This document shows, in pieces, positions 1 through 50,695 of a stretch of 50,695 nt of DNA. Every line of letters begins with the position of its first letter. The stretch's first letter is position 1. The position numbers and the translations under genes are program-made. Under the pieces are notes generated by a model that made no database searches, was not told the origin of the DNA, and saw only the letters and a program-made list of their open reading frames with translations. The DNA comes from a virus: the IMG/VR virus record IMGVR_UViG_3300042483_000433, positions 1-50,695 of that record. One strand, 5' to 3'.

Positions 1-3000
1 TGCTGTCTAAACTGGTTTAGCGCCGTGGTAAGACGCATAATAACGTCTCCAGCTGACTTTTTACCGTAGAGGTGGTTCTCAGCGGCGCGCTGGAATGGTA
101 GGGCCATGGCCTTATCCATAATTCCTGCAGAAACTACCTCATCAACTAGGTTGATGATTCGAGCCTCTTGCTTGTCAGAGGCTTTATCGTCTGCGACAGT
201 TGTAGGCACCACCTCTAGGCTCTTGGCTGGGAACTGAGCTGCGTAGTCTGCAGAACCGGCGTAGATGTTTCCACCCTTGTCGCCGGATAGGCTTAGTACA
301 TATCCGTAGCCGCCAGGTAGGTCTGGGTTTTTTACCTGCATGCCGTAGTCTAGATAGACTCCGTTAGCACTTAGGAAGTCGCGGGTGGCGTTAACTAGGG
401 ACTCCGGGAGAACCTTCTCCAGCGTGCGAAGCCCATTAGCCAGAATAGAGGCAGCAGGGAAGTCAACTAGAACGTGGTTTCCAACGATACCCATAGAGAT
501 ACCAGCGCGGCCAGTTGCGTTGTCGTGAACGTAAGAGCCAGCAGGTAGGTCCCGCAGTGGGTTAGTTGCTGGGACGTTTGCTTCGCTTCTTGGCTGTTCC
601 TGCCCTGAGGTTACTCCAGATTGAATGTTGTTAATCATAGAGGTAATGAGAGAGTTAATCTCTTCAGGGTTCATTCCCTCAAGGGATAGGATGTCGCCAA
701 CACGGCCAAGGATGTACTCGCTAGATGCCTGCTTATATGCTTCTTCAGCGGCTACATAGGCGTCGTAGTTCCAGTCGTTGTCAGAAGCGTCGTAGCTAAA
801 CTCTCGTCCGCCTACAGCAAGACCTCTAGAGGCTCGGTCAAGCATCTTCTGGAATACTTCAACGGTCGAGCTAACGTCGGCGTCAGCTTCGTGACGGCCG
901 TTGTTCGATAGACCGAAGTAGGTGACCAAAGCTTCAAGAGAGAAGGACTTGGTCTGCTCACCGCGGGCGTTGATCTTGAAAGGAGCGTCAGGGTTCTCTG
1001 GCGTCCACTCAGGCATGATGTAGCGAGCGAAACCAAGAGTATCAATCATGCCTGAAGGCTCTAGAGGTTCTAGACCAGCTTCAGCAATAGTGCGGTTGAT
1101 AACTTCCATGTCGAACAAAGTCGAGTTGTGTCCAGCAATAATAGCGCCATTTGGAATGAACTCTTTAAGCTGAGCCATAGTGTCTCGCTTAGTAGGGAAG
1201 CCAGATAGGAACTCCTGGGTGACACGTCCACCCTTACCGTCTCCAACGTTCTTTAGGGTATAAGAACTGATCTTAGACTGAGGGTTGATGTAGGTGGTGA
1301 AAGAGTCTACAGCCTGTAGGCCAGAGATTTTGGTAACAGCGATCTGGATAGGATCATTCTTGATTTCAAAGTCATCTAGATCAGTTAGTCCAGTTGTTTC
1401 AAGATCGAGAACATAGATGTCGTTGTTCTTTAGGAACTGGATAACATCGTTGTAGTTGCTCATACCGCGTAGTGGGTCAAGGCCCTCGCCAGCAAACGTA
1501 GGTGGGTAGAAGAACTTCATAGAAGGCTTTCTACTGGACGAAGACTCTTCAACAGCGTCTTGGTCTATCGGAGCAGATCCACCCTGCTTGTATAGGCCAA
1601 TAAGAGATCCAACTGCCGCCTGAGCACGGGCTAGAACTTCCAAGGCCTCCGGGGTCTTGTTCTTTAGGGTGCCCAGTGGGCTAGGCGATCCGTCTCCAGG
1701 AAGAATAGCGATCGCTATGTCGGATAGACGCTTGTCTACTTCCTTCTTGGTAAGCACGTTGGTGCGTCTTAGGTTTAGAACAGAGCGTAGGTCTGTAAGA
1801 CCTTCGATAGCTCCTCGGAGGATCTTGGCAGAGTCGGCTTTTACAGCAGTGCTAGGGCTAGACTCTAGCAGATCAGCAAGCTGCGCTGCAACGCCCGACA
1901 ATGCACGGCGGGTACGTGTTAGGTCAGCACGAAGAACTTCTCTCTGAAGGAAGTCGTCAAGGTCGTTGGCCTCAAGGGTAGACTCGTACTGTCTGATCTT
2001 AAGAACAGAGTTTAGGCCCTTAAGAGCGTTAAGCATGGCACTGCTAGGTGCAGAGTCAGCCTTGGTAGCTCCGTATAGGTCAAGCTGAGCATTAATCTCG
2101 TCTTCGGTGCTTCCTAGCCAAACTCCAGGCTTAGAGGGGGTATAGTTCTCTGGAATAGTTACAGTAGACTTAGCAGGAACGCGTAGGCCATTGATCTCGT
2201 AACCGTTTTCGATGCTTCGAGCTAGGACTGCGTCGTCATACTTGTCTTCTAGATCCTTAGCGGAAATTATGTACCTAGTGGCAACATCCTGGCCAAGCAT
2301 TGTAGGAACGTTCTTGGTGATCTCGTTCCAAGCCTCGTCTCCAATAAGACCCTTGATACGTGAACGCTCCAGGGAACGTAGCATACGTGGGGTAGGTCCA
2401 CCATCTTCTCTAGAGATAGTGGTGTGCAGCATATTAGGCTGAAACTGAGCCTTATATGGTAGCTGCTGGAACTCTTTGATGTAGCTCTGAATCAGAGGAT
2501 ACGGCATAGTGCGGTGCTCTGCAATAAGAGTGTCTAGATCTTTTTTAGCTGCAGGGTCAGAGAAGTCTTTGTTTTCAATCAAGGACTCAAGCATAACTAG
2601 CTGCATAGGCTTAGGTGCCGACTGCGCAGCAGTTAGGTCTGTTCCGAGATACTTAGGAGTAGCCGAGGATAGGTTCTTCGACTCAGCTGTTTCTTGTGCT
2701 GTCTTTGCACGACCAGCAATCTTCTCGTATTCTGGTACGTAAGGAACTAGCTCAGTGATGAGAGCGTTGATCTCATCATGGTCCATCATACGACGGCCCT
2801 TTAGCTTCTCCTGTAGGTCACCTGGTACGTCCTTAGACATTCCAATCATGGTGTCAACCAGGGCGCGGGTAGCGGTCGTTGCTAGTTTCTTTTCAGTAGG
2901 TTCTAGCTTGTTTAGGACATCCATAAACGCGCCGTAGTCTTTGTAGCTATAGACAGAAGGACGGGTAAGCATGTCATCAAATAGAATGACCATGTCTTCC

Positions 3001-5300
3001 GAAACCTTCTTAGAGCTGAAGGCACCCTTTAAGTCGTTTAGTAGAGGATAGAAAGCCTTACCGTCTCGGTCGACGCCCTGGGCACGCGGTGGGTACTTGT
3101 TAGGGTAAGCATTTGCCGGCTGAAGTTTAGGAATCCTTGCTGTCTCGGCGTTAACAGTTCCGGGCTCGTATTTAACTGGGGCCACAATAGGCTTGCGGTC
3201 TCCGTCCAGCGTTGCTCTAGGATCTGGAGTGATGGCCGGGAAGGTGTTTACTAGAGTAATCTGGGCCTTAATCTCAGCTTCGCCCATGCTTTTGTAGCTC
3301 TCTAGAAGAATCTTCTTAGCTTCTTCTGGAACATCTCGGTTTCTAAGAGAGTCACGCATTGCTTTGCGGTGGTAGATCTGAGCAGGCTTAACCCAACCGC
3401 CTGGACGTTCAGGAGATTCGTTGATTTTGATGAGCAAGGTCATAGCATTAGCGAAGGTATATCCCTGCCAGTCATTTGCAACCATTTCATCCCAGATGTC
3501 AGCGATACCGCCAGCTACCTCGTGCTTACCAATAGCGGCATAAATGCTGCGCTTCTGTGCATCTGATATAGGGTCGTTTGCTCCGGCTCTTCCACCGACA
3601 TTGGCATCCGGTTCGATGTACTTGGCGCGGTCTGGGTCTAGGTTCTCAGGGTCAAGCTTGGTAGGTGAGGCCATTTCCTCGACCTGGTCAACAGAGTCAA
3701 TGGCGTCAGATACGCCATTCCAGTCGAAAGACACTCCTCCAACAGCAGAGCCGTTGTCGGTGTTATAGATAGCAAATGCATCACTAACGGTTGCGCCCGT
3801 AGGGAGCAGGCCTTCCTGACCGGATGATGGGTCATAGGAGTAGACGTAATCTGCAGCAATGTCAGTAGGCCCAAACTTAGCCACGTACTTACCGTCAATA
3901 GAGTAGAAGGTGTTGTCGCCATTGTCATACCAAGTAGCAGGCACATTCTCTGAAGGGTTGTAGGAAGGTAGGTCAGGAACAAGTTCGTCCATGCTCTCCG
4001 GTGCGACCGGAGCTGCTGCAGGAGCCTCTTTAGGCTTCTTGGCGGCACTTTCTTCAACTGCAAGAGGCTCATTCTCGGCCTCTGGGTAGTTTTCGTCTTC
4101 GTCAGACGCAAACTTTTGTAGGGCGGCCCAGTCCTGAGAATAGCCAACAACTTCTGGCTGTCCGCGCTTGGTGGAGATAAGTTCGTAGACAGGCTTGTCT
4201 GGGTTTAGGGTGTCGGTACCCTGGTCGCTCACTACAAGAGCGCCAAACTTGTTCTGAGCTTCAGCGATACGCTTTCCTAGCTCTTCGTCAGGCTTGTTGT
4301 ATAGGTTAGCAATGTAGCCGTCACCAGTGGCGAAGAAACGGTCAGCCTTAACCTTGTTGTCGAGGTCAGTTTTGTCGTTTGAGCCCTTGGTTGCAAACCA
4401 GCTAGTAGGAAGTTCTTTACGAGTTAGTGAAGATAGGTCAATAGCGTTTAGGTTGTCGCCAGAAATACGAATACGCTTAGATACAGCGTGCTCCGGAAGA
4501 ATAGCCTTGAAGGAGTGGCCAGCGGCGGCAGGAATGGTGTAAATGCCGTCACGGATACCCTCAACGCCGATAACTTCAATGTCAATGCCTAGAGGGTCGT
4601 TTTCTGGGATACCAGCGACCTTACCAACAACAGAGAATACGCGACCGCGTAGGTCCCTAACGTAGAAGCGGTAGCCGCCACCCATTTCAGCAAACTGACC
4701 CTCATCGTCACGACGCTGCTTCTTAGCACGCATCGAACGGTGCCAGAAGCTGTTCTTTCCTGCGTATGGGTCACCAAAAGCAAGTAGAGGCTGGATTAGT
4801 AGGTCAGCAGGAACCTGACCTTCTTCTAGGCTCTCTAGGCGTGATAGGTGGTAGGCGTAGTCAACGGAAAGTGGGTTGCTTGCGTAAACAGCTGCAACAA
4901 TAGAGCGAACGTTCTCGTCGGTGATGCGTAGGTCAGCTGCAAGCCACTCTGCGCGTAGCATACGCTGAGCCGAAGCAGTCATAACTGCCGACTCTTTTGA
5001 GTTTGGGTGGCTAGCAGGTAGTAGGTCAGCGTGCTTGGTAACAATGTCCGAGATCGCGCCTTCTGTAGCAAACGTAATGAAGTTGGTTACTTCGCGAAGT
5101 GCTGCAAAGTAGCGAACATCTGGCTCAAGATCAGTGTTTGACTCTAACGCACGTTCAGCAACCTGGAAAAGAGTTTCCTCTTCAACCATACGGATAGCAG
5201 GGATCTCAGCGCGACGTGACTCAATGATGTCAACGATAGCGTGGCGGATTCCCCCTTCGTTCTCGAAGTTGCTGTCAAATTGATCGATTAGCTTGCTCAC
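1..5300 (-). CDS. Giant head-region protein with embedded DEDDh exonuclease domain (C-terminus outside window)
   Basis: Reading the minus strand from GTG at 5298-5300 gives at least 1766 codons without a stop, running off the left edge. AGGAAG lies about 10 nt before the GTG, and the previous gene stops 2 nt upstream. Residues about 1293-1485 show all three motifs of a DnaQ-type (DEDDh) 3'-5' exonuclease: LDLETTG (D1299, E1301), GHNSTLFDM (N1392, D1397) and HEADAD (H1470, D1475). The rest is not recognised: helical N-terminus, beta-rich segment near 230-330, Pro/Ala-rich linker near 415-430, long helical stretches to about 1270, then about 280 more residues after the nuclease. Its place directly after portal and Dps-fusion genes suggests a virion or assembly protein; that is inference. 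Confidence 0.85.
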   Translation of the reverse strand, partial: MSKLIDQFDSNFENEGGIRHAIVDIIESRRAEIPAIRMVEEETLFQVAERALESNTDLEPDVRYFAALREVTNFITFATEGAISDIVTKHADLLPASHPNSKESAVMTASAQRMLRAEWLAADLRITDENVRSIVAAVYASNPLSVDYAYHLSRLESLEEGQVPADLLIQPLLAFGDPYAGKNSFWHRSMRAKKQRRDDEGQFAEMGGGYRFYVRDLRGRVFSVVGKVAGIPENDPLGIDIEVIGVEGIRDGIYTIPAAAGHSFKAILPEHAVSKRIRISGDNLNAIDLSSLTRKELPTSWFATKGSNDKTDLDNKVKADRFFATGDGYIANLYNKPDEELGKRIAEAQNKFGALVVSDQGTDTLNPDKPVYELISTKRGQPEVVGYSQDWAALQKFASDEDENYPEAENEPLAVEESAAKKPKEAPAAAPVAPESMDELVPDLPSYNPSENVPATWYDNGDNTFYSIDGKYVAKFGPTDIAADYVYSYDPSSGQEGLLPTGATVSDAFAIYNTDNGSAVGGVSFDWNGVSDAIDSVDQVEEMASPTKLDPENLDPDRAKYIEPDANVGGRAGANDPISDAQKRSIYAAIGKHEVAGGIADIWDEMVANDWQGYTFANAMTLLIKINESPERPGGWVKPAQIYHRKAMRDSLRNRDVPEEAKKILLESYKSMGEAEIKAQITLVNTFPAITPDPRATLDGDRKPIVAPVKYEPGTVNAETARIPKLQPANAYPNKYPPRAQGVDRDGKAFYPLLNDLKGAFSSKKVSEDMVILFDDMLTRPSVYSYKDYGAFMDVLNKLEPTEKKLATTATRALVDTMIGMSKDVPGDLQEKLKGRRMMDHDEINALITELVPYVPEYEKIAGRAKTAQETAESKNLSSATPKYLGTDLTAAQSAPKPMQLVMLESLIENKDFSDPAAKKDLDTLIAEHRTMPYPLIQSYIKEFQQLPYKAQFQPNMLHTTISREDGGPTPRMLRSLERSRIKGLIGDEAWNEITKNVPTMLGQDVATRYIISAKDLEDKYDDAVLARSIENGYEINGLRVPAKSTVTIPENYTPSKPGVWLGSTEDEINAQLDLYGATKADSAPSSAMLNALKGLNSVLKIRQYESTLEANDLDDFLQREVLRADLTRTRRALSGVAAQLADLLESSPSTAVKADSAKILRGAIEGLTDLRSVLNLRRTNVLTKKEVDKRLSDIAIAILPGDGSPSPLGTLKNKTPEALEVLARAQAAVGSLIGLYKQGGSAPIDQDAVEESSSSRKPSMKFFYPPTFAGEGLDPLRGMSNYNDVIQFLKNNDIYVLDLETTGLTDLDDFEIKNDPIQIAVTKISGLQAVDSFTTYINPQSKISSYTLKNVGDGKGGRVTQEFLSGFPTKRDTMAQLKEFIPNGAIIAGHNSTLFDMEVINRTIAEAGLEPLEPSGMIDTLGFARYIMPEWTPENPDAPFKINARGEQTKSFSLEALVTYFGLSNNGRHEADADVSSTVEVFQKMLDRASRGLAVGGREFSYDASDNDWNYDAYVAAEEAYKQASSEYILGRVGDILSLEGMNPEEINSLITSMINNIQSGVTSGQEQPRSEANVPATNPLRDLPAGSYVHDNATGRAGISMGIVGNHVLVDFPAASILANGLRTLEKVLPESLVNATRDFLSANGVYLDYGMQVKNPDLPGGYGYVLSLSGDKGGNIYAGSADYAAQFPAKSLEVVPTTVADDKASDKQEARIINLVDEVVSAGIMDKAMALPFQRAAENHLYGKKSAGDVIMRLTTALNQFRQ

Positions 5301-5302
5301 GC

Positions 5303-7375
5303 TTACCAGTCTTCCTGTTCTTGCTTCGGTAGTAGATCCGAATCTTCGCTGTTGTATAGGTCTATAGCCAGTCTAGCCGCTCTGTCAAAAGCTGACTCGT
5401 TGTTAGCCACCCCGCGACGCCATGCGGCACGGAAAACTGGAATAGATTCATATCCTAGTCCCGAGTACTCTGCCATTGCAACTAAGGCTTGCTCTGGAGA
5501 TTCATACATGCTCTCGTCGCTGAGTTCAATGTAAAGTTCGCGTTCCGCAAAGGCCGATGCGGTCAAGGATGTGCTGCTGTTAGTGCTCTTAGGGTGTGCA
5601 TCTGGCAGTAGGTCATTGTCGGTGGTGTACTTAGCGTTGGTAGGCTTACCTGACTTAACTAGGTGCAAGAATGCGTTAACGCGGCCCATGGCCCACGAGT
5701 TACGGTTCTGGTCTGGGCGGTGGGAAGTTGAGAACGCACCTGCGCCACGGCGGTAAACTGCCTTGAGCATAGAGAGGGTGACCTTCTTGCCATCAGCAGA
5801 GACGCTCTCGTTGTGGGACTTGACTTTTTCCTTTAGAGACTTCTCAACGGCAGCGGAGAAGTTTACCTTGCGTCCGGTGGCTGCCGAACCCTTCTTGTTT
5901 TTGCTAGAGCCCTTGATTTGGTCTTTCTTTGGTGCTGGCTTTGATCCGGCGGTGGCAGTTACGGACTCTTCCTTCTGGACGTCCTCTGTAATGGGGCCGC
6001 CAGCTGCCCAGGCGTTACAGGTACGGCTAGCAGCACACTTGAAGTCAAGGGCGGTGCAGTAGCCAAGCTCAGCCTGGTCGATTGAGTCCCAAGCACTTTG
6101 CTCGCCAGAGCCACCTTCGGCTAGGCCAGTCTCGATGCAGTCTAGGGTCTTTGGACGGCGGTCGAAGAACACGCAGTTACCGCAGATGCTCTTCTTGGCT
6201 TCAGCTGGGTCAATGTCCCAACGGTCAGCCTTGTCTTGCCAGAACTCTTCATTAGGTTCGGCTGGGTTTAGTGGGCCATAGCCAACACCGTCAATCGCCT
6301 TCTGGCGGTTCTTGATGTTTAGAACAATGTCCTGGGTTGCAGGAGGGCATTCGCCTCCGTAGTCAGCATCAGCAAGTAGAGTGCTAGCCTTAGGCTTCTT
6401 TACCTTGCTCATGTCGAGGATTTCTGCCGGGGCACCTGCTCCGCCAGAGAACTCGCCAGGTAGCATCTCGTGGTCGTGCTTGTATGGCTCGTTCTTTGGT
6501 GCTTTGCTTGGGTCAACAGTGCCGTCAGGTAGAACCGCGAAGCGGCAGTACCCTTCTGGCTCAACTGCAAACGCAACTACGGCACATTCCTGACCGCCGC
6601 GATACAAAACACAGTTCCCACACTTAACGCCCATCTCGGCGTAAGGGTTGTCTTTTGCTTCATGGTAGTCTGCCCAAATGCCGGTGTTGTCCTCGTCGAA
6701 CTTGCCGTACTTGTCGGCAATCTCAATGAGGGCTTGGGCTAGGTCTGCTTCTTCTGGAACTAGGTGTCCAGCTGCAAGCAGCGAGAGGCGGATCGACTCA
6801 GGGGTAGGCTGAAGTTCTGGTAGTGACATATCGTTATCGTTGTCAACTACTTCTAGAAGAACTCCAGCCTTAGATTTTCCCATATCAAGAGTCTGGATCT
6901 GCATGGAGTCAGCACCAATGGTGGTTCCAATCTTCCAAGACCACTTCGAGTGTGCATCCATGCGGCCTGCGGCCCAGTCTGCGATACCCTGCATGCCGAT
7001 TGCGGTTGCTAGGTTGAAGATATCCTCAACGCAGTTGTGGAGAACGATGTTTGCCTCGTAGAGGTTAGCTGCCATCTCCATTGGGTTGCCAGCAGATGGC
7101 TTAGAGTCTAGGCACGCTAGTGCTAGGAACTCCTGCAGTGAGTGTGGAGCGTCATAGCCAACAATGCGGATGTACTCAGCAATGCGGTCTTCTTCTCCTG
7201 CCCAATCTTCGTAGATCTCACCAAAGAAGTCGTGGAACTGAGTGAACTCAGGCCCCTTGACGTTCCAGTGGTAGCCGTGGGCCATATATTGAGCAACAAC
7301 CGTGGTGCCAAGAAGCATGGCGAGCTTTTGCGCCAACCCTTCCTTGCTGTAGTTGTCTGGTCCTTCTGGATTCAT
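5303..7375 (-). CDS. Dps-like ferritin domain fused to Cys-cluster and C-terminal phage head-associated domains
   Basis: 690 aa. Residues 1-160 read as a Dps/ferritin: AHGYHWNVKGP with H36, then H48, D63 and E67 at the spacing of the Dps ferroxidase ligands; the residue matching E. coli Dps D67 is Gly52. Residues 250-280 hold four Cys (C252, C255, C264, C277) in CGNC...GYCRF, and a second CGNC cluster follows near 390-450. A Lys-rich linker leads to a C-terminal segment containing VYRRGAGAFSTSHRP and a DNDLLP motif seen in actinophage head-gene polyproteins. AAGGA precedes the ATG. It lies 13 nt after the portal stop and 2 nt before the giant ORF, so it is probably co-transcribed with both. 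DNA protection or iron-cluster chemistry in the capsid is inference. Confidence 0.85.
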   Translation of the reverse strand: MNPEGPDNYSKEGLAQKLAMLLGTTVVAQYMAHGYHWNVKGPEFTQFHDFFGEIYEDWAGEEDRIAEYIRIVGYDAPHSLQEFLALACLDSKPSAGNPMEMAANLYEANIVLHNCVEDIFNLATAIGMQGIADWAAGRMDAHSKWSWKIGTTIGADSMQIQTLDMGKSKAGVLLEVVDNDNDMSLPELQPTPESIRLSLLAAGHLVPEEADLAQALIEIADKYGKFDEDNTGIWADYHEAKDNPYAEMGVKCGNCVLYRGGQECAVVAFAVEPEGYCRFAVLPDGTVDPSKAPKNEPYKHDHEMLPGEFSGGAGAPAEILDMSKVKKPKASTLLADADYGGECPPATQDIVLNIKNRQKAIDGVGYGPLNPAEPNEEFWQDKADRWDIDPAEAKKSICGNCVFFDRRPKTLDCIETGLAEGGSGEQSAWDSIDQAELGYCTALDFKCAASRTCNAWAAGGPITEDVQKEESVTATAGSKPAPKKDQIKGSSKNKKGSAATGRKVNFSAAVEKSLKEKVKSHNESVSADGKKVTLSMLKAVYRRGAGAFSTSHRPDQNRNSWAMGRVNAFLHLVKSGKPTNAKYTTDNDLLPDAHPKSTNSSTSLTASAFAERELYIELSDESMYESPEQALVAMAEYSGLGYESIPVFRAAWRRGVANNESAFDRAARLAIDLYNSEDSDLLPKQEQEDW

Positions 7376-7388
7376 AATTTATTTTTCC

Positions 7389-9167
7389 TTACTGGGGGAT
7401 TTCGGATTCGGTGGTAGTTGGTTCAGCTAGCTGGATTGGTGACTCTTCAGCTAGAGGTGCCGGGGCTGGAGCTTCTTCAGCGGGAGCCCCTTCGGCTGCA
7501 GGTGCAGTCGGTGTCTGTCCCTGAAGTGCTTGAGACAGGTCATCTGGGATTGGACCTACTGAAGTGCCCTGCTGAGCCTGACGTGCGGCTTCAATAATCT
7601 CTGGAGCAACTGCTGCAAGCATTGCTTCGCTGAGTTCAGGCGTAATCATACCCTTCTCAAGCAAAATACGTAGTCCAAGCTCTGTTGGGCTAGGTGCATC
7701 TGCCTCCGAGAAGCCGTGAGCACGTCTCCAGGTCTGGAAAGACACTGCCATGCGGTCGAAACCGTTGTCTGCGTCCATCGCACGGTCGTTTCGGGTAGCA
7801 ACGGCGCTTGGGTCGTACCAAATTACGATTCGGTCAACGTCAGCTTCGCTGTAGCCGTTCGCAATTAGGTAAGGACGGAGGTAAACAACGGTCAAAGCGT
7901 CTGCAATGAGCAACATTAGAGGTTCAATGTGTGCTTTGTAGAGTGCTTCGTCGATTTGGAGGGCGTTTGAGTATTTAACATTGGCCAAACCGGTCACAAT
8001 GTCCTTCGGAACGTCCAAACCTTGCAAAATTCGCTCCAAAACGCGGTCTGCACGCTGTGCAAGGGCTGGGTCGAAGCTTCTTTCGAACTTAAACTGCTTA
8101 ATTTTGTCGCCAAGCTCGGCTGGACCACGAATTACAAGCGGAACAACGGCTGAAGCGCTGTCTTCGTCGCGAATTGGGGTGGTCATAGCGTCAATTAGCT
8201 GATCTTCGAACTCATCGGCCATTTCTTCCGGAGTTGGGTCAGAATATAGGCCATCTTCGTCTTCATAAGGGTAATTTGGGTCCGGAGTGGCCGCTACAGA
8301 CAGTCCATCAGGCAAATATAGGGCTCCAGCGTTCAAACGGGAGCGTGCGGTGGCACGGAAGGTGCGGTTTAGGAGCAAAAGCTCGGCACACATGTCCAAA
8401 AGGCCACGTAGGCTTGAGTCTGCCTCGTCTGAGTAACGTGGGTGAGCACGCCAAATACGTCCAACGAACGCATTTTTAGGTAGACGGAGAGCTCCGCGAG
8501 CATTTCCGTTCATGGTCGAGGTGCCAGCCTGGTATTCGCGACGTCCGGCAATGATGTAGTTGCCTTTTGCGTCCATGCTTAGCTCGTCAACGGAGCGGAT
8601 GTCCCAAGATTCAGGAGTTCCGGTACCTGGAAGTACAGGCATCTGAACTAGGTAGCACTCACCGGTGGTAAGAAGGTTTAGGGCAGCGTCGCGGAGCAAG
8701 CCTGCCTGGCCTCCGTAGGCGCTGTCTAGACGAATCAGGGCGCGTTCTGCAGCCTGAGCTAGGTCTGGGTCAAGGTTCGCAACCTGGCGAACTGGCTTCG
8801 GGGCCTCTGATGGGTCCTGAACAATAGCTGCGTAAAGACGAATACGAGATACAACCGAGGCAACTAGGTTGAAGGCGTACTTGACTTCACCAATCGCGTC
8901 GTAGTATTCCCACGCTTCGGTCTGCCAGCTAGAAGATTGTGCAATGCGACGGTTTTTGAAGCGGTCTGCTTCGCCCTTGTCGTTTAGGTTTACTTGTACG
9001 GCCGCGGCAACAAGCGGGCGGAGTACGGAGTAGGCGGCGGCGGTTGCGCGGCCCTGCTCGCTCAAGAATACTGAGTTAGGTGGGAGTGCTGCAGCTGGCG
9101 TAGGGATAGCTGACGCACGCAGCGGTTGAGAGTTAGCGGCTCTCTGGTTACGGCTAAAAACGCCCAA
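7389..9167 (-). CDS. Portal protein
   Basis: 592 aa. It resembles actinophage portals in length, position after terminase and before head proteins, and in the N-terminal helical segment WQTEAWEYYDAIGEVKYAFN. A portal ring would form the DNA entry vertex. The C-terminal 60 residues are Pro/Ala/Glu-rich and probably disordered. The start is TTG at 9165-9167 because AGGAG lies 6 nt upstream and no in-frame ATG is better placed. Confidence 0.82.
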   Translation of the reverse strand: MGVFSRNQRAANSQPLRASAIPTPAAALPPNSVFLSEQGRATAAAYSVLRPLVAAAVQVNLNDKGEADRFKNRRIAQSSSWQTEAWEYYDAIGEVKYAFNLVASVVSRIRLYAAIVQDPSEAPKPVRQVANLDPDLAQAAERALIRLDSAYGGQAGLLRDAALNLLTTGECYLVQMPVLPGTGTPESWDIRSVDELSMDAKGNYIIAGRREYQAGTSTMNGNARGALRLPKNAFVGRIWRAHPRYSDEADSSLRGLLDMCAELLLLNRTFRATARSRLNAGALYLPDGLSVAATPDPNYPYEDEDGLYSDPTPEEMADEFEDQLIDAMTTPIRDEDSASAVVPLVIRGPAELGDKIKQFKFERSFDPALAQRADRVLERILQGLDVPKDIVTGLANVKYSNALQIDEALYKAHIEPLMLLIADALTVVYLRPYLIANGYSEADVDRIVIWYDPSAVATRNDRAMDADNGFDRMAVSFQTWRRAHGFSEADAPSPTELGLRILLEKGMITPELSEAMLAAVAPEIIEAARQAQQGTSVGPIPDDLSQALQGQTPTAPAAEGAPAEEAPAPAPLAEESPIQLAEPTTTESEIPQ

Positions 9168-9202
9168 AATCGGCTCCTGTCATTTATAACGGAACGGTGT
9201 TA

Positions 9203-9502
9203 CTAATCAACCCGTGCGGTTATTATTCCTGCAACTGCCGAAAGGGCTAGCGGCAAACTGAATATTACCGCTGTTGCTGTATCTATTGTATACCAGATTG
9301 TAAGGAGTGATCCGAACCATATGGACATACACCACACGCATGTAAATAAGTAACCCGTTAGGGTCTCTGGTCCCTTACGTCGCCAAATGGCTTGACGTAG
9401 GGAATCAAAGATTGTGTCTATCGTGAACAGACGTGCCAGGCGGTACGTCGCTAAGGATAGAAGAATAAAGTGGAAAAGGTCGGGGGCGGTTGTATTAAGC
9501 AC
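9203..9502 (-). CDS. DUF1360-like small membrane protein
   Basis: 99 aa. LATYRLARL near the N-terminus, then CVWCMSIWFG and hydrophobic segments, match the DUF1360 pattern of phage and Gram-positive membrane proteins of unknown function. GTG start with AAGGA 5 nt upstream; it overlaps the end of the upstream gene by 8 nt, so translation is probably coupled. Confidence 0.7.
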   Translation of the reverse strand: MLNTTAPDLFHFILLSLATYRLARLFTIDTIFDSLRQAIWRRKGPETLTGYLFTCVWCMSIWFGSLLTIWYTIDTATAVIFSLPLALSAVAGIITARVD

Positions 9503-9863
9503 TCGGATCCTTCATGGAGCTGAGGGTGCGGTATGGGTTCCAGCCTCGCAGGGTGGATCCGCAGCCGCAGTTGGTGTCTTTCTTAAAGGCGATGGTTTTG
9601 CCGGACTTGGCAACAACGTAAGTGTCTAACTCTGGACGTCCAGATTTTACGAAGGACTCGTACGGCTCTTTGAACATAATCTGAGGGCCGCCAGGACCGT
9701 CCTGCGCAACAACAATCTCAACGTCGGTAACAATAACGCGGGTCTTCTGCAGATAGTAGGCGTCGGCGGACGGAGGTGAAGATGACATACTCTGGACGTC
9801 GCTATAGGTGTTGGGAGCGGCAATGACAAAGTGCGCTGGAAATACGTCGTAGAGAATCTGCAT
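9495..9863 (-). CDS. Hypothetical head-cluster protein
   Basis: 122 aa, not recognised. It ends with a Cys-rich motif (NCGCGSTLRGWNPY) after a mainly beta-type body. It sits between the HTH gene and the DUF1360 gene with almost no spacing, in the packaging/head operon. No enzyme motif is visible. Confidence 0.7.
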   Translation of the reverse strand: MQILYDVFPAHFVIAAPNTYSDVQSMSSSPPSADAYYLQKTRVIVTDVEIVVAQDGPGGPQIMFKEPYESFVKSGRPELDTYVVAKSGKTIAFKKDTNCGCGSTLRGWNPYRTLSSMKDPSA

Positions 9864-9867
9864 ACGG

Positions 9868-10395
9868 TTAGTCTACCTTACTTTGTTGGAGGGTTTGCAA
9901 ACGTCGGGCGATTGCGCGGTGGGTAACGTTGGCAGCGCGGGCAATGTCGGCAATAGAGACGTCGTTGGCGCGGAGTTCGAGCACTAGTTGGTTCATTTCC
10001 TCGTTGGCTTTGGCGTAGGGGTGGCCGGCGGGCATGCGGTGGCGGAAGAGGCGGGCTTGAGGAGCTAGGTCGCGGAGACGTTCTTCGGTGTGGGGCGGGA
10101 CTCCGGGGGAGACGGGGGTCAGACGTTGGTATCCACCTTCAGGGGTGCGGAGACGAGGGATAGGGACGTCGACGTCAGTAAGATCTTTAACAGACGGGTT
10201 AGGGTAACGATCAACCCAGGACTTGATTGTCGAACGGGTGCGGGTAGGGGAGAGGGCGTCACCGATTGAGGCCAACGTCCAGCCAGCGTGATATAGGGCG
10301 GAGGAGCGTTTGTGGAGGTTGGTTCCAGAGAGGGAGTTGATGAAGGCCACCTCTTTTTCGGGGAGGGACTGGAGTCGTGCGTATCTTCTGGACAT
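9868..10395 (-). CDS. Double helix-turn-helix DNA-binding protein, candidate small terminase subunit or regulator
   Basis: 175 aa with two HTH-like segments: residues about 35-65 (AGWTLASIGDAL... TIKSWVDRY) and about 145-170 (VSIADIARAANVTHRAIARRL). Its position upstream of portal and near terL fits a small terminase. The 50-bp inverted repeat over its promoter also allows an autoregulator. No ribosome binding site precedes the ATG; a TACAAT box lies 7 nt upstream, so the mRNA may be leaderless. Confidence 0.7.
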   Translation of the reverse strand: MSRRYARLQSLPEKEVAFINSLSGTNLHKRSSALYHAGWTLASIGDALSPTRTRSTIKSWVDRYPNPSVKDLTDVDVPIPRLRTPEGGYQRLTPVSPGVPPHTEERLRDLAPQARLFRHRMPAGHPYAKANEEMNQLVLELRANDVSIADIARAANVTHRAIARRLQTLQQSKVD

Positions 10396-10403
10396 GGAAC
10401 TAT

Positions 10404-10453
10404 TGTATCATAGTTTCGTGCAATGTTTACGTACTGTACGAAAGAATGATACA
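10404..10453. promoter_or_regulatory. Large inverted repeat overlapping the promoter of the HTH gene
   Basis: Arms TGTATCATAGTTTCGTGCA (10404-10422) and TGTACGAAAGAATGATACA (10435-10453) match at 16 of 19 positions as an inverted repeat around a 12-bp centre. The left arm covers the TACAAT -10-like box. Candidate operator or packaging-protein site. Confidence 0.6.
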
Positions 10454-10543
10454 TTAACTTTTTTAGGCTTTGGCCTGCGAGTTGGAAGTAGTATAATTTC
10501 GGGTTCGCCAAATTCGTTTCCTGATGTTAATTGGTGAATTTCT

Positions 10544-10613
10544 GTTACCAATTTGTTATCAAAAAAGTCTGCCAATTTGTCCAAATAACCTAGACAAGTT
10601 GCCAATTTGTTGC
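10544..10613 (+). repeat. Three CCAATTTGT direct repeats upstream of the 10669 gene
   Basis: CCAATTTGT occurs at 10548, 10572 and 10602, each preceded by TTA, CTG or TTG. Spacings of 24 and 30 bp resemble a small set of protein-binding sites; the last copy overlaps the -35 box. Confidence 0.45.
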
Positions 10614-10627
10614 TAGGTTTTTAGGTA
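10599..10627 (+). promoter_or_regulatory. Promoter of the 10669 gene
   Basis: TTGCCA (10599-10604), 17-bp spacer, TAGGTA (10622-10627). Weaker -10 than the array promoters. Confidence 0.4.
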
Positions 10628-10668
10628 TCGGGTAGGCAACCAGCCAGCCCACAACGAAAGGTAACAAA

Positions 10669-10887
10669 ATGGAAAAACTAATGGTGCGAATTCTAGGTCT
10701 AGCAATTGCGATTGGTCTAGGTTCTTTTGTTGGTGCTTTACTCACTATCACAACACTAGGCGAGAGCGAATTGGAGAGAACAATTCAGGGTAGTTGGATA
10801 CTCTTTGATTTGGTTCTCTCCTTTGTGTGTCTGCTAGTGTCTGGAATTATTTTTGCTATCTATCCCCTAGTAGTCAAAAAAGACTAA
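10669..10887 (+). CDS. Small two-helix membrane protein
   Basis: 72 aa with two hydrophobic segments (residues about 7-30 and 42-67) and a KKD tail. AAAGG lies 8 nt before the ATG. One of two small plus-strand genes inside an otherwise minus-strand packaging region, each with its own promoter and terminator. Function unknown. Confidence 0.75.
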   Translation: MEKLMVRILGLAIAIGLGSFVGALLTITTLGESELERTIQGSWILFDLVLSFVCLLVSGIIFAIYPLVVKKD

Positions 10888-10903
10888 CCAGCCAGCCAGC
10901 GAG

Positions 10904-10928
10904 CCCCCGCCTAATCAGCGGGGGTTTT
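10904..10928 (+). terminator. Intrinsic terminator of the 10669 gene
   Basis: CCCCCGC / GCGGGGG stem followed by TTTT. Confidence 0.8.
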
Positions 10929-10933
10929 GCTTT

Positions 10934-11450
10934 ACCCAGCCCAAGCCCAGCCAGCCCAAGCCCAGCCCAGCCAGCCCAAGACACGCCACCGCATACACAC
11001 ACGCCACCAGCCCAGCCAGCCCAAGACACGCCACCGCATACACACACGCCCAAGACACGCCACCGCATACACACACGCCACCAGCCAGCCCAGCCCCAGC
11101 CAGCCCCAGCCCAACCAAACTAGACACACAAACACAAACACAAAACATAGACGGATTACATAAACGGATTAGGCACACGCCCAAGACACACCACCGCAAG
11201 CCAGCCAGCCCAAGCCCAGCCCAGCCAAACACGCCACCGCAAGCCAGCCAGCCAGCCAGCCAGCCCAAGCCCAGCCAGCCAGCCAGCCAGCAAGCCCAAG
11301 CCCAAGCCCAAGCCCAAGCCCAGCCAGCCAGCCAGCCAGCAAGCCCACGCCCAACCCCCAGCCCAAGCCCAAGCCCAAGCCCAAGCCCAAGCCCAAGCCC
11401 AAGCCCAAGCCCAAGCCCAAGCCCAAGCCCAAGCCCAAGCCCAAGCCCAA
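10934..11450. repeat. C-rich low-complexity repeat tract ending in (GCCCAA)15
   Basis: About 515 bp built from CCAG, CCCAAG and CCCAG words. A 25-bp unit beginning ACACGCCACCGCATACAC recurs at 10981, 11026 and 11055. 11361-11450 is 15 uninterrupted copies of GCCCAA; the minus strand reads (TTGGGC)15, a G3N3 series able to form G-quadruplexes. ACGGATTA occurs twice near 11150-11170 and twice near 11459-11480. Reading frames here are only repeats; no gene is supported. Confidence 0.85.
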
Positions 11451-11510
11451 AGTGTTAGACGGATTAGGTAGACGGATTAGCCAGCGTTATCAAATCGTTA
11501 CCAAATAGAC

Positions 11511-11555
11511 TTGACTTGATTGTTGAATAGGCATTAGACTTGCCTTAGGCAAGTC
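11511..11555 (+). promoter_or_regulatory. Promoter with palindrome over the -10 region
   Basis: TTGACT (11511-11516), 18-bp spacer, TAGACT (11535-11540), the same boxes as the minus-strand array. A perfect palindrome GACTTGCC-TTA-GGCAAGTC (11537-11555) overlaps the -10 box and start point: candidate operator or 5' hairpin. Confidence 0.65.
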
Positions 11556-11587
11556 ACCCAGACAAGCCACAACCAAAGGAGTAGTAA

Positions 11588-11809
11588 ATGCCAAAGCACC
11601 TAACCAACACTGAATTACAGGGTGAGATTGTAGAAATCATCTCGTTCTTTGAGGCTTCACTTATGTTCCTAGATGGCGTATACACAATGCCAGCAGGGGC
11701 AGACTTGGAGAAGTTCCTAAGCAACGCTCAGGGCTACCTAGACAAACTCAATTGGAGTGAGATGGCAGTAAAAGCAAGAGAAGAAGCAAACAAGGGCAAC
11801 GTTCTCTAA
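11588..11809 (+). CDS. Small hypothetical protein
   Basis: 73 aa, acidic, probably helical, no recognised domain. AAAGGAG lies 6-7 nt before the ATG. Its leader carries CACAACCAAAGGAG, close to the leaders of the 16-28 kb cassettes although it lies on the opposite strand. Confidence 0.75.
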   Translation: MPKHLTNTELQGEIVEIISFFEASLMFLDGVYTMPAGADLEKFLSNAQGYLDKLNWSEMAVKAREEANKGNVL

Positions 11810-11822
11810 CAAGCCACCGAGA

Positions 11823-11852
11823 AGCCCCCGCCAAAAGCGGGGGCTTTTCTTT
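11823..11852 (+). terminator. Intrinsic terminator of the 11588 gene
   Basis: AGCCCCCGC / GCGGGGGCT stem, loop CAAAA, then TTTTCTTT. Confidence 0.85.
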
Positions 11853-11859
11853 GTATCGG

Positions 11860-12049
11860 TTTAGGTATCGGCTAGGTTCAACTCCAGTCTTAGTATGTGC
11901 GTAGCACAGACAAAGACCTTTCGAGCCTTTGGCGAGAAATAAAAAGAGCCTGAGCGAAGCGAAGTCTCAGCGAGCGACCAGCGAGCATCAGGCGAAGCCT
12001 GATACTGCGTGACTAAAGTTCAACTCCAGTTATATAAGTGTGGGAGGCT
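11860..12049. other. Gene-less spacer downstream of terL
   Basis: No supported ORF. It holds two copies of AGTTCAACTCCAGT-type sequence (11876-11889, 12017-12030), a hairpin ATCAGGC-GAA-GCCTGAT (11987-12003), and CTGAGCGAAGCGAAG, which recurs at 17680 in another gene-less segment. Confidence 0.55.
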
Positions 12050-13450
12050 TTAGCGAACGCGAAAGAAGCCTCCACCACGATTAGGCTTGCCATTATCGAT
12101 TCTGCGAGCTCCCATGGAGCGAGCAGTAATCTTTCCTCCAGAGAATCCCATTGGAGGCTTGATAAGTAAGGCAGTCATAGCGTGGACCATAGCATCTACT
12201 CTGTCTGGTGATTTACCTTCTCCTGGTACCCAGGAGTACATCTGACTTTCCAAGTCAGGAAGGTAGCCAACGTGGTGAACACGACCTTGCTCATAAGCAA
12301 GGGTCACAGGCTCAGCACGAAGTGCTTTACCATGCTTGCTATGGACCTCCAACACTTTGATGTTGGGGTCGATAGCATTGATAGCATTGCGAACCAGGGC
12401 TCCACCCTGATTCACTTCTGCTACAACAGGACAGCCCCACTTCCGGGCCATACGAACAACTTCGTTAGCCCACTTCTCTGGAGAGCCAAGGATGGAAGCA
12501 TCTTCCAGGACCCAGGCCTGCCTCTTGTAGAGGTCCCTGTCTGATGTGGCAGCACAGACAACAATGCCACACTCATCACGTGGGTTCTCTGCCACTGATG
12601 GGTCCACTCCAATGATACGAAGTGGAGTGCCTTGAGGCATGAACGATGCTCGATATTGTTCGATGAGCTCCTCTGTCCAGAGGGCTCCTTCGACATCATC
12701 AAGCATCTCACCATAGAGTTCCTGGGCAGCCAGGCGTGTGCCTGCGTAGACGCCAGTGATGGCGTCGAGGTAGGCACCTGATAGGTTACCTGAGTTGTCG
12801 AGAGTAGAACCACGAGTGATAACTACTCGACCTGTCTTAGATTCCTCGATGAGTTTGTAGAGCAGAGGTACTCTCTTGGGTGTAGTGGTCACCATAATCT
12901 TTGGGTGACTACCAAGACGAGTACCAACACGAAGGTTGTCAAAAGCAGTCATGCCTGCTGCGTCAGGGGTCTGACGCCAGGCAGCAATCTCATCGCCCCA
13001 GGCGTGAGTGAACTGAGGACCACGAAGTGAGTCAGGCTCGTCTGCTGTGAAGCAGGTGGCAGTGTTGCCATTGGGCCAGGTCAACCTTCTCTTGGAAGGT
13101 TCATAGAGTGGGCGTTCACTAGGAGGAGTCACATTCATAATGCCAGACTCACCTTCAACAATAACGTCACGAACATCTGCTGCTGTACGAGCAACAAGGG
13201 CGAAGCGACGCTGTCCCTCTGTTGTGTACTTGGCCTGCTCTCTTACCCACTCAGCAGCAGTCCTGGTCTTGCCAGCACCACGACCAGCGATGTATGCCCA
13301 TATGGCCCAGTCACCTTCAGGTGCCTGCTGCTCAGGCCTGCCCCAGACTGACCAGTCCCAGAGCAGGATATCAGGGTCCATGCCTTGTAAGGCAAGAGCC
13401 TGCTGCTCTGGGCTCATCAAAGATATCTGTTCCATCAGGCTTTTAGCCAT
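12050..13450 (-). CDS. terL: Terminase large subunit
   Basis: 466 aa. Walker A AGRGAGKT near residue 60, Walker B region HAWGDEIAAW near 150, then nuclease-type motifs GVDPSVAENP, VAEVNQGG and DRVDAMVHA in the C-terminal half: ATPase plus RNase H-like nuclease, the motor that cuts and packages phage DNA. ATG at 13448-13450 is preferred: ACTGGAG lies 9 nt upstream. An in-frame TTG at 13459 would add three residues but lies next to the SD. The start overlaps the small upstream ORF by 8 nt. Confidence 0.95.
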   Translation of the reverse strand: MAKSLMEQISLMSPEQQALALQGMDPDILLWDWSVWGRPEQQAPEGDWAIWAYIAGRGAGKTRTAAEWVREQAKYTTEGQRRFALVARTAADVRDVIVEGESGIMNVTPPSERPLYEPSKRRLTWPNGNTATCFTADEPDSLRGPQFTHAWGDEIAAWRQTPDAAGMTAFDNLRVGTRLGSHPKIMVTTTPKRVPLLYKLIEESKTGRVVITRGSTLDNSGNLSGAYLDAITGVYAGTRLAAQELYGEMLDDVEGALWTEELIEQYRASFMPQGTPLRIIGVDPSVAENPRDECGIVVCAATSDRDLYKRQAWVLEDASILGSPEKWANEVVRMARKWGCPVVAEVNQGGALVRNAINAIDPNIKVLEVHSKHGKALRAEPVTLAYEQGRVHHVGYLPDLESQMYSWVPGEGKSPDRVDAMVHAMTALLIKPPMGFSGGKITARSMGARRIDNGKPNRGGGFFRVR

Positions 13451-13610
13451 CGAGTTCAACTCCAGTCATGTGTATATTTAGTGATACAGGCTGTGCCTGC
13501 AAGGCAGTGATTGCTTCTACGAGAGCGGGACGAATGTCCTCGACGATAGTCGAAGCTCGAGTAGGAGCGATAGCTGACTTGAAGTTAGATTCTTTATTGA
13601 ATAGACACAA
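13443..13610 (-). CDS. Small ORF overlapping and upstream of terL
   Basis: 55 aa from TTG (13608-13610). ACTGGAG is 9 nt upstream, the same sequence and spacing as at terL. The stop overlaps the terL start (ATGGCTAA), indicating coupled translation. The sequence is helical, with ...STIVEDIRPALVEAI..., and has no recognised domain. It sits where small terminase genes often lie but is shorter than known ones. Confidence 0.55.
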   Translation of the reverse strand: MCLFNKESNFKSAIAPTRASTIVEDIRPALVEAITALQAQPVSLNIHMTGVELDG

Positions 13611-13626
13611 AAAGTTCAACTCCAGT
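13453..13626 (-). promoter_or_regulatory. Repeated ribosome-binding segment ACTGGAGTTGAACT
   Basis: Minus-strand ACTGGAGTTGAACT occurs at 13453-13466 and 13613-13626, each placing GGAG exactly 9 nt before the start of terL and of the 55-aa ORF. A third copy (12017-12030) and a near copy (11876-11889) lie in the spacer after terL without a following start codon. Confidence 0.6.
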
Positions 13627-13656
13627 CCTGCCGGCTGCGTGCGTGCGCGCAACGGC

Positions 13657-14151
13657 TTAGAGGATCACCTTGACGTTAGGGTCACCTTTGAAGACGGCTT
13701 TGAAGGTCACCGCATCCATGACGCCAGTAACGTCAAGCTTTTTAGAAGCTTGGAAGTTACGAACAGCGGCTTTGGTAGCTCCTCCATAGTAGCCATCTTT
13801 ATCAAGACCGGCTTCAGCAAAGCCAAGCTCAATCAGACGACGCTGAAGGTGGTGCACCGTAAGCGACTTCTGGGAACTGGTGTTCTGGTAGACGCAAGCT
13901 GAAAGCTTGACTTCATCTACTTCTCCATTGCCCACAACGGCTGGGCCAGCCGGCTGAGGCAAAGCATCCTTGACCGCATCGATGTCGACAGCTACAGGAA
14001 CTGAGACACGGATTGGCAAAGGCTTCGGTGTTGGAGGTGTTGGAAGTTCTGGAGATTCATCGACCGCATCGATCTTCTCCTCAACGACTTCTGGTTCAGA
14101 AGCAGGGACAGGTTCGATAGAGCCTAGTAACGGCTTGAGTTCATCAGACAT
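13657..14151 (-). CDS. Peptidoglycan-binding domain protein
   Basis: 164 aa. The acidic, Pro-rich N-terminal half looks disordered. Residues about 95-160 (LTVHHLQRRLIELGF ... DGYYGGATKAAVRNFQ ... VTGVMDAVTF) match the PG_binding_1 fold that holds lysins on the cell wall. No catalytic domain is present, so it may act as a wall-targeting partner of the NlpC/P60 protein upstream or as a virion protein. Confidence 0.75.
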   Translation of the reverse strand: MSDELKPLLGSIEPVPASEPEVVEEKIDAVDESPELPTPPTPKPLPIRVSVPVAVDIDAVKDALPQPAGPAVVGNGEVDEVKLSACVYQNTSSQKSLTVHHLQRRLIELGFAEAGLDKDGYYGGATKAAVRNFQASKKLDVTGVMDAVTFKAVFKGDPNVKVIL

Positions 14152-14195
14152 GAGGTTCCTTAGTGTTTAGGGGTGTATATAGATTTTAGCATAAG

Positions 14196-14366
14196 CTATG
14201 CTCGCTGGGCGAGAAGAGCTGATGTGATCGAAGCAGAAGCGAAAGCGATCGTCAGGCCAAGCGAAGCAGGGGCAAAGATTGCGAAAGCGATAGCAAGGCC
14301 CGCGAAGGCCACCGCAAGCACAGCGGACCAGACGACCTCTCTGAGGGCGTAAAGTAGTCGAGACAT
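14196..14366 (-). CDS. Small membrane protein
   Basis: 56 aa from ATG at 14364-14366, with AAAGG 10 nt upstream. Two Ala-rich hydrophobic stretches (VVWSAVLAVAFAGLAIAF and LGLTIAFASASITSALL) suggest a hairpin membrane protein. Third of three tiny membrane genes between the NlpC/P60 gene and the PG-binding gene; holin or antiholin roles are possible. Confidence 0.6.
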   Translation of the reverse strand: MSRLLYALREVVWSAVLAVAFAGLAIAFAIFAPASLGLTIAFASASITSALLAQRA

Positions 14367-14367
14367 A

Positions 14368-14544
14368 CTATTTAACCTTTCTAACGGTTTTAGTCGATTC
14401 TGGGGCGTCCTGCGCCTTCTGAGGGGCAACGACCCCAAGGAGCGGCTGGAGCTTGGTAGTGCGACGAAGTCGACGGATGGAGAGATATGCGGCACCGCAT
14501 CCTGCTCCAACGGCAGCAAAGAGTATTGCAATGATGGTTTCCAT
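14368..14544 (-). CDS. Small one-helix membrane protein with basic tail
   Basis: 58 aa: one N-terminal hydrophobic segment (TIIAILFAAVGAGCGAAYL) followed by a basic cytoplasmic-type tail (SIRRLRRTTK...). Its stop is 1 nt before the next ATG, so the pair is probably coupled. Topology fits a small holin-like or accessory lysis protein; not proven. Confidence 0.6.
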   Translation of the reverse strand: METIIAILFAAVGAGCGAAYLSIRRLRRTTKLQPLLGVVAPQKAQDAPESTKTVRKVK

Positions 14545-14558
14545 AAGGATAGTCCTAT

Positions 14559-14708
14559 CTACAAGAGGTCGTCATCGGATAGATCAAAGTCATAGTCACC
14601 GGATGGTGCGCCAATAAAGGCTGCAAGGAGCATTAACGCTCCGATAACCATTGAGGCTATAACTAAGGCCACTAAGGTCAGGCCAGCTATAAAGATGATT
14701 AGGTCCAT
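14559..14708 (-). CDS. Small one-helix membrane protein with acidic tail
   Basis: 49 aa from ATG 14706-14708 (GGAAG upstream). One long hydrophobic segment, then the acidic tail DYDFDLSDDDLL. Adjacent to the NlpC/P60 gene; possible lysis helper. Confidence 0.6.
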   Translation of the reverse strand: MDLIIFIAGLTLVALVIASMVIGALMLLAAFIGAPSGDYDFDLSDDDLL

Positions 14709-14754
14709 GATATATCTTCCGTACGTTTGTATAAACATCATACCATAAAGAAGT

Positions 14755-14792
14755 AGCCCCTGCTAAGGATCAGATGATCTTTAGCAAGGGCT
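14755..14792 (-). terminator. Stem-loop after the NlpC/P60 gene
   Basis: Long imperfect stem AGCCCTTGCTAAAGATC / GATCCTTAGCAGGGGCT, followed by ACTTCTTT; weak T-run. Confidence 0.5.
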
Positions 14793-14840
14793 ACCGTATG
14801 TTTAGTTGTTTAGGCTAAGAGCCTATTCAGCTAAGCAGCA

Positions 14841-15512
14841 CTATGGCTGTTCCACCTTAGCTAGTTGCCCATGTTTCATTGCAAAGGTCTGCTGATCCTC
14901 TGGCAAGGTGTCCAAGATTCGGACGTACTTGACTTTGGCCCAGTTTGCTTTAGCAACACCGGCTACGGAATCTATACGGGTACGAGTACCTGCGTAGTAG
15001 GCGTGGATCATCTTGCCATTGCCGGTATAGATACCGACGTGGAAAGATCGTTTACCACTTCCGTAGTAGAAGGCAACAATGTCTCCGACCATCGGCTGCT
15101 TGACAACTTTGCCTGAGCGCATTTGTCGAGTAGCAGAGTGGTCGAGTGTTACTCCCACTTGTCCATAGGCCCACCGCACGAGACCAGAGCAGTCCCAGCC
15201 TCGAGGAGAAGAACCGGAGAAGACATACCATGTCTTGTTCTTGTACTTCGTTACCTTCTTGACTAGGGTAGCGATCTTGCCTTTGTTGGCGAATTGCTTT
15301 TGGACTGTGCGCTGCTGTTGCTGAAGTTTCTTAGCCTTGACTATAGATCCGTGGAGGACCGAAGATAAGGGCGTGCTCTTCGACAGCGCATTTTCGATAT
15401 TCAGTTGTATTGGTGTTGGTTTAATTGCGGCGCTGGCTGGTTGGACTGATGTAGCTGTGCTACATGAGGCCAAGAGCAGTACCAGTGCTCCAATCGTTAG
15501 TAACCTTTTCAT
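14841..15512 (-). CDS. NlpC/P60-family lipoprotein, cell-wall hydrolase
   Basis: 223 aa. The N-terminus (MKRLLTIGALVLLLASC) is a signal peptide with lipobox, so the protein should be exported and lipid-anchored. Residues about 105-190 carry the NlpC/P60 Cys motif RGWDCSGLVRWAYG and the His motif HVGIYTGNGKMIHA of gamma-D-glutamyl peptidases. A Gln-rich coil separates anchor and enzyme. A phage-borne anchored hydrolase could aid lysis or block superinfection; both are inference. Confidence 0.85.
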   Translation of the reverse strand: MKRLLTIGALVLLLASCSTATSVQPASAAIKPTPIQLNIENALSKSTPLSSVLHGSIVKAKKLQQQQRTVQKQFANKGKIATLVKKVTKYKNKTWYVFSGSSPRGWDCSGLVRWAYGQVGVTLDHSATRQMRSGKVVKQPMVGDIVAFYYGSGKRSFHVGIYTGNGKMIHAYYAGTRTRIDSVAGVAKANWAKVKYVRILDTLPEDQQTFAMKHGQLAKVEQP

Positions 15513-15605
15513 CTGGCGACCTACCTTTCCTGGTTTTATGAGTTAGTACTCGGTCGTTACTTGTTGGGTTCTCCCTGGCCTTGAACGGATTCAAGACGTT
15601 TTAAT

Positions 15606-15633
15606 AGTGTACACCAAGACCGTGCTAAGTCAA
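15606..15633 (-). promoter_or_regulatory. Promoter of the NlpC/P60 gene
   Basis: TTGACT (15628-15633), 16-bp spacer, TACACT (15606-15611), leaving a leader of about 90 nt. Confidence 0.6.
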
Positions 15634-15673
15634 AACGGATTGAACGGCGGAAGTATTTGGCGTACCTAGATTG

Positions 15674-15898
15674 TTAGATACTGGTAGCGGCGGACAGGAT
15701 CAGCTGCCTGAGGTCCGACAGGCCGCGTAAGTCGATGTAGTCCAAGTGTTTGTCGGCTACCTGGAAATCTCTTTCAAGGTCGATCAGGGCTACCGGACTA
15801 AGTGCTTTGAGATTTAGGGTACCGGACAGGTATCGATCGTGCAGGGCAATGACGTTGTCGATGGACTCTTTGACGTGGGCTGGAAGATTGTTTTTCAT
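15674..15898 (-). CDS. Small hypothetical protein, possibly leaderless
   Basis: 74 aa, helical, unrecognised (KNNLPAHVKESIDNVIALHD...). No SD; a TATCAT box (15905-15910) ends 6 nt before the ATG at 15896-15898, so the transcript probably starts at the ATG. It lies at the edge of the cassette array. Confidence 0.65.
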   Translation of the reverse strand: MKNNLPAHVKESIDNVIALHDRYLSGTLNLKALSPVALIDLERDFQVADKHLDYIDLRGLSDLRQLILSAATSI

Positions 15899-15980
15899 GT
15901 ATATATGATACACCGTGCTTGTGGTTGTGTGTGCTAAGTGAGACGGCGCAAGGGTGGGGGAGTCGGAATGTAATAAATTG

Positions 15981-16017
15981 TTATTCTGTCTGCGCGGAGC
16001 GCAAATTCAATTTCCGG
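15981..16017 (-). repeat. Boundary repeat copy 1
   Basis: Plus-strand consensus TTATTCTGTTTG, stem, GGA, stem, AATTTCAATTTCCGG. This copy has stem GCGC-GGA-GCGC and is the left end of the array; no cassette promoter follows it to the left. Confidence 0.85.
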
Positions 16018-16026
16018 CCGCAAAAG

Positions 16027-16065
16027 CCTAACCCTGCTACTTGGGGGATAAGTAGCAGGGCTAGG
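16027..16065 (-). terminator. Terminator of gene 16073-16408
   Basis: Stem CCTAGCCCTGCTACTT / AAGTAGCAGGGTTAGG, then CTTTT. Confidence 0.8.
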
Positions 16066-16072
16066 GGTCTGG

Positions 16073-16408
16073 TTAGCCTAAGTGGGCTAAGTAGGTGTCG
16101 TAGTGGCGTTCGGTGATTTGGCTTTGTAGTTGCCAATCCGCCATAGCGAGTGCGTTGCGTAGCGATAGTTTGCCATTAGCAACTACGGCGGTGGTGATTT
16201 CGTGTAGGTCTGCGTCTTGCTTTACGCCTTTGGCAAAAACAAGGGCAACTTCTTTCAGCTTCTCAGTGTCGTTCTTCTCAACAAGTTCAACAAAGTAGTC
16301 TGCGAAACTCTTGTTGTATTCCAAAACTTCTCGCTCTAAAAGAGTGAGTAGGTCAAAAACGGCGTTGTTCACCATTTCCTTTTCCTGTTCGGGCGTGTAT
16401 TTGGACAT
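16073..16408 (-). CDS. Cassette protein, unknown
   Basis: 111 aa, acidic and helical (MSKYTPEQEKEMVNNAVFDL...), with no recognised domain. ATG 16406-16408 is chosen because AAGGAG lies 7 nt upstream after the leader hairpin. First complete one-gene cassette. Confidence 0.75.
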   Translation of the reverse strand: MSKYTPEQEKEMVNNAVFDLLTLLEREVLEYNKSFADYFVELVEKNDTEKLKEVALVFAKGVKQDADLHEITTAVVANGKLSLRNALAMADWQLQSQITERHYDTYLAHLG

Positions 16409-16474
16409 AATCTTCTCCTTACGGGTTGGTCTTACCCGCATTTTCAGTTTACAGGAACGGGTGAGATAAGTCAA
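16409..16474 (-). promoter_or_regulatory. Promoter and hairpin leader of gene 16073
   Basis: TTGACT (16469-16474), 17 bp, TAAACT (16446-16451). Leader stem CGGGT / ACCCG with loop AAGACCA, then TAAGGAG. Confidence 0.8.
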
Positions 16475-16518
16475 GAACGGGAAACGGCGCGGCTTTTTTC
16501 TTTGGGTGAAGGGTTCTT

Positions 16519-16555
16519 TTATTCTGTTTGCGCGGAGCGCGAATTCAATTTTCGG
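16519..16555 (-). repeat. Boundary repeat copy 2
   Basis: Stem GCGC-GGA-GCGC, between the terminator of 16603 and the promoter of 16073. Confidence 0.85.
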
Positions 16556-16562
16556 CCGCAGA

Positions 16563-16594
16563 CCGAGAACCTAACCTTTCGGCTAGGCTCTCGG
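16563..16594 (-). terminator. Terminator of gene 16603-16932
   Basis: Stem CCGAGAGCCTAGCC / GGTTAGGTTCTCGG with CGAAA loop. Confidence 0.75.
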
Positions 16595-16602
16595 TGGTTC
16601 GG

Positions 16603-16932
16603 CTAATCTTCGCTGACTACCCTGTGCTGAACAAGATTGCGTTGAAGAACGCTGGTCATAAATGGTTTGCCGATTGAGCTGTCGTAGAAGGCAACTAACG
16701 ACATAAGTTCAACAACTTTTTTCAGGGTCGGTAGTTGGATTTTTACAATGTCGGCTAACTTCTCGGTGGCAAGTGTCCCGATTTCTAGTTGGTTTACCGC
16801 ATCCGCTACCGAGCGTTCGACATCTTTGCCGATTAGCCACACTTGCGTTTGGGCTAGGTCAATGTCGAATTGTGGGTTGTTGTTTAGGTTCTCTCGTAGT
16901 TCGTCAAGAGTAACTTCGGGCTTTTCGTTCAT
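16603..16932 (-). CDS. Cassette protein, unknown
   Basis: 109 aa, helical; two predicted amphipathic regions (VTLDELRENLNNNPQ; IGTLATEKLADIVKI). No domain recognised. AAGGAG 8-9 nt before the ATG. Confidence 0.75.
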   Translation of the reverse strand: MNEKPEVTLDELRENLNNNPQFDIDLAQTQVWLIGKDVERSVADAVNQLEIGTLATEKLADIVKIQLPTLKKVVELMSLVAFYDSSIGKPFMTSVLQRNLVQHRVVSED

Positions 16933-16999
16933 CTTATTTCTCCTTGCGGATTGGTTGGCTCCGCACTTTCAGTCTACGGGATTTGGTGAAGTAAGTCAA
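16933..16999 (-). promoter_or_regulatory. Promoter and hairpin leader of gene 16603
   Basis: TTGACT (16994-16999), 17 bp, TAGACT (16971-16976). Leader stem GCGGA / TCCGC, loop GCCAACCAA, then AAGGAG. Confidence 0.85.
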
Positions 17000-17044
17000 G
17001 AACAGGGAACGGCGCGGCTTTTTTCTTTGGAGAACAAGGTCTTT

Positions 17045-17081
17045 TTATTCTGTTTGAGCGGAGCTCGAATTCAATTTTCGG
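17045..17081 (-). repeat. Boundary repeat copy 3
   Basis: Stem GAGC-GGA-GCTC: both arms differ from copy 2, with pairing kept. Confidence 0.85.
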
Positions 17082-17090
17082 CCACAAAAG

Positions 17091-17127
17091 CCTAGCCCTG
17101 CCTATTGGGGGAATAGACAGGGCTAGG
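17091..17127 (-). terminator. Terminator of gene 17138-17425
   Basis: Stem CCTAGCCCTG / CAGGGCTAGG extended by a shorter inner stem, then CTTTT. Confidence 0.8.
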
Positions 17128-17137
17128 TGGTCGGTGG

Positions 17138-17425
17138 TTAGTTGTTCCACTCGTAGTGGTTGTTGTCCGCACACTTCTTGTCGCATTCGCTTGAGCAGAC
17201 TTCCATTGGATAGGCTGACTTTCGGCGTAGGTCGAACACAAGCATTAGGGCGAGAGTGGCGAACATAAGTAGACTTGCGGCAGTGAATAGCCACATAGCA
17301 CCTAGTAGGCGTTCGGCACTTTCTAGGTCGCCAATGACGGAGTATCGGGTTACTCCGTTCTGCGTGATAGTCGCTAGCGACCAGCAAACGATAGTAACGA
17401 AACTGATTGGTATGTATTTGAGCAT
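17138..17425 (-). CDS. Cassette membrane protein with Cys-rich tail
   Basis: 95 aa from ATG 17423-17425 (AAAGG upstream). Two hydrophobic segments (residues about 5-20 and 42-65), then a soluble tail with CSSECDKKC that could bind metal. Unknown function; the only clear membrane protein of the array. Confidence 0.7.
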   Translation of the reverse strand: MLKYIPISFVTIVCWSLATITQNGVTRYSVIGDLESAERLLGAMWLFTAASLLMFATLALMLVFDLRRKSAYPMEVCSSECDKKCADNNHYEWNN

Positions 17426-17539
17426 AAGGATTTTCCTTTGTTCGTGAACAGATGGGTGGTGCGAGGCTCGCCTTGGGGGGTAGCGAGCCTCGCTATTCAG
17501 TTGTAAGTCTAGTCTGCCATAGATGGTGAGATAAGTCAA
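17426..17539 (-). promoter_or_regulatory. Promoter and long-hairpin leader of gene 17138
   Basis: TTGACT (17534-17539), 17 bp, CAGACT (17511-17516). The leader differs from the others: a perfect 11-bp stem GCGAGGCTCGC / GCGAGCCTCGC (17461-17493) around an 11-nt C-rich loop, about 35 nt before the start. Confidence 0.75.
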
Positions 17540-17582
17540 GAACGGCAGGGTCGGCGCTTTTTTCTTCAGAGAACGAAGAAAG

Positions 17583-17618
17583 TTATTCTGTTTGCACGGA
17601 GTGCGAATTTCAATTTCG
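17583..17618 (-). repeat. Boundary repeat copy 4
   Basis: Stem GCAC-GGA-GTGC, the only copy with this pair of arms. Confidence 0.85.
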
Positions 17619-17866
17619 GTACGCAGTCCGGCGACAAGCGAGCCGGCCGCCAGCGTCCGAGCCAGGCAAGGCGCTGCCCTGTCTGAGCGAAGCGAAGCCG
17701 GGCAGCTCGCAGCCTGGGAGGATCGCGGCAGCCGGGGAGCCGAGCGAGAGGTGAGCGCGCTGCCGGCGTCTGCAGCGGCGAGGCTGAAAAGCGACGAAGG
17801 AGCGTTCAGCTATCGAGCCGCAAAGATCGCGGCAGCTTGCGAACCGAGCGAGAACGGGGTGCAAAG
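17619..17866. other. GC-rich gene-less segment between boundary repeats 4 and 5
   Basis: About 245 bp, much richer in GC than the cassettes. It has no cassette promoter, no start with SD, and no consistent frame. It contains GCTGCCGCGATC twice on the minus strand, near 17720 and 17828, and CTGAGCGAAGCGAAG shared with 11951. Could be a structured RNA or an insertion remnant. Confidence 0.5.
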
Positions 17867-17901
17867 TTATTCTGCGTGGGCGGAGCCCAAATTGAATTTC
17901 C
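17867..17901 (-). repeat. Boundary repeat copy 5
   Basis: Stem GGGC-GGA-GCCC; flanks slightly diverged (TTATTCTGCGTG, AATTGAATTTCC). Confidence 0.8.
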
Positions 17902-17917
17902 ACCGAGCAAACCAAAA

Positions 17918-17944
17918 CCCTGCCACTCGGGGGAAGTGGCAGGG
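17918..17944 (-). terminator. Terminator of gene 17954-18226
   Basis: Stem CCCTGCCACT / AGTGGCAGGG, then TTTTGG. Confidence 0.8.
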
Positions 17945-17953
17945 CGGTCTTGG

Positions 17954-18226
17954 CTAGAACGGCGGAGTCTCTGGGTCGCTGTTCGGTCGGCGGATAAGAA
18001 ACAACTCGCGGAGTTTTGCTTGAAGGTTCTCAAAGTTCTGCTCCGCGTAGTGGACAGGCTCGGTGAGGCACTTGGTCGCAAGTGGGTCAATCTCTGGGTG
18101 GTTGAAGCACTTGACGAGAAAGAAGTCGTACTCGTACGAGCGGAGTTCTCTGCCGAAGACCTCGGCTAGAGCCTCCACAGCAAAGACGGCGTTCCGCTCT
18201 GTTTGGGTAGTGTTGTCATCGTTCAT
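17954..18226 (-). CDS. Cassette protein, unknown
   Basis: 90 aa, mostly helical (NAVFAVEALAEVFGRELRSYEY...), no domain recognised. AAGGAG 10 nt before the ATG. Confidence 0.75.
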   Translation of the reverse strand: MNDDNTTQTERNAVFAVEALAEVFGRELRSYEYDFFLVKCFNHPEIDPLATKCLTEPVHYAEQNFENLQAKLRELFLIRRPNSDPETPPF

Positions 18227-18297
18227 CTGGTGTTTTCTCCTTGCGGATTTGTCGGCTCCGCTCTTTCAGTTTAGCCGAACAGGGTGACATTGGTCAA
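18227..18297 (-). promoter_or_regulatory. Promoter and hairpin leader of gene 17954
   Basis: TTGACC (18292-18297), 18 bp, TAAACT (18268-18273). Leader stem GCGGA / TCCGC, loop GCCGACAAA. Confidence 0.8.
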
Positions 18298-18339
18298 GGA
18301 GGTCACCGCGGGCTTTTTTCTTTGGACAACAAAAGAAAA

Positions 18340-18376
18340 TTATTCTGTTTGAGCGGAGCTCAATTTCAATTTTCGG
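18340..18376 (-). repeat. Boundary repeat copy 6
   Basis: Stem GAGC-GGA-GCTC. Confidence 0.85.
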
Positions 18377-18390
18377 CCGCACGCCGAGAG

Positions 18391-18418
18391 CCCTGCCACT
18401 TGGGGGAAAGTGGCAGGG
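18391..18418 (-). terminator. Terminator of gene 18430-18729
   Basis: Stem CCCTGCCACTT / AAGTGGCAGGG; no strong T-run follows. Confidence 0.7.
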
Positions 18419-18429
18419 CGGTCTTGGGG

Positions 18430-18729
18430 TTACTGCTCGGCGTTTACAAGTTGCTGGCAGTAGTTCACTACATCTTGCGGGTGGTCGGAAAACTGGACAA
18501 GTGCTTCGCCAATTAGTCCTGCCTCAAGAAAGCCAGTAATCTCGCTGTGAATGGTGGTCTGCGTAGTGCCAAAATACTCTTCGCTGAAACCGATTAGGTC
18601 GAGGAACAACATAAACGGCGTTCCTTTTCGTGCGTCGTAGTTGGTAGACCATTCGGCAAGATAGGCAACCTTGTCGGCGTTCTTCGGTGGGTTTTCAGTT
18701 AGGTCTGAAAATGTCGTTTTGGTGGACAT
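18430..18729 (-). CDS. Cassette protein, unknown
   Basis: 99 aa, acidic, unrecognised; the centre (GTPFMLFLDLIGFSEEYFG) is hydrophobic but too polar for a membrane helix. AAGGAG before the ATG. Confidence 0.75.
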   Translation of the reverse strand: MSTKTTFSDLTENPPKNADKVAYLAEWSTNYDARKGTPFMLFLDLIGFSEEYFGTTQTTIHSEITGFLEAGLIGEALVQFSDHPQDVVNYCQQLVNAEQ

Positions 18730-18797
18730 TTGTATCTTCTCCTTGCGGCTGGTTGTGTCCGCTCTTCCAGTCTACGCTGTCGGGTGAGCCGAGTCAA
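18730..18797 (-). promoter_or_regulatory. Promoter and hairpin leader of gene 18430
   Basis: TTGACT (18792-18797), 17 bp, TAGACT (18769-18774). Leader stem GCGG / CCGC, loop ACACAACCAG. Confidence 0.85.
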
Positions 18798-18840
18798 ACA
18801 CCGCAGCGTCGCCGGCTTTTTCTTTGGATTCAGGGGTTTC

Positions 18841-18878
18841 TTATTCTGTTTGAGCGGAGCTCAAATTTCAATTTCCGG
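18841..18878 (-). repeat. Boundary repeat copy 7
   Basis: Stem GAGC-GGA-GCTC. Confidence 0.85.
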
Positions 18879-18887
18879 CCGCAAGAA

Positions 18888-18924
18888 CCTAGCCCCACTA
18901 CTTCCTTCAAGTAGCAGGGCTAGG
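18888..18924 (-). terminator. Terminator of gene 18932-19219
   Basis: Stem CCTAGCCCTGCTACTTG / AAGTAGTGGGGCTAGG with mismatches, then TTCTTG. Confidence 0.7.
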
Positions 18925-18931
18925 TGGTCTT

Positions 18932-19219
18932 TTACTCGTCTCGGTGCTCGTCGAGTGTAGTGCCTTCTTCTTTATTGAACACGCGGTCGGTGATGTCGCA
19001 AGCAGTCTCAAACTGAGTCTGGCGGTAGTTGGCATCTAGGTCATCGTCTAGTGCCATTGACTTGTAGAAGTCGGTAGCAAGAGAAAGTTCACTTTTGACT
19101 ACGGCGATGATGTGCTCTAGACTATTTCTAGCATCGTTAGCGAAGATTGCTCCGCAACTACAAGCGGCTCGGTAGTCGTTGGTTGACTCATACCAAGTGT
19201 CGATAATTTCGTGGTTCAT
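18932..19219 (-). CDS. Cassette protein, unknown
   Basis: 95 aa from ATG 19217-19219 (AAGGAG). N-terminal AACSCGAIF offers a lone CxC; acidic C-terminus. No domain recognised. Confidence 0.75.
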   Translation of the reverse strand: MNHEIIDTWYESTNDYRAACSCGAIFANDARNSLEHIIAVVKSELSLATDFYKSMALDDDLDANYRQTQFETACDITDRVFNKEEGTTLDEHRDE

Positions 19220-19285
19220 CTGTTTCTCCTTGCGGATTGGTTGGCTCCGCTCTTCAAGTCTACGGCACATCGCAAGACAAGTCAA
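19220..19285 (-). promoter_or_regulatory. Promoter and hairpin leader of gene 18932
   Basis: TTGACT (19280-19285), 17 bp, TAGACT (19257-19262). Leader stem GCGGA / TCCGC, loop GCCAACCAA. Confidence 0.85.
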
Positions 19286-19326
19286 GGATGGTCGCGTCGG
19301 TTTCTCTTTTTGGATTCCTGGTTTTC

Positions 19327-19362
19327 TTATTCTGTTTGAGCGGAGCTCAAATTTCAATTTCA
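19327..19362 (-). repeat. Boundary repeat copy 8
   Basis: Stem GAGC-GGA-GCTC; the conserved 3' flank lacks CCGG. Confidence 0.85.
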
Positions 19363-19370
19363 ACGAAAAA

Positions 19371-19392
19371 CCCCCTAACCGAAGTTAGGGGG
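19371..19392 (-). terminator. Terminator of gene 19399-19548
   Basis: Stem CCCCCTAAC / GTTAGGGGG, then TTTTTCG. Confidence 0.8.
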
Positions 19393-19398
19393 CAGTGA

Positions 19399-19548
19399 TT
19401 ACCAATTTTCGTTGATGAACTCTAAGAGTTCTCTGTATGATTTTCCATCTGAAACCATTTTTACCAACTCGGCGTTTTCAGAAAGCAAGTCCGCCGGAAC
19501 GGTGGTATCTCCTGAAAGCATAGCGAGAGTATGGATTATCGTTGCCAT
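19399..19548 (-). CDS. Small cassette protein, second gene of a two-gene cassette
   Basis: 49 aa (MATIIHTLAMLSGDTTVPAD...). GAAAAGAG lies a few nt before the ATG. No promoter of its own is visible; it follows the 66-aa gene with a candidate pseudoknot between them. Function unknown. Confidence 0.6.
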   Translation of the reverse strand: MATIIHTLAMLSGDTTVPADLLSENAELVKMVSDGKSYRELLEFINENW

Positions 19549-19574
19549 TTGTTTCTCTTTTCTTCTTGGTTGTG

Positions 19575-19606
19575 GTGAGCCTTTTTACAACTTGCTCGGG
19601 TTGTGG
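19575..19606 (-). other. Candidate RNA pseudoknot copy 1
   Basis: Minus-strand order: ACAAC (19604-19600), C, CGAGCA, A, GUUGU (19591-19587), AAAAAG, GCUC (19580-19577). Stem 1 is 5 bp, stem 2 is 4 bp (GAGC/GCUC). It begins 5 nt after the stop of the 66-aa gene. Confidence 0.5.
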
Positions 19607-19609
19607 AAC

Positions 19610-19810
19610 TTAGAGAGCGGTCTGAACTACTTCAAACTTCACTCCACGCTGACGCAACTCAACTAGAAAGTCGCTGGCGTCGTATTCGTCTAACCAGACG
19701 AAATCGTTGTGCTTGGCAAATGCTCGGTAGGCAGTAACGAATTTGAACTCGTTCTTATCTACTCGGAGAAAACCTTCGCCTTGTGCTTTCGCAAAAACAA
19801 ACTTGGTCAT
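19610..19810 (-). CDS. Small cassette protein, unknown
   Basis: 66 aa from ATG 19808-19810 (GAGGAGGAG upstream). Compact alpha/beta composition (TKFVFAKAQGEGFLRVDKNE...). No domain recognised. The same frame stays open past its TAA through the pseudoknot region for about 40 codons. Confidence 0.7.
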   Translation of the reverse strand: MTKFVFAKAQGEGFLRVDKNEFKFVTAYRAFAKHNDFVWLDEYDASDFLVELRQRGVKFEVVQTAL

Positions 19811-19892
19811 TTCTCCTCCTCTCGATTTGTTAGAGGCTTCCCCTTGCGGGCTGGACACTACGAGCCTATCACGATTGGGGCAGCCAAGTCAA
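19811..19892 (-). promoter_or_regulatory. Promoter and leader of gene 19610
   Basis: TTGACT (19887-19892), 18 bp, TAGGCT (19863-19868). Leader stem CCTCT / AGAGG with loop AACAAATCG runs straight into the AGGAG. Confidence 0.7.
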
Positions 19893-19939
19893 ATACTAAG
19901 CGACCGCGGCGGATTTTCTTTTTTGGATTCCTGGTTTTG

Positions 19940-19976
19940 TTATTCTGTTTGAGCGGAGCTCCAATTTCAATTTCCC
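19940..19976 (-). repeat. Boundary repeat copy 9
   Basis: Stem GAGC-GGA-GCTC. Confidence 0.85.
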
Positions 19977-19986
19977 GGCACGAAGA

Positions 19987-20011
19987 AAGAGCCAACCTTT
20001 CGGCTGGCTCT
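19987..20011 (-). terminator. Terminator of gene 20017-20373
   Basis: Stem AGAGCCAGCC / GGTTGGCTCT, CGAAA loop, then TTCTTCG. Confidence 0.75.
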
Positions 20012-20016
20012 CTCGT

Positions 20017-20373
20017 CTACTCGCTTTCACAATAGCCGCACAGACCTTCTTGGTGAATAAACCAATCGTGGGGACAAAAGTCGGTTTCTTGTCGGTGAGC
20101 GATTGCGTCATCAACAAAAGCAAGAGCCTCGGCGTAGGTGTATTCCACTTCATCAACGACAATCGTCTTACCTAAATCCATTGAGGAAGTGTAAATCCTA
20201 GATACTTCGCGAAGTGTGTCTAGCGAATACTCAAGATACGGATTTGGCTTTGGCTCAAATGACTTCGCGAAGTCGTCAAAGTTTTCAGCGGTGAGCGTTC
20301 CGCCATTGGCGATAAACTCACTAACGGCAAGCAACACTTCGTCAATGCCTTCTTGTTTTTTGGGTGTGGTCAT
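20017..20373 (-). CDS. Cassette protein with C-terminal Cys/His cluster
   Basis: 118 aa from ATG 20371-20373 (AAGGAG). Helical body, then FCPHDWFIHQEGLCGYCE at the C-terminus: C..H....H....C..C spacing able to hold one zinc. Function unknown. Confidence 0.75.
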   Translation of the reverse strand: MTTPKKQEGIDEVLLAVSEFIANGGTLTAENFDDFAKSFEPKPNPYLEYSLDTLREVSRIYTSSMDLGKTIVVDEVEYTYAEALAFVDDAIAHRQETDFCPHDWFIHQEGLCGYCESE

Positions 20374-20440
20374 TTTTATCTCCTTACGGATTGGTTGTAT
20401 CCGCATACCTAGGTTATCACGCCAGCCTGACATAAGTCAA
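20374..20440 (-). promoter_or_regulatory. Promoter and hairpin leader of gene 20017
   Basis: TTGACT (20435-20440), 18 bp, TAACCT (20411-20416). Leader stem CGGAT / ATCCG, loop ACAACCA, then TAAGGAG. Confidence 0.85.
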
Positions 20441-20482
20441 GAACCGAGCCGCGGCGGCTTTTTCTTTGGATTCAGGGGTTTC

Positions 20483-20519
20483 TTATTCTGTTTGAGCGGA
20501 GCTCAAATTTCAATTTCAC
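20483..20519 (-). repeat. Boundary repeat copy 10
   Basis: Stem GAGC-GGA-GCTC. Confidence 0.85.
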
Positions 20520-20532
20520 GGCACGCCGAAAA

Positions 20533-20554
20533 GCCTAACCCTTTCGGGCTAGGC
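20533..20554 (-). terminator. Terminator of gene 20563-21150
   Basis: Stem GCCTAGCCC / GGGTTAGGC, GAAA loop, then TTTTCGG. Confidence 0.8.
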
Positions 20555-20562
20555 TCTCGGTG

Positions 20563-21150
20563 CTAGGCGAACAAGTCGTATTTGTGCCTGTTCTCGTCTA
20601 TGCGATTGGTCAGCCAATCCTGCGGAATGGTGTAGGCTCGCTTGCTGTTGTGCCAAGAGATAGGGGCATCATTGAAAGCAACCTCCACGACGGTTTCGTG
20701 AATGAATAGTCGCTCACCATTTCTGTTGAAGTAGTAGGCAAAGAAGTAATCAGACCAATACTTACTCCAACTAGGCACTCCGCGGTAGTTGTCGCTTGGC
20801 AACACAAACCTAGCGTAGTGAAGTCGGTATCTACCTCGCTCGGCTCTCGGTCTGCGGATAAGTTCTTCCAGACCGAACGGCTGACGAATGAACAAATCGC
20901 TATCTATCCAATTCTCAACAGCAACCCTCCACTCGTAGTCGTTATCAACAAGAGCGATTTTTAGTGGTTCGGCGGTTTTGCTGTATCCGCCGATTTGTCC
21001 GTAATCTCTCGGCTTTGGGTAGTCATACTTGACAAACTGCGAGGGCATAAGGATTTTGTTATCGGCTGGCGTTTCCAAAACTCTGTGCGTTGGTATGCTA
21101 TCAACGCTGTCGTCTAGGAAGTGGGTTCGTGCTTTGTAGACATCAAACAT
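20563..21150 (-). CDS. Cassette protein, unknown (largest of the array)
   Basis: 195 aa, rich in Tyr, Arg and Trp (WSKYWSDYFFAYYFNRNG...), not recognised. The aromatic, mixed alpha/beta sequence looks like a soluble globular protein; no catalytic motif seen. AGAGGAG before the ATG. Confidence 0.75.
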   Translation of the reverse strand: MFDVYKARTHFLDDSVDSIPTHRVLETPADNKILMPSQFVKYDYPKPRDYGQIGGYSKTAEPLKIALVDNDYEWRVAVENWIDSDLFIRQPFGLEELIRRPRAERGRYRLHYARFVLPSDNYRGVPSWSKYWSDYFFAYYFNRNGERLFIHETVVEVAFNDAPISWHNSKRAYTIPQDWLTNRIDENRHKYDLFA

Positions 21151-21215
21151 AGGTTCTCCTCTGCGGTTGGTTGTATCCGCTCTCTAAGTCTTTCATAGAT
21201 AGTGAGGTTAGTCAA
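21151..21215 (-). promoter_or_regulatory. Promoter and hairpin leader of gene 20563
   Basis: TTGACT (21210-21215), 17 bp, AAGACT (21187-21192). Leader stem GCGG / CCGC, loop ATACAACCAA. Confidence 0.85.
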
Positions 21216-21257
21216 GTAGGCTGACCGCGGCGACTTTTTTTTCTGAGAAGGGTTCTT

Positions 21258-21293
21258 TTATTCTGTTTGAGCGGAGCTCAATTTTCAATTTTC
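21258..21293 (-). repeat. Boundary repeat copy 11
   Basis: Stem GAGC-GGA-GCTC. Confidence 0.85.
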
Positions 21294-21303
21294 AAATGCC
21301 AAA

Positions 21304-21327
21304 CGACCTACCCTTTCGGGCAGGTCG
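21304..21327 (-). terminator. Terminator of gene 21335-21709
   Basis: Stem CGACCTGCCC / GGGTAGGTCG, GAAA loop, then TTTGGC. Confidence 0.75.
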
Positions 21328-21334
21328 CTCTTGG

Positions 21335-21709
21335 CTATTCCTTGTAAAGTTGTTCGAGTGCTTGTCGCTGGACTTCTGCCATTCGCATTACTAGTTCTAG
21401 CATTTGGTCATTCAAACCTTCGGTGTATCCCTCTGGGTCTGTTCCGCCTGTAAAGACGACAGGACCGAGGATACATTGGTTCTCTACGCCAACGGCATCT
21501 TCGTAAATGGCAGTTGCCATAAAGTTTTCGGTGAAGTCGTTGCGGAATAAGCCTTCCTCGTTACACCACATAGTTAGGTTCGGTGGTCGAACATCTACGG
21601 GCTGTATCAAACCATCAACGGCTTTCTGTAAAACTGCGAGTGAGTTGTCGTTGTTGAATTCAACGATTTCCGATTTTCCGTCGGTCTGGACTACTAGTGC
21701 TTTCTTCAT
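21335..21709 (-). CDS. DUF3846-like protein
   Basis: 124 aa from ATG 21707-21709 (CAGGAG). The order KKALVVQTDG, LQKAVDGLIQPVD, LTMWCNEEGLF and ILGPVVFTGG follows the DUF3846 pattern of small phage and actinobacterial proteins of unknown role. Confidence 0.7.
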   Translation of the reverse strand: MKKALVVQTDGKSEIVEFNNDNSLAVLQKAVDGLIQPVDVRPPNLTMWCNEEGLFRNDFTENFMATAIYEDAVGVENQCILGPVVFTGGTDPEGYTEGLNDQMLELVMRMAEVQRQALEQLYKE

Positions 21710-21774
21710 TATTTCTCCTGTGTGGCTGGTTGTATCCACACCTCAATCCTTTCACAGATGGCTAGGTATGTCAA
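21710..21774 (-). promoter_or_regulatory. Promoter and hairpin leader of gene 21335
   Basis: TTGACA (21769-21774), 17 bp, AAGGAT (21746-21751). Leader stem GTGTGG / CCACAC with loop ATACAACCAG: both arms differ from the GCGG/CCGC type. Confidence 0.85.
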
Positions 21775-21817
21775 GAACCCCCGGGGCGCGGTTTTCTTTT
21801 TTGGATTCCGGTTTTAA

Positions 21818-21855
21818 TTATTTTGTATGCGCGGAGCGCTAATTCAATTTCCGGC
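21818..21855 (-). repeat. Boundary repeat copy 12
   Basis: Stem GCGC-GGA-GCGC; the left flank is TTATTTTGTATG. Confidence 0.8.
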
Positions 21856-21865
21856 AGCGAACCAA

Positions 21866-21896
21866 ACCAGCCACCTGCTGAAAGCAGCTGGCTGGT
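21866..21896 (-). terminator. Terminator of gene 21903-22139
   Basis: Stem ACCAGCCAGCTGCT / AGCAGGTGGCTGGT, TTC loop, then TTGG. Confidence 0.75.
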
Positions 21897-21902
21897 CTTT
21901 GG

Positions 21903-22139
21903 TTACTCGGTGAAAGTTGTTGCTTTCTCTAACGCCGAAGAAAGTTTTGCGATTAGTTCAATCGTTTCTTCTAGCGAAAAAGCGGTGTCGCTTGACGAGA
22001 TAATCCCGCCTCTCTCAACGTGAGTTGATAGAGTTAGTTGGACAACCTTGCCTTCTGGTAGGTAGTCGCTGTCCTCCTGGGTGCGGTCTACGGCAATAGC
22101 GGTTACGAGGGTTCTTGCTTTTCTTAGTGTCGTGGTCAT
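21903..22139 (-). CDS. Small cassette protein, unknown
   Basis: 78 aa; N-terminal beta-type half, C-terminal helix (LEETIELIAKLSSALEKA). GAGGTGAGAAG before the ATG. No domain recognised. Confidence 0.7.
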   Translation of the reverse strand: MTTTLRKARTLVTAIAVDRTQEDSDYLPEGKVVQLTLSTHVERGGIISSSDTAFSLEETIELIAKLSSALEKATTFTE

Positions 22140-22207
22140 CTTCTCACCTCTTTTCCGGGGAAGCCTTCCCCTAAGTCCAGTCTAGCCGGACAGGGTGCGG
22201 CGGTCAA
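22140..22207 (-). promoter_or_regulatory. Promoter and leader of gene 21903
   Basis: TTGACC (22202-22207), 17 bp, TAGACT (22179-22184). The leader holds a GGGGA / TCCCC hairpin (22157-22171) instead of the ACAACCA type. Confidence 0.75.
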
Positions 22208-22251
22208 GTGTGGCTGCCGGCGCGGTTTTCTTTTTGGATATCTTGATTTAA

Positions 22252-22288
22252 TTATTCTGTTTGCGCGGAGCGCGAATTTCAATTTCCG
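22252..22288 (-). repeat. Boundary repeat copy 13
   Basis: Stem GCGC-GGA-GCGC. Confidence 0.85.
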
Positions 22289-22301
22289 GAACGGCGAATA
22301 G

Positions 22302-22319
22302 CCTCACCTTGCGGTGAGG
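22302..22319 (-). terminator. Stem-loop at the end of gene 22304
   Basis: CCTCACC-GCAA-GGTGAGG extended outward by GAATA / TATTC; it overlaps the stop of gene 22304. No T-run. Confidence 0.55.
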
Positions 22320-22471
22320 TATTCGTCAAGTAGGACTTCTTTTACAAAAAACCCGTCCTTCTTAGGTCGGCTGGGGTGAGCCAGCCACTCATAGGCGTAG
22401 TCGGAGTCGGTAACAACTTCAATGATTGCGAAGTTGCGACCGAGGACATAGACGGTCTTGGGCTTACTCAT
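22304..22471 (-). CDS. Small cassette protein, translationally coupled
   Basis: 55 aa (MSKPKTVYVLGRNFAIIEVV...). Its ATG overlaps the upstream stop as ATGAGTAA. Unknown function. Confidence 0.7.
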   Translation of the reverse strand: MSKPKTVYVLGRNFAIIEVVTDSDYAYEWLAHPSRPKKDGFFVKEVLLDEYLTAR

Positions 22472-22802
22472 TGTCGCTCTCCTCAATCGGTGGCGAGCAA
22501 GTCAGGCAAACCTCGGTGTCGTCATAAGCGTCACGCACATCTTCGGGAATGAACTCGTTACAGTAGTTACAAAGGTAAAGCAAGTCCTCGGTGAAATACT
22601 CCTTGATGAAGAAGTCGGTAGCACCGTTCGGGTAGCCCTCTTTACAATCTCGGCACAGCCAGAAGTAAGTCAGTTCGCGAGCCTTCTGTGAGTCTTTGAT
22701 GCCCTCTGGAATACTTGCGTTGATTTCCACCAGAGCGAATGGGTCGCCGTCGTGAAAGACCGAACAACTGTCGCATTGGATTTCGCTGTATCTGCTAATC
22801 AT
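22464..22802 (-). CDS. Cassette protein with four CxxC-type pairs
   Basis: 112 aa. CDSC near residue 10, CRDC near 50, CNYC near 80 and CLTC near 100 would form two zinc ribbons. Acidic otherwise. Likely nucleic-acid or protein binding; unproven. Confidence 0.75.
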   Translation of the reverse strand: MISRYSEIQCDSCSVFHDGDPFALVEINASIPEGIKDSQKARELTYFWLCRDCKEGYPNGATDFFIKEYFTEDLLYLCNYCNEFIPEDVRDAYDDTEVCLTCSPPIEESDNE

Positions 22803-22869
22803 AGATTTCTCCTATTGTGGTTGGTTGTGTCCACACTACAATTCTTCCACAGACGGTGCGGTATGTCAA
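22803..22869 (-). promoter_or_regulatory. Promoter and hairpin leader of gene 22464
   Basis: TTGACA (22864-22869), 17 bp, AAGAAT (22841-22846). Leader stem TGTGG / CCACA, loop ACACAACCAA. Confidence 0.85.
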
Positions 22870-22913
22870 ACACCGATTTTGTCGCGGTCTTTTTCTTCTG
22901 AAAATGGGTTTTG

Positions 22914-22949
22914 TTATTCTGTCTGCGCGGAGCGCTAATTTCAATTTCA
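22914..22949 (-). repeat. Boundary repeat copy 14
   Basis: Stem GCGC-GGA-GCGC. Confidence 0.85.
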
Positions 22950-22962
22950 GCGAATGGCCGAA

Positions 22963-22990
22963 GCCACCTAACCATTTCTGATTAGGTGGC
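22963..22990 (-). terminator. Terminator of gene 22996-23388
   Basis: Stem GCCACCTAAT / GGTTAGGTGGC, then TTCGG. Confidence 0.7.
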
Positions 22991-22995
22991 GTTGG

Positions 22996-23388
22996 CTATA
23001 CTGCGACGGGTTCTATTCCCTCGGCCTTTTCAAGCGATTTAGCGAAGTTACGCTGGCTGTCCTCAATGGTGCGGTTGCCGATACGCTTTATCCATTGGCC
23101 GAACGTTTCGTTGCTGACGTTGGTTCCGTAGCCGATTACGCTTAGTAGGAAGTCGTAGTCATAGAGCGAAGTCTTGACTTTGGTTTCCTCGTCGTAGCGG
23201 TAACGAACGGGGCCGTAAAGGGCGTTCCAGATTTTGATACGGGTGTAAATGTCGCCTAAGTTTTCCTTAGTAACCTTGTTCACTCCGATTGCCATAAGTG
23301 CGTAGCAAAAGTAAGCAACGCTTTCTTTCCACTCCTCAGTGCCTTCGCTCCAATTAGCGACGCGTTCTGCGTTCCAATCTAGGGACAT
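22996..23388 (-). CDS. Cassette protein, unknown
   Basis: 130 aa, helical with Trp and Tyr (VANWSEGTEEWKESVAYFCY...). No domain recognised. A weak SD (AGCAGGA) precedes the ATG. Confidence 0.75.
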   Translation of the reverse strand: MSLDWNAERVANWSEGTEEWKESVAYFCYALMAIGVNKVTKENLGDIYTRIKIWNALYGPVRYRYDEETKVKTSLYDYDFLLSVIGYGTNVSNETFGQWIKRIGNRTIEDSQRNFAKSLEKAEGIEPVAV

Positions 23389-23456
23389 AGTGTCCTGCTT
23401 TCTGCGGTTGGTTGTGTCCGCATAATAATTCTTTCACACTTACGCGGTCTTGTCAA
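23389..23456 (-). promoter_or_regulatory. Promoter and hairpin leader of gene 22996
   Basis: TTGACA (23451-23456), 17 bp, AAGAAT (23428-23433). Leader stem GCGG / CCGC, loop ACACAACCAA; here the SD is displaced by an inserted AGAAAGC. Confidence 0.8.
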
Positions 23457-23504
23457 ACACAAGAGGTCGGCGCGGGCGTTTTTTTCTTCTGAAAAGGTTT
23501 TTAG

Positions 23505-23540
23505 TTATTCTGCTTGCGCGGAGCGCGAATTTCAATTTCA
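23505..23540 (-). repeat. Boundary repeat copy 15
   Basis: Stem GCGC-GGA-GCGC; left flank TTATTCTGCTTG. Confidence 0.85.
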
Positions 23541-23551
23541 GCGGTAGGTCA

Positions 23552-23577
23552 CAGGGGCTACCCGAAGATAGCCCCTG
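23552..23577 (-). terminator. Terminator of the 23743 cassette
   Basis: Stem CAGGGGCTA / TAGCCCCTG, about 165 nt after the stop of gene 23743. Confidence 0.7.
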
Positions 23578-23632
23578 CTGGCGATAGTTTTTCGTGTCTC
23601 AACTTCGGATTGCTCCTAAGCCCTCACTCCGC

Positions 23633-23725
23633 TTACCAACGGCTAGTATTGCGGTCTACTAGCAGACGCCAAGTCTCAGCACATTCTAGAAAACTGTCTT
23701 GGCTCGTAGTGAGCAGTTTAGCCAC
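23633..23725 (-). other. Possible 30-codon ORF after gene 23743
   Basis: GTG-initiated frame beginning VAKLLTTSQDSF. The upstream codons in this frame read PPEQ, and a PxPxQVVKxL peptide recurs downstream of genes 19610 and 27827. No SD, so expression is doubtful. Confidence 0.25.
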
Positions 23726-23738
23726 TTGCTCAGGTGGG
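23709..23738 (-). other. Candidate RNA pseudoknot copy 2
   Basis: CCAC (23737-23734), C, UGAGCA, A, GUGG (23725-23722), CUAAAC, UGCUCA (23715-23710). Stem 1 is 4 bp, stem 2 is 6 bp. It starts 5 nt after the stop of gene 23743. Confidence 0.5.
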
Positions 23739-23742
23739 TGGT

Positions 23743-24051
23743 TTATTCAGACGGACTTACGATTTCCTCGAACGCCTTGTTGACTTTGTCGGTTTCGGCT
23801 TTCTCGGCTCGTTCGATAATGTTGTGGACTAGTTCGCCAGCCTTGTCGGCGGCTCTAATGCCATTCATCATCAAGCCTAGCATTCCGCCGTGTTCCACAA
23901 TGTCTTTTGGAAGTGCGTCTGCTGGAACATCTGGGTCTACTCCGTAGTGAATGGTCATCGCCATAATTCCACAGAGAGCAACAAGGTTCTTGACTTCTTC
24001 TTGAGACAAGTCGAAGTCTGGTAACTCATTTGGGTTTCTTGCTGAAAGCAT
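23743..24051 (-). CDS. Cassette protein, unknown
   Basis: 102 aa, helical with a Gly/Met-rich centre (VEHGGMLGLMMNGIRAADKAGE). No domain recognised. AAGGAG before the ATG. Confidence 0.75.
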   Translation of the reverse strand: MLSARNPNELPDFDLSQEEVKNLVALCGIMAMTIHYGVDPDVPADALPKDIVEHGGMLGLMMNGIRAADKAGELVHNIIERAEKAETDKVNKAFEEIVSPSE

Positions 24052-24117
24052 AGTTTCTCCTTCGCGGTTGGTTGTGTCCGCATAATCAGTTTAGCGGTTC
24101 TGCCTGACATCTGTCAA
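24052..24117 (-). promoter_or_regulatory. Promoter and hairpin leader of gene 23743
   Basis: TTGACA (24112-24117), 18 bp, TAAACT (24088-24093). Leader stem GCGG / CCGC, loop ACACAACCAA. Confidence 0.85.
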
Positions 24118-24162
24118 GAGAGGCGGCGCGTTCTTTTTTTTTTTTTGGATTTCTGGTTTTGA

Positions 24163-24198
24163 TTATTCTGTTTGCGCGGAGCGCAATTTAGAATTTCA
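24163..24198 (-). repeat. Boundary repeat copy 16
   Basis: Stem GCGC-GGA-GCGC; right flank diverged (AATTTAGAATTTCACG). Confidence 0.8.
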
Positions 24199-24208
24199 CG
24201 CACCAAAA

Positions 24209-24246
24209 CCTCAAGCCGAGGGATTGGGGGGAGGCTCGGCTTGAGG
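24209..24246 (-). terminator. Terminator of gene 24257-24541
   Basis: Stem CCTCAAGCCGAGCC / CCTCGGCTTGAGG around C-rich loop, then TTTTGG. Confidence 0.8.
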
Positions 24247-24256
24247 CGGTCTTTGG

Positions 24257-24541
24257 TTAGAGGATTAGCAAAGCCTCTTTTGCGTCTTTCAGGGTTGTGT
24301 ATCCCTGAAACTCGCCAAGAGTTTCTATTCCTTGTTTGGTGGCAACTCTGACGGTGTAAAGGTTTTTAGTTCCGTCAAAGTTTTTTTCGCTTGACACAAA
24401 ACGCCAGCCGTCGTCGTGCTTGGCTAGGGTGTCGAAGTAGACGATAGATTGCCAAAACTTCATTGACTCTGGGCTAAACCAAGTAGGATTTGCCTTTTGG
24501 ATTTGTGTCCAAGTTTTATTGGTTGCGGAAGTGTTCATCAT
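24257..24541 (-). CDS. Cassette protein, unknown
   Basis: 94 aa from the first of two adjacent ATGs (GGAG 6 nt upstream). Trp-rich N-terminal half, beta-type middle (LYTVRVATKQGIETLGEFQG). No domain recognised. Confidence 0.75.
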   Translation of the reverse strand: MMNTSATNKTWTQIQKANPTWFSPESMKFWQSIVYFDTLAKHDDGWRFVSSEKNFDGTKNLYTVRVATKQGIETLGEFQGYTTLKDAKEALLIL

Positions 24542-24606
24542 TTTTATCTCCTTATGGTTGGTTGTGTCCACACTACAAGGTTACCATTTACGGCAACCTC
24601 GGTCAA
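24542..24606 (-). promoter_or_regulatory. Promoter and hairpin leader of gene 24257
   Basis: TTGACC (24601-24606), 17 bp, TAACCT (24578-24583). Leader stem TGTGG / CCATA, loop ACACAACCAA, with one G-U pair. Confidence 0.8.
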
Positions 24607-24647
24607 GTATGGTCGGGCGGACTTTTTTCTTTGGATGTTTGTTTTTC

Positions 24648-24687
24648 TTATTCTGTTTGAACGGAGTTCAAATTATTCAATTTCCGG
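24648..24687 (-). repeat. Boundary repeat copy 17
   Basis: Stem GAAC-GGA-GTTC, the only copy with this pair; right flank AATTATTCAATTTCCGG. Confidence 0.85.
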
Positions 24688-24692
24688 CCAGC

Positions 24693-24725
24693 CAGCCTCA
24701 CCTCTCCTTTCGGAGAGGTTCGGCT
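24693..24725 (-). terminator. Terminator of gene 24732-25235
   Basis: AGCCGAACCTCTCC / GGAGAGGTGAGGCT stem, GAAA loop. Confidence 0.7.
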
Positions 24726-24731
24726 TGAATA

Positions 24732-25235
24732 CTACTCGTATTCCTTACAGTTGGCACAGATACCGTTCTCGTCTTCGTAGACTTCGGCAGGAATACCTCC
24801 GTCACATTGCGAGCAAGACTCGGCTGGCGTGAATGTCCACCTGCCTGTCCCTGTCGGTTCATCGTGAGAATAACGAACGGCATACAACTCGTTACCCTTG
24901 ATAGTAAACTTGTTCTTGAAGTCACCGTCGATTTCCATAACCTTGTGGATTTCAGACACATCAACGAAACCTGCTCCGTTTGTACGATTCCATCGAATAC
25001 TCTCAGCGATAACCATAACCTTGCCATCGTCTTTCAAGCCTCGGCGTTCTAGCCAAATAGGTAGGAAGTTGTCGTAAAACTGAAAGACTTCTTCTCGATA
25101 ACAGTCATAGCACCATTCAGGTCGTTCTGGATAGCCGTACTCGTCTAACTTTGCCTCGCCTGTTTCTTCGTCATAGATTTCACAGACACAGTCGCTGGTT
25201 AGTGTTGCCTTGTATTCTTGTGTTTCCTCTGTCAT
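24732..25235 (-). CDS. Cassette protein with two Cys clusters
   Basis: 167 aa from ATG 25233-25235 (GAGGG 5-6 nt upstream; an earlier ATG at 25247 lacks an SD). N-terminal CVCEIYDEE...WCYDCY and C-terminal ESCSQCDGG...GICANCKEYE suggest zinc-ribbon ends around a mixed core. Unknown function. Confidence 0.75.
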   Translation of the reverse strand: MTEETQEYKATLTSDCVCEIYDEETGEAKLDEYGYPERPEWCYDCYREEVFQFYDNFLPIWLERRGLKDDGKVMVIAESIRWNRTNGAGFVDVSEIHKVMEIDGDFKNKFTIKGNELYAVRYSHDEPTGTGRWTFTPAESCSQCDGGIPAEVYEDENGICANCKEYE

Positions 25236-25299
25236 TTGTTCCCTCATTCTACGGATTGTCCCGTAAGTCTAGTCTTTCACACTTCGCGACTTGAGTCAA
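25236..25299 (-). promoter_or_regulatory. Promoter and hairpin leader of gene 24732
   Basis: TTGACT (25294-25299), 17 bp, AAGACT (25271-25276). Leader stem TACGG / CCGTA with the shorter loop GACAAT. Confidence 0.75.
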
Positions 25300-25343
25300 G
25301 TCGTGGGTCGGTCGCGAGCTTTTTTCTTTGGAAAATGCTTTTC

Positions 25344-25380
25344 TTATTCTGTCTGGGCGGAGCCCTAATTTCAATTTTCC
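25344..25380 (-). repeat. Boundary repeat copy 18
   Basis: Stem GGGC-GGA-GCCC. Confidence 0.85.
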
Positions 25381-25389
25381 AGCGGAAAA

Positions 25390-25413
25390 ACCCCTAGCCT
25401 TTCGGCTAAGGGT
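25390..25413 (-). terminator. Terminator of gene 25419-25808
   Basis: ACCCTTAGCC / GGCTAGGGGT stem, GAAA loop, then TTTTCC. Confidence 0.8.
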
Positions 25414-25418
25414 CTTGA

Positions 25419-25808
25419 CTACTCTCCGCGAGTTTCTCCGCATAAGTCGTGAAAACCATTCATCAACTCATCTTCGTTGTCGCTTTCGATTAGTTGCTTA
25501 CAATAGTGACAATAAACTTCTTCATCATCATCATCATTGTCATACTCCATACGCTCACGCCAAGCGTCCGCAACATCACCGGGGTCTGCCTCGGTGTTGT
25601 ATGGAGTTAGATAGGTGTCGCTGTCGCAAGAGCAACAGGGTCTATCCTCACATTGGCAACTGCCTCCGTTTGACGACATTAGGTATGGAAGTTCGGCTTT
25701 TGCTCGCTCGGCAAGTTCTCGCCAAGACGAACGGTTGAATGGGTGAGAGTTACGCTCGGCGTGTCCAAGAGCCTCAATGATTTTGTTGTATTCGTATTCA
25801 GATAACAT
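25419..25808 (-). CDS. Cassette protein with Cys clusters and acidic stretch
   Basis: 129 aa from ATG 25806-25808. Helical N-terminus, CQCEDRPCCSC in the middle, an acidic run (DNDDDDEEVY), then CHYC and a final HDLC. Likely metal-binding; function unknown. Confidence 0.75.
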   Translation of the reverse strand: MLSEYEYNKIIEALGHAERNSHPFNRSSWRELAERAKAELPYLMSSNGGSCQCEDRPCCSCDSDTYLTPYNTEADPGDVADAWRERMEYDNDDDDEEVYCHYCKQLIESDNEDELMNGFHDLCGETRGE

Positions 25809-25875
25809 AGTGTTCTCCCTTGTGGCTGGTTGTATCCACAGGTCAAGGTTATCACGATAGCCTGACATTCGTCAA
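25809..25875 (-). promoter_or_regulatory. Promoter and hairpin leader of gene 25419
   Basis: TTGACG (25870-25875), 18 bp, TAACCT (25846-25851). Leader stem TGTGG / CCACA, loop ATACAACCAG, then AAGGGAG. Confidence 0.85.
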
Positions 25876-25916
25876 GAGCGGTTCGTCGGACTTTTTTCTT
25901 CTGAAAATAGTTTTTC

Positions 25917-25954
25917 TTATTCTGTCTGGGCGGAGCCCTAATTTCAATTTTTGG
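25917..25954 (-). repeat. Boundary repeat copy 19
   Basis: Stem GGGC-GGA-GCCC. Confidence 0.85.
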
Positions 25955-25962
25955 CCAGAAAG

Positions 25963-25993
25963 CCAGAAACCACACCTTTCGGTGTGGCTCTGG
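25963..25993 (-). terminator. Terminator of gene 26000-26446
   Basis: CCAGAGCCACACC / GGTGTGGTTTCTGG stem, GAAA loop. Confidence 0.7.
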
Positions 25994-25999
25994 TTCGGT

Positions 26000-26446
26000 T
26001 TAGTAGCCTCGGTCTTTGATTTCTACTTCTGTTCCGTAGTCAAGGTCAAGGTCGTATCCGTCATTTCGGCGGTCATACGACAGCGAGATTTCGGCTTCAA
26101 TCTCATCTTCCAAGCCTTCAAGCGACTTACCAAGCGGAGTGGTAATCGTTCCTGTAACTTCAATGATGATTTTGACAGAGTGTTCTTCGGTTAGTTCCCA
26201 CTCAAAGATTTCAGCAAGGCTAGTAACAAACTCGCTGTCGCCGTCAAGCACTTCTTCCTTGACAGCCTCAACGACAAGATTTTCGGCTTGTGTGATTTGG
26301 CTTTTGAGTTCGTTGCGGTCTGCGATTGCTCGGTCAAACTGCGAGGTCTTGTAAGCCAAGTTGCTTTCAAGAGAGGCTACCTTTGCGAGTAGGGTTTCAA
26401 TAGAAACTTCCTCGGTTGGTGTTTCTGGGTTTTCGTGTTCGGACAT
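26000..26446 (-). CDS. Coiled-coil cassette protein
   Basis: 148 aa from ATG 26444-26446. Residues about 18-65 are a heptad-rich coil (ETLLAKVASLESNLAYKTSQ), followed by an acidic beta-type half. Unknown function. Confidence 0.75.
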   Translation of the reverse strand: MSEHENPETPTEEVSIETLLAKVASLESNLAYKTSQFDRAIADRNELKSQITQAENLVVEAVKEEVLDGDSEFVTSLAEIFEWELTEEHSVKIIIEVTGTITTPLGKSLEGLEDEIEAEISLSYDRRNDGYDLDLDYGTEVEIKDRGY

Positions 26447-26516
26447 AATGCCCTCTGCTTTCTGTGGTTGGTTGTATCCACATAATAATTCAACCACAAT
26501 CCGTATTCCAAGTCAA
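26447..26516 (-). promoter_or_regulatory. Promoter and hairpin leader of gene 26000
   Basis: TTGACT (26511-26516), 17 bp, TTGAAT (26488-26493). Leader stem TGTGG / CCACA, loop ATACAACCAA; the SD is displaced by AGAAAGC as in gene 22996. Confidence 0.8.
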
Positions 26517-26558
26517 GTAGGGGTCGGCGGACTTTTTTCTTCTGAAAATAGTTTTTAA

Positions 26559-26595
26559 TTATTCTGTTTGTGCGGAGCACTAATTTCAATTTCCG
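26559..26595 (-). repeat. Boundary repeat copy 20
   Basis: Stem GTGC-GGA-GCAC. Confidence 0.85.
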
Positions 26596-26600
26596 CCGAG

Positions 26601-26639
26601 CAACGAAAAACCCCCAACTTTCGTTGAGGGTTGTTCGTT
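26601..26639 (-). terminator. Terminator of the 26646-27382 cassette
   Basis: Long stem AACGAACAACCCTC / GGGGGTTTTTCGTT, imperfect, overlapping a T-run. Confidence 0.7.
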
Positions 26640-26645
26640 GAATGT

Positions 26646-27020
26646 TTATCCGTAGACTAACTTTCCAAAGAAAGCGTATTGAAGGATTGCGTCTGAACCA
26701 CAAAAGTCCAAGTCCTCCCAATCTATCTTTGCCCCGCAGTGGTGGTAGTCGTCTTTGATTGCGAGAGCGTAGCCACGAACAAGGTCATCAATGTTGAGTT
26801 CCTTCTTTACGAACTTGTCGTAATCTTCGGGGTCCTCACACCAGAGCGTAAGTAACCCTGGTTCGTTCCAATCCGAGCCTTCGCTGTATTTCCACTTCTG
26901 CCACCAAGAGCCTTCCTCCCAGCCACTACCGAGAACGCAAGACCAGAACTCTCTTACATCAACAGCGAACGGAATAATGATACTTCCGTAGTTCTTTTTT
27001 ACTTCTAGTTTTTCACTCAT
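26646..27020 (-). CDS. Conserved actinophage-type hypothetical protein
   Basis: 124 aa from ATG 27018-27020 (GAGGA upstream). Ordered motifs WEEGSWWQKWKY, LLTLWCEDPEDYD, YHHCGAKIDWEDLD and LQYAFFGKLVYG resemble a small protein common in actinobacteriophage early regions, function unknown. The start overlaps the upstream stop. Confidence 0.75.
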   Translation of the reverse strand: MSEKLEVKKNYGSIIIPFAVDVREFWSCVLGSGWEEGSWWQKWKYSEGSDWNEPGLLTLWCEDPEDYDKFVKKELNIDDLVRGYALAIKDDYHHCGAKIDWEDLDFCGSDAILQYAFFGKLVYG

Positions 27021-27234
27021 TTTGTTCCTCATTTCCTAGATAGTGAGTGTTTGTGTTTTCGTCTGTCCAATACATAGCGGTTTGGCAGTTTGGGCAGAAC
27101 GGGGTTGTGTAGTTATCCATACAGCCATACCAGCCAGAATACCAAACATCAGATTTGGCACAGGTGTCAGAGCAGTAGAGAACTTCGTCAATGGTGTCGC
27201 CATTTATGTCTTGAATAAAAACTACATTAGCCAT
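27013..27234 (-). CDS. Small Cys-rich protein
   Basis: 73 aa with CSDTC and FCPNC pairs able to form one zinc ribbon; middle gene of a three-gene coupled cassette (8-nt overlaps on both sides). Function unknown. Confidence 0.7.
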   Translation of the reverse strand: MANVVFIQDINGDTIDEVLYCSDTCAKSDVWYSGWYGCMDNYTTPFCPNCQTAMYWTDENTNTHYLGNEEQNE

Positions 27235-27382
27235 TATTTATCTTCTTCATTTCCGCACGAAACAACTGCGTTGCCTCACGCTTGGTGTAAAAGAAATACT
27301 GACGAGATACTAAGTATCCGTTTTTGTCGGAGGCGTAAAGTTCCCACGCACCCTGAAAAGTTCTTCGGTAATTGATTGCCAT
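27227..27382 (-). CDS. Small basic protein
   Basis: 51 aa (MAINYRRTFQGAWELYASDK...), basic C-terminus. TAGGAG before ATG 27380-27382; the stop overlaps the next gene's start region. Unknown function. Confidence 0.65.
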   Translation of the reverse strand: MAINYRRTFQGAWELYASDKNGYLVSRQYFFYTKREATQLFRAEMKKINNG

Positions 27383-27500
27383 TTTTTCTCCTAGTTGGTT
27401 GATAGGTAGAACCGAGTGAGAGAGTGAATGAGGGGGAGGTCTTTACTCTATCTCACTCGGTTCTAAGTCAAGTCTAAACGAAAGCCCTGACATTTGTCAA
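27383..27500 (-). promoter_or_regulatory. Promoter and long-hairpin leader of gene 27227
   Basis: TTGACA (27495-27500), 18 bp, TAGACT (27471-27476). The leader forms a perfect 14-bp stem AGAACCGAGTGAGA / TCTCACTCGGTTCT (27408-27464), about 25 nt before the start. Confidence 0.75.
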
Positions 27501-27548
27501 TACAAGTTTGAGGTCGGCGGACTTTTTCTTTTTTGAAAAAGGTTTTAA

Positions 27549-27586
27549 TTATTCTGTTTTGGGCGGAGCCCAATTTTCAATTTCCG
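27549..27586 (-). repeat. Boundary repeat copy 21
   Basis: Stem GGGC-GGA-GCCC. Confidence 0.85.
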
Positions 27587-27599
27587 CTCAAAGGCGTTA

Positions 27600-27640
27600 G
27601 TCGCCTACCGAGGAGAAAGCATAACGCCTCGGTAGACGAC
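27600..27640 (-). terminator. Terminator-like stem-loop of the 27827 cassette
   Basis: 14-bp stem GTCGTCTACCGAGG / CCTCGGTAGGCGAC with one mismatch. Confidence 0.7.
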
Positions 27641-27678
27641 CTCAACACACTATTTACAGAAAGGAGATTTCTATGAAT

Positions 27679-27707
27679 AGAGCCTTTTTCTAACTTGCTC
27701 AGGTTAC
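27679..27707 (-). other. Candidate RNA pseudoknot copy 3
   Basis: UAAC (27706-27703), C, UGAGCA, A, GUUA (27694-27691), GAAAAAG, GCUC (27683-27680). Stems 4 bp each. No complete gene precedes it directly; the frame left open after gene 27827 ends in the TAA that is part of stem 1. Confidence 0.4.
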
Positions 27708-27785
27708 TTGCCAATGTCATCTCTGAATAATGTAGTTTGGGGGGAAACTACCTCAATGTTGAACTTACAAGGCGAAGTCTTGGTG

Positions 27786-27816
27786 GTAAGCAGTTTTACA
27801 ACTTGCTTAGGTTGTG
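27786..27816 (-). other. Candidate RNA pseudoknot copy 4
   Basis: ACAAC (27815-27811), C, UAAGCA, A, GUUGU (27802-27798), AAAAC, UGCUUA (27792-27787). Stem 1 is 5 bp, stem 2 is 6 bp. It begins 11 nt after the TAG of gene 27827. Confidence 0.5.
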
Positions 27817-27826
27817 GAGGGTGCGA

Positions 27827-28147
27827 CTACGCAGTTCTGATGTAGTCGTATTCGGTTGTCCGTAGAGTGGCTTGGAAAGCCTCTGGAAACATAGTTTCCA
27901 ACATCTCTCGGTCAAACGAAGTGTTCTTGCTAGATACCAACGAGAACGCTTTGGTCTTGCCAACATAGCCAACCTTTTTGCCAGCCTTGTCAAGAGCCTC
28001 GCGAAGTAGTTGCTCGGCTTGTGCCTTGCGTTCCTTTGCTGATTTTTCGTCTGCCTTTGCCTGAACAAAGTCAGCGATAGCGTCTTTCACCTTTTTTGAA
28101 GTGATAGATACTGCGTCGTCTGGCAACTGAAATTCGTTATTGCTCAT
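27827..28147 (-). CDS. Conserved cassette protein
   Basis: 106 aa. Helical N-terminal half rich in Lys/Glu, then VGKTKAFSLVSSKNTSFDRE ... FPEAFQATLRTTEYDYIRT, a pattern seen in small early proteins of many actinophages; role unknown. It ends in TAG; the same frame then stays open for 38 codons across pseudoknot copy 4 to a TAA. AAGGAG before the ATG. Confidence 0.75.
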   Translation of the reverse strand: MSNNEFQLPDDAVSITSKKVKDAIADFVQAKADEKSAKERKAQAEQLLREALDKAGKKVGYVGKTKAFSLVSSKNTSFDREMLETMFPEAFQATLRTTEYDYIRTA

Positions 28148-28220
28148 TTGTATTTCTCCTTGTGAGATTGTCTATTTGCCTCACATAACAATCTAACCAC
28201 ACAGCACCGACATTTGTCAA
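28148..28220 (-). promoter_or_regulatory. Promoter and hairpin leader of gene 27827
   Basis: TTGACA (28215-28220), 18 bp, TTAGAT (28191-28196). Leader stem TGTGAG / CTCACA with a longer loop, then AAGGAG. Confidence 0.8.
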
Positions 28221-28269
28221 TACCAACTTTGGAGGGTCGCGACTTTTTTCTTTTGAAAAAGGTTTTTAA

Positions 28270-28307
28270 TTATTCTGTTTTGAGCGGAGCTCAATTATTC
28301 AATTTCC
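28270..28307 (-). repeat. Boundary repeat copy 22
   Basis: Stem GAGC-GGA-GCTC. Confidence 0.85.
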
Positions 28308-28320
28308 GCTGGCAAACCAA

Positions 28321-28348
28321 AGCCCGAACGGATTTCTCCATTCGGGCT
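28321..28348 (-). terminator. Terminator of gene 28354
   Basis: Stem AGCCCGAATGG / CCGTTCGGGCT with small bulge, then TTTGG. Confidence 0.75.
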
Positions 28349-28353
28349 ATCGG

Positions 28354-28749
28354 TTAGGAAACTTTGACCCAACGACTAGCGGTTTGTAGCAAGTGGTCGT
28401 AGTCGCCACTTGTGCTTTCCTTGTAGTATTCGTCAAGTTCCGTCTGTGGAACGCCAGCCTTACGGAGTGCCTTTTGAACAGCACCCATAATCGCAAAGGC
28501 GTTTCCGTCTGTGCCTGTGAGTTTTACTTTTACATCTGGGTATTTGATGTTTGACATTTTTTCACTTTCGGTTAGTTTGATTTTTGTTGCTAGGGCATCA
28601 ACGCCACCTTGTCGGTATGCGTCAAGTATGTCCTCGATAATCCTGTCATTTATGACTTCAAGGAAGTTTCCGTCATTGACTTCTTCTCCCATCATAAAGG
28701 ACAAGTCCTCGGTGTCGTATTCCATTACGATTGTGATTTTGGCTTTCAC
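28354..28749 (-). CDS. Two-part conserved phage protein
   Basis: 131 aa from GTG 28747-28749 (AAAGG 7 nt upstream, just after the upstream stop). Residues 1-64 are an acidic alpha/beta unit. From MSNIKYPDVKVKLTGTDGN on, the sequence resembles a small protein usually stand-alone in actinophages (TSGDYDHLLQTASRWVKVS ending). The internal ATG at 28557-28555 has GAAAG upstream, so the second half may also be made alone. Confidence 0.7.
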   Translation of the reverse strand: MKAKITIVMEYDTEDLSFMMGEEVNDGNFLEVINDRIIEDILDAYRQGGVDALATKIKLTESEKMSNIKYPDVKVKLTGTDGNAFAIMGAVQKALRKAGVPQTELDEYYKESTSGDYDHLLQTASRWVKVS

Positions 28750-28753
28750 TTTG

Positions 28754-29002
28754 TTACCTTTCGTCATTCGGGTCATAGTCCGCGAAGTAATCATCTCGGT
28801 CTTGGTCGAGGCTACTCTCTCGGTTGGTTACTCCGCAGAACTCACATTCCACAGAGTAGTTGCCCCAATCGTCAGTTGTTGCTTGACTTGCCTCGTTGGT
28901 TTTTTCGCACTCCTCGTTCTCGCAATCGAACTCGTCATACGAAACTTCCTGTGCGTAGATACCAGACCCACGCATAGAACCCTCTGGGTAGTTGCTACTC
29001 AT
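28754..29002 (-). CDS. Small zinc-ribbon-like protein
   Basis: 82 aa with CENEEC and CEFCG pairs and an acidic tail. ATG overlaps the upstream stop (TAATG), with AAGGAGG upstream: coupled second gene of a three-gene cassette. Function unknown. Confidence 0.7.
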   Translation of the reverse strand: MSSNYPEGSMRGSGIYAQEVSYDEFDCENEECEKTNEASQATTDDWGNYSVECEFCGVTNRESSLDQDRDDYFADYDPNDER

Positions 29003-29247
29003 TAGTCCTCCTTTGGTCTTAGAATAATGATTGGTGTGTTCTCGTCATAGTCATACGAGTTCGTTAGTAGTTCTTCTAGCGTGTCTACCCACAAGCAACC
29101 TACTCCGTCTGGTGAGTAGAAGTAGTCGGTTTGGCGACCCATTTCATCTTGGTAGATTACATCTGTTCGCCAGCCCTCCTCCATACCACGCCATTCGTAG
29201 TCTGCGTGGGTTAGATACATAACTGATTTTTTGGTTGGTTTAGTCAT
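29002..29247 (-). CDS. Small hypothetical protein
   Basis: 81 aa from ATG 29245-29247 (AAGGA upstream). Beta-rich (SVMYLTHADYEWRGMEEGWR...). First gene of the cassette. Confidence 0.7.
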   Translation of the reverse strand: MTKPTKKSVMYLTHADYEWRGMEEGWRTDVIYQDEMGRQTDYFYSPDGVGCLWVDTLEELLTNSYDYDENTPIIILRPKED

Positions 29248-29296
29248 TGTGTTCCTTTCCATAATACAAGTCTAGCGGTTTGGGCTGACAAGTCAA
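29248..29296 (-). promoter_or_regulatory. Promoter of gene 29002
   Basis: TTGACT (29291-29296), 16 bp, TAGACT (29269-29274); short leader without the hairpin. Confidence 0.75.
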
Positions 29297-29342
29297 GCGT
29301 GGGTCGAGGTCGGCGTTCTTTTTCTTTTGAAAAAGGTTTTAG

Positions 29343-29382
29343 TTATTCTGGCTGTGCGGAGCACGAATTATTCAATTTCCGG
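29343..29382 (-). repeat. Boundary repeat copy 23
   Basis: Stem GTGC-GGA-GCAC; right end of the array, next to the terminators of the ssb operon. Confidence 0.85.
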
Positions 29383-29393
29383 CCAGAAAGGGT

Positions 29394-29499
29394 GAACCCC
29401 CCTAGCAACCAATCTAGGGGGGTTCGGCAGAGGTGAAAGTAAACAAAGCCCTCTGCGGTTATCGGTAGGGGAAATGAGAATAAAAAACCTACCGATAAG
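29394..29499 (-). terminator. Three successive hairpins after ssb
   Basis: In transcript order: TTATCGGTAGG / CCTACCGATAA (29460-29499), GCAGAGG / CCTCTGC (29428-29457) and GAACCCCCCTAG / CTAGGGGGGTTC (29394-29426). The last looks like the intrinsic terminator, though its T-run is weak. Confidence 0.7.
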
Positions 29500-29502
29500 T
29501 TG

Positions 29503-29901
29503 TTACACGATTTCTGGTTCTGGCTCTAACGCACTTGGCTTTTCACGAACCAAGACATTACGAGTGAATGAGGAGTTTCCCCACGCTAGGTCGTGTGAAA
29601 TGCTGTCTGCCTCAATCTCGACAGAAGTTCCTGCTCGCTCTCCGTTATCCCAATCTCGGATAACGATACTTCCTGTTAGAGATACACGCTCGCCTTTGTG
29701 GATAGAACCTGCGGTGTTGATAGCCAACTGACGGAACGAAGTGATTGTATACCAATTCGTGTGTTCCTTGTATTTTCCGTCAGCGTTGCTGGTGTAGCCC
29801 TCGGTTTCCGCTACTCGGAATGAAGTTATTGGTAATCCCTCTGCGGTTACTATGTGTCGTGGTGTGGTCGCTACTAGACCTGTGATTGTGATTTTTGCCA
29901 T
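29503..29901 (-). CDS. ssb: Single-stranded DNA-binding protein
   Basis: 132 aa. N-terminal OB-fold features of SSB: MAKITITGLVATTPR, ITSFRVAETE, NWYTITSFRQLA, GERVSLTGSIVIRDW and VEIEADSISHDL. The acidic C-terminus (EPEPEIV) replaces the usual DDDIPF tip. It would coat ssDNA during phage replication or recombination. Last gene of a pair with 29908. Confidence 0.85.
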   Translation of the reverse strand: MAKITITGLVATTPRHIVTAEGLPITSFRVAETEGYTSNADGKYKEHTNWYTITSFRQLAINTAGSIHKGERVSLTGSIVIRDWDNGERAGTSVEIEADSISHDLAWGNSSFTRNVLVREKPSALEPEPEIV

Positions 29902-29907
29902 TTTGTC

Positions 29908-30177
29908 CTACTTTCCGTATCGGCGTTGGTGCTTGGTTAGTTTGGTTTCTGAAATCATTTGGACTACTTCTTGGCGTTCGCTACGGAATTTGGTTTCCAC
30001 AGCCACAGCCTCGGAGTAGCATAGTGATTTGATTTGTGTTTCTGTGATTGCTCGGAACACTCGTAGTTCTGCGGAGGTCTGCTCGTTTAGAAGTTCGAGT
30101 GCTTTTTTGAGGCTTGGTAGAACCTCAATGAGCGTGATGTTATCGGTGTTGGTGTCGTAGATTGCGTAGTTGGTCAT
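29908..30177 (-). CDS. Small hypothetical protein upstream of ssb
   Basis: 89 aa, helical with a basic C-terminus (KLTKHQRRYGK). AAAGG before the ATG; 6 nt before the ssb start. Unknown function. Confidence 0.7.
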   Translation of the reverse strand: MTNYAIYDTNTDNITLIEVLPSLKKALELLNEQTSAELRVFRAITETQIKSLCYSEAVAVETKFRSERQEVVQMISETKLTKHQRRYGK

Positions 30178-30195
30178 TTTTACCTTTCTACTGAA

Positions 30196-30224
30196 AGTCT
30201 ACTTGTTTTGGAGTTCCAAGTCAA
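30196..30224 (-). promoter_or_regulatory. Promoter of the 29908-ssb operon
   Basis: TTGACT (30219-30224), 17 bp, TAGACT (30196-30201). It lies across the last codons and stop of the XRE gene. Confidence 0.75.
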
Positions 30225-30483
30225 GAAGGAACTTTTTGTCGAATTCTGTCGCTCGCATTTTCATTCTCCAGCCCGCCAAAATAACTAAGTCGCATAGGTC
30301 GTAATCTAACGCTTTTGCTAGGCACTCCAAGATTTCTGACGAACCTTCTTTCTGCCCTCGCTCGACTTCCGAGATGTAACCAAGAGCCACAGACGACTTC
30401 GTTGAAAGTTGGCGTAGCGTTAGCATTTTCTCCTCGGTGCGGATTTCTTTTATGATTTCTCCGATTGCGTGGTTGAATTTCAT
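30199..30483 (-). CDS. XRE-family HTH regulator
   Basis: 94 aa from ATG 30481-30483 (AGGAG upstream). Residues about 5-65 form a Cro/CI-type HTH: LTLRQLSTKSSVALGYISEV followed by ERGQKEGSSEILECLAKAL. Basic, short C-terminus. A likely transcription regulator; targets unknown. Confidence 0.85.
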   Translation of the reverse strand: MKFNHAIGEIIKEIRTEEKMLTLRQLSTKSSVALGYISEVERGQKEGSSEILECLAKALDYDLCDLVILAGWRMKMRATEFDKKFLLDLELQNK

Positions 30484-30491
30484 TTTCACTC

Positions 30492-30914
30492 CTAGTAAAT
30501 AAGGTTTGGTTCTTCTGGGTTGAGGTCTGGCTTATTGCGTTCCTCTTGTTGAGCATACGCAAAAGCAACTGCCTCGTCTAGTTCAAAGATTGGCTCGGAG
30601 TAATAATCGAGGTCGGTGTCCGAGTAAACCTCGAACCAAGGATTGTTATACCAAGTTATTAGGTCTTTGTCGGCTAGTCGTTTGAGGTCGGTGTCGCTTT
30701 TGATACCTGCCTCCTCTAAGTCGGCTGGTTGCCTAATGTCGTGTTCTTTGCCCTCCTCGTCTACGAGAAGTATTCGAGTATCGCCACAGGCGACAACATA
30801 GAAGTCGCAATCGTCAGATTTCCAGACAACCTCTACATCACCGCTTGTGTAAAAAATAGCGTCTTGCTGGTCGAGGTCTGTGCCATAGGCACTAAGGTTC
30901 TCAATGAGAGCCAC
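30492..30914 (-). CDS. Hypothetical protein ending EEPNLIY
   Basis: 140 aa from GTG 30912-30914, sharing one base with the upstream stop (TAGTG), GGGAGG upstream. Acidic, beta-rich, unrecognised. Its C-terminus belongs to the recurring EEP-x-hydrophobic-Y tail; the stop codon overlaps the next gene's SD. Confidence 0.75.
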   Translation of the reverse strand: MALIENLSAYGTDLDQQDAIFYTSGDVEVVWKSDDCDFYVVACGDTRILLVDEEGKEHDIRQPADLEEAGIKSDTDLKRLADKDLITWYNNPWFEVYSDTDLDYYSEPIFELDEAVAFAYAQQEERNKPDLNPEEPNLIY

Positions 30915-31225
30915 TACTCGACCTCCCTCGGCTCATACTCAATCGCACCGGTATCGGCATTGACAATGACAGGTGGGTTGTCGTCAGCGTAGTCAATGTC
31001 GCTGGCAACGCTAATCCCGAAACCGAGGTTGCCTGTGTAGTTGCCGAGTTCAGCGAACTTGTGGAAAATCTGTGCTGTCAAGTAAGAGGGGTCGCCAACT
31101 CGGTCTGTGTGAGTTAGCACTTCCTCAACTGCCTTGATGTTATCTTCGCCTGACCAATGCCCGTAGAGGTGGATTGGTTTTTCGAATTGTTCCGAAGTGA
31201 TGTAGATACTTGCTCTGTCGCCCAT
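30914..31225 (-). CDS. Hypothetical protein
   Basis: 103 aa, beginning GDRASIYITSEQFEKPIHLYGHW, a pattern found in small phage proteins that read like an ADP-ribosyl- or nucleotide-binding fold, but no firm family is recognised. First gene of a three-gene operon ending with the XRE gene. Confidence 0.7.
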   Translation of the reverse strand: MGDRASIYITSEQFEKPIHLYGHWSGEDNIKAVEEVLTHTDRVGDPSYLTAQIFHKFAELGNYTGNLGFGISVASDIDYADDNPPVIVNADTGAIEYEPREVE

Positions 31226-31283
31226 TTTGTTTGTCCTTTCTCTGGGTCTAATCCAAGTCTAGTCTTTTGGTGGTGCTTGTCAA
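31226..31283 (-). promoter_or_regulatory. Promoter of the 30914-30492-30199 operon
   Basis: TTGACA (31278-31283), 16 bp, TAGACT (31256-31261). RBS AAAGGACAAACAAA, shared in form with the other genes of 30-37 kb. Confidence 0.75.
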
Positions 31284-31285
31284 GT

Positions 31286-31633
31286 TTAGTAAACGATTTC
31301 TTTTTCTTCGCCTGAACAAGACACGCAGACTTTCTCTCCCTTGTCTTTTTCTTTGGCATTGTAGTCATAACCAAAGCAATCTTGACATTTGAACTTTACG
31401 AGAGTGTCGTGTAGCGAACTTCTGAAAGTGTCCTGCGTAATGTCGGCCAGATAGTCGGTGTCCATTCCGTCAATAACTTTCAACCAATCTTCGTCTTTTA
31501 TCTCGAAGTCCTCCACATCTCCGTTGTGGAGTTCAGCAACCTCGTCTTTGTCGTAGATGATTGCGAAAACCTGCTCGTCAGGGTCTTTCCTTGCGAAATA
31601 GTCCGCGAGCCACTTATTCGTGTAAACAGCCAT
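31286..31633 (-). CDS. Zinc-ribbon protein, paralogue set member 1
   Basis: 115 aa. C-terminal CQDC...CVSC ribbon and tail GEEKEIVY. It parallels 31633 and 32454 along most of its length (IKDEDWLKVID / IKDEHWATIAT). Start overlaps the upstream stop (TAATG). Confidence 0.75.
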   Translation of the reverse strand: MAVYTNKWLADYFARKDPDEQVFAIIYDKDEVAELHNGDVEDFEIKDEDWLKVIDGMDTDYLADITQDTFRSSLHDTLVKFKCQDCFGYDYNAKEKDKGEKVCVSCSGEEKEIVY

Positions 31634-31980
31634 TAGTAGACCTCATCTTCTTCTTCGCCACAGCCCTTACAGATGTTCTCGCCTGTGTCGCCAGCGTTTT
31701 TGAGTTCGTAGTCGAGAGTGTCGCATTGTTCGCACTTATAGCCCGACATTACATCATAAACGCTGTCCGAGAAGTCCTCGTAATAGCCCTCGTAAATCCT
31801 ACTTCGATTTTCGACAGCAGTAGCGATTGTCGCCCAATGCTCGTCTTTGATTTTGAAACGAGCGTCAAACCCGCCTCCGTAGAAACTGCTCTCCACATCT
31901 CGGCGGTCAAACCAAGTGATGATGATTTCATCTTCTGGGTCTAACCCAGAGAGTGCCTCTAAAACTTTGCTAACTTTCAT
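31633..31980 (-). CDS. Zinc-ribbon protein, paralogue set member 2
   Basis: 115 aa: N-terminal alpha/beta domain (LDPEDEIIITWFDRRD), C-terminal CEQC...CKGC ribbon, tail EEEDEVY. It follows 31991 with 10 nt between, so it shares that promoter. Confidence 0.75.
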   Translation of the reverse strand: MKVSKVLEALSGLDPEDEIIITWFDRRDVESSFYGGGFDARFKIKDEHWATIATAVENRSRIYEGYYEDFSDSVYDVMSGYKCEQCDTLDYELKNAGDTGENICKGCGEEEDEVY

Positions 31981-31990
31981 TTTGTCCTCT

Positions 31991-32416
31991 CTAAATCAAG
32001 TTTGGTTCATAAGCAGGGAGGCTGTCAAGCCATTCGACTAACTTTCTTGGGGCAATCCCACCGCTTTTGTTCACTAGGTCGTTCACATAGTCGGAGGTGT
32101 TGCCCAAGTAGGTAGTCCACTCGTCTAGGTCGCCTATTGCTAACCAATCTGGCATACCGAGTTTGTAGCAGAGCAGGTAGTCAATCATTTTGTAGTCTGC
32201 CTCTTTATCGGGGTAAAAGTTCTCTGTGAAATACTCTGCGCTGTAATCTGTGCCGAGGACTTCCTCTGGGTCGTCTTTATCAACCGATAGTTGATACGCT
32301 GTGATGTTCAGCACTCCGCTTTCGAGCGACCAGATGTTTATGTCATAGTTGCGATAGCCCGAATACATTATTGGGGGCGTAACCAAGTCTGGTTCTTCGT
32401 AGATTTTTCTGTCCAT
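31991..32416 (-). CDS. Hypothetical protein, probably leaderless
   Basis: 141 aa, acidic, unrecognised, ending AYEPNLI (truncated form of the common tail). The -10 TAGGAT ends 6 nt before the ATG, so the mRNA likely begins at the start codon. Confidence 0.7.
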   Translation of the reverse strand: MDRKIYEEPDLVTPPIMYSGYRNYDINIWSLESGVLNITAYQLSVDKDDPEEVLGTDYSAEYFTENFYPDKEADYKMIDYLLCYKLGMPDWLAIGDLDEWTTYLGNTSDYVNDLVNKSGGIAPRKLVEWLDSLPAYEPNLI

Positions 32417-32422
32417 ACCTAA

Positions 32423-32451
32423 ATCCTAAGTTCTAACGAACTTCGTGTCAA
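32423..32451 (-). promoter_or_regulatory. Promoter of gene 31991 with dyad in spacer
   Basis: TTGACA (32446-32451), 17 bp, TAGGAT (32423-32428). The spacer holds CGAAGTTCG, a small dyad repeated in two other promoters here. Confidence 0.7.
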
Positions 32452-32453
32452 GT

Positions 32454-32771
32454 TTAGTAAACGATTTCTTTTTCTTCTCCGCACTTCGAGCAAATAAACC
32501 CTCGTTTGTCTAGGTCTTGGGCTTTGTAGTCATACAGCCCACACTTGTCGCATAGGAACTCTCCGTCCACGCAATCCGCCAGCGTTTCGACTACATACTC
32601 CCAATCGCCACTAAATTCATTTATGAACTTCGTGAAATCATCATCAGAGATTTCACAGCCCTCAACGAAGTATTCGCTAACATCATCTTTGCCAGCGTAA
32701 GCCCACCAGAGCAGAGTGTCTGGTGGCATTTTTGATAGCCTGTCAATCAGGTCTTTTGCTGTGTAACTCAT
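32454..32771 (-). CDS. Zinc-ribbon protein, paralogue set member 3
   Basis: 105 aa from ATG 32769-32771 overlapping the upstream stop (TAATG). N-terminal PPDTLLWWAYAGKDD domain, C-terminal CDKC...CSKC ribbon, tail GEEKEIVY identical to member 1. Confidence 0.75.
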   Translation of the reverse strand: MSYTAKDLIDRLSKMPPDTLLWWAYAGKDDVSEYFVEGCEISDDDFTKFINEFSGDWEYVVETLADCVDGEFLCDKCGLYDYKAQDLDKRGFICSKCGEEKEIVY

Positions 32772-33511
32772 TAGTAGACCACATCTGGTTCTTCGACAGC
32801 ACCCTCGCACTCACAGCCGTCATAGCCGTATTCGAGGTGGTGTCGCTTGATTTCGAGTGCCTTGTCTGGGCAATCGTCATACCAATCGTGAGGTTCATCT
32901 TCTGACCACTCGCATTGGCAAGTTCTATCACGCTTGGCGTTATCTTCGTGGCTGTCTGGTATGTCCCAAGTTTCCGTAATAGTGAACTCACCCTCGACAC
33001 CAGAGTAGGTAGCCCCCCAGCCCTGTTCTTCTTCGCCCTCGAAGTCGAATGACAACTCTGGGTGCTGTTCAGTAATAGCCCTAAATCCCTGCTCTGGGAT
33101 AGACCACTTGCTCTCGAACGAGTAGTTCACGCTGGCAGTTTTTCCGTCATCAGAAATCTCAATCTCGGCTGGGTTGGTCAGTTCCCAAATGTCGTGGCTA
33201 ATGCCCCAATTGCGATAGTTCCAATCGGAGGCGTTCTTGCCAGAGAAAGACATTCGCCAAGCCAACTGCTTTTCGTCTGACCACTTCTCATAGCCCTTTG
33301 GCTTTTCCTCTTGCTTGCGACCATAGTAGTAGTCCAAGTCCTCCTCTGGTGGTCGCACGAAGTTCCAGAAAGCAAATCCGCAATCCATAACTTCTTCTTT
33401 GTCGCTGTTCGACCATTTCTGGGAGTAAGGCTTTCCAGCCTTAGCCATAAAAGCCTGAATGTCCTCGGTGCTACCGCTGACACCAAACCAATTGCTTACA
33501 TAGTTTGCCAT
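32771..33511 (-). CDS. Api92/DUF1281-like ferredoxin-fold protein
   Basis: 246 aa. MANYVSNWFGVSGSTEDIQA, FWNFVRPPEE, WGISHDIWE, SFESKWSIPEQGFRAI and a late GWGATYSG follow the Api92-like pattern found in phages and plasmids, function unknown. A Cys-rich C-terminal addition (CQCEWSEDEPHDW ... GCECEG) ends in EEPDVVY. Confidence 0.8.
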   Translation of the reverse strand: MANYVSNWFGVSGSTEDIQAFMAKAGKPYSQKWSNSDKEEVMDCGFAFWNFVRPPEEDLDYYYGRKQEEKPKGYEKWSDEKQLAWRMSFSGKNASDWNYRNWGISHDIWELTNPAEIEISDDGKTASVNYSFESKWSIPEQGFRAITEQHPELSFDFEGEEEQGWGATYSGVEGEFTITETWDIPDSHEDNAKRDRTCQCEWSEDEPHDWYDDCPDKALEIKRHHLEYGYDGCECEGAVEEPDVVY

Positions 33512-33571
33512 TTCGTTTGTCCTTTCGTTTGGCTATACCTCAATGTTAGTTCCAACGAAACTTCGTGTCAA
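33512..33571 (-). promoter_or_regulatory. Promoter of the 32771-32454 operon
   Basis: TTGACA (33566-33571), 17 bp, TAACAT (33543-33548). Spacer has ACGAAGTTTCGT; RBS AAAGGACAAACGAA. Confidence 0.75.
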
Positions 33572-33621
33572 GTTGGATTTTGGAGGAGGGCAGAGAGGAA
33601 TTTGCCCTCCCCCAAGTTTGG

Positions 33622-35433
33622 TCAGTAAGCGTTTCGCTTACCAATGCTTTCGAGAGCCTTTGCCCCAGCCTCACCAATCAGGATTGCCGATTGCTCAACC
33701 GACTTGCCAGATAGCGAAACAGCGTGAGCCGAACTGCCAGCCCCGAAGTAGTTTTCGACCTGTGAGGTGCTGTTGTCGAAAGTCAGCCAGAGAACCGCCA
33801 CGCCAAGTCTGTCGCACTCGGCAATCCACTTCTTAGCGTGGCTTGGCTCTGACCCTGCGTAGTGTCCGTCAGAAACGATTACCAGCAACCTCGCACCTTT
33901 TCCGTCTAGCAAGTTGAGGTGTCCGTCAATGGCTCGGAACGCTTGGTCGAACTTCTCTGTTCCGTCTGGGGCTGTGTAGACCCTGACTTCATCAAGTGGC
34001 TCACCTTTTCTAAGCGTTGGGAATACGCCAGAGCCGAAGTAGACCATAGCAGTTGAGGCTTGGATACGCCGACCAGCGTTTGCCAGCACCCACGCTGTAA
34101 TCGCCATTGGTGTCATAGCCCCACCCATTGAGCCTGAAATGTCTACCATTACTCCAATGGACAAGGTTGGCTCGTCTGTGTGCTTGCGAGTTTTGTGTTC
34201 CCACGCCTCGACCTGCGTGTGGATACCTTTTGATTTGAGAGCCTGTGCCTGAACCAATGCCCTCGACTTCAAGCGACCCTGTGGCAAGACCGAGCGAACG
34301 ATAGTTACATCACGCTCGCGATACTTTGCCTTTTCTAACATCTGGGCGACCTTGACCGAGGCTACTCGCTCAACCGAGGTTGGCTTGCGAACTTCGGAAA
34401 GTTTTGAGGAGGAGGAGGTTTCACCAGCACCAGAGTTCTTGGCAAAGGTCTTGTTAGCCTCTTTCTTGTTTTCATCTCGGCGTTTGCTGTCGTTGGACTT
34501 TTCCTTGACTTCGTTCTCCCAGCGTTCGTCTTGTTGCTGGTCGCCAATCTCAACGACAACTTGGAAACCTGTTTCCTCCGCACCATTTTCGAGAGCCTCT
34601 TTGATTTTGTCAATCATCTCTTGGGGCATTGGGAAACCACAGCCACCCTCGCCACCCTCGCCCTCGCCCTCGCCCTCGCCATTCTCTTTGGCTTTGTCCT
34701 CGACCAACTTATCCCACTCGATAGCAAGTTGGTAAAGAGGTTCAGCGTTGTTGTGGATTGTGTAGTTTTGAGCCTTACGCCAGATAGTGCGTAGTTGCCC
34801 ATAAAGTTCTTCACCGAGGTTGAACTTCACTAGGTCAATCACATCTGCTACATCAGAAAGTTCCAAAACGCCAGCATCAATTCTTGCCCCGACCAGCCCT
34901 GCGATTTTGGCACAGGCTCGCGTGGTGCTGTGTAGTCCGAGGTCGTCTGGGTTGAGGTCAGCGATAACGATTTCCATAGCACAGGCTCGGAGGAACACTC
35001 TGTTCTTCGGGAAAGTCAAAACGCCCATAGCCTCAATGCGACCCTCCTCTAACAAGTGGAGTGCCTCATTCTGCCCTCTGGTCAAATCTTCGTTGGACTT
35101 CATCAAATCCCATTGAGTGAACCGAGCGTGTAAGGCTTCGTGGAGGATAGCACCTGTGGCTCTTGGGAACTCGAACATCATTTCCCTATCGTTCAGGTCG
35201 CCAATGATTTCTGGTTCAGTAACCCCGAAAGCCACTTTGGTATTGACTTCGATTTCTGCTGTGCGTGGGTCGAATAGGGCTGGGGCTGGGGCAGACATAA
35301 CCTCACCAACATAAACCACTAGGTCGTTTCGTTCAGCCCACTTGTTTACAAGTTGCCCAACCTGTGAGCCAACTTTGAGCCACTCGCTAGGAGTGTTCTT
35401 TACTGCTGTTTTGCTAGTTCCGAAGTGCGACAT
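33622..35433 (-). CDS. Metallopeptidase-like plus VWA domain protein (CobT-like)
   Basis: 603 aa. Residues 90-140 carry HEALH (H98-H102), a zinc-peptidase-type motif as in the DUF2201 N-terminal family. A Gly/Glu-rich linker lies at 250-270. From about 425 there is a VWA domain with MIDAS motif D431-x-S433-x-S435 (MVDISGSMGG) and a later VSDGH. The AAA protein encoded upstream (35564) is its likely ATPase partner, as in CobS/CobT and MoxR/VWA pairs. Target unknown; remodelling or proteolysis of a host or phage complex is inference. Confidence 0.85.
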   Translation of the reverse strand: MSHFGTSKTAVKNTPSEWLKVGSQVGQLVNKWAERNDLVVYVGEVMSAPAPALFDPRTAEIEVNTKVAFGVTEPEIIGDLNDREMMFEFPRATGAILHEALHARFTQWDLMKSNEDLTRGQNEALHLLEEGRIEAMGVLTFPKNRVFLRACAMEIVIADLNPDDLGLHSTTRACAKIAGLVGARIDAGVLELSDVADVIDLVKFNLGEELYGQLRTIWRKAQNYTIHNNAEPLYQLAIEWDKLVEDKAKENGEGEGEGEGGEGGCGFPMPQEMIDKIKEALENGAEETGFQVVVEIGDQQQDERWENEVKEKSNDSKRRDENKKEANKTFAKNSGAGETSSSSKLSEVRKPTSVERVASVKVAQMLEKAKYRERDVTIVRSVLPQGRLKSRALVQAQALKSKGIHTQVEAWEHKTRKHTDEPTLSIGVMVDISGSMGGAMTPMAITAWVLANAGRRIQASTAMVYFGSGVFPTLRKGEPLDEVRVYTAPDGTEKFDQAFRAIDGHLNLLDGKGARLLVIVSDGHYAGSEPSHAKKWIAECDRLGVAVLWLTFDNSTSQVENYFGAGSSAHAVSLSGKSVEQSAILIGEAGAKALESIGKRNAY

Positions 35434-35491
35434 TTGTTTTCCTCTCGTTTGTCGTCTAAGTCCAAGTTACCAGATTTGATTTGTTTGTCAA
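35434..35491 (-). promoter_or_regulatory. Promoter of the VWA gene
   Basis: TTGACA (35486-35491), 16 bp, TAACTT (35464-35469). RBS GAGAGGAAAACAA. Confidence 0.7.
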
Positions 35492-35505
35492 GTCTGATAA
35501 AAAAC

Positions 35506-35537
35506 GAGGGAGGGTAGTGGGGGAACTACCCTCCCTC
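35506..35537 (-). terminator. Terminator of the AAA gene
   Basis: Perfect 12-bp stem GAGGGAGGGTAG / CTACCCTCCCTC, then GTTTTTT. Confidence 0.9.
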
Positions 35538-35563
35538 TCAACAAAATCTAGTTGGACAAATAA

Positions 35564-36604
35564 CTAGATTTTGGCTGGTCGGCACTCCTCGCCAAACACT
35601 CTGGTAAATGTTTCAGCGACTACTGCCCTGTCATTTTCAGGTGAGGAGGCGAGCAAGTTCTCGATTGCGAACTTAGTGCCAAAGGTGTTTGCGTTATCTC
35701 GGAAACCCTCCAACTCTCGCATTTGAGGCGACCAAGAGATTTGACCCTCTTGTTGCTTTTTTGCGAGGTTGAGCGAGGCTGTGATAGCCATAGCAGGGAT
35801 ACCAAGTTTTTTGGCTAGTCCATAGTCTGTCGTCATTTCAGCCTGAATGATGAAACGAGATAGCAGAGCCTCGGACAAGCGAACGCCAGGTGCGTTTGGA
35901 TTGGTAGCACCAATCACGAAGAAACCCTCTTGGGCTTTGACCAGCCCTCGCTCTGGGTTTTGCGTGATTGTGATTTCGCCACGACCATCTATCAAGCCAT
36001 AGAGAGCCGAGAGAACCTTAGTGTCAATCAGACCAATCTCGTCAATCAGTAGTGGGCGACCCTGTTCAGCCGCTTTTACCAAATCTCCGTCTACCCACTC
36101 GAAACCGCCACTTGGTGTCTGAACATAGCCACCAATGAAGTCTGCTAATTCTGTGTCGCCAGAGCCGAGGATAGTGAACAAGTCCTCACCAAAAGCCGCC
36201 TCGACCAGAGCAGTTTTGCCACAGCCCGGACTACCATAAAGCAAGGTGTAAAGTTTCTTCGAGCGAGCCATTCGCAACACCTCAACATCAGCGTTGTCAG
36301 TAGACCCCCACTTGCGAGCGTGATACGCCACTCCATTCGGGCGAATGTAAGTTCCCTCGCCAACGAGTGCCTCTGTTTCCACAGCAGTTTCCTCTTTCGT
36401 TCCTGCCCCACGCTTGGTCAGTTTGCCAGCGTTGGGAAAGTAGGTGTCAAGGGCTGGGTTGGTAGCGAACTTTTCGCTAAGACCCTGACCAGCGATAGAT
36501 ACAATCAGGTCGCCTAGACCCTCAAACATTCTATCAGAGGTCGAAATTCTGTCTTTGGTGTTGAGTTCCTCGAACTCGATTTCTGTGTAATTCGCAGTAG
36601 TCAT
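35564..36604 (-). CDS. MoxR/CobS-type AAA+ ATPase
   Basis: 346 aa. Walker A GSPGCGKT (residues 124-131), Walker B LLIDE (185-189), then sensor-1-type GATNP and arginine-rich segment LSEALLSRF. About 85 residues precede the ATPase. With the VWA protein it forms a typical AAA-VWA pair. GAGAGGACAAAC precedes the ATG, 12 nt after the upstream stop. Confidence 0.88.
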   Translation of the reverse strand: MTTANYTEIEFEELNTKDRISTSDRMFEGLGDLIVSIAGQGLSEKFATNPALDTYFPNAGKLTKRGAGTKEETAVETEALVGEGTYIRPNGVAYHARKWGSTDNADVEVLRMARSKKLYTLLYGSPGCGKTALVEAAFGEDLFTILGSGDTELADFIGGYVQTPSGGFEWVDGDLVKAAEQGRPLLIDEIGLIDTKVLSALYGLIDGRGEITITQNPERGLVKAQEGFFVIGATNPNAPGVRLSEALLSRFIIQAEMTTDYGLAKKLGIPAMAITASLNLAKKQQEGQISWSPQMRELEGFRDNANTFGTKFAIENLLASSPENDRAVVAETFTRVFGEECRPAKI

Positions 36605-36616
36605 TGTTTGTCCTCT

Positions 36617-37105
36617 CTACTCTGCGTTTTCGTTTAGTAGTTCATCTGGGAAACCTAGTTCTTTTCTTGCTCGCATTATTCTACGAACCAGAGCCGAGGG
36701 AGTTTCCCATTCCTTAGTGTTCAGCAAGTCCTCCATAGAGAATTCCAGAACGATTGGGGCTTTGTAAAGTTCCCACTTGTTATTGTGGAGGTTGTTCAGG
36801 GTCTTTGTCAATTCGACAATCATTTCCTGTGCCATTGGCTCTGGGTCAATACCCTCTGGTAGTGGAACTACCTTGCCGACATTCTGTTCCTTGCGTTCCG
36901 AGAGCGTAGCCTCGTTTGGTGCTGTGTAGCATTTCCAAGGCTTTTTAGGCGACCAAGTAGAAATCTGCCTACGCCAAGTTGATACAGGAACATAGTTCCC
37001 CTCGCTGTCAAAGCCCTCTGGCGTGATAACGATTTGTGCTGTGTTTACACCTTTGCGGAATTCAAGGTAGAGTGCCTTGCCGATTAGGTTTGCGTGGTCT
37101 GACAT
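36617..37105 (-). CDS. Hypothetical protein preceding the AAA gene
   Basis: 162 aa from ATG 37103-37105 (AAAGGACAAACA upstream). Beta-rich N-terminal half, helical C-terminal half (DLLNTKEWETPSALVRRIM). Unrecognised; operon partner of the AAA ATPase. Confidence 0.75.
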   Translation of the reverse strand: MSDHANLIGKALYLEFRKGVNTAQIVITPEGFDSEGNYVPVSTWRRQISTWSPKKPWKCYTAPNEATLSERKEQNVGKVVPLPEGIDPEPMAQEMIVELTKTLNNLHNNKWELYKAPIVLEFSMEDLLNTKEWETPSALVRRIMRARKELGFPDELLNENAE

Positions 37106-37165
37106 TGTTTGTCCTTTCGTTTGTCTGACATTACTGACATTACTCTCGTTGAAAGTTCGTGTCAA
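37106..37165 (-). promoter_or_regulatory. Promoter of the 36617-35564 operon
   Basis: TTGACA (37160-37165), 17 bp, TAATGT (37137-37142). The spacer contains AACTTTCAACGAG, matching the motif scattered through 38.5-40.6 kb. Confidence 0.75.
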
Positions 37166-37185
37166 GTTTATTTTGATTTATTTTT

Positions 37186-37749
37186 TTAGTGGTGGAAATC
37201 AACAGGGATTAGGTATTGCTTTTGTGGGTTCTTCGCACAGCGTTCGTGGTAGTCGCGAAGTGAGGCTGTCCAAGAAGATAAGTCATAGATAGCACTCTCA
37301 TAGTTCCAATCATCACCGAGCAGTTCGATTAGTTTTCCTAGTTTCCAGAAATCGTGAGCAAGGAATGGAACACCTGCTGGGTTGTATTCATCAACCAAAG
37401 TTGATAGGTCTGGAATACCTACTGCTGGAACGCACTCACGCATAGCCTGTTTGCGATAGCCGAGAAACCTGTCCATTACATAGTCAGCAAGTTCGGGATT
37501 GTCTGCGTAGCAGAGGTAGTTAGGAATGGTGTCCTTGTCCAGAGTGCCAGCCTCAATAAGAGCCTCTTGCTCTGGTGTGATGAAAACCTGACCAGACCAA
37601 CGCCCAGCGAAGTTCATACTTGCGTAGTCGCTGGCATTGTGCCAATCAGACCAAGCGGGGGTGTGGTCGTTTTCTAAGGTCATCTCGATTTCTCGAAACG
37701 CCTCCTCTGGGCTGTCTGCCTCGACCAGAATTATTTGGATTGTGTGAAT
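37186..37749 (-). CDS. Hypothetical protein with possible ATT start
   Basis: 187 aa if started at ATT (37747-37749), which sits exactly where ATG sits after the local RBS form (ACGAGAGGACACACC versus ACGAAAGGACAAACA). The sequence then begins IHTIQIILVEADSPEEAF, a natural domain start. A GTG at 37791 would give 201 aa but has no good SD. Unrecognised fold. Confidence 0.6.
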   Translation of the reverse strand: MHTIQIILVEADSPEEAFREIEMTLENDHTPAWSDWHNASDYASMNFAGRWSGQVFITPEQEALIEAGTLDKDTIPNYLCYADNPELADYVMDRFLGYRKQAMRECVPAVGIPDLSTLVDEYNPAGVPFLAHDFWKLGKLIELLGDDWNYESAIYDLSSWTASLRDYHERCAKNPQKQYLIPVDFHH

Positions 37750-37863
37750 GGTGTGTCCTCTCGTAAAAGTGCCATAAGAGAAGTAAAGCACACGCCACCG
37801 ACATTTGGCAAGTTATTACGAAAGTTCGTGAAAAGTGTTTATAACGAAATGGTAACGATACGC

Positions 37864-38100
37864 CTAAAAGCCTTGTGGGTCTATGACAGGCGTGTAACAC
37901 TCATCACATACAAACCAAACTTCATCAGCAGATAGGACAACAGCAAATGGATAGAACTCGTCAAGGTCAGAGCCGACCACCTCTTCGCAGTTCTCGCACT
38001 GAAGTTTCTCTTCAGGTTCAAGGAGACCAGCAGTGATGGCGTGGGTAATGTCAATGTCGCTCGTGAGCAGATGTACTTCGAAGTGTTCCATACGTAACAT
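37864..38100 (-). CDS. Small zinc-ribbon-like protein
   Basis: 78 aa with CENC and CDEC pairs. No clear SD; ATG at 38098 or 38089. Function unknown. Confidence 0.65.
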   Translation of the reverse strand: MLRMEHFEVHLLTSDIDITHAITAGLLEPEEKLQCENCEEVVGSDLDEFYPFAVVLSADEVWFVCDECYTPVIDPQGF

Positions 38101-38136
38101 CTTAAAACATCTAGCGGTTGCCTATTTTAGGCGCGG

Positions 38137-38388
38137 TTACAGGCCTGTGTCTCCCAAAGACAAGCCACGGTTCGTGGCACGCCATACACTGGCCGAGTGG
38201 TTAGCTTCGATACTCGCCTTGGCTTCAGGGTCCTCATACAGACGTAGGATGTGGACGCATGGGTCCTCGCCATCTTCGAACGCGGTTTCCTCATCCTGGG
38301 TCATAGGCATGCCGTCATGCGTTTCACATACTGGCGGGCCAGCCCATCCGTTATCAATACCAATCTGTAGCCATGCCTCGAAGTCCAT
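38137..38388 (-). CDS. Conserved actinophage small protein
   Basis: 83 aa. MDFEAWLQIGIDNGWAGPPV, CETHDGMPMT and GEDPCVHILRLY recur in a small protein family common in actinobacteriophages, function unknown; one Cys/His set may bind metal. AAAGG before the ATG. Confidence 0.75.
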   Translation of the reverse strand: MDFEAWLQIGIDNGWAGPPVCETHDGMPMTQDEETAFEDGEDPCVHILRLYEDPEAKASIEANHSASVWRATNRGLSLGDTGL

Positions 38389-38399
38389 CGGTTAACCTT

Positions 38400-38662
38400 T
38401 CCTGGCCCTATAGCAGGCCGCTGTCTCGATTCTATCATCTCGAGCGGTTCAAATATTAGCAACGGTTGCACGCCTGCAAGTTTTTGCATGCCGTGACTCG
38501 TCAGTCAAGCTGCGAGCTTCGCACGAATCTTCGTTAAAAGTTTCCGCCGGATCCGCCTTCACCCGTCGGCGGGACATCGTTCGTTAAAAGTTGATGTCGC
38601 CTTCCGGATCCGGGCCCGGCGGCGGGACATCGAATGAGGTTCGTTAAAAGTTTTACCTGGAG
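38400..38662. other. Gene-less repeat-bearing spacer
   Basis: No supported gene. TTCGTTAAAAGTT occurs at 38528, 38580 and 38641, and GGCGGGACATCG twice (38569, 38620). Base composition is richer in GC than to the left. Confidence 0.6.
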
Positions 38663-39448
38663 TTACTCAACTACGCGGAACACGCCAGTCAACTTTGCAA
38701 GTACTCGCAATGAGTTGACGTCGGGTACACCGGAAGCTGCGTCTCCGATATAACCAAGGCTTCGTTGAAAGTTTGCGAAGGCGGCCCTGGTCTTGTGATC
38801 AAACTCTCCCCGCGGCGCAGACTTCAAACCAACAGTCATCGAAAGTGCTACCTGGATGAGCGCGACGTACGGGTGCTTCATGCCAAGTTTGATCGAGGGC
38901 CCCTGGATGACTGGAATCTCTTTCGTTAAAAGTTCTCCTGGATCCGACATCCGGGAAGCTTCAAGCTCAGCTCGTTGAAAGTTTGGGCGGGCGAAGGCGA
39001 GCACGTCGTATGCATAGCGGTTACGTCGATACACACCGTTGCGTGCTGCGAGTCCCTTTGGCGTGCCGCTGTCTGTTTGACCTTCGATGCACTGGAACAT
39101 CCCATGCTTACTGTAGTGAGAGACGTCGGTTACTATTCCCACGTGTGGCTGGCCGAGATTCGAATCACTGGCCGTTTGAAAAAAGACGATGTCTCCAGGT
39201 TCTGGCCGCGGGAAGATCCGGTTAGTTTTAATGAAGCTCGCCAAAGCGCTCGCGGTTGATATAAACGACGGCAGATGCAGGCCGGCCTTCTTTGCACAGA
39301 CGTCAATGAATGGACCTGCCCATGGAATGCCTGGCCGTCCAACTGCAGAACTAAACATATCGGCTACAGATTGATTCGCCGTGTATCCAACATGGGACTC
39401 GGCTTCCTGGATGAGTCGGCTAGCTGCCGTGGATTTCTTTTTGAACAT
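38663..39448 (-). CDS. CHAP-like domain plus peptidoglycan-binding domain, catalytic Cys position changed
   Basis: 261 aa. Residues about 15-150 resemble CHAP amidase/peptidases (HVGYTANQS..., GDIVFF, QPHVGIVTDV), but the usual WC..F reads WAGPF, with GCA for Ala where the nucleophile Cys is expected. The His motif is present. Residues about 190-258 are a PG_binding-like repeat (VALIQVALSMTVG ... TRAAFANFQRSLGY). It may be an inactive wall-binding protein, or use the nearby Cys in DVCAKKAG. Confidence 0.75.
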   Translation of the reverse strand: MFKKKSTAASRLIQEAESHVGYTANQSVADMFSSAVGRPGIPWAGPFIDVCAKKAGLHLPSFISTASALASFIKTNRIFPRPEPGDIVFFQTASDSNLGQPHVGIVTDVSHYSKHGMFQCIEGQTDSGTPKGLAARNGVYRRNRYAYDVLAFARPNFQRAELEASRMSDPGELLTKEIPVIQGPSIKLGMKHPYVALIQVALSMTVGLKSAPRGEFDHKTRAAFANFQRSLGYIGDAASGVPDVNSLRVLAKLTGVFRVVE

Positions 39449-39599
39449 TTAACGTCTCTTCGATCTGCTGCACAAGCAGCGCGGCCTCGTTGGCCCTTGT
39501 AGTTAATCTTACATGCTCGATGCGCGTCGATGCCAACTTTACGTCATCGGCAAGTTGCCGGGCCAAAGCCTTCGCAAGTTCTAACGTAGTTTCGTTCAT
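39420..39599 (-). CDS. Small helical protein overlapping two neighbours
   Basis: 59 aa (MNETTLELAKALARQLADDV...), one long amphipathic helix. GGAG 7 nt before ATG 39597-39599, which overlaps the upstream stop (ATGA). Its 3' end overlaps the CHAP-like gene by 29 nt. Confidence 0.7.
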   Translation of the reverse strand: MNETTLELAKALARQLADDVKLASTRIEHVRLTTRANEAALLVQQIEETLNVQKEIHGS

Positions 39600-40615
39600 T
39601 CTTTTTCTCCGGCTTCCGGTGACTCGTCAGTCACAATCTCAGCGTCGACGATCTTTGGATCCGCCGCTTCAACGTCGTTAGAAGTTATCGCGATCCCGGC
39701 GTCGTGCAATCTTGCAGCTGCGTCAGCTGCGTTGACCGCGAGTCTGTTCAAACGTTCAGCAATGATGCTGGCCGCGGGGCGGACATCGATATTGACGTTC
39801 GTGTCAAGTTCTACTCCACCCCGGATGCCGGCGCGATCCAAAATCTCCGTGGCAGCTTTTAGCTTTACGGGCTCGGACTCCGCGAACTCCATCATAGTCT
39901 CGAGGACGTCGACTGCGTAAGGGGCCGCCTGGGTCAACTTTGCACGAGCTCGTTCAATGTCATCTCCCGGACGATGTTTGATCGAACGTAGGTGCACGCG
40001 ACATAGCGAGTCATCCTGTAGACGTCCCGATGACCACAACTGGCATCTGATCCCGTCGTCCTTGACGGCGGCACATCTCGTTGGAAGTGTAGCTGGTTGA
40101 CGTTTACCAGACTTAGGCGGTTCATTCTGTTCTTTAGTCCAAGCACGTGTAGCACCTACAACCCAAGGCGGTACGAGATAGTCAGAGGCTTCTTCGGCTA
40201 GGAGGTCGTATCCGGTTATGTAATCGCTGTTACGGTTATTAGGGTCTACAAGGAGAGGCCGCTTCTCTCCCAAAGAGATGATGCGCTTCTGCGTGGCCAT
40301 CTCCTGGGAGACTGCTTGGATCAATCCGGTTGGCACGCCGTTCGTTGCATATACCGGGATCCAGTTCATACGAGCTCGACGTAAGATGTGACGGTTCTCA
40401 TATGTATCTTCGCAGATGCCGCGATCTGTTTCGTCGATGCCGAGTTCCGATAGGTCTGGACGTAGATTGACAGCGGTGTCAATTTCTATAATAGGTTTCT
40501 CTTCAATCGGCTTGCCGAATGGGTCGGTATCGTCGAGCGCTTCGTTATCCAATGAACGTCCTTCGTTTAAAGTTAGCCGGGCCAGCTGGGGAGAGACTTG
40601 TGGCCCGACTAACAT
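39596..40615 (-). CDS. Hypothetical protein, possible DNA-packaging or DNA-binding protein
   Basis: 339 aa. The middle has RCAAVKDDGIRCQLW ... CRVHLRS, a Cys/His cluster, followed by helices (VDVLETMMEFAESEPVKLKA, ATEILDRAGIRGGVELD) that resemble a segment in some phage small-terminase-like proteins. C-terminal acidic tail. No SD; AT-rich GATAATAAAA lies just upstream. Assignment is weak. Confidence 0.65.
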   Translation of the reverse strand: MLVGPQVSPQLARLTLNEGRSLDNEALDDTDPFGKPIEEKPIIEIDTAVNLRPDLSELGIDETDRGICEDTYENRHILRRARMNWIPVYATNGVPTGLIQAVSQEMATQKRIISLGEKRPLLVDPNNRNSDYITGYDLLAEEASDYLVPPWVVGATRAWTKEQNEPPKSGKRQPATLPTRCAAVKDDGIRCQLWSSGRLQDDSLCRVHLRSIKHRPGDDIERARAKLTQAAPYAVDVLETMMEFAESEPVKLKAATEILDRAGIRGGVELDTNVNIDVRPAASIIAERLNRLAVNAADAAARLHDAGIAITSNDVEAADPKIVDAEIVTDESPEAGEKE

Positions 40616-40851
40616 TTTTTGAGGTTTTATTATCTAAGTTTCAACGTCGATAAGAACTTCAGTAGAGGTAGTCTCTTCCGTCGAACTAAGTTTTGACGAA
40701 GTTCGATAGTTACATTGTTACATGGAGTTCAAAAAGTTTTTTTCGCTCGTGGAGAGAGATAGCAGCATTTTCTCTTTACAAACAAAAGAAAAACCCTGTA
40801 AAATCAAGGGGTCTGATTTTGACAGGGTCTCTTTTTAAAATGCTTTGAGAA
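40616..40851. other. Intergenic region between 40852 and 39596
   Basis: No gene. It holds the terminator of 40852, TTTTGACGAAGTTCGA-type sequence near 40690, and a T-rich stretch near 40737. Confidence 0.6.
40793..40828 (-). terminator. Terminator of gene 40852
   Basis: Stem ACCCTGTCAAAATCA / TGATTTTACAGGGT with one bulge, then TTTTTC. Confidence 0.85.
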
Positions 40852-41082
40852 TTAGACGAAAGTTCCGTCTTTCTTTCTCTTGCGATATGCCTTTGAAGTT
40901 CTGTTACCTCGGCGTTGTTGTCCTAACTCAAGTTGCTCTTGGACTTCGATTGGGTCGACTTGGTAGTTCCATTTGTTGCCAAGGGTGAAGTGTTTCTTCA
41001 CATAGCCACGCTTGGTGAGATAGGTAATCATCTCTGGGCTGACTCCGCAGAGTGTCGCAGCGACTTTCCTATCAACCAGCAT
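40852..41082 (-). CDS. Excisionase/MerR-like HTH protein
   Basis: 76 aa. LVDRKVAATLCGVSPEMITY followed by LTKRGYVKKHF is a winged-HTH pattern of excisionase-type DNA-binding proteins; basic tail (KAYRKRKKDG). Possible regulator or recombination directionality factor, though no integrase is in view. Confidence 0.7.
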   Translation of the reverse strand: MLVDRKVAATLCGVSPEMITYLTKRGYVKKHFTLGNKWNYQVDPIEVQEQLELGQQRRGNRTSKAYRKRKKDGTFV

Positions 41083-41180
41083 GATTGCACATCCGTTCTA
41101 ATCTAGCCATCAACTTTTCTTGGGACTCGAATGGTCGCTGGGTCAGTTGAACTTTGTGGATGGGGCAAAAAGCACTGGCT

Positions 41181-41303
41181 CTACTTTTTAGCATTAGCCC
41201 TCTTTTGAGATACTGGGTGACGTTTCTTTGAAGCCTGTAACTTCTCGAGTTCAGCTTGCTTTTGTTTCTTCGTCTTGAATAGGTTCTTCAACCACTTCTT
41301 CAT
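41181..41303 (-). CDS. Tiny basic protein overlapping gene 41251
   Basis: 40 aa (MKKWLKNLFKTKKQKQAEL...), strongly basic amphipathic helix. AAGGA 7 nt before ATG 41301-41303, inside the 3' end of gene 41251 in another frame. Confidence 0.5.
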   Translation of the reverse strand: MKKWLKNLFKTKKQKQAELEKLQASKKRHPVSQKRANAKK

Positions 41304-41481
41304 TCGTCATTCCTTCTTCCTGCTCGTCTTGAGCATTCTTTGAGTCTACCCTCTGGGGGTGACATTTTTCACAACTACAATCCCAGACCTTATCGAAATA
41401 GGTAATACTAGTTTTACAGTCTTCATGGTTTCCTGTCAAGCACCACCCACATCTGGTGCTACCTGTTGCTCCTCGACTCAC
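41251..41481 (-). CDS. Small Cys-rich protein
   Basis: 76 aa. RCGWC...C and CSCEKCHP suggest a zinc site; acidic C-terminal half. GTG start overlaps the upstream stop (GTGA). Confidence 0.65.
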   Translation of the reverse strand: MSRGATGSTRCGWCLTGNHEDCKTSITYFDKVWDCSCEKCHPQRVDSKNAQDEQEEGMTNEEVVEEPIQDEETKAS

Positions 41482-42146
41482 GCTGGTGGCAACTCGTAGA
41501 TTACAGATTTGTGATGCTTGACTCGAACGGTTGGCTCGACATAGGTTTTGAATCCATTGCGATAGGCGTTCATACAGAACGAGTAGTCTTCACCAACATT
41601 GGTGTCGAAGTCTAGTTCGAACCATCGAATGTGTTCAATCTTGAACCAAGGTCTATCGCACTTCTCAAAGACACCTTGCTTGATTGCCACAAATCCAAAT
41701 CCGACTCCGAACACTTCGACAGGTTCATCTGCCATAAAGAAATCTGTCTCATGGACTTTTTCAGGTAGGCCTAGCGCATCTCGGAATGAGCAGGCGACAG
41801 TTCCATTTGGATGACTCTGATACAAACCTCCGATGATATCTAGTTCGTGTTCGTATAACTTTTGGAAGTCCGAGACTTCCCATTCGATATCTGAATCAAT
41901 CCAGAAGATTTTGTCGTAGGTGTATTGACCTGCTCCAACCTCTCGGGTATCCCAGTCATTCTGATACAAATCTAAAGCGGTTAGCTCTCGACCTGATGGA
42001 ATGAATGAACTTGCTTTGGTTAGGAACTTGTAAGTCAGTCCTTGCGAACTTAGCCAAGCACAAGTCTTGACCAAACTCTCGACAAAGGCTGGCTCCATAC
42101 TTTTGCCAGGCGTTGCAATGAGAACGTTATAGTGTGGTTTGGACAT
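41478..42146 (-). CDS. Glycosyltransferase, GT-A type
   Basis: 222 aa from ATG 42144-42146. N-terminal HYNVLIATPGKSMEPAFV, then IFWIDSDIEW with a DSD motif for metal and sugar-nucleotide binding, and later GEDYSFCMNAYRNG. It could modify phage DNA bases, virion proteins or host surface; none is shown here. Confidence 0.8.
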   Translation of the reverse strand: MSKPHYNVLIATPGKSMEPAFVESLVKTCAWLSSQGLTYKFLTKASSFIPSGRELTALDLYQNDWDTREVGAGQYTYDKIFWIDSDIEWEVSDFQKLYEHELDIIGGLYQSHPNGTVACSFRDALGLPEKVHETDFFMADEPVEVFGVGFGFVAIKQGVFEKCDRPWFKIEHIRWFELDFDTNVGEDYSFCMNAYRNGFKTYVEPTVRVKHHKSVIYELPPA

Positions 42147-42360
42147 TCTCATCTTCCGGGTAGCACTGACCATTCAGTTCGCAAGTAGTTGGGGTGCTGT
42201 CGCAGAGTCCGCAGATTGTTCCCTCTTCGCAGTGGGCGCATTCTTTCCAAAGGTCTTGGATTGCGTAGCCATCTTCGTCAAACCCAATCTTTGGTATCTG
42301 ACCTTGGCCCTCGCATTGAGGGCAGGTGTCGTAAACAAAGTTTTCTTCAAACGCTGACAT
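42127..42360 (-). CDS. Small DnaJ-type zinc-finger-like protein
   Basis: 77 aa with CPQCEGQG, CAHCEEG and CGLC motifs like the Cys-rich part of DnaJ; Asp/Glu-rich. Start overlaps the upstream stop (TAATG). Function unknown. Confidence 0.7.
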   Translation of the reverse strand: MSAFEENFVYDTCPQCEGQGQIPKIGFDEDGYAIQDLWKECAHCEEGTICGLCDSTPTTCELNGQCYPEDENVQTTL

Positions 42361-42710
42361 TAGAACTCTCCACTCTTAGCATCATCTTCAGGACCTCCAA
42401 TGCTGGAGAGTCTGTTACTTGTTACCATCCACTGTTGCATGATACGGTTCAGTTCTTTCATCGACATAGATGAGAACTTTCTATCCCAGTCTTCTGGATC
42501 AACTAGACAAAGTTGGAAGGCCTCGACCATCAACAGCATCCGACCCTCTCCAGAGTTTTCCATAATCTCTTGCATCTGCAATAGTGGAATCTCCTCAAGT
42601 GAGATTAACTGAACTGCACCCATTGTAGTTTGAATCTCCATCAGATCTACAACATCCTTGAATGCCTCGTTAATCATTTTTACTCTGCGATTATCGTCGC
42701 GTTTTCCCAT
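42360..42710 (-). CDS. Hypothetical helical protein
   Basis: 116 aa, Met-rich helices (LLQMQEIMENSGEGRMLLMV, LNRIMQQWMVTSN) with DPEDWDRKFSSM between. It vaguely resembles tail-assembly chaperones, but no tape-measure gene is near. GGAAA before ATG 42708. Confidence 0.65.
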   Translation of the reverse strand: MGKRDDNRRVKMINEAFKDVVDLMEIQTTMGAVQLISLEEIPLLQMQEIMENSGEGRMLLMVEAFQLCLVDPEDWDRKFSSMSMKELNRIMQQWMVTSNRLSSIGGPEDDAKSGEF

Positions 42711-42747
42711 CTGTTAATTTCCTTTCTGTTTATTTACTGTAACACAC

Positions 42748-43215
42748 TTAGTTCCCTGAACGGCAGTTTCTGCACAATAATGCATCATAGCCTGTTGCTT
42801 CAAATTGTACAATACCTTCGCGAGTTGTTGGTACAGGACTAACATTACCCTCTGCACCGCACTTATCGCAAATCATATCAATCAGCCACTCAACATCTTT
42901 GCCATCGTCATACGATGCCAAGATACCTCGAGCCAATGCATGCTCTGGTCCAGGTCCCATAGTCTTACGCAAAAACTTGCGAGCATCTCCAGCTAACAAC
43001 ACTGGTCGAACATTCTTACAAGGGCACACCATTCTTGATGGCGTACAAAGAACAATCCCACTCGAACTTACAGTGTGACTATTCATCGGATGACCACAGG
43101 TGCAGATTCTCTTATCCCTATCCGGGCGAGACATACCTTTGATCTTTTCTTCAGCGGTTCGAACTTCTTCAACATCGAAGTCAAAGAACTCGAACGGGTT
43201 TTCTTTATTTTCCAT
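42748..43215 (-). CDS. Zinc-binding hypothetical protein
   Basis: 155 aa from ATG 43213-43215 (AGGA upstream). ICTCGHPMNSHT...CTPSRMVCPC and CDKCG...CRNC form two likely metal sites. First gene of the minus-strand block read away from the 43.2-43.5 kb control region. Confidence 0.75.
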   Translation of the reverse strand: MENKENPFEFFDFDVEEVRTAEEKIKGMSRPDRDKRICTCGHPMNSHTVSSSGIVLCTPSRMVCPCKNVRPVLLAGDARKFLRKTMGPGPEHALARGILASYDDGKDVEWLIDMICDKCGAEGNVSPVPTTREGIVQFEATGYDALLCRNCRSGN

Positions 43216-43531
43216 ATTCACATCCTAGCACAACTTACCAACCTTATGTCAACCAAACTTCACAAGTTACCTCGAGTCTACGAGTTCCGATTAAATATTC
43301 TGCCACCCTATACACACGCGCACACGCGTATAGTAAATTAAGTTGACAATCGTAAATAGGTTGACATAGGTTGACATACTATACGTTTTTACCAATTTAT
43401 TTTTCCTCTTTTCTTATAGTATCTCCAACACCCTTTTTCAGAGATACTATACGTTTCGACTTGACATATTTTCCAAAAGCTCATAGTATCCAATACAGAA
43501 CTAAAAACTAATACTTTAAGGAGTAAGCAAC
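43216..43531. promoter_or_regulatory. Divergent control region
   Basis: Minus side: TTGACA (43247-43252) and TAGGAT (43222-43227), 19 bp apart. Plus side: TTGACA (43461-43466), 17 bp, TAGTAT (43484-43489). Also a hairpin TAGTATCTC / GAGATACTA (about 43419-43448), TACTATACG at 43378 and 43445, its complement at 43325, and three GGTTGACA/GTTGACA words at 43342-43374. Confidence 0.65.
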
Positions 43532-43786
43532 ATGCTAACCATGTCACTCATGCCAATCGCAATTTGGATCGTTTTATTATCTATTTTTTGGCCTCTGACT
43601 CTCGGATATGCCATCCAACACCTAACCAAAAATACCAAAGCAACCACAATACTGACGTCCATTATTACAGTCACCACTCTTTATTTTGCCCTCACCACCC
43701 CATACACATACAACATCTTCTTCTATGCATCTCTGATTTCTGTCTGCGCAGCTCTCTTTACATGGATGTACGACATGGCTTCATAG
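43532..43786 (+). CDS. Small membrane protein
   Basis: 84 aa, largely hydrophobic with three possible membrane segments. AAGGAG 8 nt before the ATG. First gene of the plus-strand lysis/secretion block. Confidence 0.75.
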   Translation: MLTMSLMPIAIWIVLLSIFWPLTLGYAIQHLTKNTKATTILTSIITVTTLYFALTTPYTYNIFFYASLISVCAALFTWMYDMAS

Positions 43787-43863
43787 CCCAAAATAAAGTC
43801 AGCCCGCCCCGAATTTGCTACAATTGAAGGGCTTGGGAGAGCATACAGAAGGCACTCTCCCCA

Positions 43864-46536
43864 ATGAAAAAGTCCCCCAAAGGAAGAGGACCACTGTTTA
43901 TTACAGTGGCCCTCATTTTTGCTGCACCAATCTGCATAGCAGAATCAGCGCACGCTACTTCTTTCCAGGGGTCTTCTTTTCAGCGACCTTCTGCAACTGC
44001 GCCTGTTCCAACTTCTTTGTATTACGGACAGTCACTATGGTTGCAATCACAAGCAGGCTCAACACACCTACTACAAAACCAACCCAGAACGAATCCAAGT
44101 TCACGGTTACTAGCATCTTCACTCCCTTCTTTAGAGGATATCAACAACCTCGAGTTTACACTAAGTAACCTAAAAACTCAACTAAATACGCTAAAAAGCA
44201 AAAAAGTTAATCCCACAACCATTTCCAGCATCCAGGGTCAAATCTCCGACCTCGAAACAGCAATCCAAGATGCAAAAGATGCTAGAACCTCATACGAACG
44301 TGCTCAAGCAACCCTCAAGACTCTTCTAAGCGACCTTGAGAAGCAAAAAAGCACTAACGAGACACTTCTAACTCAAAAAACTACTGCCCAAGCAGAGCTA
44401 GAGGCAAAGAAGCTCACTCTTACAGAGATTCAAGCAATCCAGACTGCTGCACAGGCTTCCCTAGCAGAGACCCGGACTCTTCTAAGCCAAGCACAGACAG
44501 AACTTGATGCCTACAACACGTCAATGATTGCTCAGACAGAAGTCAAGAACCAAGCACAGGAAAATCTAACTGCACGTCAAGAGGCTTTCGTCTTAGCAAC
44601 AGCAGACTTGGAAACTGCAAGTCAGCAACTCGCAATCGCCACGCAAGAACTTCAGCAAGCACAGCACAACTACGACAACAACCTCATTCCAGACCCAGAC
44701 TGGACAGCACCTACTTATCAAAAAGAAAACATCCGCACAGTCGAGAACACCAGAACGGTAGAAGTTCGTACTCTTGTTCCACACACAACCACCACACTTC
44801 AGGAACAAGTAATCCCAAACCTACTCTTCAACTCAGACTTCTCACGAGGCACAGAGGGTTGGTCTGGTGTAAACCCAGGGTGGCAAGGCTCCAACCCAGC
44901 ACTTATAAATGGGGAGGTTGTATTCTCTTACCAAACTCAAACAGTAAGTCAAGGTCTGTTCTCTGGTCCTTTCCAGAACGCTACCCTCACCCTATCTGCC
45001 GACTGGTTTAACAATGATTCCAACACGGGCAGGGTAGACAACTACTCGATGACTGTCGAAGCTAAGGACATCAATCAAAACACAGTAGGTTCAGCGACCT
45101 ACACATCAACCGGAGCACACGACTGGGATAGAAAGTCTGTCTCACTCACAGCAACAGGTCCTGTTTCCTACATCACAGTCTCATTTACGGGTGTTGACTC
45201 TGGTTTTTGGTACGGAGTTTATGGACCTCACGTTAAGAACCCAGTTCTTCAAGTTTCTCACGGGCAGATGGTGACTGAAACAACCTATGAAGAAGTCATC
45301 ACTTACGAGCAGGAAACCTACTACACCTACGAGACCTACTACACCACCGAACTAGTTACCACCGAGGGAACTCTCAATGTAAAGATTAATGAAGGCGGTC
45401 AAGCAACTTTCAACGCACCAGCAGGTGCAACCTTTACCTCATCTAACCTACGCTACGAATCAATCAACAACCCAACTTGCGGGCGTAACATTGCACCAAA
45501 CATCAACGGACTTTCTAGCATCACAATCCAAGCACTCAACTCTGTTTGGGGTGACCCTTGTGGCGGACAATACAAGCACATCACAGGGACTATCTCGTAC
45601 CTAGGCGCTCCTACTGCACCACTCATCAAAGACCCAGCACTTCTACCAATTCTTCAACAGAAGCAAGCAGCGTTTACTGAAGCACAAACTAGCTACGACG
45701 CAAAACTTTCAACGAAGAACTCGTTGCAAGAACTTAAGACATCGGCAGAAGCAACACTTCTAACGGAGATGCAGGAGCTCGACGCTATCACAACTTCTTA
45801 CGAAGCAAAACAAGCAACGGTTCAGGACATCCAGGTTCAGGAACAACAAGCAGTTTCTCAAGTTACAGAAGCTACAACGAACGTCGAAGTTGCTTCATCA
45901 AATGTTGTCGCCGCCGAACAAACCTTCCAGGCGGCGTCTACTTTGCACGAAGAATCTAACACTCAGCTCAGCGAAACAGAAGCTCAGGTTACTCAAGCTA
46001 AAACAACAGAAGCGACTTCATTAAATGTTGCTGCACAAACATACACACAAGCATCACAAAAAGCAAGCACAACATCTAACGAAATCGAATCCATTCCGGA
46101 GGAAGGTTCACAAGAACTTCCCGCAGAGATCACAGCCGACTCCCTACTTGAAACCGACCTAACCCAAGTTGACCCAACAGAGATGACACCAGAGCAGGCT
46201 GAAGAACTAAAGGAAGCAGCCCTCGAAGTATTCCTCACAGCCGAAGAAGGCTCCGCCGAATATGAGCAAGCCCTTGACGCCCTCTATCTAGCCGCGGAGC
46301 AAGATGACATTGTGCTTGACCCATCTTTAGCCGCGATTCCGGGTCTAGCAGCCGCTACAGAGCTTGTTAACTTCTTTGGCAACGCAGGCTCAGATATGTC
46401 TCCAAAGACTCGTGAAGAGTCCGAGAAGGTGGTTGTTACAGCGGTTGTTGCCGCTGGAGCAGCCATTCAAAGTGCAGCAGCCGCTGCCTCAACAGCTTCC
46501 GTTTCATCAAGCGGATCTAGAAAGATAGGAAAATAA
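43864..46536 (+). CDS. Secreted coiled-coil and beta-domain protein
   Basis: 890 aa. Signal peptide 1-31 (basic N-terminus, LFITVALIFAAPICIA, cut after AHA). Long coiled coil about 90-275; jelly-roll-like domain from NLLFNSDFSRGTEGW (about 318-465) flanked by Thr/Tyr/Val/Glu-rich strands such as YEQETYYTYETYYTTE; a further beta domain with two Cys; a second coiled coil about 600-740; acidic linker; Ala-rich hydrophobic C-terminus with a basic end. A signal peptide on so large a phage protein is unusual. It may decorate the infected cell or bind glycans; unproven. Confidence 0.75.
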   Translation: MKKSPKGRGPLFITVALIFAAPICIAESAHATSFQGSSFQRPSATAPVPTSLYYGQSLWLQSQAGSTHLLQNQPRTNPSSRLLASSLPSLEDINNLEFTLSNLKTQLNTLKSKKVNPTTISSIQGQISDLETAIQDAKDARTSYERAQATLKTLLSDLEKQKSTNETLLTQKTTAQAELEAKKLTLTEIQAIQTAAQASLAETRTLLSQAQTELDAYNTSMIAQTEVKNQAQENLTARQEAFVLATADLETASQQLAIATQELQQAQHNYDNNLIPDPDWTAPTYQKENIRTVENTRTVEVRTLVPHTTTTLQEQVIPNLLFNSDFSRGTEGWSGVNPGWQGSNPALINGEVVFSYQTQTVSQGLFSGPFQNATLTLSADWFNNDSNTGRVDNYSMTVEAKDINQNTVGSATYTSTGAHDWDRKSVSLTATGPVSYITVSFTGVDSGFWYGVYGPHVKNPVLQVSHGQMVTETTYEEVITYEQETYYTYETYYTTELVTTEGTLNVKINEGGQATFNAPAGATFTSSNLRYESINNPTCGRNIAPNINGLSSITIQALNSVWGDPCGGQYKHITGTISYLGAPTAPLIKDPALLPILQQKQAAFTEAQTSYDAKLSTKNSLQELKTSAEATLLTEMQELDAITTSYEAKQATVQDIQVQEQQAVSQVTEATTNVEVASSNVVAAEQTFQAASTLHEESNTQLSETEAQVTQAKTTEATSLNVAAQTYTQASQKASTTSNEIESIPEEGSQELPAEITADSLLETDLTQVDPTEMTPEQAEELKEAALEVFLTAEEGSAEYEQALDALYLAAEQDDIVLDPSLAAIPGLAAATELVNFFGNAGSDMSPKTREESEKVVVTAVVAAGAAIQSAAAAASTASVSSSGSRKIGK

Positions 46537-46537
46537 T

Positions 46538-46723
46538 ATGAAGAAGTTTCTACTGGGACTATTTAAAGACATAATCGAACAGGCTTGGACCCTTTTAGGT
46601 ATGGCAGTCGCATGGCTCGTACTTGAAGGCTCTGCTAAAGATTTAACAGGAAACCTCATCCTGATAACTCTTTGCGTCTGGGTTCTTACGTTCCCTCTAC
46701 GTCGCGACAAGGATGAAGACTAA
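46538..46723 (+). CDS. Holin-like small membrane protein
   Basis: 61 aa with two hydrophobic segments (AWTLLGMAVAWLVLEG; LTGNLILITLCVWVLTF) and a charged tail RRDKDED, the layout of a class II holin. It lies 1 nt after the secreted protein and just before the M23 lysin. Confidence 0.65.
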   Translation: MKKFLLGLFKDIIEQAWTLLGMAVAWLVLEGSAKDLTGNLILITLCVWVLTFPLRRDKDED

Positions 46724-46953
46724 TGAAACGCTTCTTTCTTTATCTAAAGTTCTACAGCGAACCAAACAAGTACGATGTCCAGAAACTTGCAACGAAGAGC
46801 TGGCGCGACTATGTGGGTACCAACAAAGACAAGCGTTATGATATGACGTTCTGCCAAAACTACCTAGCAGGCTATGAAAAGCACTACAGAACTGCCTATG
46901 CAACCACTGCAATCGAATCACTAAACCCAAGCAAGAGTAAAATTAGTAAGTAG
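46723..46953 (+). CDS. Small basic hypothetical protein
   Basis: 76 aa, Lys/Tyr-rich, unrecognised; ATG overlaps the previous stop (TAATG). Lysis-block member. Confidence 0.65.
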   Translation: MKRFFLYLKFYSEPNKYDVQKLATKSWRDYVGTNKDKRYDMTFCQNYLAGYEKHYRTAYATTAIESLNPSKSKISK

Positions 46954-46989
46954 AGAACCTCTCTCATATTCACTTCGAAGGAATAAGTA

Positions 46990-47820
46990 ATGGCAAAATC
47001 ACAGTGGCCGGTAGACGGCAAACCTGGTAAGGCGTGGAAGGTAACCAGCCCGTTCGGTTGGCGCGTCCACCCTATCAAGAAAACAAAGAAGCACCACAAC
47101 GGTGTTGACATCTGGAAGGGTGGAGAACCCACCTACCTAGAGGCATGGGCTGACGGAAAAGTAATTGCAGTTAAGCCTAACGACTCACCAACATCAGGCG
47201 GACATTCAGTTATTGTCCAATCAACAGTCATGGGCAAGAAGGTCACATGGACCTACTTCCACATGGTCAAGGGTTCAATCAAAGTCAAGAAGGGTCAGCG
47301 CGTCGAAGCTGGCACAATCATCGGCAAGATGGGTATGACCGGTTTCGCAACTGGTAAGCACCTCCACTGGGAAATCTGGGCAGGACACATCAAGGGTCAG
47401 CCAATGGCAGGCTTCCACAATGGTAAGGGCTACTACAACCCAATGACTTTCTGCAAGGCTGTCATTGAGTTTGAGAGAGCTCACGTCGAAGCAGGCAAGG
47501 AAACCCCTGAAGATGCCCCAGTAACTCTCGCTCCAACTCACTCTGTACCAGAGATCCCAACAGTTGCAGTTCCAAAGGAAGCCCCTATTGTGAAGCCAGA
47601 GGCTGTAGTTGCTGCACCAGTTGCCGCCCCTACTGCTAAGCAAATACTAAAGGTAGGCTCAAAGGGAACTGCTGTAAAGGTAGTCCAGAAGAAGATTGGT
47701 GTTGCCCCTGACGGAGCATTTGGTCCAAAGACTCAGGCTGCTTTAAAGGCATACCAAACCAAGCACGGAATCCCAGCGACAGGCGTTGTTGACGCTGCAA
47801 CCTGGGCCAAACTAGGCTAA
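46990..47820 (+). CDS. M23 peptidase endolysin with peptidoglycan-binding domain
   Basis: 276 aa. Residues about 20-135 hold the M23 zinc motifs HHNGVD and HLHWEI (lysostaphin-like endopeptidase), a Pro/Ala/Val linker follows, and residues 213-276 are a PG_binding_1 domain (VKVVQKKIGVAPDGAFGPKT). It cuts peptide cross-links in the host wall at lysis. GAAGGAATAAGTA precedes the ATG. Confidence 0.9.
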   Translation: MAKSQWPVDGKPGKAWKVTSPFGWRVHPIKKTKKHHNGVDIWKGGEPTYLEAWADGKVIAVKPNDSPTSGGHSVIVQSTVMGKKVTWTYFHMVKGSIKVKKGQRVEAGTIIGKMGMTGFATGKHLHWEIWAGHIKGQPMAGFHNGKGYYNPMTFCKAVIEFERAHVEAGKETPEDAPVTLAPTHSVPEIPTVAVPKEAPIVKPEAVVAAPVAAPTAKQILKVGSKGTAVKVVQKKIGVAPDGAFGPKTQAALKAYQTKHGIPATGVVDAATWAKLG

Positions 47821-47869
47821 CCGGAAATAAAAGTAATTATTACATAATACAATACGCCGGTAGAGAGAA

Positions 47870-47902
47870 CCCCCCACCTTTCGAGGTAGGGGGGCTTCTT
47901 TT
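47870..47902 (+). terminator. Terminator of the lysis block
   Basis: CCCCCCACCT / AGGTAGGGGGG stem, TTCG loop, then CTTCTTTT; it may act on both strands. Confidence 0.85.
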
Positions 47903-48407
47903 ACCCGCGTTGGCGGGCTTGATAGATCCAGTCGTGGACAGTTCTCACGTTTACATTAAGAATGTCAGAGAGTAGTTGAGCGATTTCCTTGACTCGGAAC
48001 TGCTGAGCAAGGCTGTAAGCAGCCACAAAACGATCTTTAGCACCGACAAACACCCCAGAATCCACATAGTAAGTGATATGACGTCTGGCAATCTCGAACT
48101 TTAGGCTCTTTGTAGGCGTTGAATGCACCTTTGCACCCCCGTCATACACGCTTAGAATCAGGTCTAAAACGGTCTTCCGTAAGTGTACGACCTTCTTACT
48201 GGCATCTTCCAGTGTCTCACCCCACACAGGCACACACAGGGAGCCGACAACCAGTAACTCCCCCTCAAAGTTACCGGACACCCACCACTCAGTACTATAG
48301 CCACCATCCGTCTTGATGATTTCAACAGTTGCAAAGAACGAATCTCCACCCAGATTTATAATCTCAGGGACGTCGACAGCAACAACTTCAGTAGTTTTGT
48401 TTCTCAT
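47901..48407 (-). CDS. Hypothetical protein with C-terminal HTH
   Basis: 168 aa. The N-terminal beta-rich part is unrecognised. Residues about 125-168 (FVAAYSLAQQFRVKEIAQLL ... VNVRTVHDWIYQARQRG) form an HTH like those of sigma-factor or Trp-repressor type regulators. Confidence 0.7.
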   Translation of the reverse strand: MRNKTTEVVAVDVPEIINLGGDSFFATVEIIKTDGGYSTEWWVSGNFEGELLVVGSLCVPVWGETLEDASKKVVHLRKTVLDLILSVYDGGAKVHSTPTKSLKFEIARRHITYYVDSGVFVGAKDRFVAAYSLAQQFRVKEIAQLLSDILNVNVRTVHDWIYQARQRG

Positions 48408-48426
48408 AGCGCCATCCTACCATATC

Positions 48427-48906
48427 TTAGGCAGGAACGTGCGTCACCCAGTAGTAGTTGCACTTCTCGCAGCATGGCTCATTCCACGCGTCCTCCACAG
48501 CATTACAGAAGTCCACATAGAAGTAAGGGTCTTTCTTATAGAGGTTGGCTCTGTGCGTCATAACGACACGATTGAGAGCCTCTGCATTGCTAAACCACTC
48601 AGGAAGACCATAGCCCCACATGTGACCAGCACGATCACGCAAGGCTCGCAGGTTCTCTACGTTCTTGTCTGTCTTGATGCCTCGGCGGTCAGCCTCTTCA
48701 ACACACTCGAAGATATAGTTCCATAGAGCCACCTCGTGACCTCTCCACATCTTTACTGCAGGGTGATTGCGCCATCCAGCGCGAGGGTCGTCATTACTAA
48801 GGACGTTGAGGATCTGGTATCCCTCAAGGATTTGCTTGTTTAGTCGCTTGCTGTCCAGGGCCTTAGCTGACTCACTGAACTCAATAAAAGGTAGAAATGT
48901 TTGCAT
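48427..48906 (-). CDS. Pyrimidine-dimer DNA glycosylase-like protein
   Basis: 159 aa. MQTFLPFIEF, ALDSKRLNKQILEGYQIL and GWRNHPAVKMWRGHEVALW match the Pyr_excise/MSMEG_6572-type family related to T4 endonuclease V, which starts repair of UV dimers. C-terminal CCEKC addition. Confidence 0.8.
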   Translation of the reverse strand: MQTFLPFIEFSESAKALDSKRLNKQILEGYQILNVLSNDDPRAGWRNHPAVKMWRGHEVALWNYIFECVEEADRRGIKTDKNVENLRALRDRAGHMWGYGLPEWFSNAEALNRVVMTHRANLYKKDPYFYVDFCNAVEDAWNEPCCEKCNYYWVTHVPA

Positions 48907-48912
48907 AGTTAG

Positions 48913-48941
48913 AAATTAGCACTACACAAATAGTTTGTCAA
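48913..48941 (-). promoter_or_regulatory. Promoter of gene 48427
   Basis: TTGACA (48936-48941), 17 bp, TAATTT (48913-48918), close to the start; very short leader. Confidence 0.7.
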
Positions 48942-48945
48942 GTCG

Positions 48946-48970
48946 AAAAACCCCCCGATTTCTCGAGGGG
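48946..48970. terminator. Terminator, possibly bidirectional
   Basis: CCCCCCGA / TCGAGGGG stem; T-runs on both sides (TTTTT on minus, CTTTTCTT on plus). Confidence 0.7.
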
Positions 48971-48994
48971 CTTTTCTTGACAGAAAGGAGAAAC

Positions 48995-49045
48995 ATGGCT
49001 GATAACGTCCATGCTAGTGCTGGCAACAACTCCCGCACTAACTAA
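48995..49045 (+). CDS. Possible 16-residue peptide
   Basis: MADNVHASAGNNSRTN with a strong GAAAGGAG 5-6 nt before the ATG. No plus-strand promoter is clear, so expression is uncertain. Confidence 0.3.
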   Translation: MADNVHASAGNNSRTN

Positions 49046-49077
49046 ATTGTATCACAATGTTTGCTAAATATGTCGTT

Positions 49078-49269
49078 TTATGCACGAACAACAAAAGCGA
49101 ATCCAAGCAAGTTCCAGAGAACGTTGAACATAATAGTGGAGATAACGAACTCCCAAAGAGCACGGTCACGCGACCAGAACAAGATGATGAAGATCCCTAG
49201 AAGATAAACAAGAAGTCCCGGAATCGAGAACAACCACGGCCCCATAGTAACTACGCCATAAGAATCCAT
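49078..49269 (-). CDS. Small membrane protein
   Basis: 63 aa, two hydrophobic segments, start overlapping the thyX stop (TAATG). Function unknown. Confidence 0.7.
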   Translation of the reverse strand: MDSYGVVTMGPWLFSIPGLLVYLLGIFIILFWSRDRALWEFVISTIMFNVLWNLLGFAFVVRA

Positions 49270-49964
49270 TATGGTGCCACGCGTCCGTTCTTGTTGAAGG
49301 CTTCATAGGTAAGAGGCATCTTCTCTGCGAAGTGGCACTCCATCTGCTCAGCAACCATTTCGATTTCACGCTGAGGGAAACTAGGGAAGTGCGTTCCCTC
49401 ACGGGTAGTACGTAACGACAGGAAGTTCATCAAAGCACGAGCATTCATAGTTACATACATAGAAGAATACAAACCAACAGGAAGAACTCCACGAGCAATC
49501 TCTCGGGCTACACCAGCGTGCAACATCTTCTGATACTCCTCATAGGCAGCCTTGTTCGCATTGTAACTTGAGCGATAAACAGTAGCCAACTGACTAATGT
49601 CTCCAAGCTCAAACTCGTAAGCACCTGGCTTACCTTTTTGAACCAACTTACGTTCTAGGTTAGGGACGTAGAACACAGGCTCCAGCTCCTTGTAACGTCC
49701 ACTCTCCTCATTGTAAGAAGCCATGCGGTGACGCATAAACTCACGGAACACGAAGATAGGAGCTTCAATGTAGAACGTAAAAGCGTTGTGTTCAAACGGA
49801 GAACCATGACGATCTCGCATCAGGTAGTTGATTAGTCCGGCTTCTTTTTCCGGAGTGCTCTCCACAGCACCAGTTGATACGCGGGCAGCCAGTGTTACTG
49901 CCGAGTCCGAAGCCATGCTCTGCACAAGCTTAACGGTCATGTCACTGCGGTATTTGATTTCCAT
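49269..49964 (-). CDS. thyX: Flavin-dependent thymidylate synthase
   Basis: 231 aa. The ThyX signature RHRMASYNEESGRY lies near residues 77-90, with GSPFEHNAFTFYIEAP before it and NARALMNFLSLRT later. It makes dTMP from dUMP with FAD, NADPH and methylene-THF, feeding phage DNA synthesis. The -10 box ends 6 nt before the ATG, so the message is probably leaderless. Confidence 0.95.
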   Translation of the reverse strand: MEIKYRSDMTVKLVQSMASDSAVTLAARVSTGAVESTPEKEAGLINYLMRDRHGSPFEHNAFTFYIEAPIFVFREFMRHRMASYNEESGRYKELEPVFYVPNLERKLVQKGKPGAYEFELGDISQLATVYRSSYNANKAAYEEYQKMLHAGVAREIARGVLPVGLYSSMYVTMNARALMNFLSLRTTREGTHFPSFPQREIEMVAEQMECHFAEKMPLTYEAFNKNGRVAP

Positions 49965-49970
49965 AACGCA

Positions 49971-50000
49971 ATACTAGCACAGCGTTTTGTTATTCGTCAA
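49971..50000 (-). promoter_or_regulatory. Promoter of thyX
   Basis: TTGACG (49995-50000), 18 bp, TAGTAT (49971-49976). Lies over the end of the upstream gene. Confidence 0.7.
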
Positions 50001-50169
50001 TACGAAGATACACAATGGACGTCCACGGGTAGAACACAGTATTACGTTTTACCTGAACAAGAACCCCTATTGAACTCTCCTCAATAACTACACCCTCAGC
50101 TGCACCCATCTCGATTACATATCGAAGTCCGATGGAAACCTTTTTTCCGACAAAGGAGTTAGTAGACAA
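49990..50169 (-). CDS. Small beta-barrel-like protein
   Basis: 59 aa from TTG 50167-50169 (GAGGA 8 nt upstream); an ATG at 50187 lacks an SD. VSIGLRYVIEMGAAEGVVIE...VLVQVKRNTVFYPW looks like an SH3/KOW-type barrel. The start codon lies inside the EEPDIVY tail of the upstream gene. Confidence 0.65.
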   Translation of the reverse strand: MSTNSFVGKKVSIGLRYVIEMGAAEGVVIEESSIGVLVQVKRNTVFYPWTSIVYLRIDE

Positions 50170-50491
50170 TATCAGGTTCCTCAACATTCATAAGACAAAC
50201 ACGTTCATGTCTAATCTTACACCCTTCGCTGCAGTACCAAGTCTTACCCTCCCCCACCACAAACCTCTGATCAGACAAATCAAACTCAGACTCGCAGCAC
50301 TCACAGGTCCTAAAGAACGACATTGCAGGAGGCTCAAGGCAGTCCTCATTATGTAGGAGTATAGGCTCACCAGTATCTACTGCAGCCCACTCACTATAAG
50401 TCTCTTCATCTTCATCCGAAAGATCTTCACCACAGCGGTGACAAAAGTTTTCTGGTTCAGGATAATCTTCTATGCCAAACTCAGTAGACAA
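50159..50491 (-). CDS. Zinc-binding protein ending EEPDIVY
   Basis: 110 aa from TTG 50489-50491 (GAGGA 8 nt upstream). CHRCGEDL, CECCESEF and CSEGC give three Cys pairs. The last residues are EEPDIVY; the DNA encoding them carries the SD and TTG of the next gene. Confidence 0.7.
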   Translation of the reverse strand: MSTEFGIEDYPEPENFCHRCGEDLSDEDEETYSEWAAVDTGEPILLHNEDCLEPPAMSFFRTCECCESEFDLSDQRFVVGEGKTWYCSEGCKIRHERVCLMNVEEPDIVY

Positions 50492-50695
50492 CGTCCGGTT
50501 CCTCATATGTACCAGGGCGAAGGGATTCATCTAACCAGCGCTTCACAATACTTTCACGTTCATGCGGCGCAAGGTCCACAAACATTTGATAGGTATATTC
50601 AGTGGACTTAACGAGAGCGTATCTAGCAAACGTATCCTCAGCTATATTCATAGCGCGGTATTTGATTATGTAAGGAACATACTCTCCACCAGTTT
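50481..50695 (-). CDS. Partial protein ending EEPDVVY (start outside window)
   Basis: 71 codons visible, ending RPGTYEEPDVVY-TGA. Helical, unrecognised. Its last codons overlap the SD and TTG of gene 50159 by 11 nt. Confidence 0.7.
   Translation of the reverse strand, partial: TGGEYVPYIIKYRAMNIAEDTFARYALVKSTEYTYQMFVDLAPHERESIVKRWLDESLRPGTYEEPDVVY

Follow-up and report, generated by a model that had tools for sequence, protein, structure and literature searches.

An intact DEDDh exonuclease module in a giant, predicted polyvalent protein encoded in a phage head gene cluster

The window analysed here is the whole 50,695-nucleotide stretch of IMG/VR virus record IMGVR_UViG_3300042483_000433 (positions 1 to 50,695). 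From position 5300 to position 3 on its minus strand runs a single frame that starts with GTG, two bases past a Dps-fusion gene, and continues for 1766 codons with no stop before leaving the window's left end. The first-pass annotation had described a frame of at least 1766 codons following portal and Dps-fusion genes, and had proposed extending the contig to find its C terminus; frame and coordinates are right, and the extension shows the gene to be longer. A 75.6-kb contig (L003, as a genome G001) covers window positions 1–11322 (11,322-base overlap, one mismatch, 99.99% identity) and carries the complete gene at L003:6023-15514, which encodes a protein of 3163 amino acids, hereafter giant 1, of which the windowed part is the first 56%. 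Misassembly behind the frame was ruled out, as it is intact across many independent contigs.

Giant 1 and its gene neighbourhood

The genes of the head cluster considered here are:

Window 12050..13459, minus strand: terminase large subunit, anchor of the head/packaging module (Pfam, PHROGs)
Window 7389..9167, minus strand: portal protein (phrog_776, E=7e-102)
Window 5303..7375, minus strand: Dps/ferritin-DUF5824 fusion, 690 amino acids (Pfam, PHROGs)
Window 3..5300, minus strand: giant protein 1, N-terminal 1766 of 3163 amino acids (open frame and overlapping contig)
L003:11321-15514: giant protein 1, C-terminal 1397 amino acids (overlapping contig)

The cluster is ordered portal, Dps fusion, giant 1, giant 2, S78-like protease protein and major head protein (phrog_777). 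Giant 2, the gene next to giant 1, encodes 4294 amino acids with a second DEDDh exonuclease, its catalytic set intact, a Dda/PIF1-type helicase and two HExxH sites at which zincin matches are sub-threshold only. It may also contain a GNAT-like stretch (sub-threshold match) and, judged by eye and not confirmed by Pfam, a ParB-like stretch. The 1500-amino acid protein after it has a weak, sub-threshold match to the S78 prohead protease. Together the two giants take up about 22 kb of coding DNA.

Elsewhere on the overlapping contig, outside the head module, are genes for a family-A DNA polymerase (PolA) with exonuclease, a PrimPol-D5 primase-helicase, an SNF2 helicase, a PD-(D/E)XK nuclease and an AAA_24 ATPase; family-A polymerases are present in seven other related records. 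Because PolA and PrimPol-D5 are encoded separately, the enzymes of the giants constitute a second DNA-enzyme set, and the phage can replicate with others. This favours action of the giants' enzymes at a different time or site.

The remainder of the window encodes two probable lysis or entry enzymes, an NlpC/P60 protein near the terminase (14841-15512, minus strand) and an M23 peptidase with a peptidoglycan-binding domain (46990-47820, plus strand); an AAA_5 (MoxR-like) ATPase beside a VWA/CoxE-like protein (sub-threshold), a possible MoxR-VWA pair (33622-36604, minus strand); a ThyX-type thymidylate synthase (Thy1, E=1e-50; 49269-49964, minus strand); and an 890-amino acid open frame with no Pfam match on the strand opposite most genes (43864-46536, plus strand).

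Domains, conservation and relatives of giant 1

Within the 1766-codon frame, RNase_T is the sole Pfam domain above threshold. Over the full protein the Pfam order is RNase_T (residues 1297-1483), UvrD (1838-2481), DNAG_N (2853-2973) and Toprim (2981-3072). The exonuclease module and its catalytic residues, the latter taken from an alignment of copies, lie at the following positions:

Window 816..1448, minus strand: DEDDh exonuclease module, residues 1285-1495 (Pfam match at 852-1412)
Window 1404..1406, minus strand: catalytic D1299
Window 1398..1400, minus strand: catalytic E1301
Window 1110..1112, minus strand: catalytic D1397
Window 891..893, minus strand: catalytic H1470
Window 876..878, minus strand: catalytic D1475

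A complete DnaQ-like catalytic set had been placed near residues 1299-1475 from the letters of the sequence, and these five residues, at those numbers, bear that out. PF00929 (RNase_T) matches residues 1297-1483 over profile positions 2-164 of 164 (E=7.3e-15, 56.3 bits, cut-off 24), phrog_192 (‘DNA polymerase exonuclease subunit’) matches at E=4e-28 and NCBIfam PolC/DEDD models at 1e-17 to 1e-19; the closest solved sequence is the PolC-type exonuclease of PDB 2p1j (E=9e-7). By these comparisons the domain is an intact DnaQ/PolC-like DEDDh 3′-5′ exonuclease with an H-x4-D site, its activity being predicted. Its conservation puts it far beyond chance. All five catalytic residues are identical in every one of the 23 non-identical copies in which the whole site is aligned, and 11 further copies, in which the last motif is unaligned, keep the first three. 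Between G001 and G002, the two nearest genomes, the exonuclease shows 96.7% identity and a dN/dS of 0.043, the lowest among eight segments compared; it is the most constrained segment and is under purifying selection.

Downstream, the UvrD-type SF1 helicase has Walker A (AGVGKTT at 1843) and Walker B (LDEAQD at 2062) motifs and matches FBH1, and both UvrD halves are present (PF00580 over the cut-off, PF13361 slightly under). The DnaG-type primase core combines DNAG_N (PF08275, E=3e-33) with Toprim, contains the acidic primase motifs VEGQFDVL and FDPDEAG, and matches solved DnaG chains at E=4e-44. The N-terminal zinc-binding domain zf-CHC2 found no Pfam match across the 3163-amino acid protein at E<=0.1, so the claim is restricted to a primase core, and priming activity is uncertain.

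The other well-conserved region is the N-terminal domain (NTD):

Window 4071..5300, minus strand: NTD of giant 1, residues 1-410 (41-sequence alignment and AlphaFold2)
Window 4674..4718, minus strand: near-invariant QRRDDEGQFAEMGGG stretch, residues 195-209 (alignment and predicted disorder border)

Residues 1-410 are the best-conserved long part of the protein, at 55-61% identity to more distant members of the close group. An AlphaFold2 model built from the 41 sequences (mean pLDDT 83, pTM 0.50) divides the NTD into a helical part A (1-172), a conserved but disordered linker (173-206) and a small β-rich part (209-404). The most invariant stretch, with the consensus QRRDxxGxFAxMGGG, sits at the edge of the predicted disordered segment, a position that fits a binding signal, and is a candidate targeting signal. 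Fold searches with the NTD returned no significant match, and no PHROG family covering the query NTD was found. Its pieces recur among its neighbours: a homologue of part A lies near the C terminus of the Dps fusion (window 5537-5851; residues 15-114 of part A against this protein, E=8e-10) and also in the upstream neighbours of many other lineages, and the QFAEMGG part is found again at the start of giant 2, likewise in many lineages. Neighbouring proteins of the head cluster are thus predicted to share loading-type modules, with the conserved NTD as a candidate capsid-loading module, and the Dps-like fusion protein may sit in the phage head. That fusion, directly after the portal gene, also holds two CxxC-rich stretches.

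A direct scan for relatives gave 14 loci and a profile scan 104 matches, 80 of which were kept. The family comprises about 100 related giants, and the domain is thus not an isolated oddity; the close relatives are all uncultured contigs. The first-pass annotation had named, as evidence that would count against it, absence from virions together with a frame break in other isolates, or mutated catalytic residues in relatives. More than 15 complete relatives (~2,400-3,500 amino acids) keep the frame open throughout, and the catalytic residues are unmutated wherever the domain is present.

The payload behind the NTD varies. The exonuclease is present in most relatives long enough to reveal it, helicase motifs are less widespread, and the primase is rarer again. 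The homologues in phages DSL-LC01 and Mimi lack the exonuclease: a check by Pfam and motifs found neither RNase_T nor DNAG_N nor any recognised Walker motif in the DSL-LC01 protein, and helicase motifs but no DNAG_N in that of Arthrobacter phage Mimi. Domain matches of our own profiles in these two were discarded as circular, both proteins being in the seed alignment. With neither exonuclease nor primase in either, the payload is not fixed. DSL-LC01 is a genome from a lake metagenome assigned to Actinomycetia (PMC10611076). Among the nearest cultured phages are Mimi, whose gp77 combines NTD part B with UvrD, and Microbacterium phage Zooman (gp70, gp72). In the orthologue L013, the C-terminal part of giant 1 (L013:14646-15797) carries MPTase-PolyVal (E=6e-30) and ArdcN (E=1e-7) domains, which were not found in the query giant 1 itself, and the C terminus of giant 1 in L071 has a HELxH motif; these other domains, where no primase was found, represent payload exchange at the same place. 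In G011 (contig of L049), a 5861-amino acid open frame contains DNAG_N, the primase there being in giant 2 rather than giant 1. Judged by the portal, the closest known phages have Microbacterium, Arthrobacter and Gordonia as hosts, which makes an actinobacterial host likely; a scan of bacterial genomes found no relative, and hence gave no prophage or host assignment.

Repeated motifs at domain borders

Short peptides recur between the domains of giant 1. Beyond the windowed part one copy, IEEMAA, lies at residue 1785; three are in the windowed part:

Window 4041..4058, minus strand: linker motif VEESAA, residues 415-420, directly after the NTD (motif search)
Window 3666..3683, minus strand: linker motif VEEMAS, residues 540-545 (motif search)
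Window 1536..1553, minus strand: linker motif VEESSS, residues 1250-1255, before the exonuclease (motif search)

In G001 the pattern [VI][ED]E[SMFL][AS][SAT] occurs 12 times, six times in each giant, and not once in the ~19,700 amino acids of the other frames, the capsid, Dps and protease proteins among them. The motif is confined to the giants in related genomes as well (12 of 12 copies in G002), although each lineage has its own: [IL]D[KR]M[AS] in G003 (14/14 in the giants), IEDM[AS] in L004 (5/5), [IL]xKK[AM]xS in L052 (5/5 in giant 1), PIVD[RA] in L049 (4/4 in the two giants) and Q[LF]M[ASE]F in G004, G005, L012 and L015. In L009, 8/8 copies fall in the giants. A universal motif, [VIL]xE[x][AS][AS], was rejected, as it holds for G001 and G002 only. 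In the giants at L056:9926-19951 and L054:9935-21166, GFxQxPG recurs about every 100-250 residues (15 and 21 copies, respectively), and these chains possibly hold many separate small proteins. The segments between the copies in L056, the one of the two that was scanned, contain no clear Pfam domain.

The motifs were sought as over-represented k-mers with shuffle controls. Top scores were 16-31 in G001, G002, G003, L009 and L004, against a shuffle maximum of 11-13; those of G004 and G005 were barely above shuffles, and their motif comes from site inspection. An expectation-maximisation motif finder, which the k-mer method replaced, yielded diffuse motifs with near shuffled-sequence scores among the motifs listed. 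For the more distant clades, LPx[VI][DSE] was dropped because its counts were near shuffled values, and in several of them no comparable motif was recognised.

The codons of the motif vary between copies, which indicates selection on the peptide. Among the sequences inspected, the exonuclease is preceded by a motif of the local type in 11 of 11 and UvrD in 10 of 10, and in G001, G003, L009, L052, L054 and L056 a copy stands directly behind the NTD. Exonuclease-side and helicase-side peptides match better within genomes than across them: only 2 of 720 permutations were as good, for motifs spotted by inspection in six clades, a small number. This pattern suggests processing sites that co-evolve with a protease, and each motif is most likely a cut site, for the putative giant 2 zincin or the prohead protease. 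The lack of the motif in the capsid protein does not favour a general prohead protease and leaves room for a docking motif.

That the peptide is instead a docking site or structural spacer, each domain binding one partner such as scaffold, portal or chaperone, is a serious although less probable explanation. It would account for the missing copies in the capsid and protease proteins, which deprive the motif of an obvious prohead-protease signature. The prohead protease of phage SPN3US recognises A-x-E and cuts behind it, favouring V at P4 and S at P1′; this partly resembles VEE↓S and does not fit IDKM, IKKM or QLMAF (PMC10052503). Against docking, the copies stand at domain borders, one right behind the NTD in several lineages and one ahead of each enzyme domain, places at which release would be useful, and change of the whole set between lineages is typical of protease sites.

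A polyprotein strategy in tailed dsDNA phages can be put forward tentatively, in which two head-loaded giants would be cut at a short lineage-specific motif into entry enzymes, with the sites having changed together within each lineage through co-evolution with one dedicated protease, as in RNA-virus polyproteins. The proposed products would be two exonucleases, two SF1 helicases and a primase. Being defined in sequence, the domain-border motif offers a direct test of cleavable polyproteins in tailed phages.

Proposed function and comparison with known systems

Our preferred reading, to which we assign a probability of about 0.7, is that the frame forms the 5′ portion of the gene for a 3163-amino acid phage polyvalent protein that is loaded into the head, ejected and active on the incoming genome, its linkers being cut. 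Giant 1 joins disparate domains in one polypeptide and is encoded near virion genes; this location, its size and its mix of domains, together with the MPTase-PolyVal and ArdcN domains of L013, fit the polyvalent class. In the mechanism that we envisage, giant 1 would be produced late, alongside the head genes, enter the prohead through its NTD and leave along with the DNA on ejection. Once in the cell, the exonuclease would trim or proof-read ends and nicks of the incoming genome, the UvrD helicase would unwind it and the DnaG-type primase would lay primers on it, all before the phage's own PolA and PrimPol-D5 are made. Cuts at the linker motifs, made by the prohead protease or by a putative zincin of giant 2, would free the enzymes from one another.

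The first-pass annotation had supposed a nuclease in a structural or injected polyprotein that might trim host DNA or process ends at entry or packaging. An intact DEDDh domain in a giant, polyprotein-like head-cluster protein agrees with this, and the protein is most likely injected; ‘structural’ in the sense of capsid-building is not upheld. Nor is a role in packaging: a chain of exonuclease, helicase and primase would better suit the processing of ends or nicks and the priming of an entering genome, and the companion UvrD and DnaG domains, like the ArdC-N and metallopeptidase of orthologues, suggest work on DNA right after it has entered.

The injected enzymes might instead be directed at the host, with exonuclease and helicase degrading its DNA or disarming a nucleic-acid-based defence. 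Domains of the DEDDh and UvrD kinds are known from defence systems as well and are hit by models of a defence library; a part in conflict has been suggested for polyvalent proteins (PMC5512222), and giant 2 adds a second exonuclease-helicase pair. We nevertheless consider this role unlikely: the primase that shares the polypeptide points to phage DNA as the target, DEDDh enzymes depend on free 3′ ends and would put a linear phage genome at risk as well, and no defence-specific partner was seen. We also think it improbable that giant 1 is a replication or repair multienzyme merely encoded among late genes, acting late (for example on concatemers before packaging) and left unpackaged. Its domains are of ordinary replication and repair types (PolC exonuclease, UvrD/FBH1, DnaG), and a nuclease with a helicase could resolve replication intermediates for terminase; however, a separate PolA, PrimPol-D5 and SNF2 set is encoded in another module, the N-terminal modules are common to two neighbouring head-cluster proteins, and the ArdC-N and polyvalent metallopeptidase of the orthologues make most sense at entry. 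Finally, although giant phage genes gain and lose domains, as DSL-LC01 and Mimi illustrate, the notion that the exonuclease is a captured, functionless relic is scarcely credible given 23 intact sites in 23 fully aligned copies, the lowest dN/dS, an intact copy in giant 2 and, with these, purifying selection.

If giant 1 is delivered as this preferred reading holds, a DNA-processing and priming kit would reach the cell ahead of all phage gene expression, changing the view of the first minutes of infection. Packaging and injection are, for giant 1 as for most polyvalent proteins, a class-level prediction. Orf10 of Gordonia phage GMA2 (L043:7981-10632), encoded after the portal gene and labelled ‘putative structural protein’ by its depositors, whose virions were analysed by mass spectrometry by the authors, was set aside as proof of packaging, as it has no similarity to the NTD. 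By eye it contains ADP-ribosyltransferase-like and 2H-phosphoesterase-like stretches, and it is perhaps a detected polyvalent protein.

Polyvalent proteins, encoded near late genes, are described as jump-starting replication (PMC5512222). Giant 1 resembles those of phages in being very large, in joining disparate enzymes and in lying beside the virion genes of portal-terminase phages, and its orthologues carry MPTase-PolyVal and ArdcN; giant 2 has two HExxH sites. In contrast, the founding survey contains no DEDDh/DnaQ exonucleases, no phage Toprim primases and no repeated lineage-specific linker motif: ‘DnaQ’, ‘DEDD’ and ‘linker’ have 0 occurrences in it, Toprim primases in polyvalent proteins are said to be encoded "never by phages", and ParB-type DNases of such proteins are said to occur with no other DNase domain alongside (Iyer et al. 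2017, PMC5512222).

Among conjugative plasmids, TraC of RP4 and Sog of R64 are also Toprim primases that enter the recipient with DNA, and TraC1 is fused to a metallopeptidase (PMC5512222); these, however, involve a plasmid, single-stranded DNA and type IV secretion, whereas here a primase is joined to an exonuclease and a helicase in a tailed dsDNA phage. The virion RNA polymerase of coliphage N4 is a giant multidomain late-gene product that is packaged and ejected as a first-step nucleic-acid enzyme (PMC5512222, PMC4496689), as predicted for the delivery of giant 1. The N4 enzyme is packaged unprocessed (PMC5512222) and transcribes, whereas giant 1 would process or prime DNA. No sequence relation between the two was seen.

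The internal proteins of T4 belong to the head, are trimmed at a short motif by its prohead protease and accompany the DNA on ejection. Ejected head proteins of the SPN3US/phiKZ type, too, leave with the DNA and are trimmed at a short motif by a prohead protease (PMC10052503), as is predicted for the giants. There, mostly N-terminal propeptides are removed, whereas each giant has up to 6-8 motif copies (15-21 in L056 and L054) between enzyme domains and the capsid protein has none. The exonuclease has the same DEDDh motifs as the PolC-type enzyme of PDB 2p1j but lies in a head-cluster protein, where it is joined to a UvrD helicase and a DnaG core and not placed beside a polymerase.

Among full-text papers outside subscription journals, no description of a giant with this exonuclease-helicase-primase arrangement was found. 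The polyvalent class is known; what is new is a DEDDh exonuclease as a conserved core domain, the triple exonuclease-helicase-primase architecture, an N-terminal module without PHROG or fold match that is common to neighbours, the lineage-specific domain-border motifs and, contrary to the founding survey (PMC5512222), a phage-borne Toprim primase in a predicted polyvalent protein. Together, these features suggest a phage whose particle is loaded with a ready set of DNA-processing enzymes, which may be cut apart from one another.
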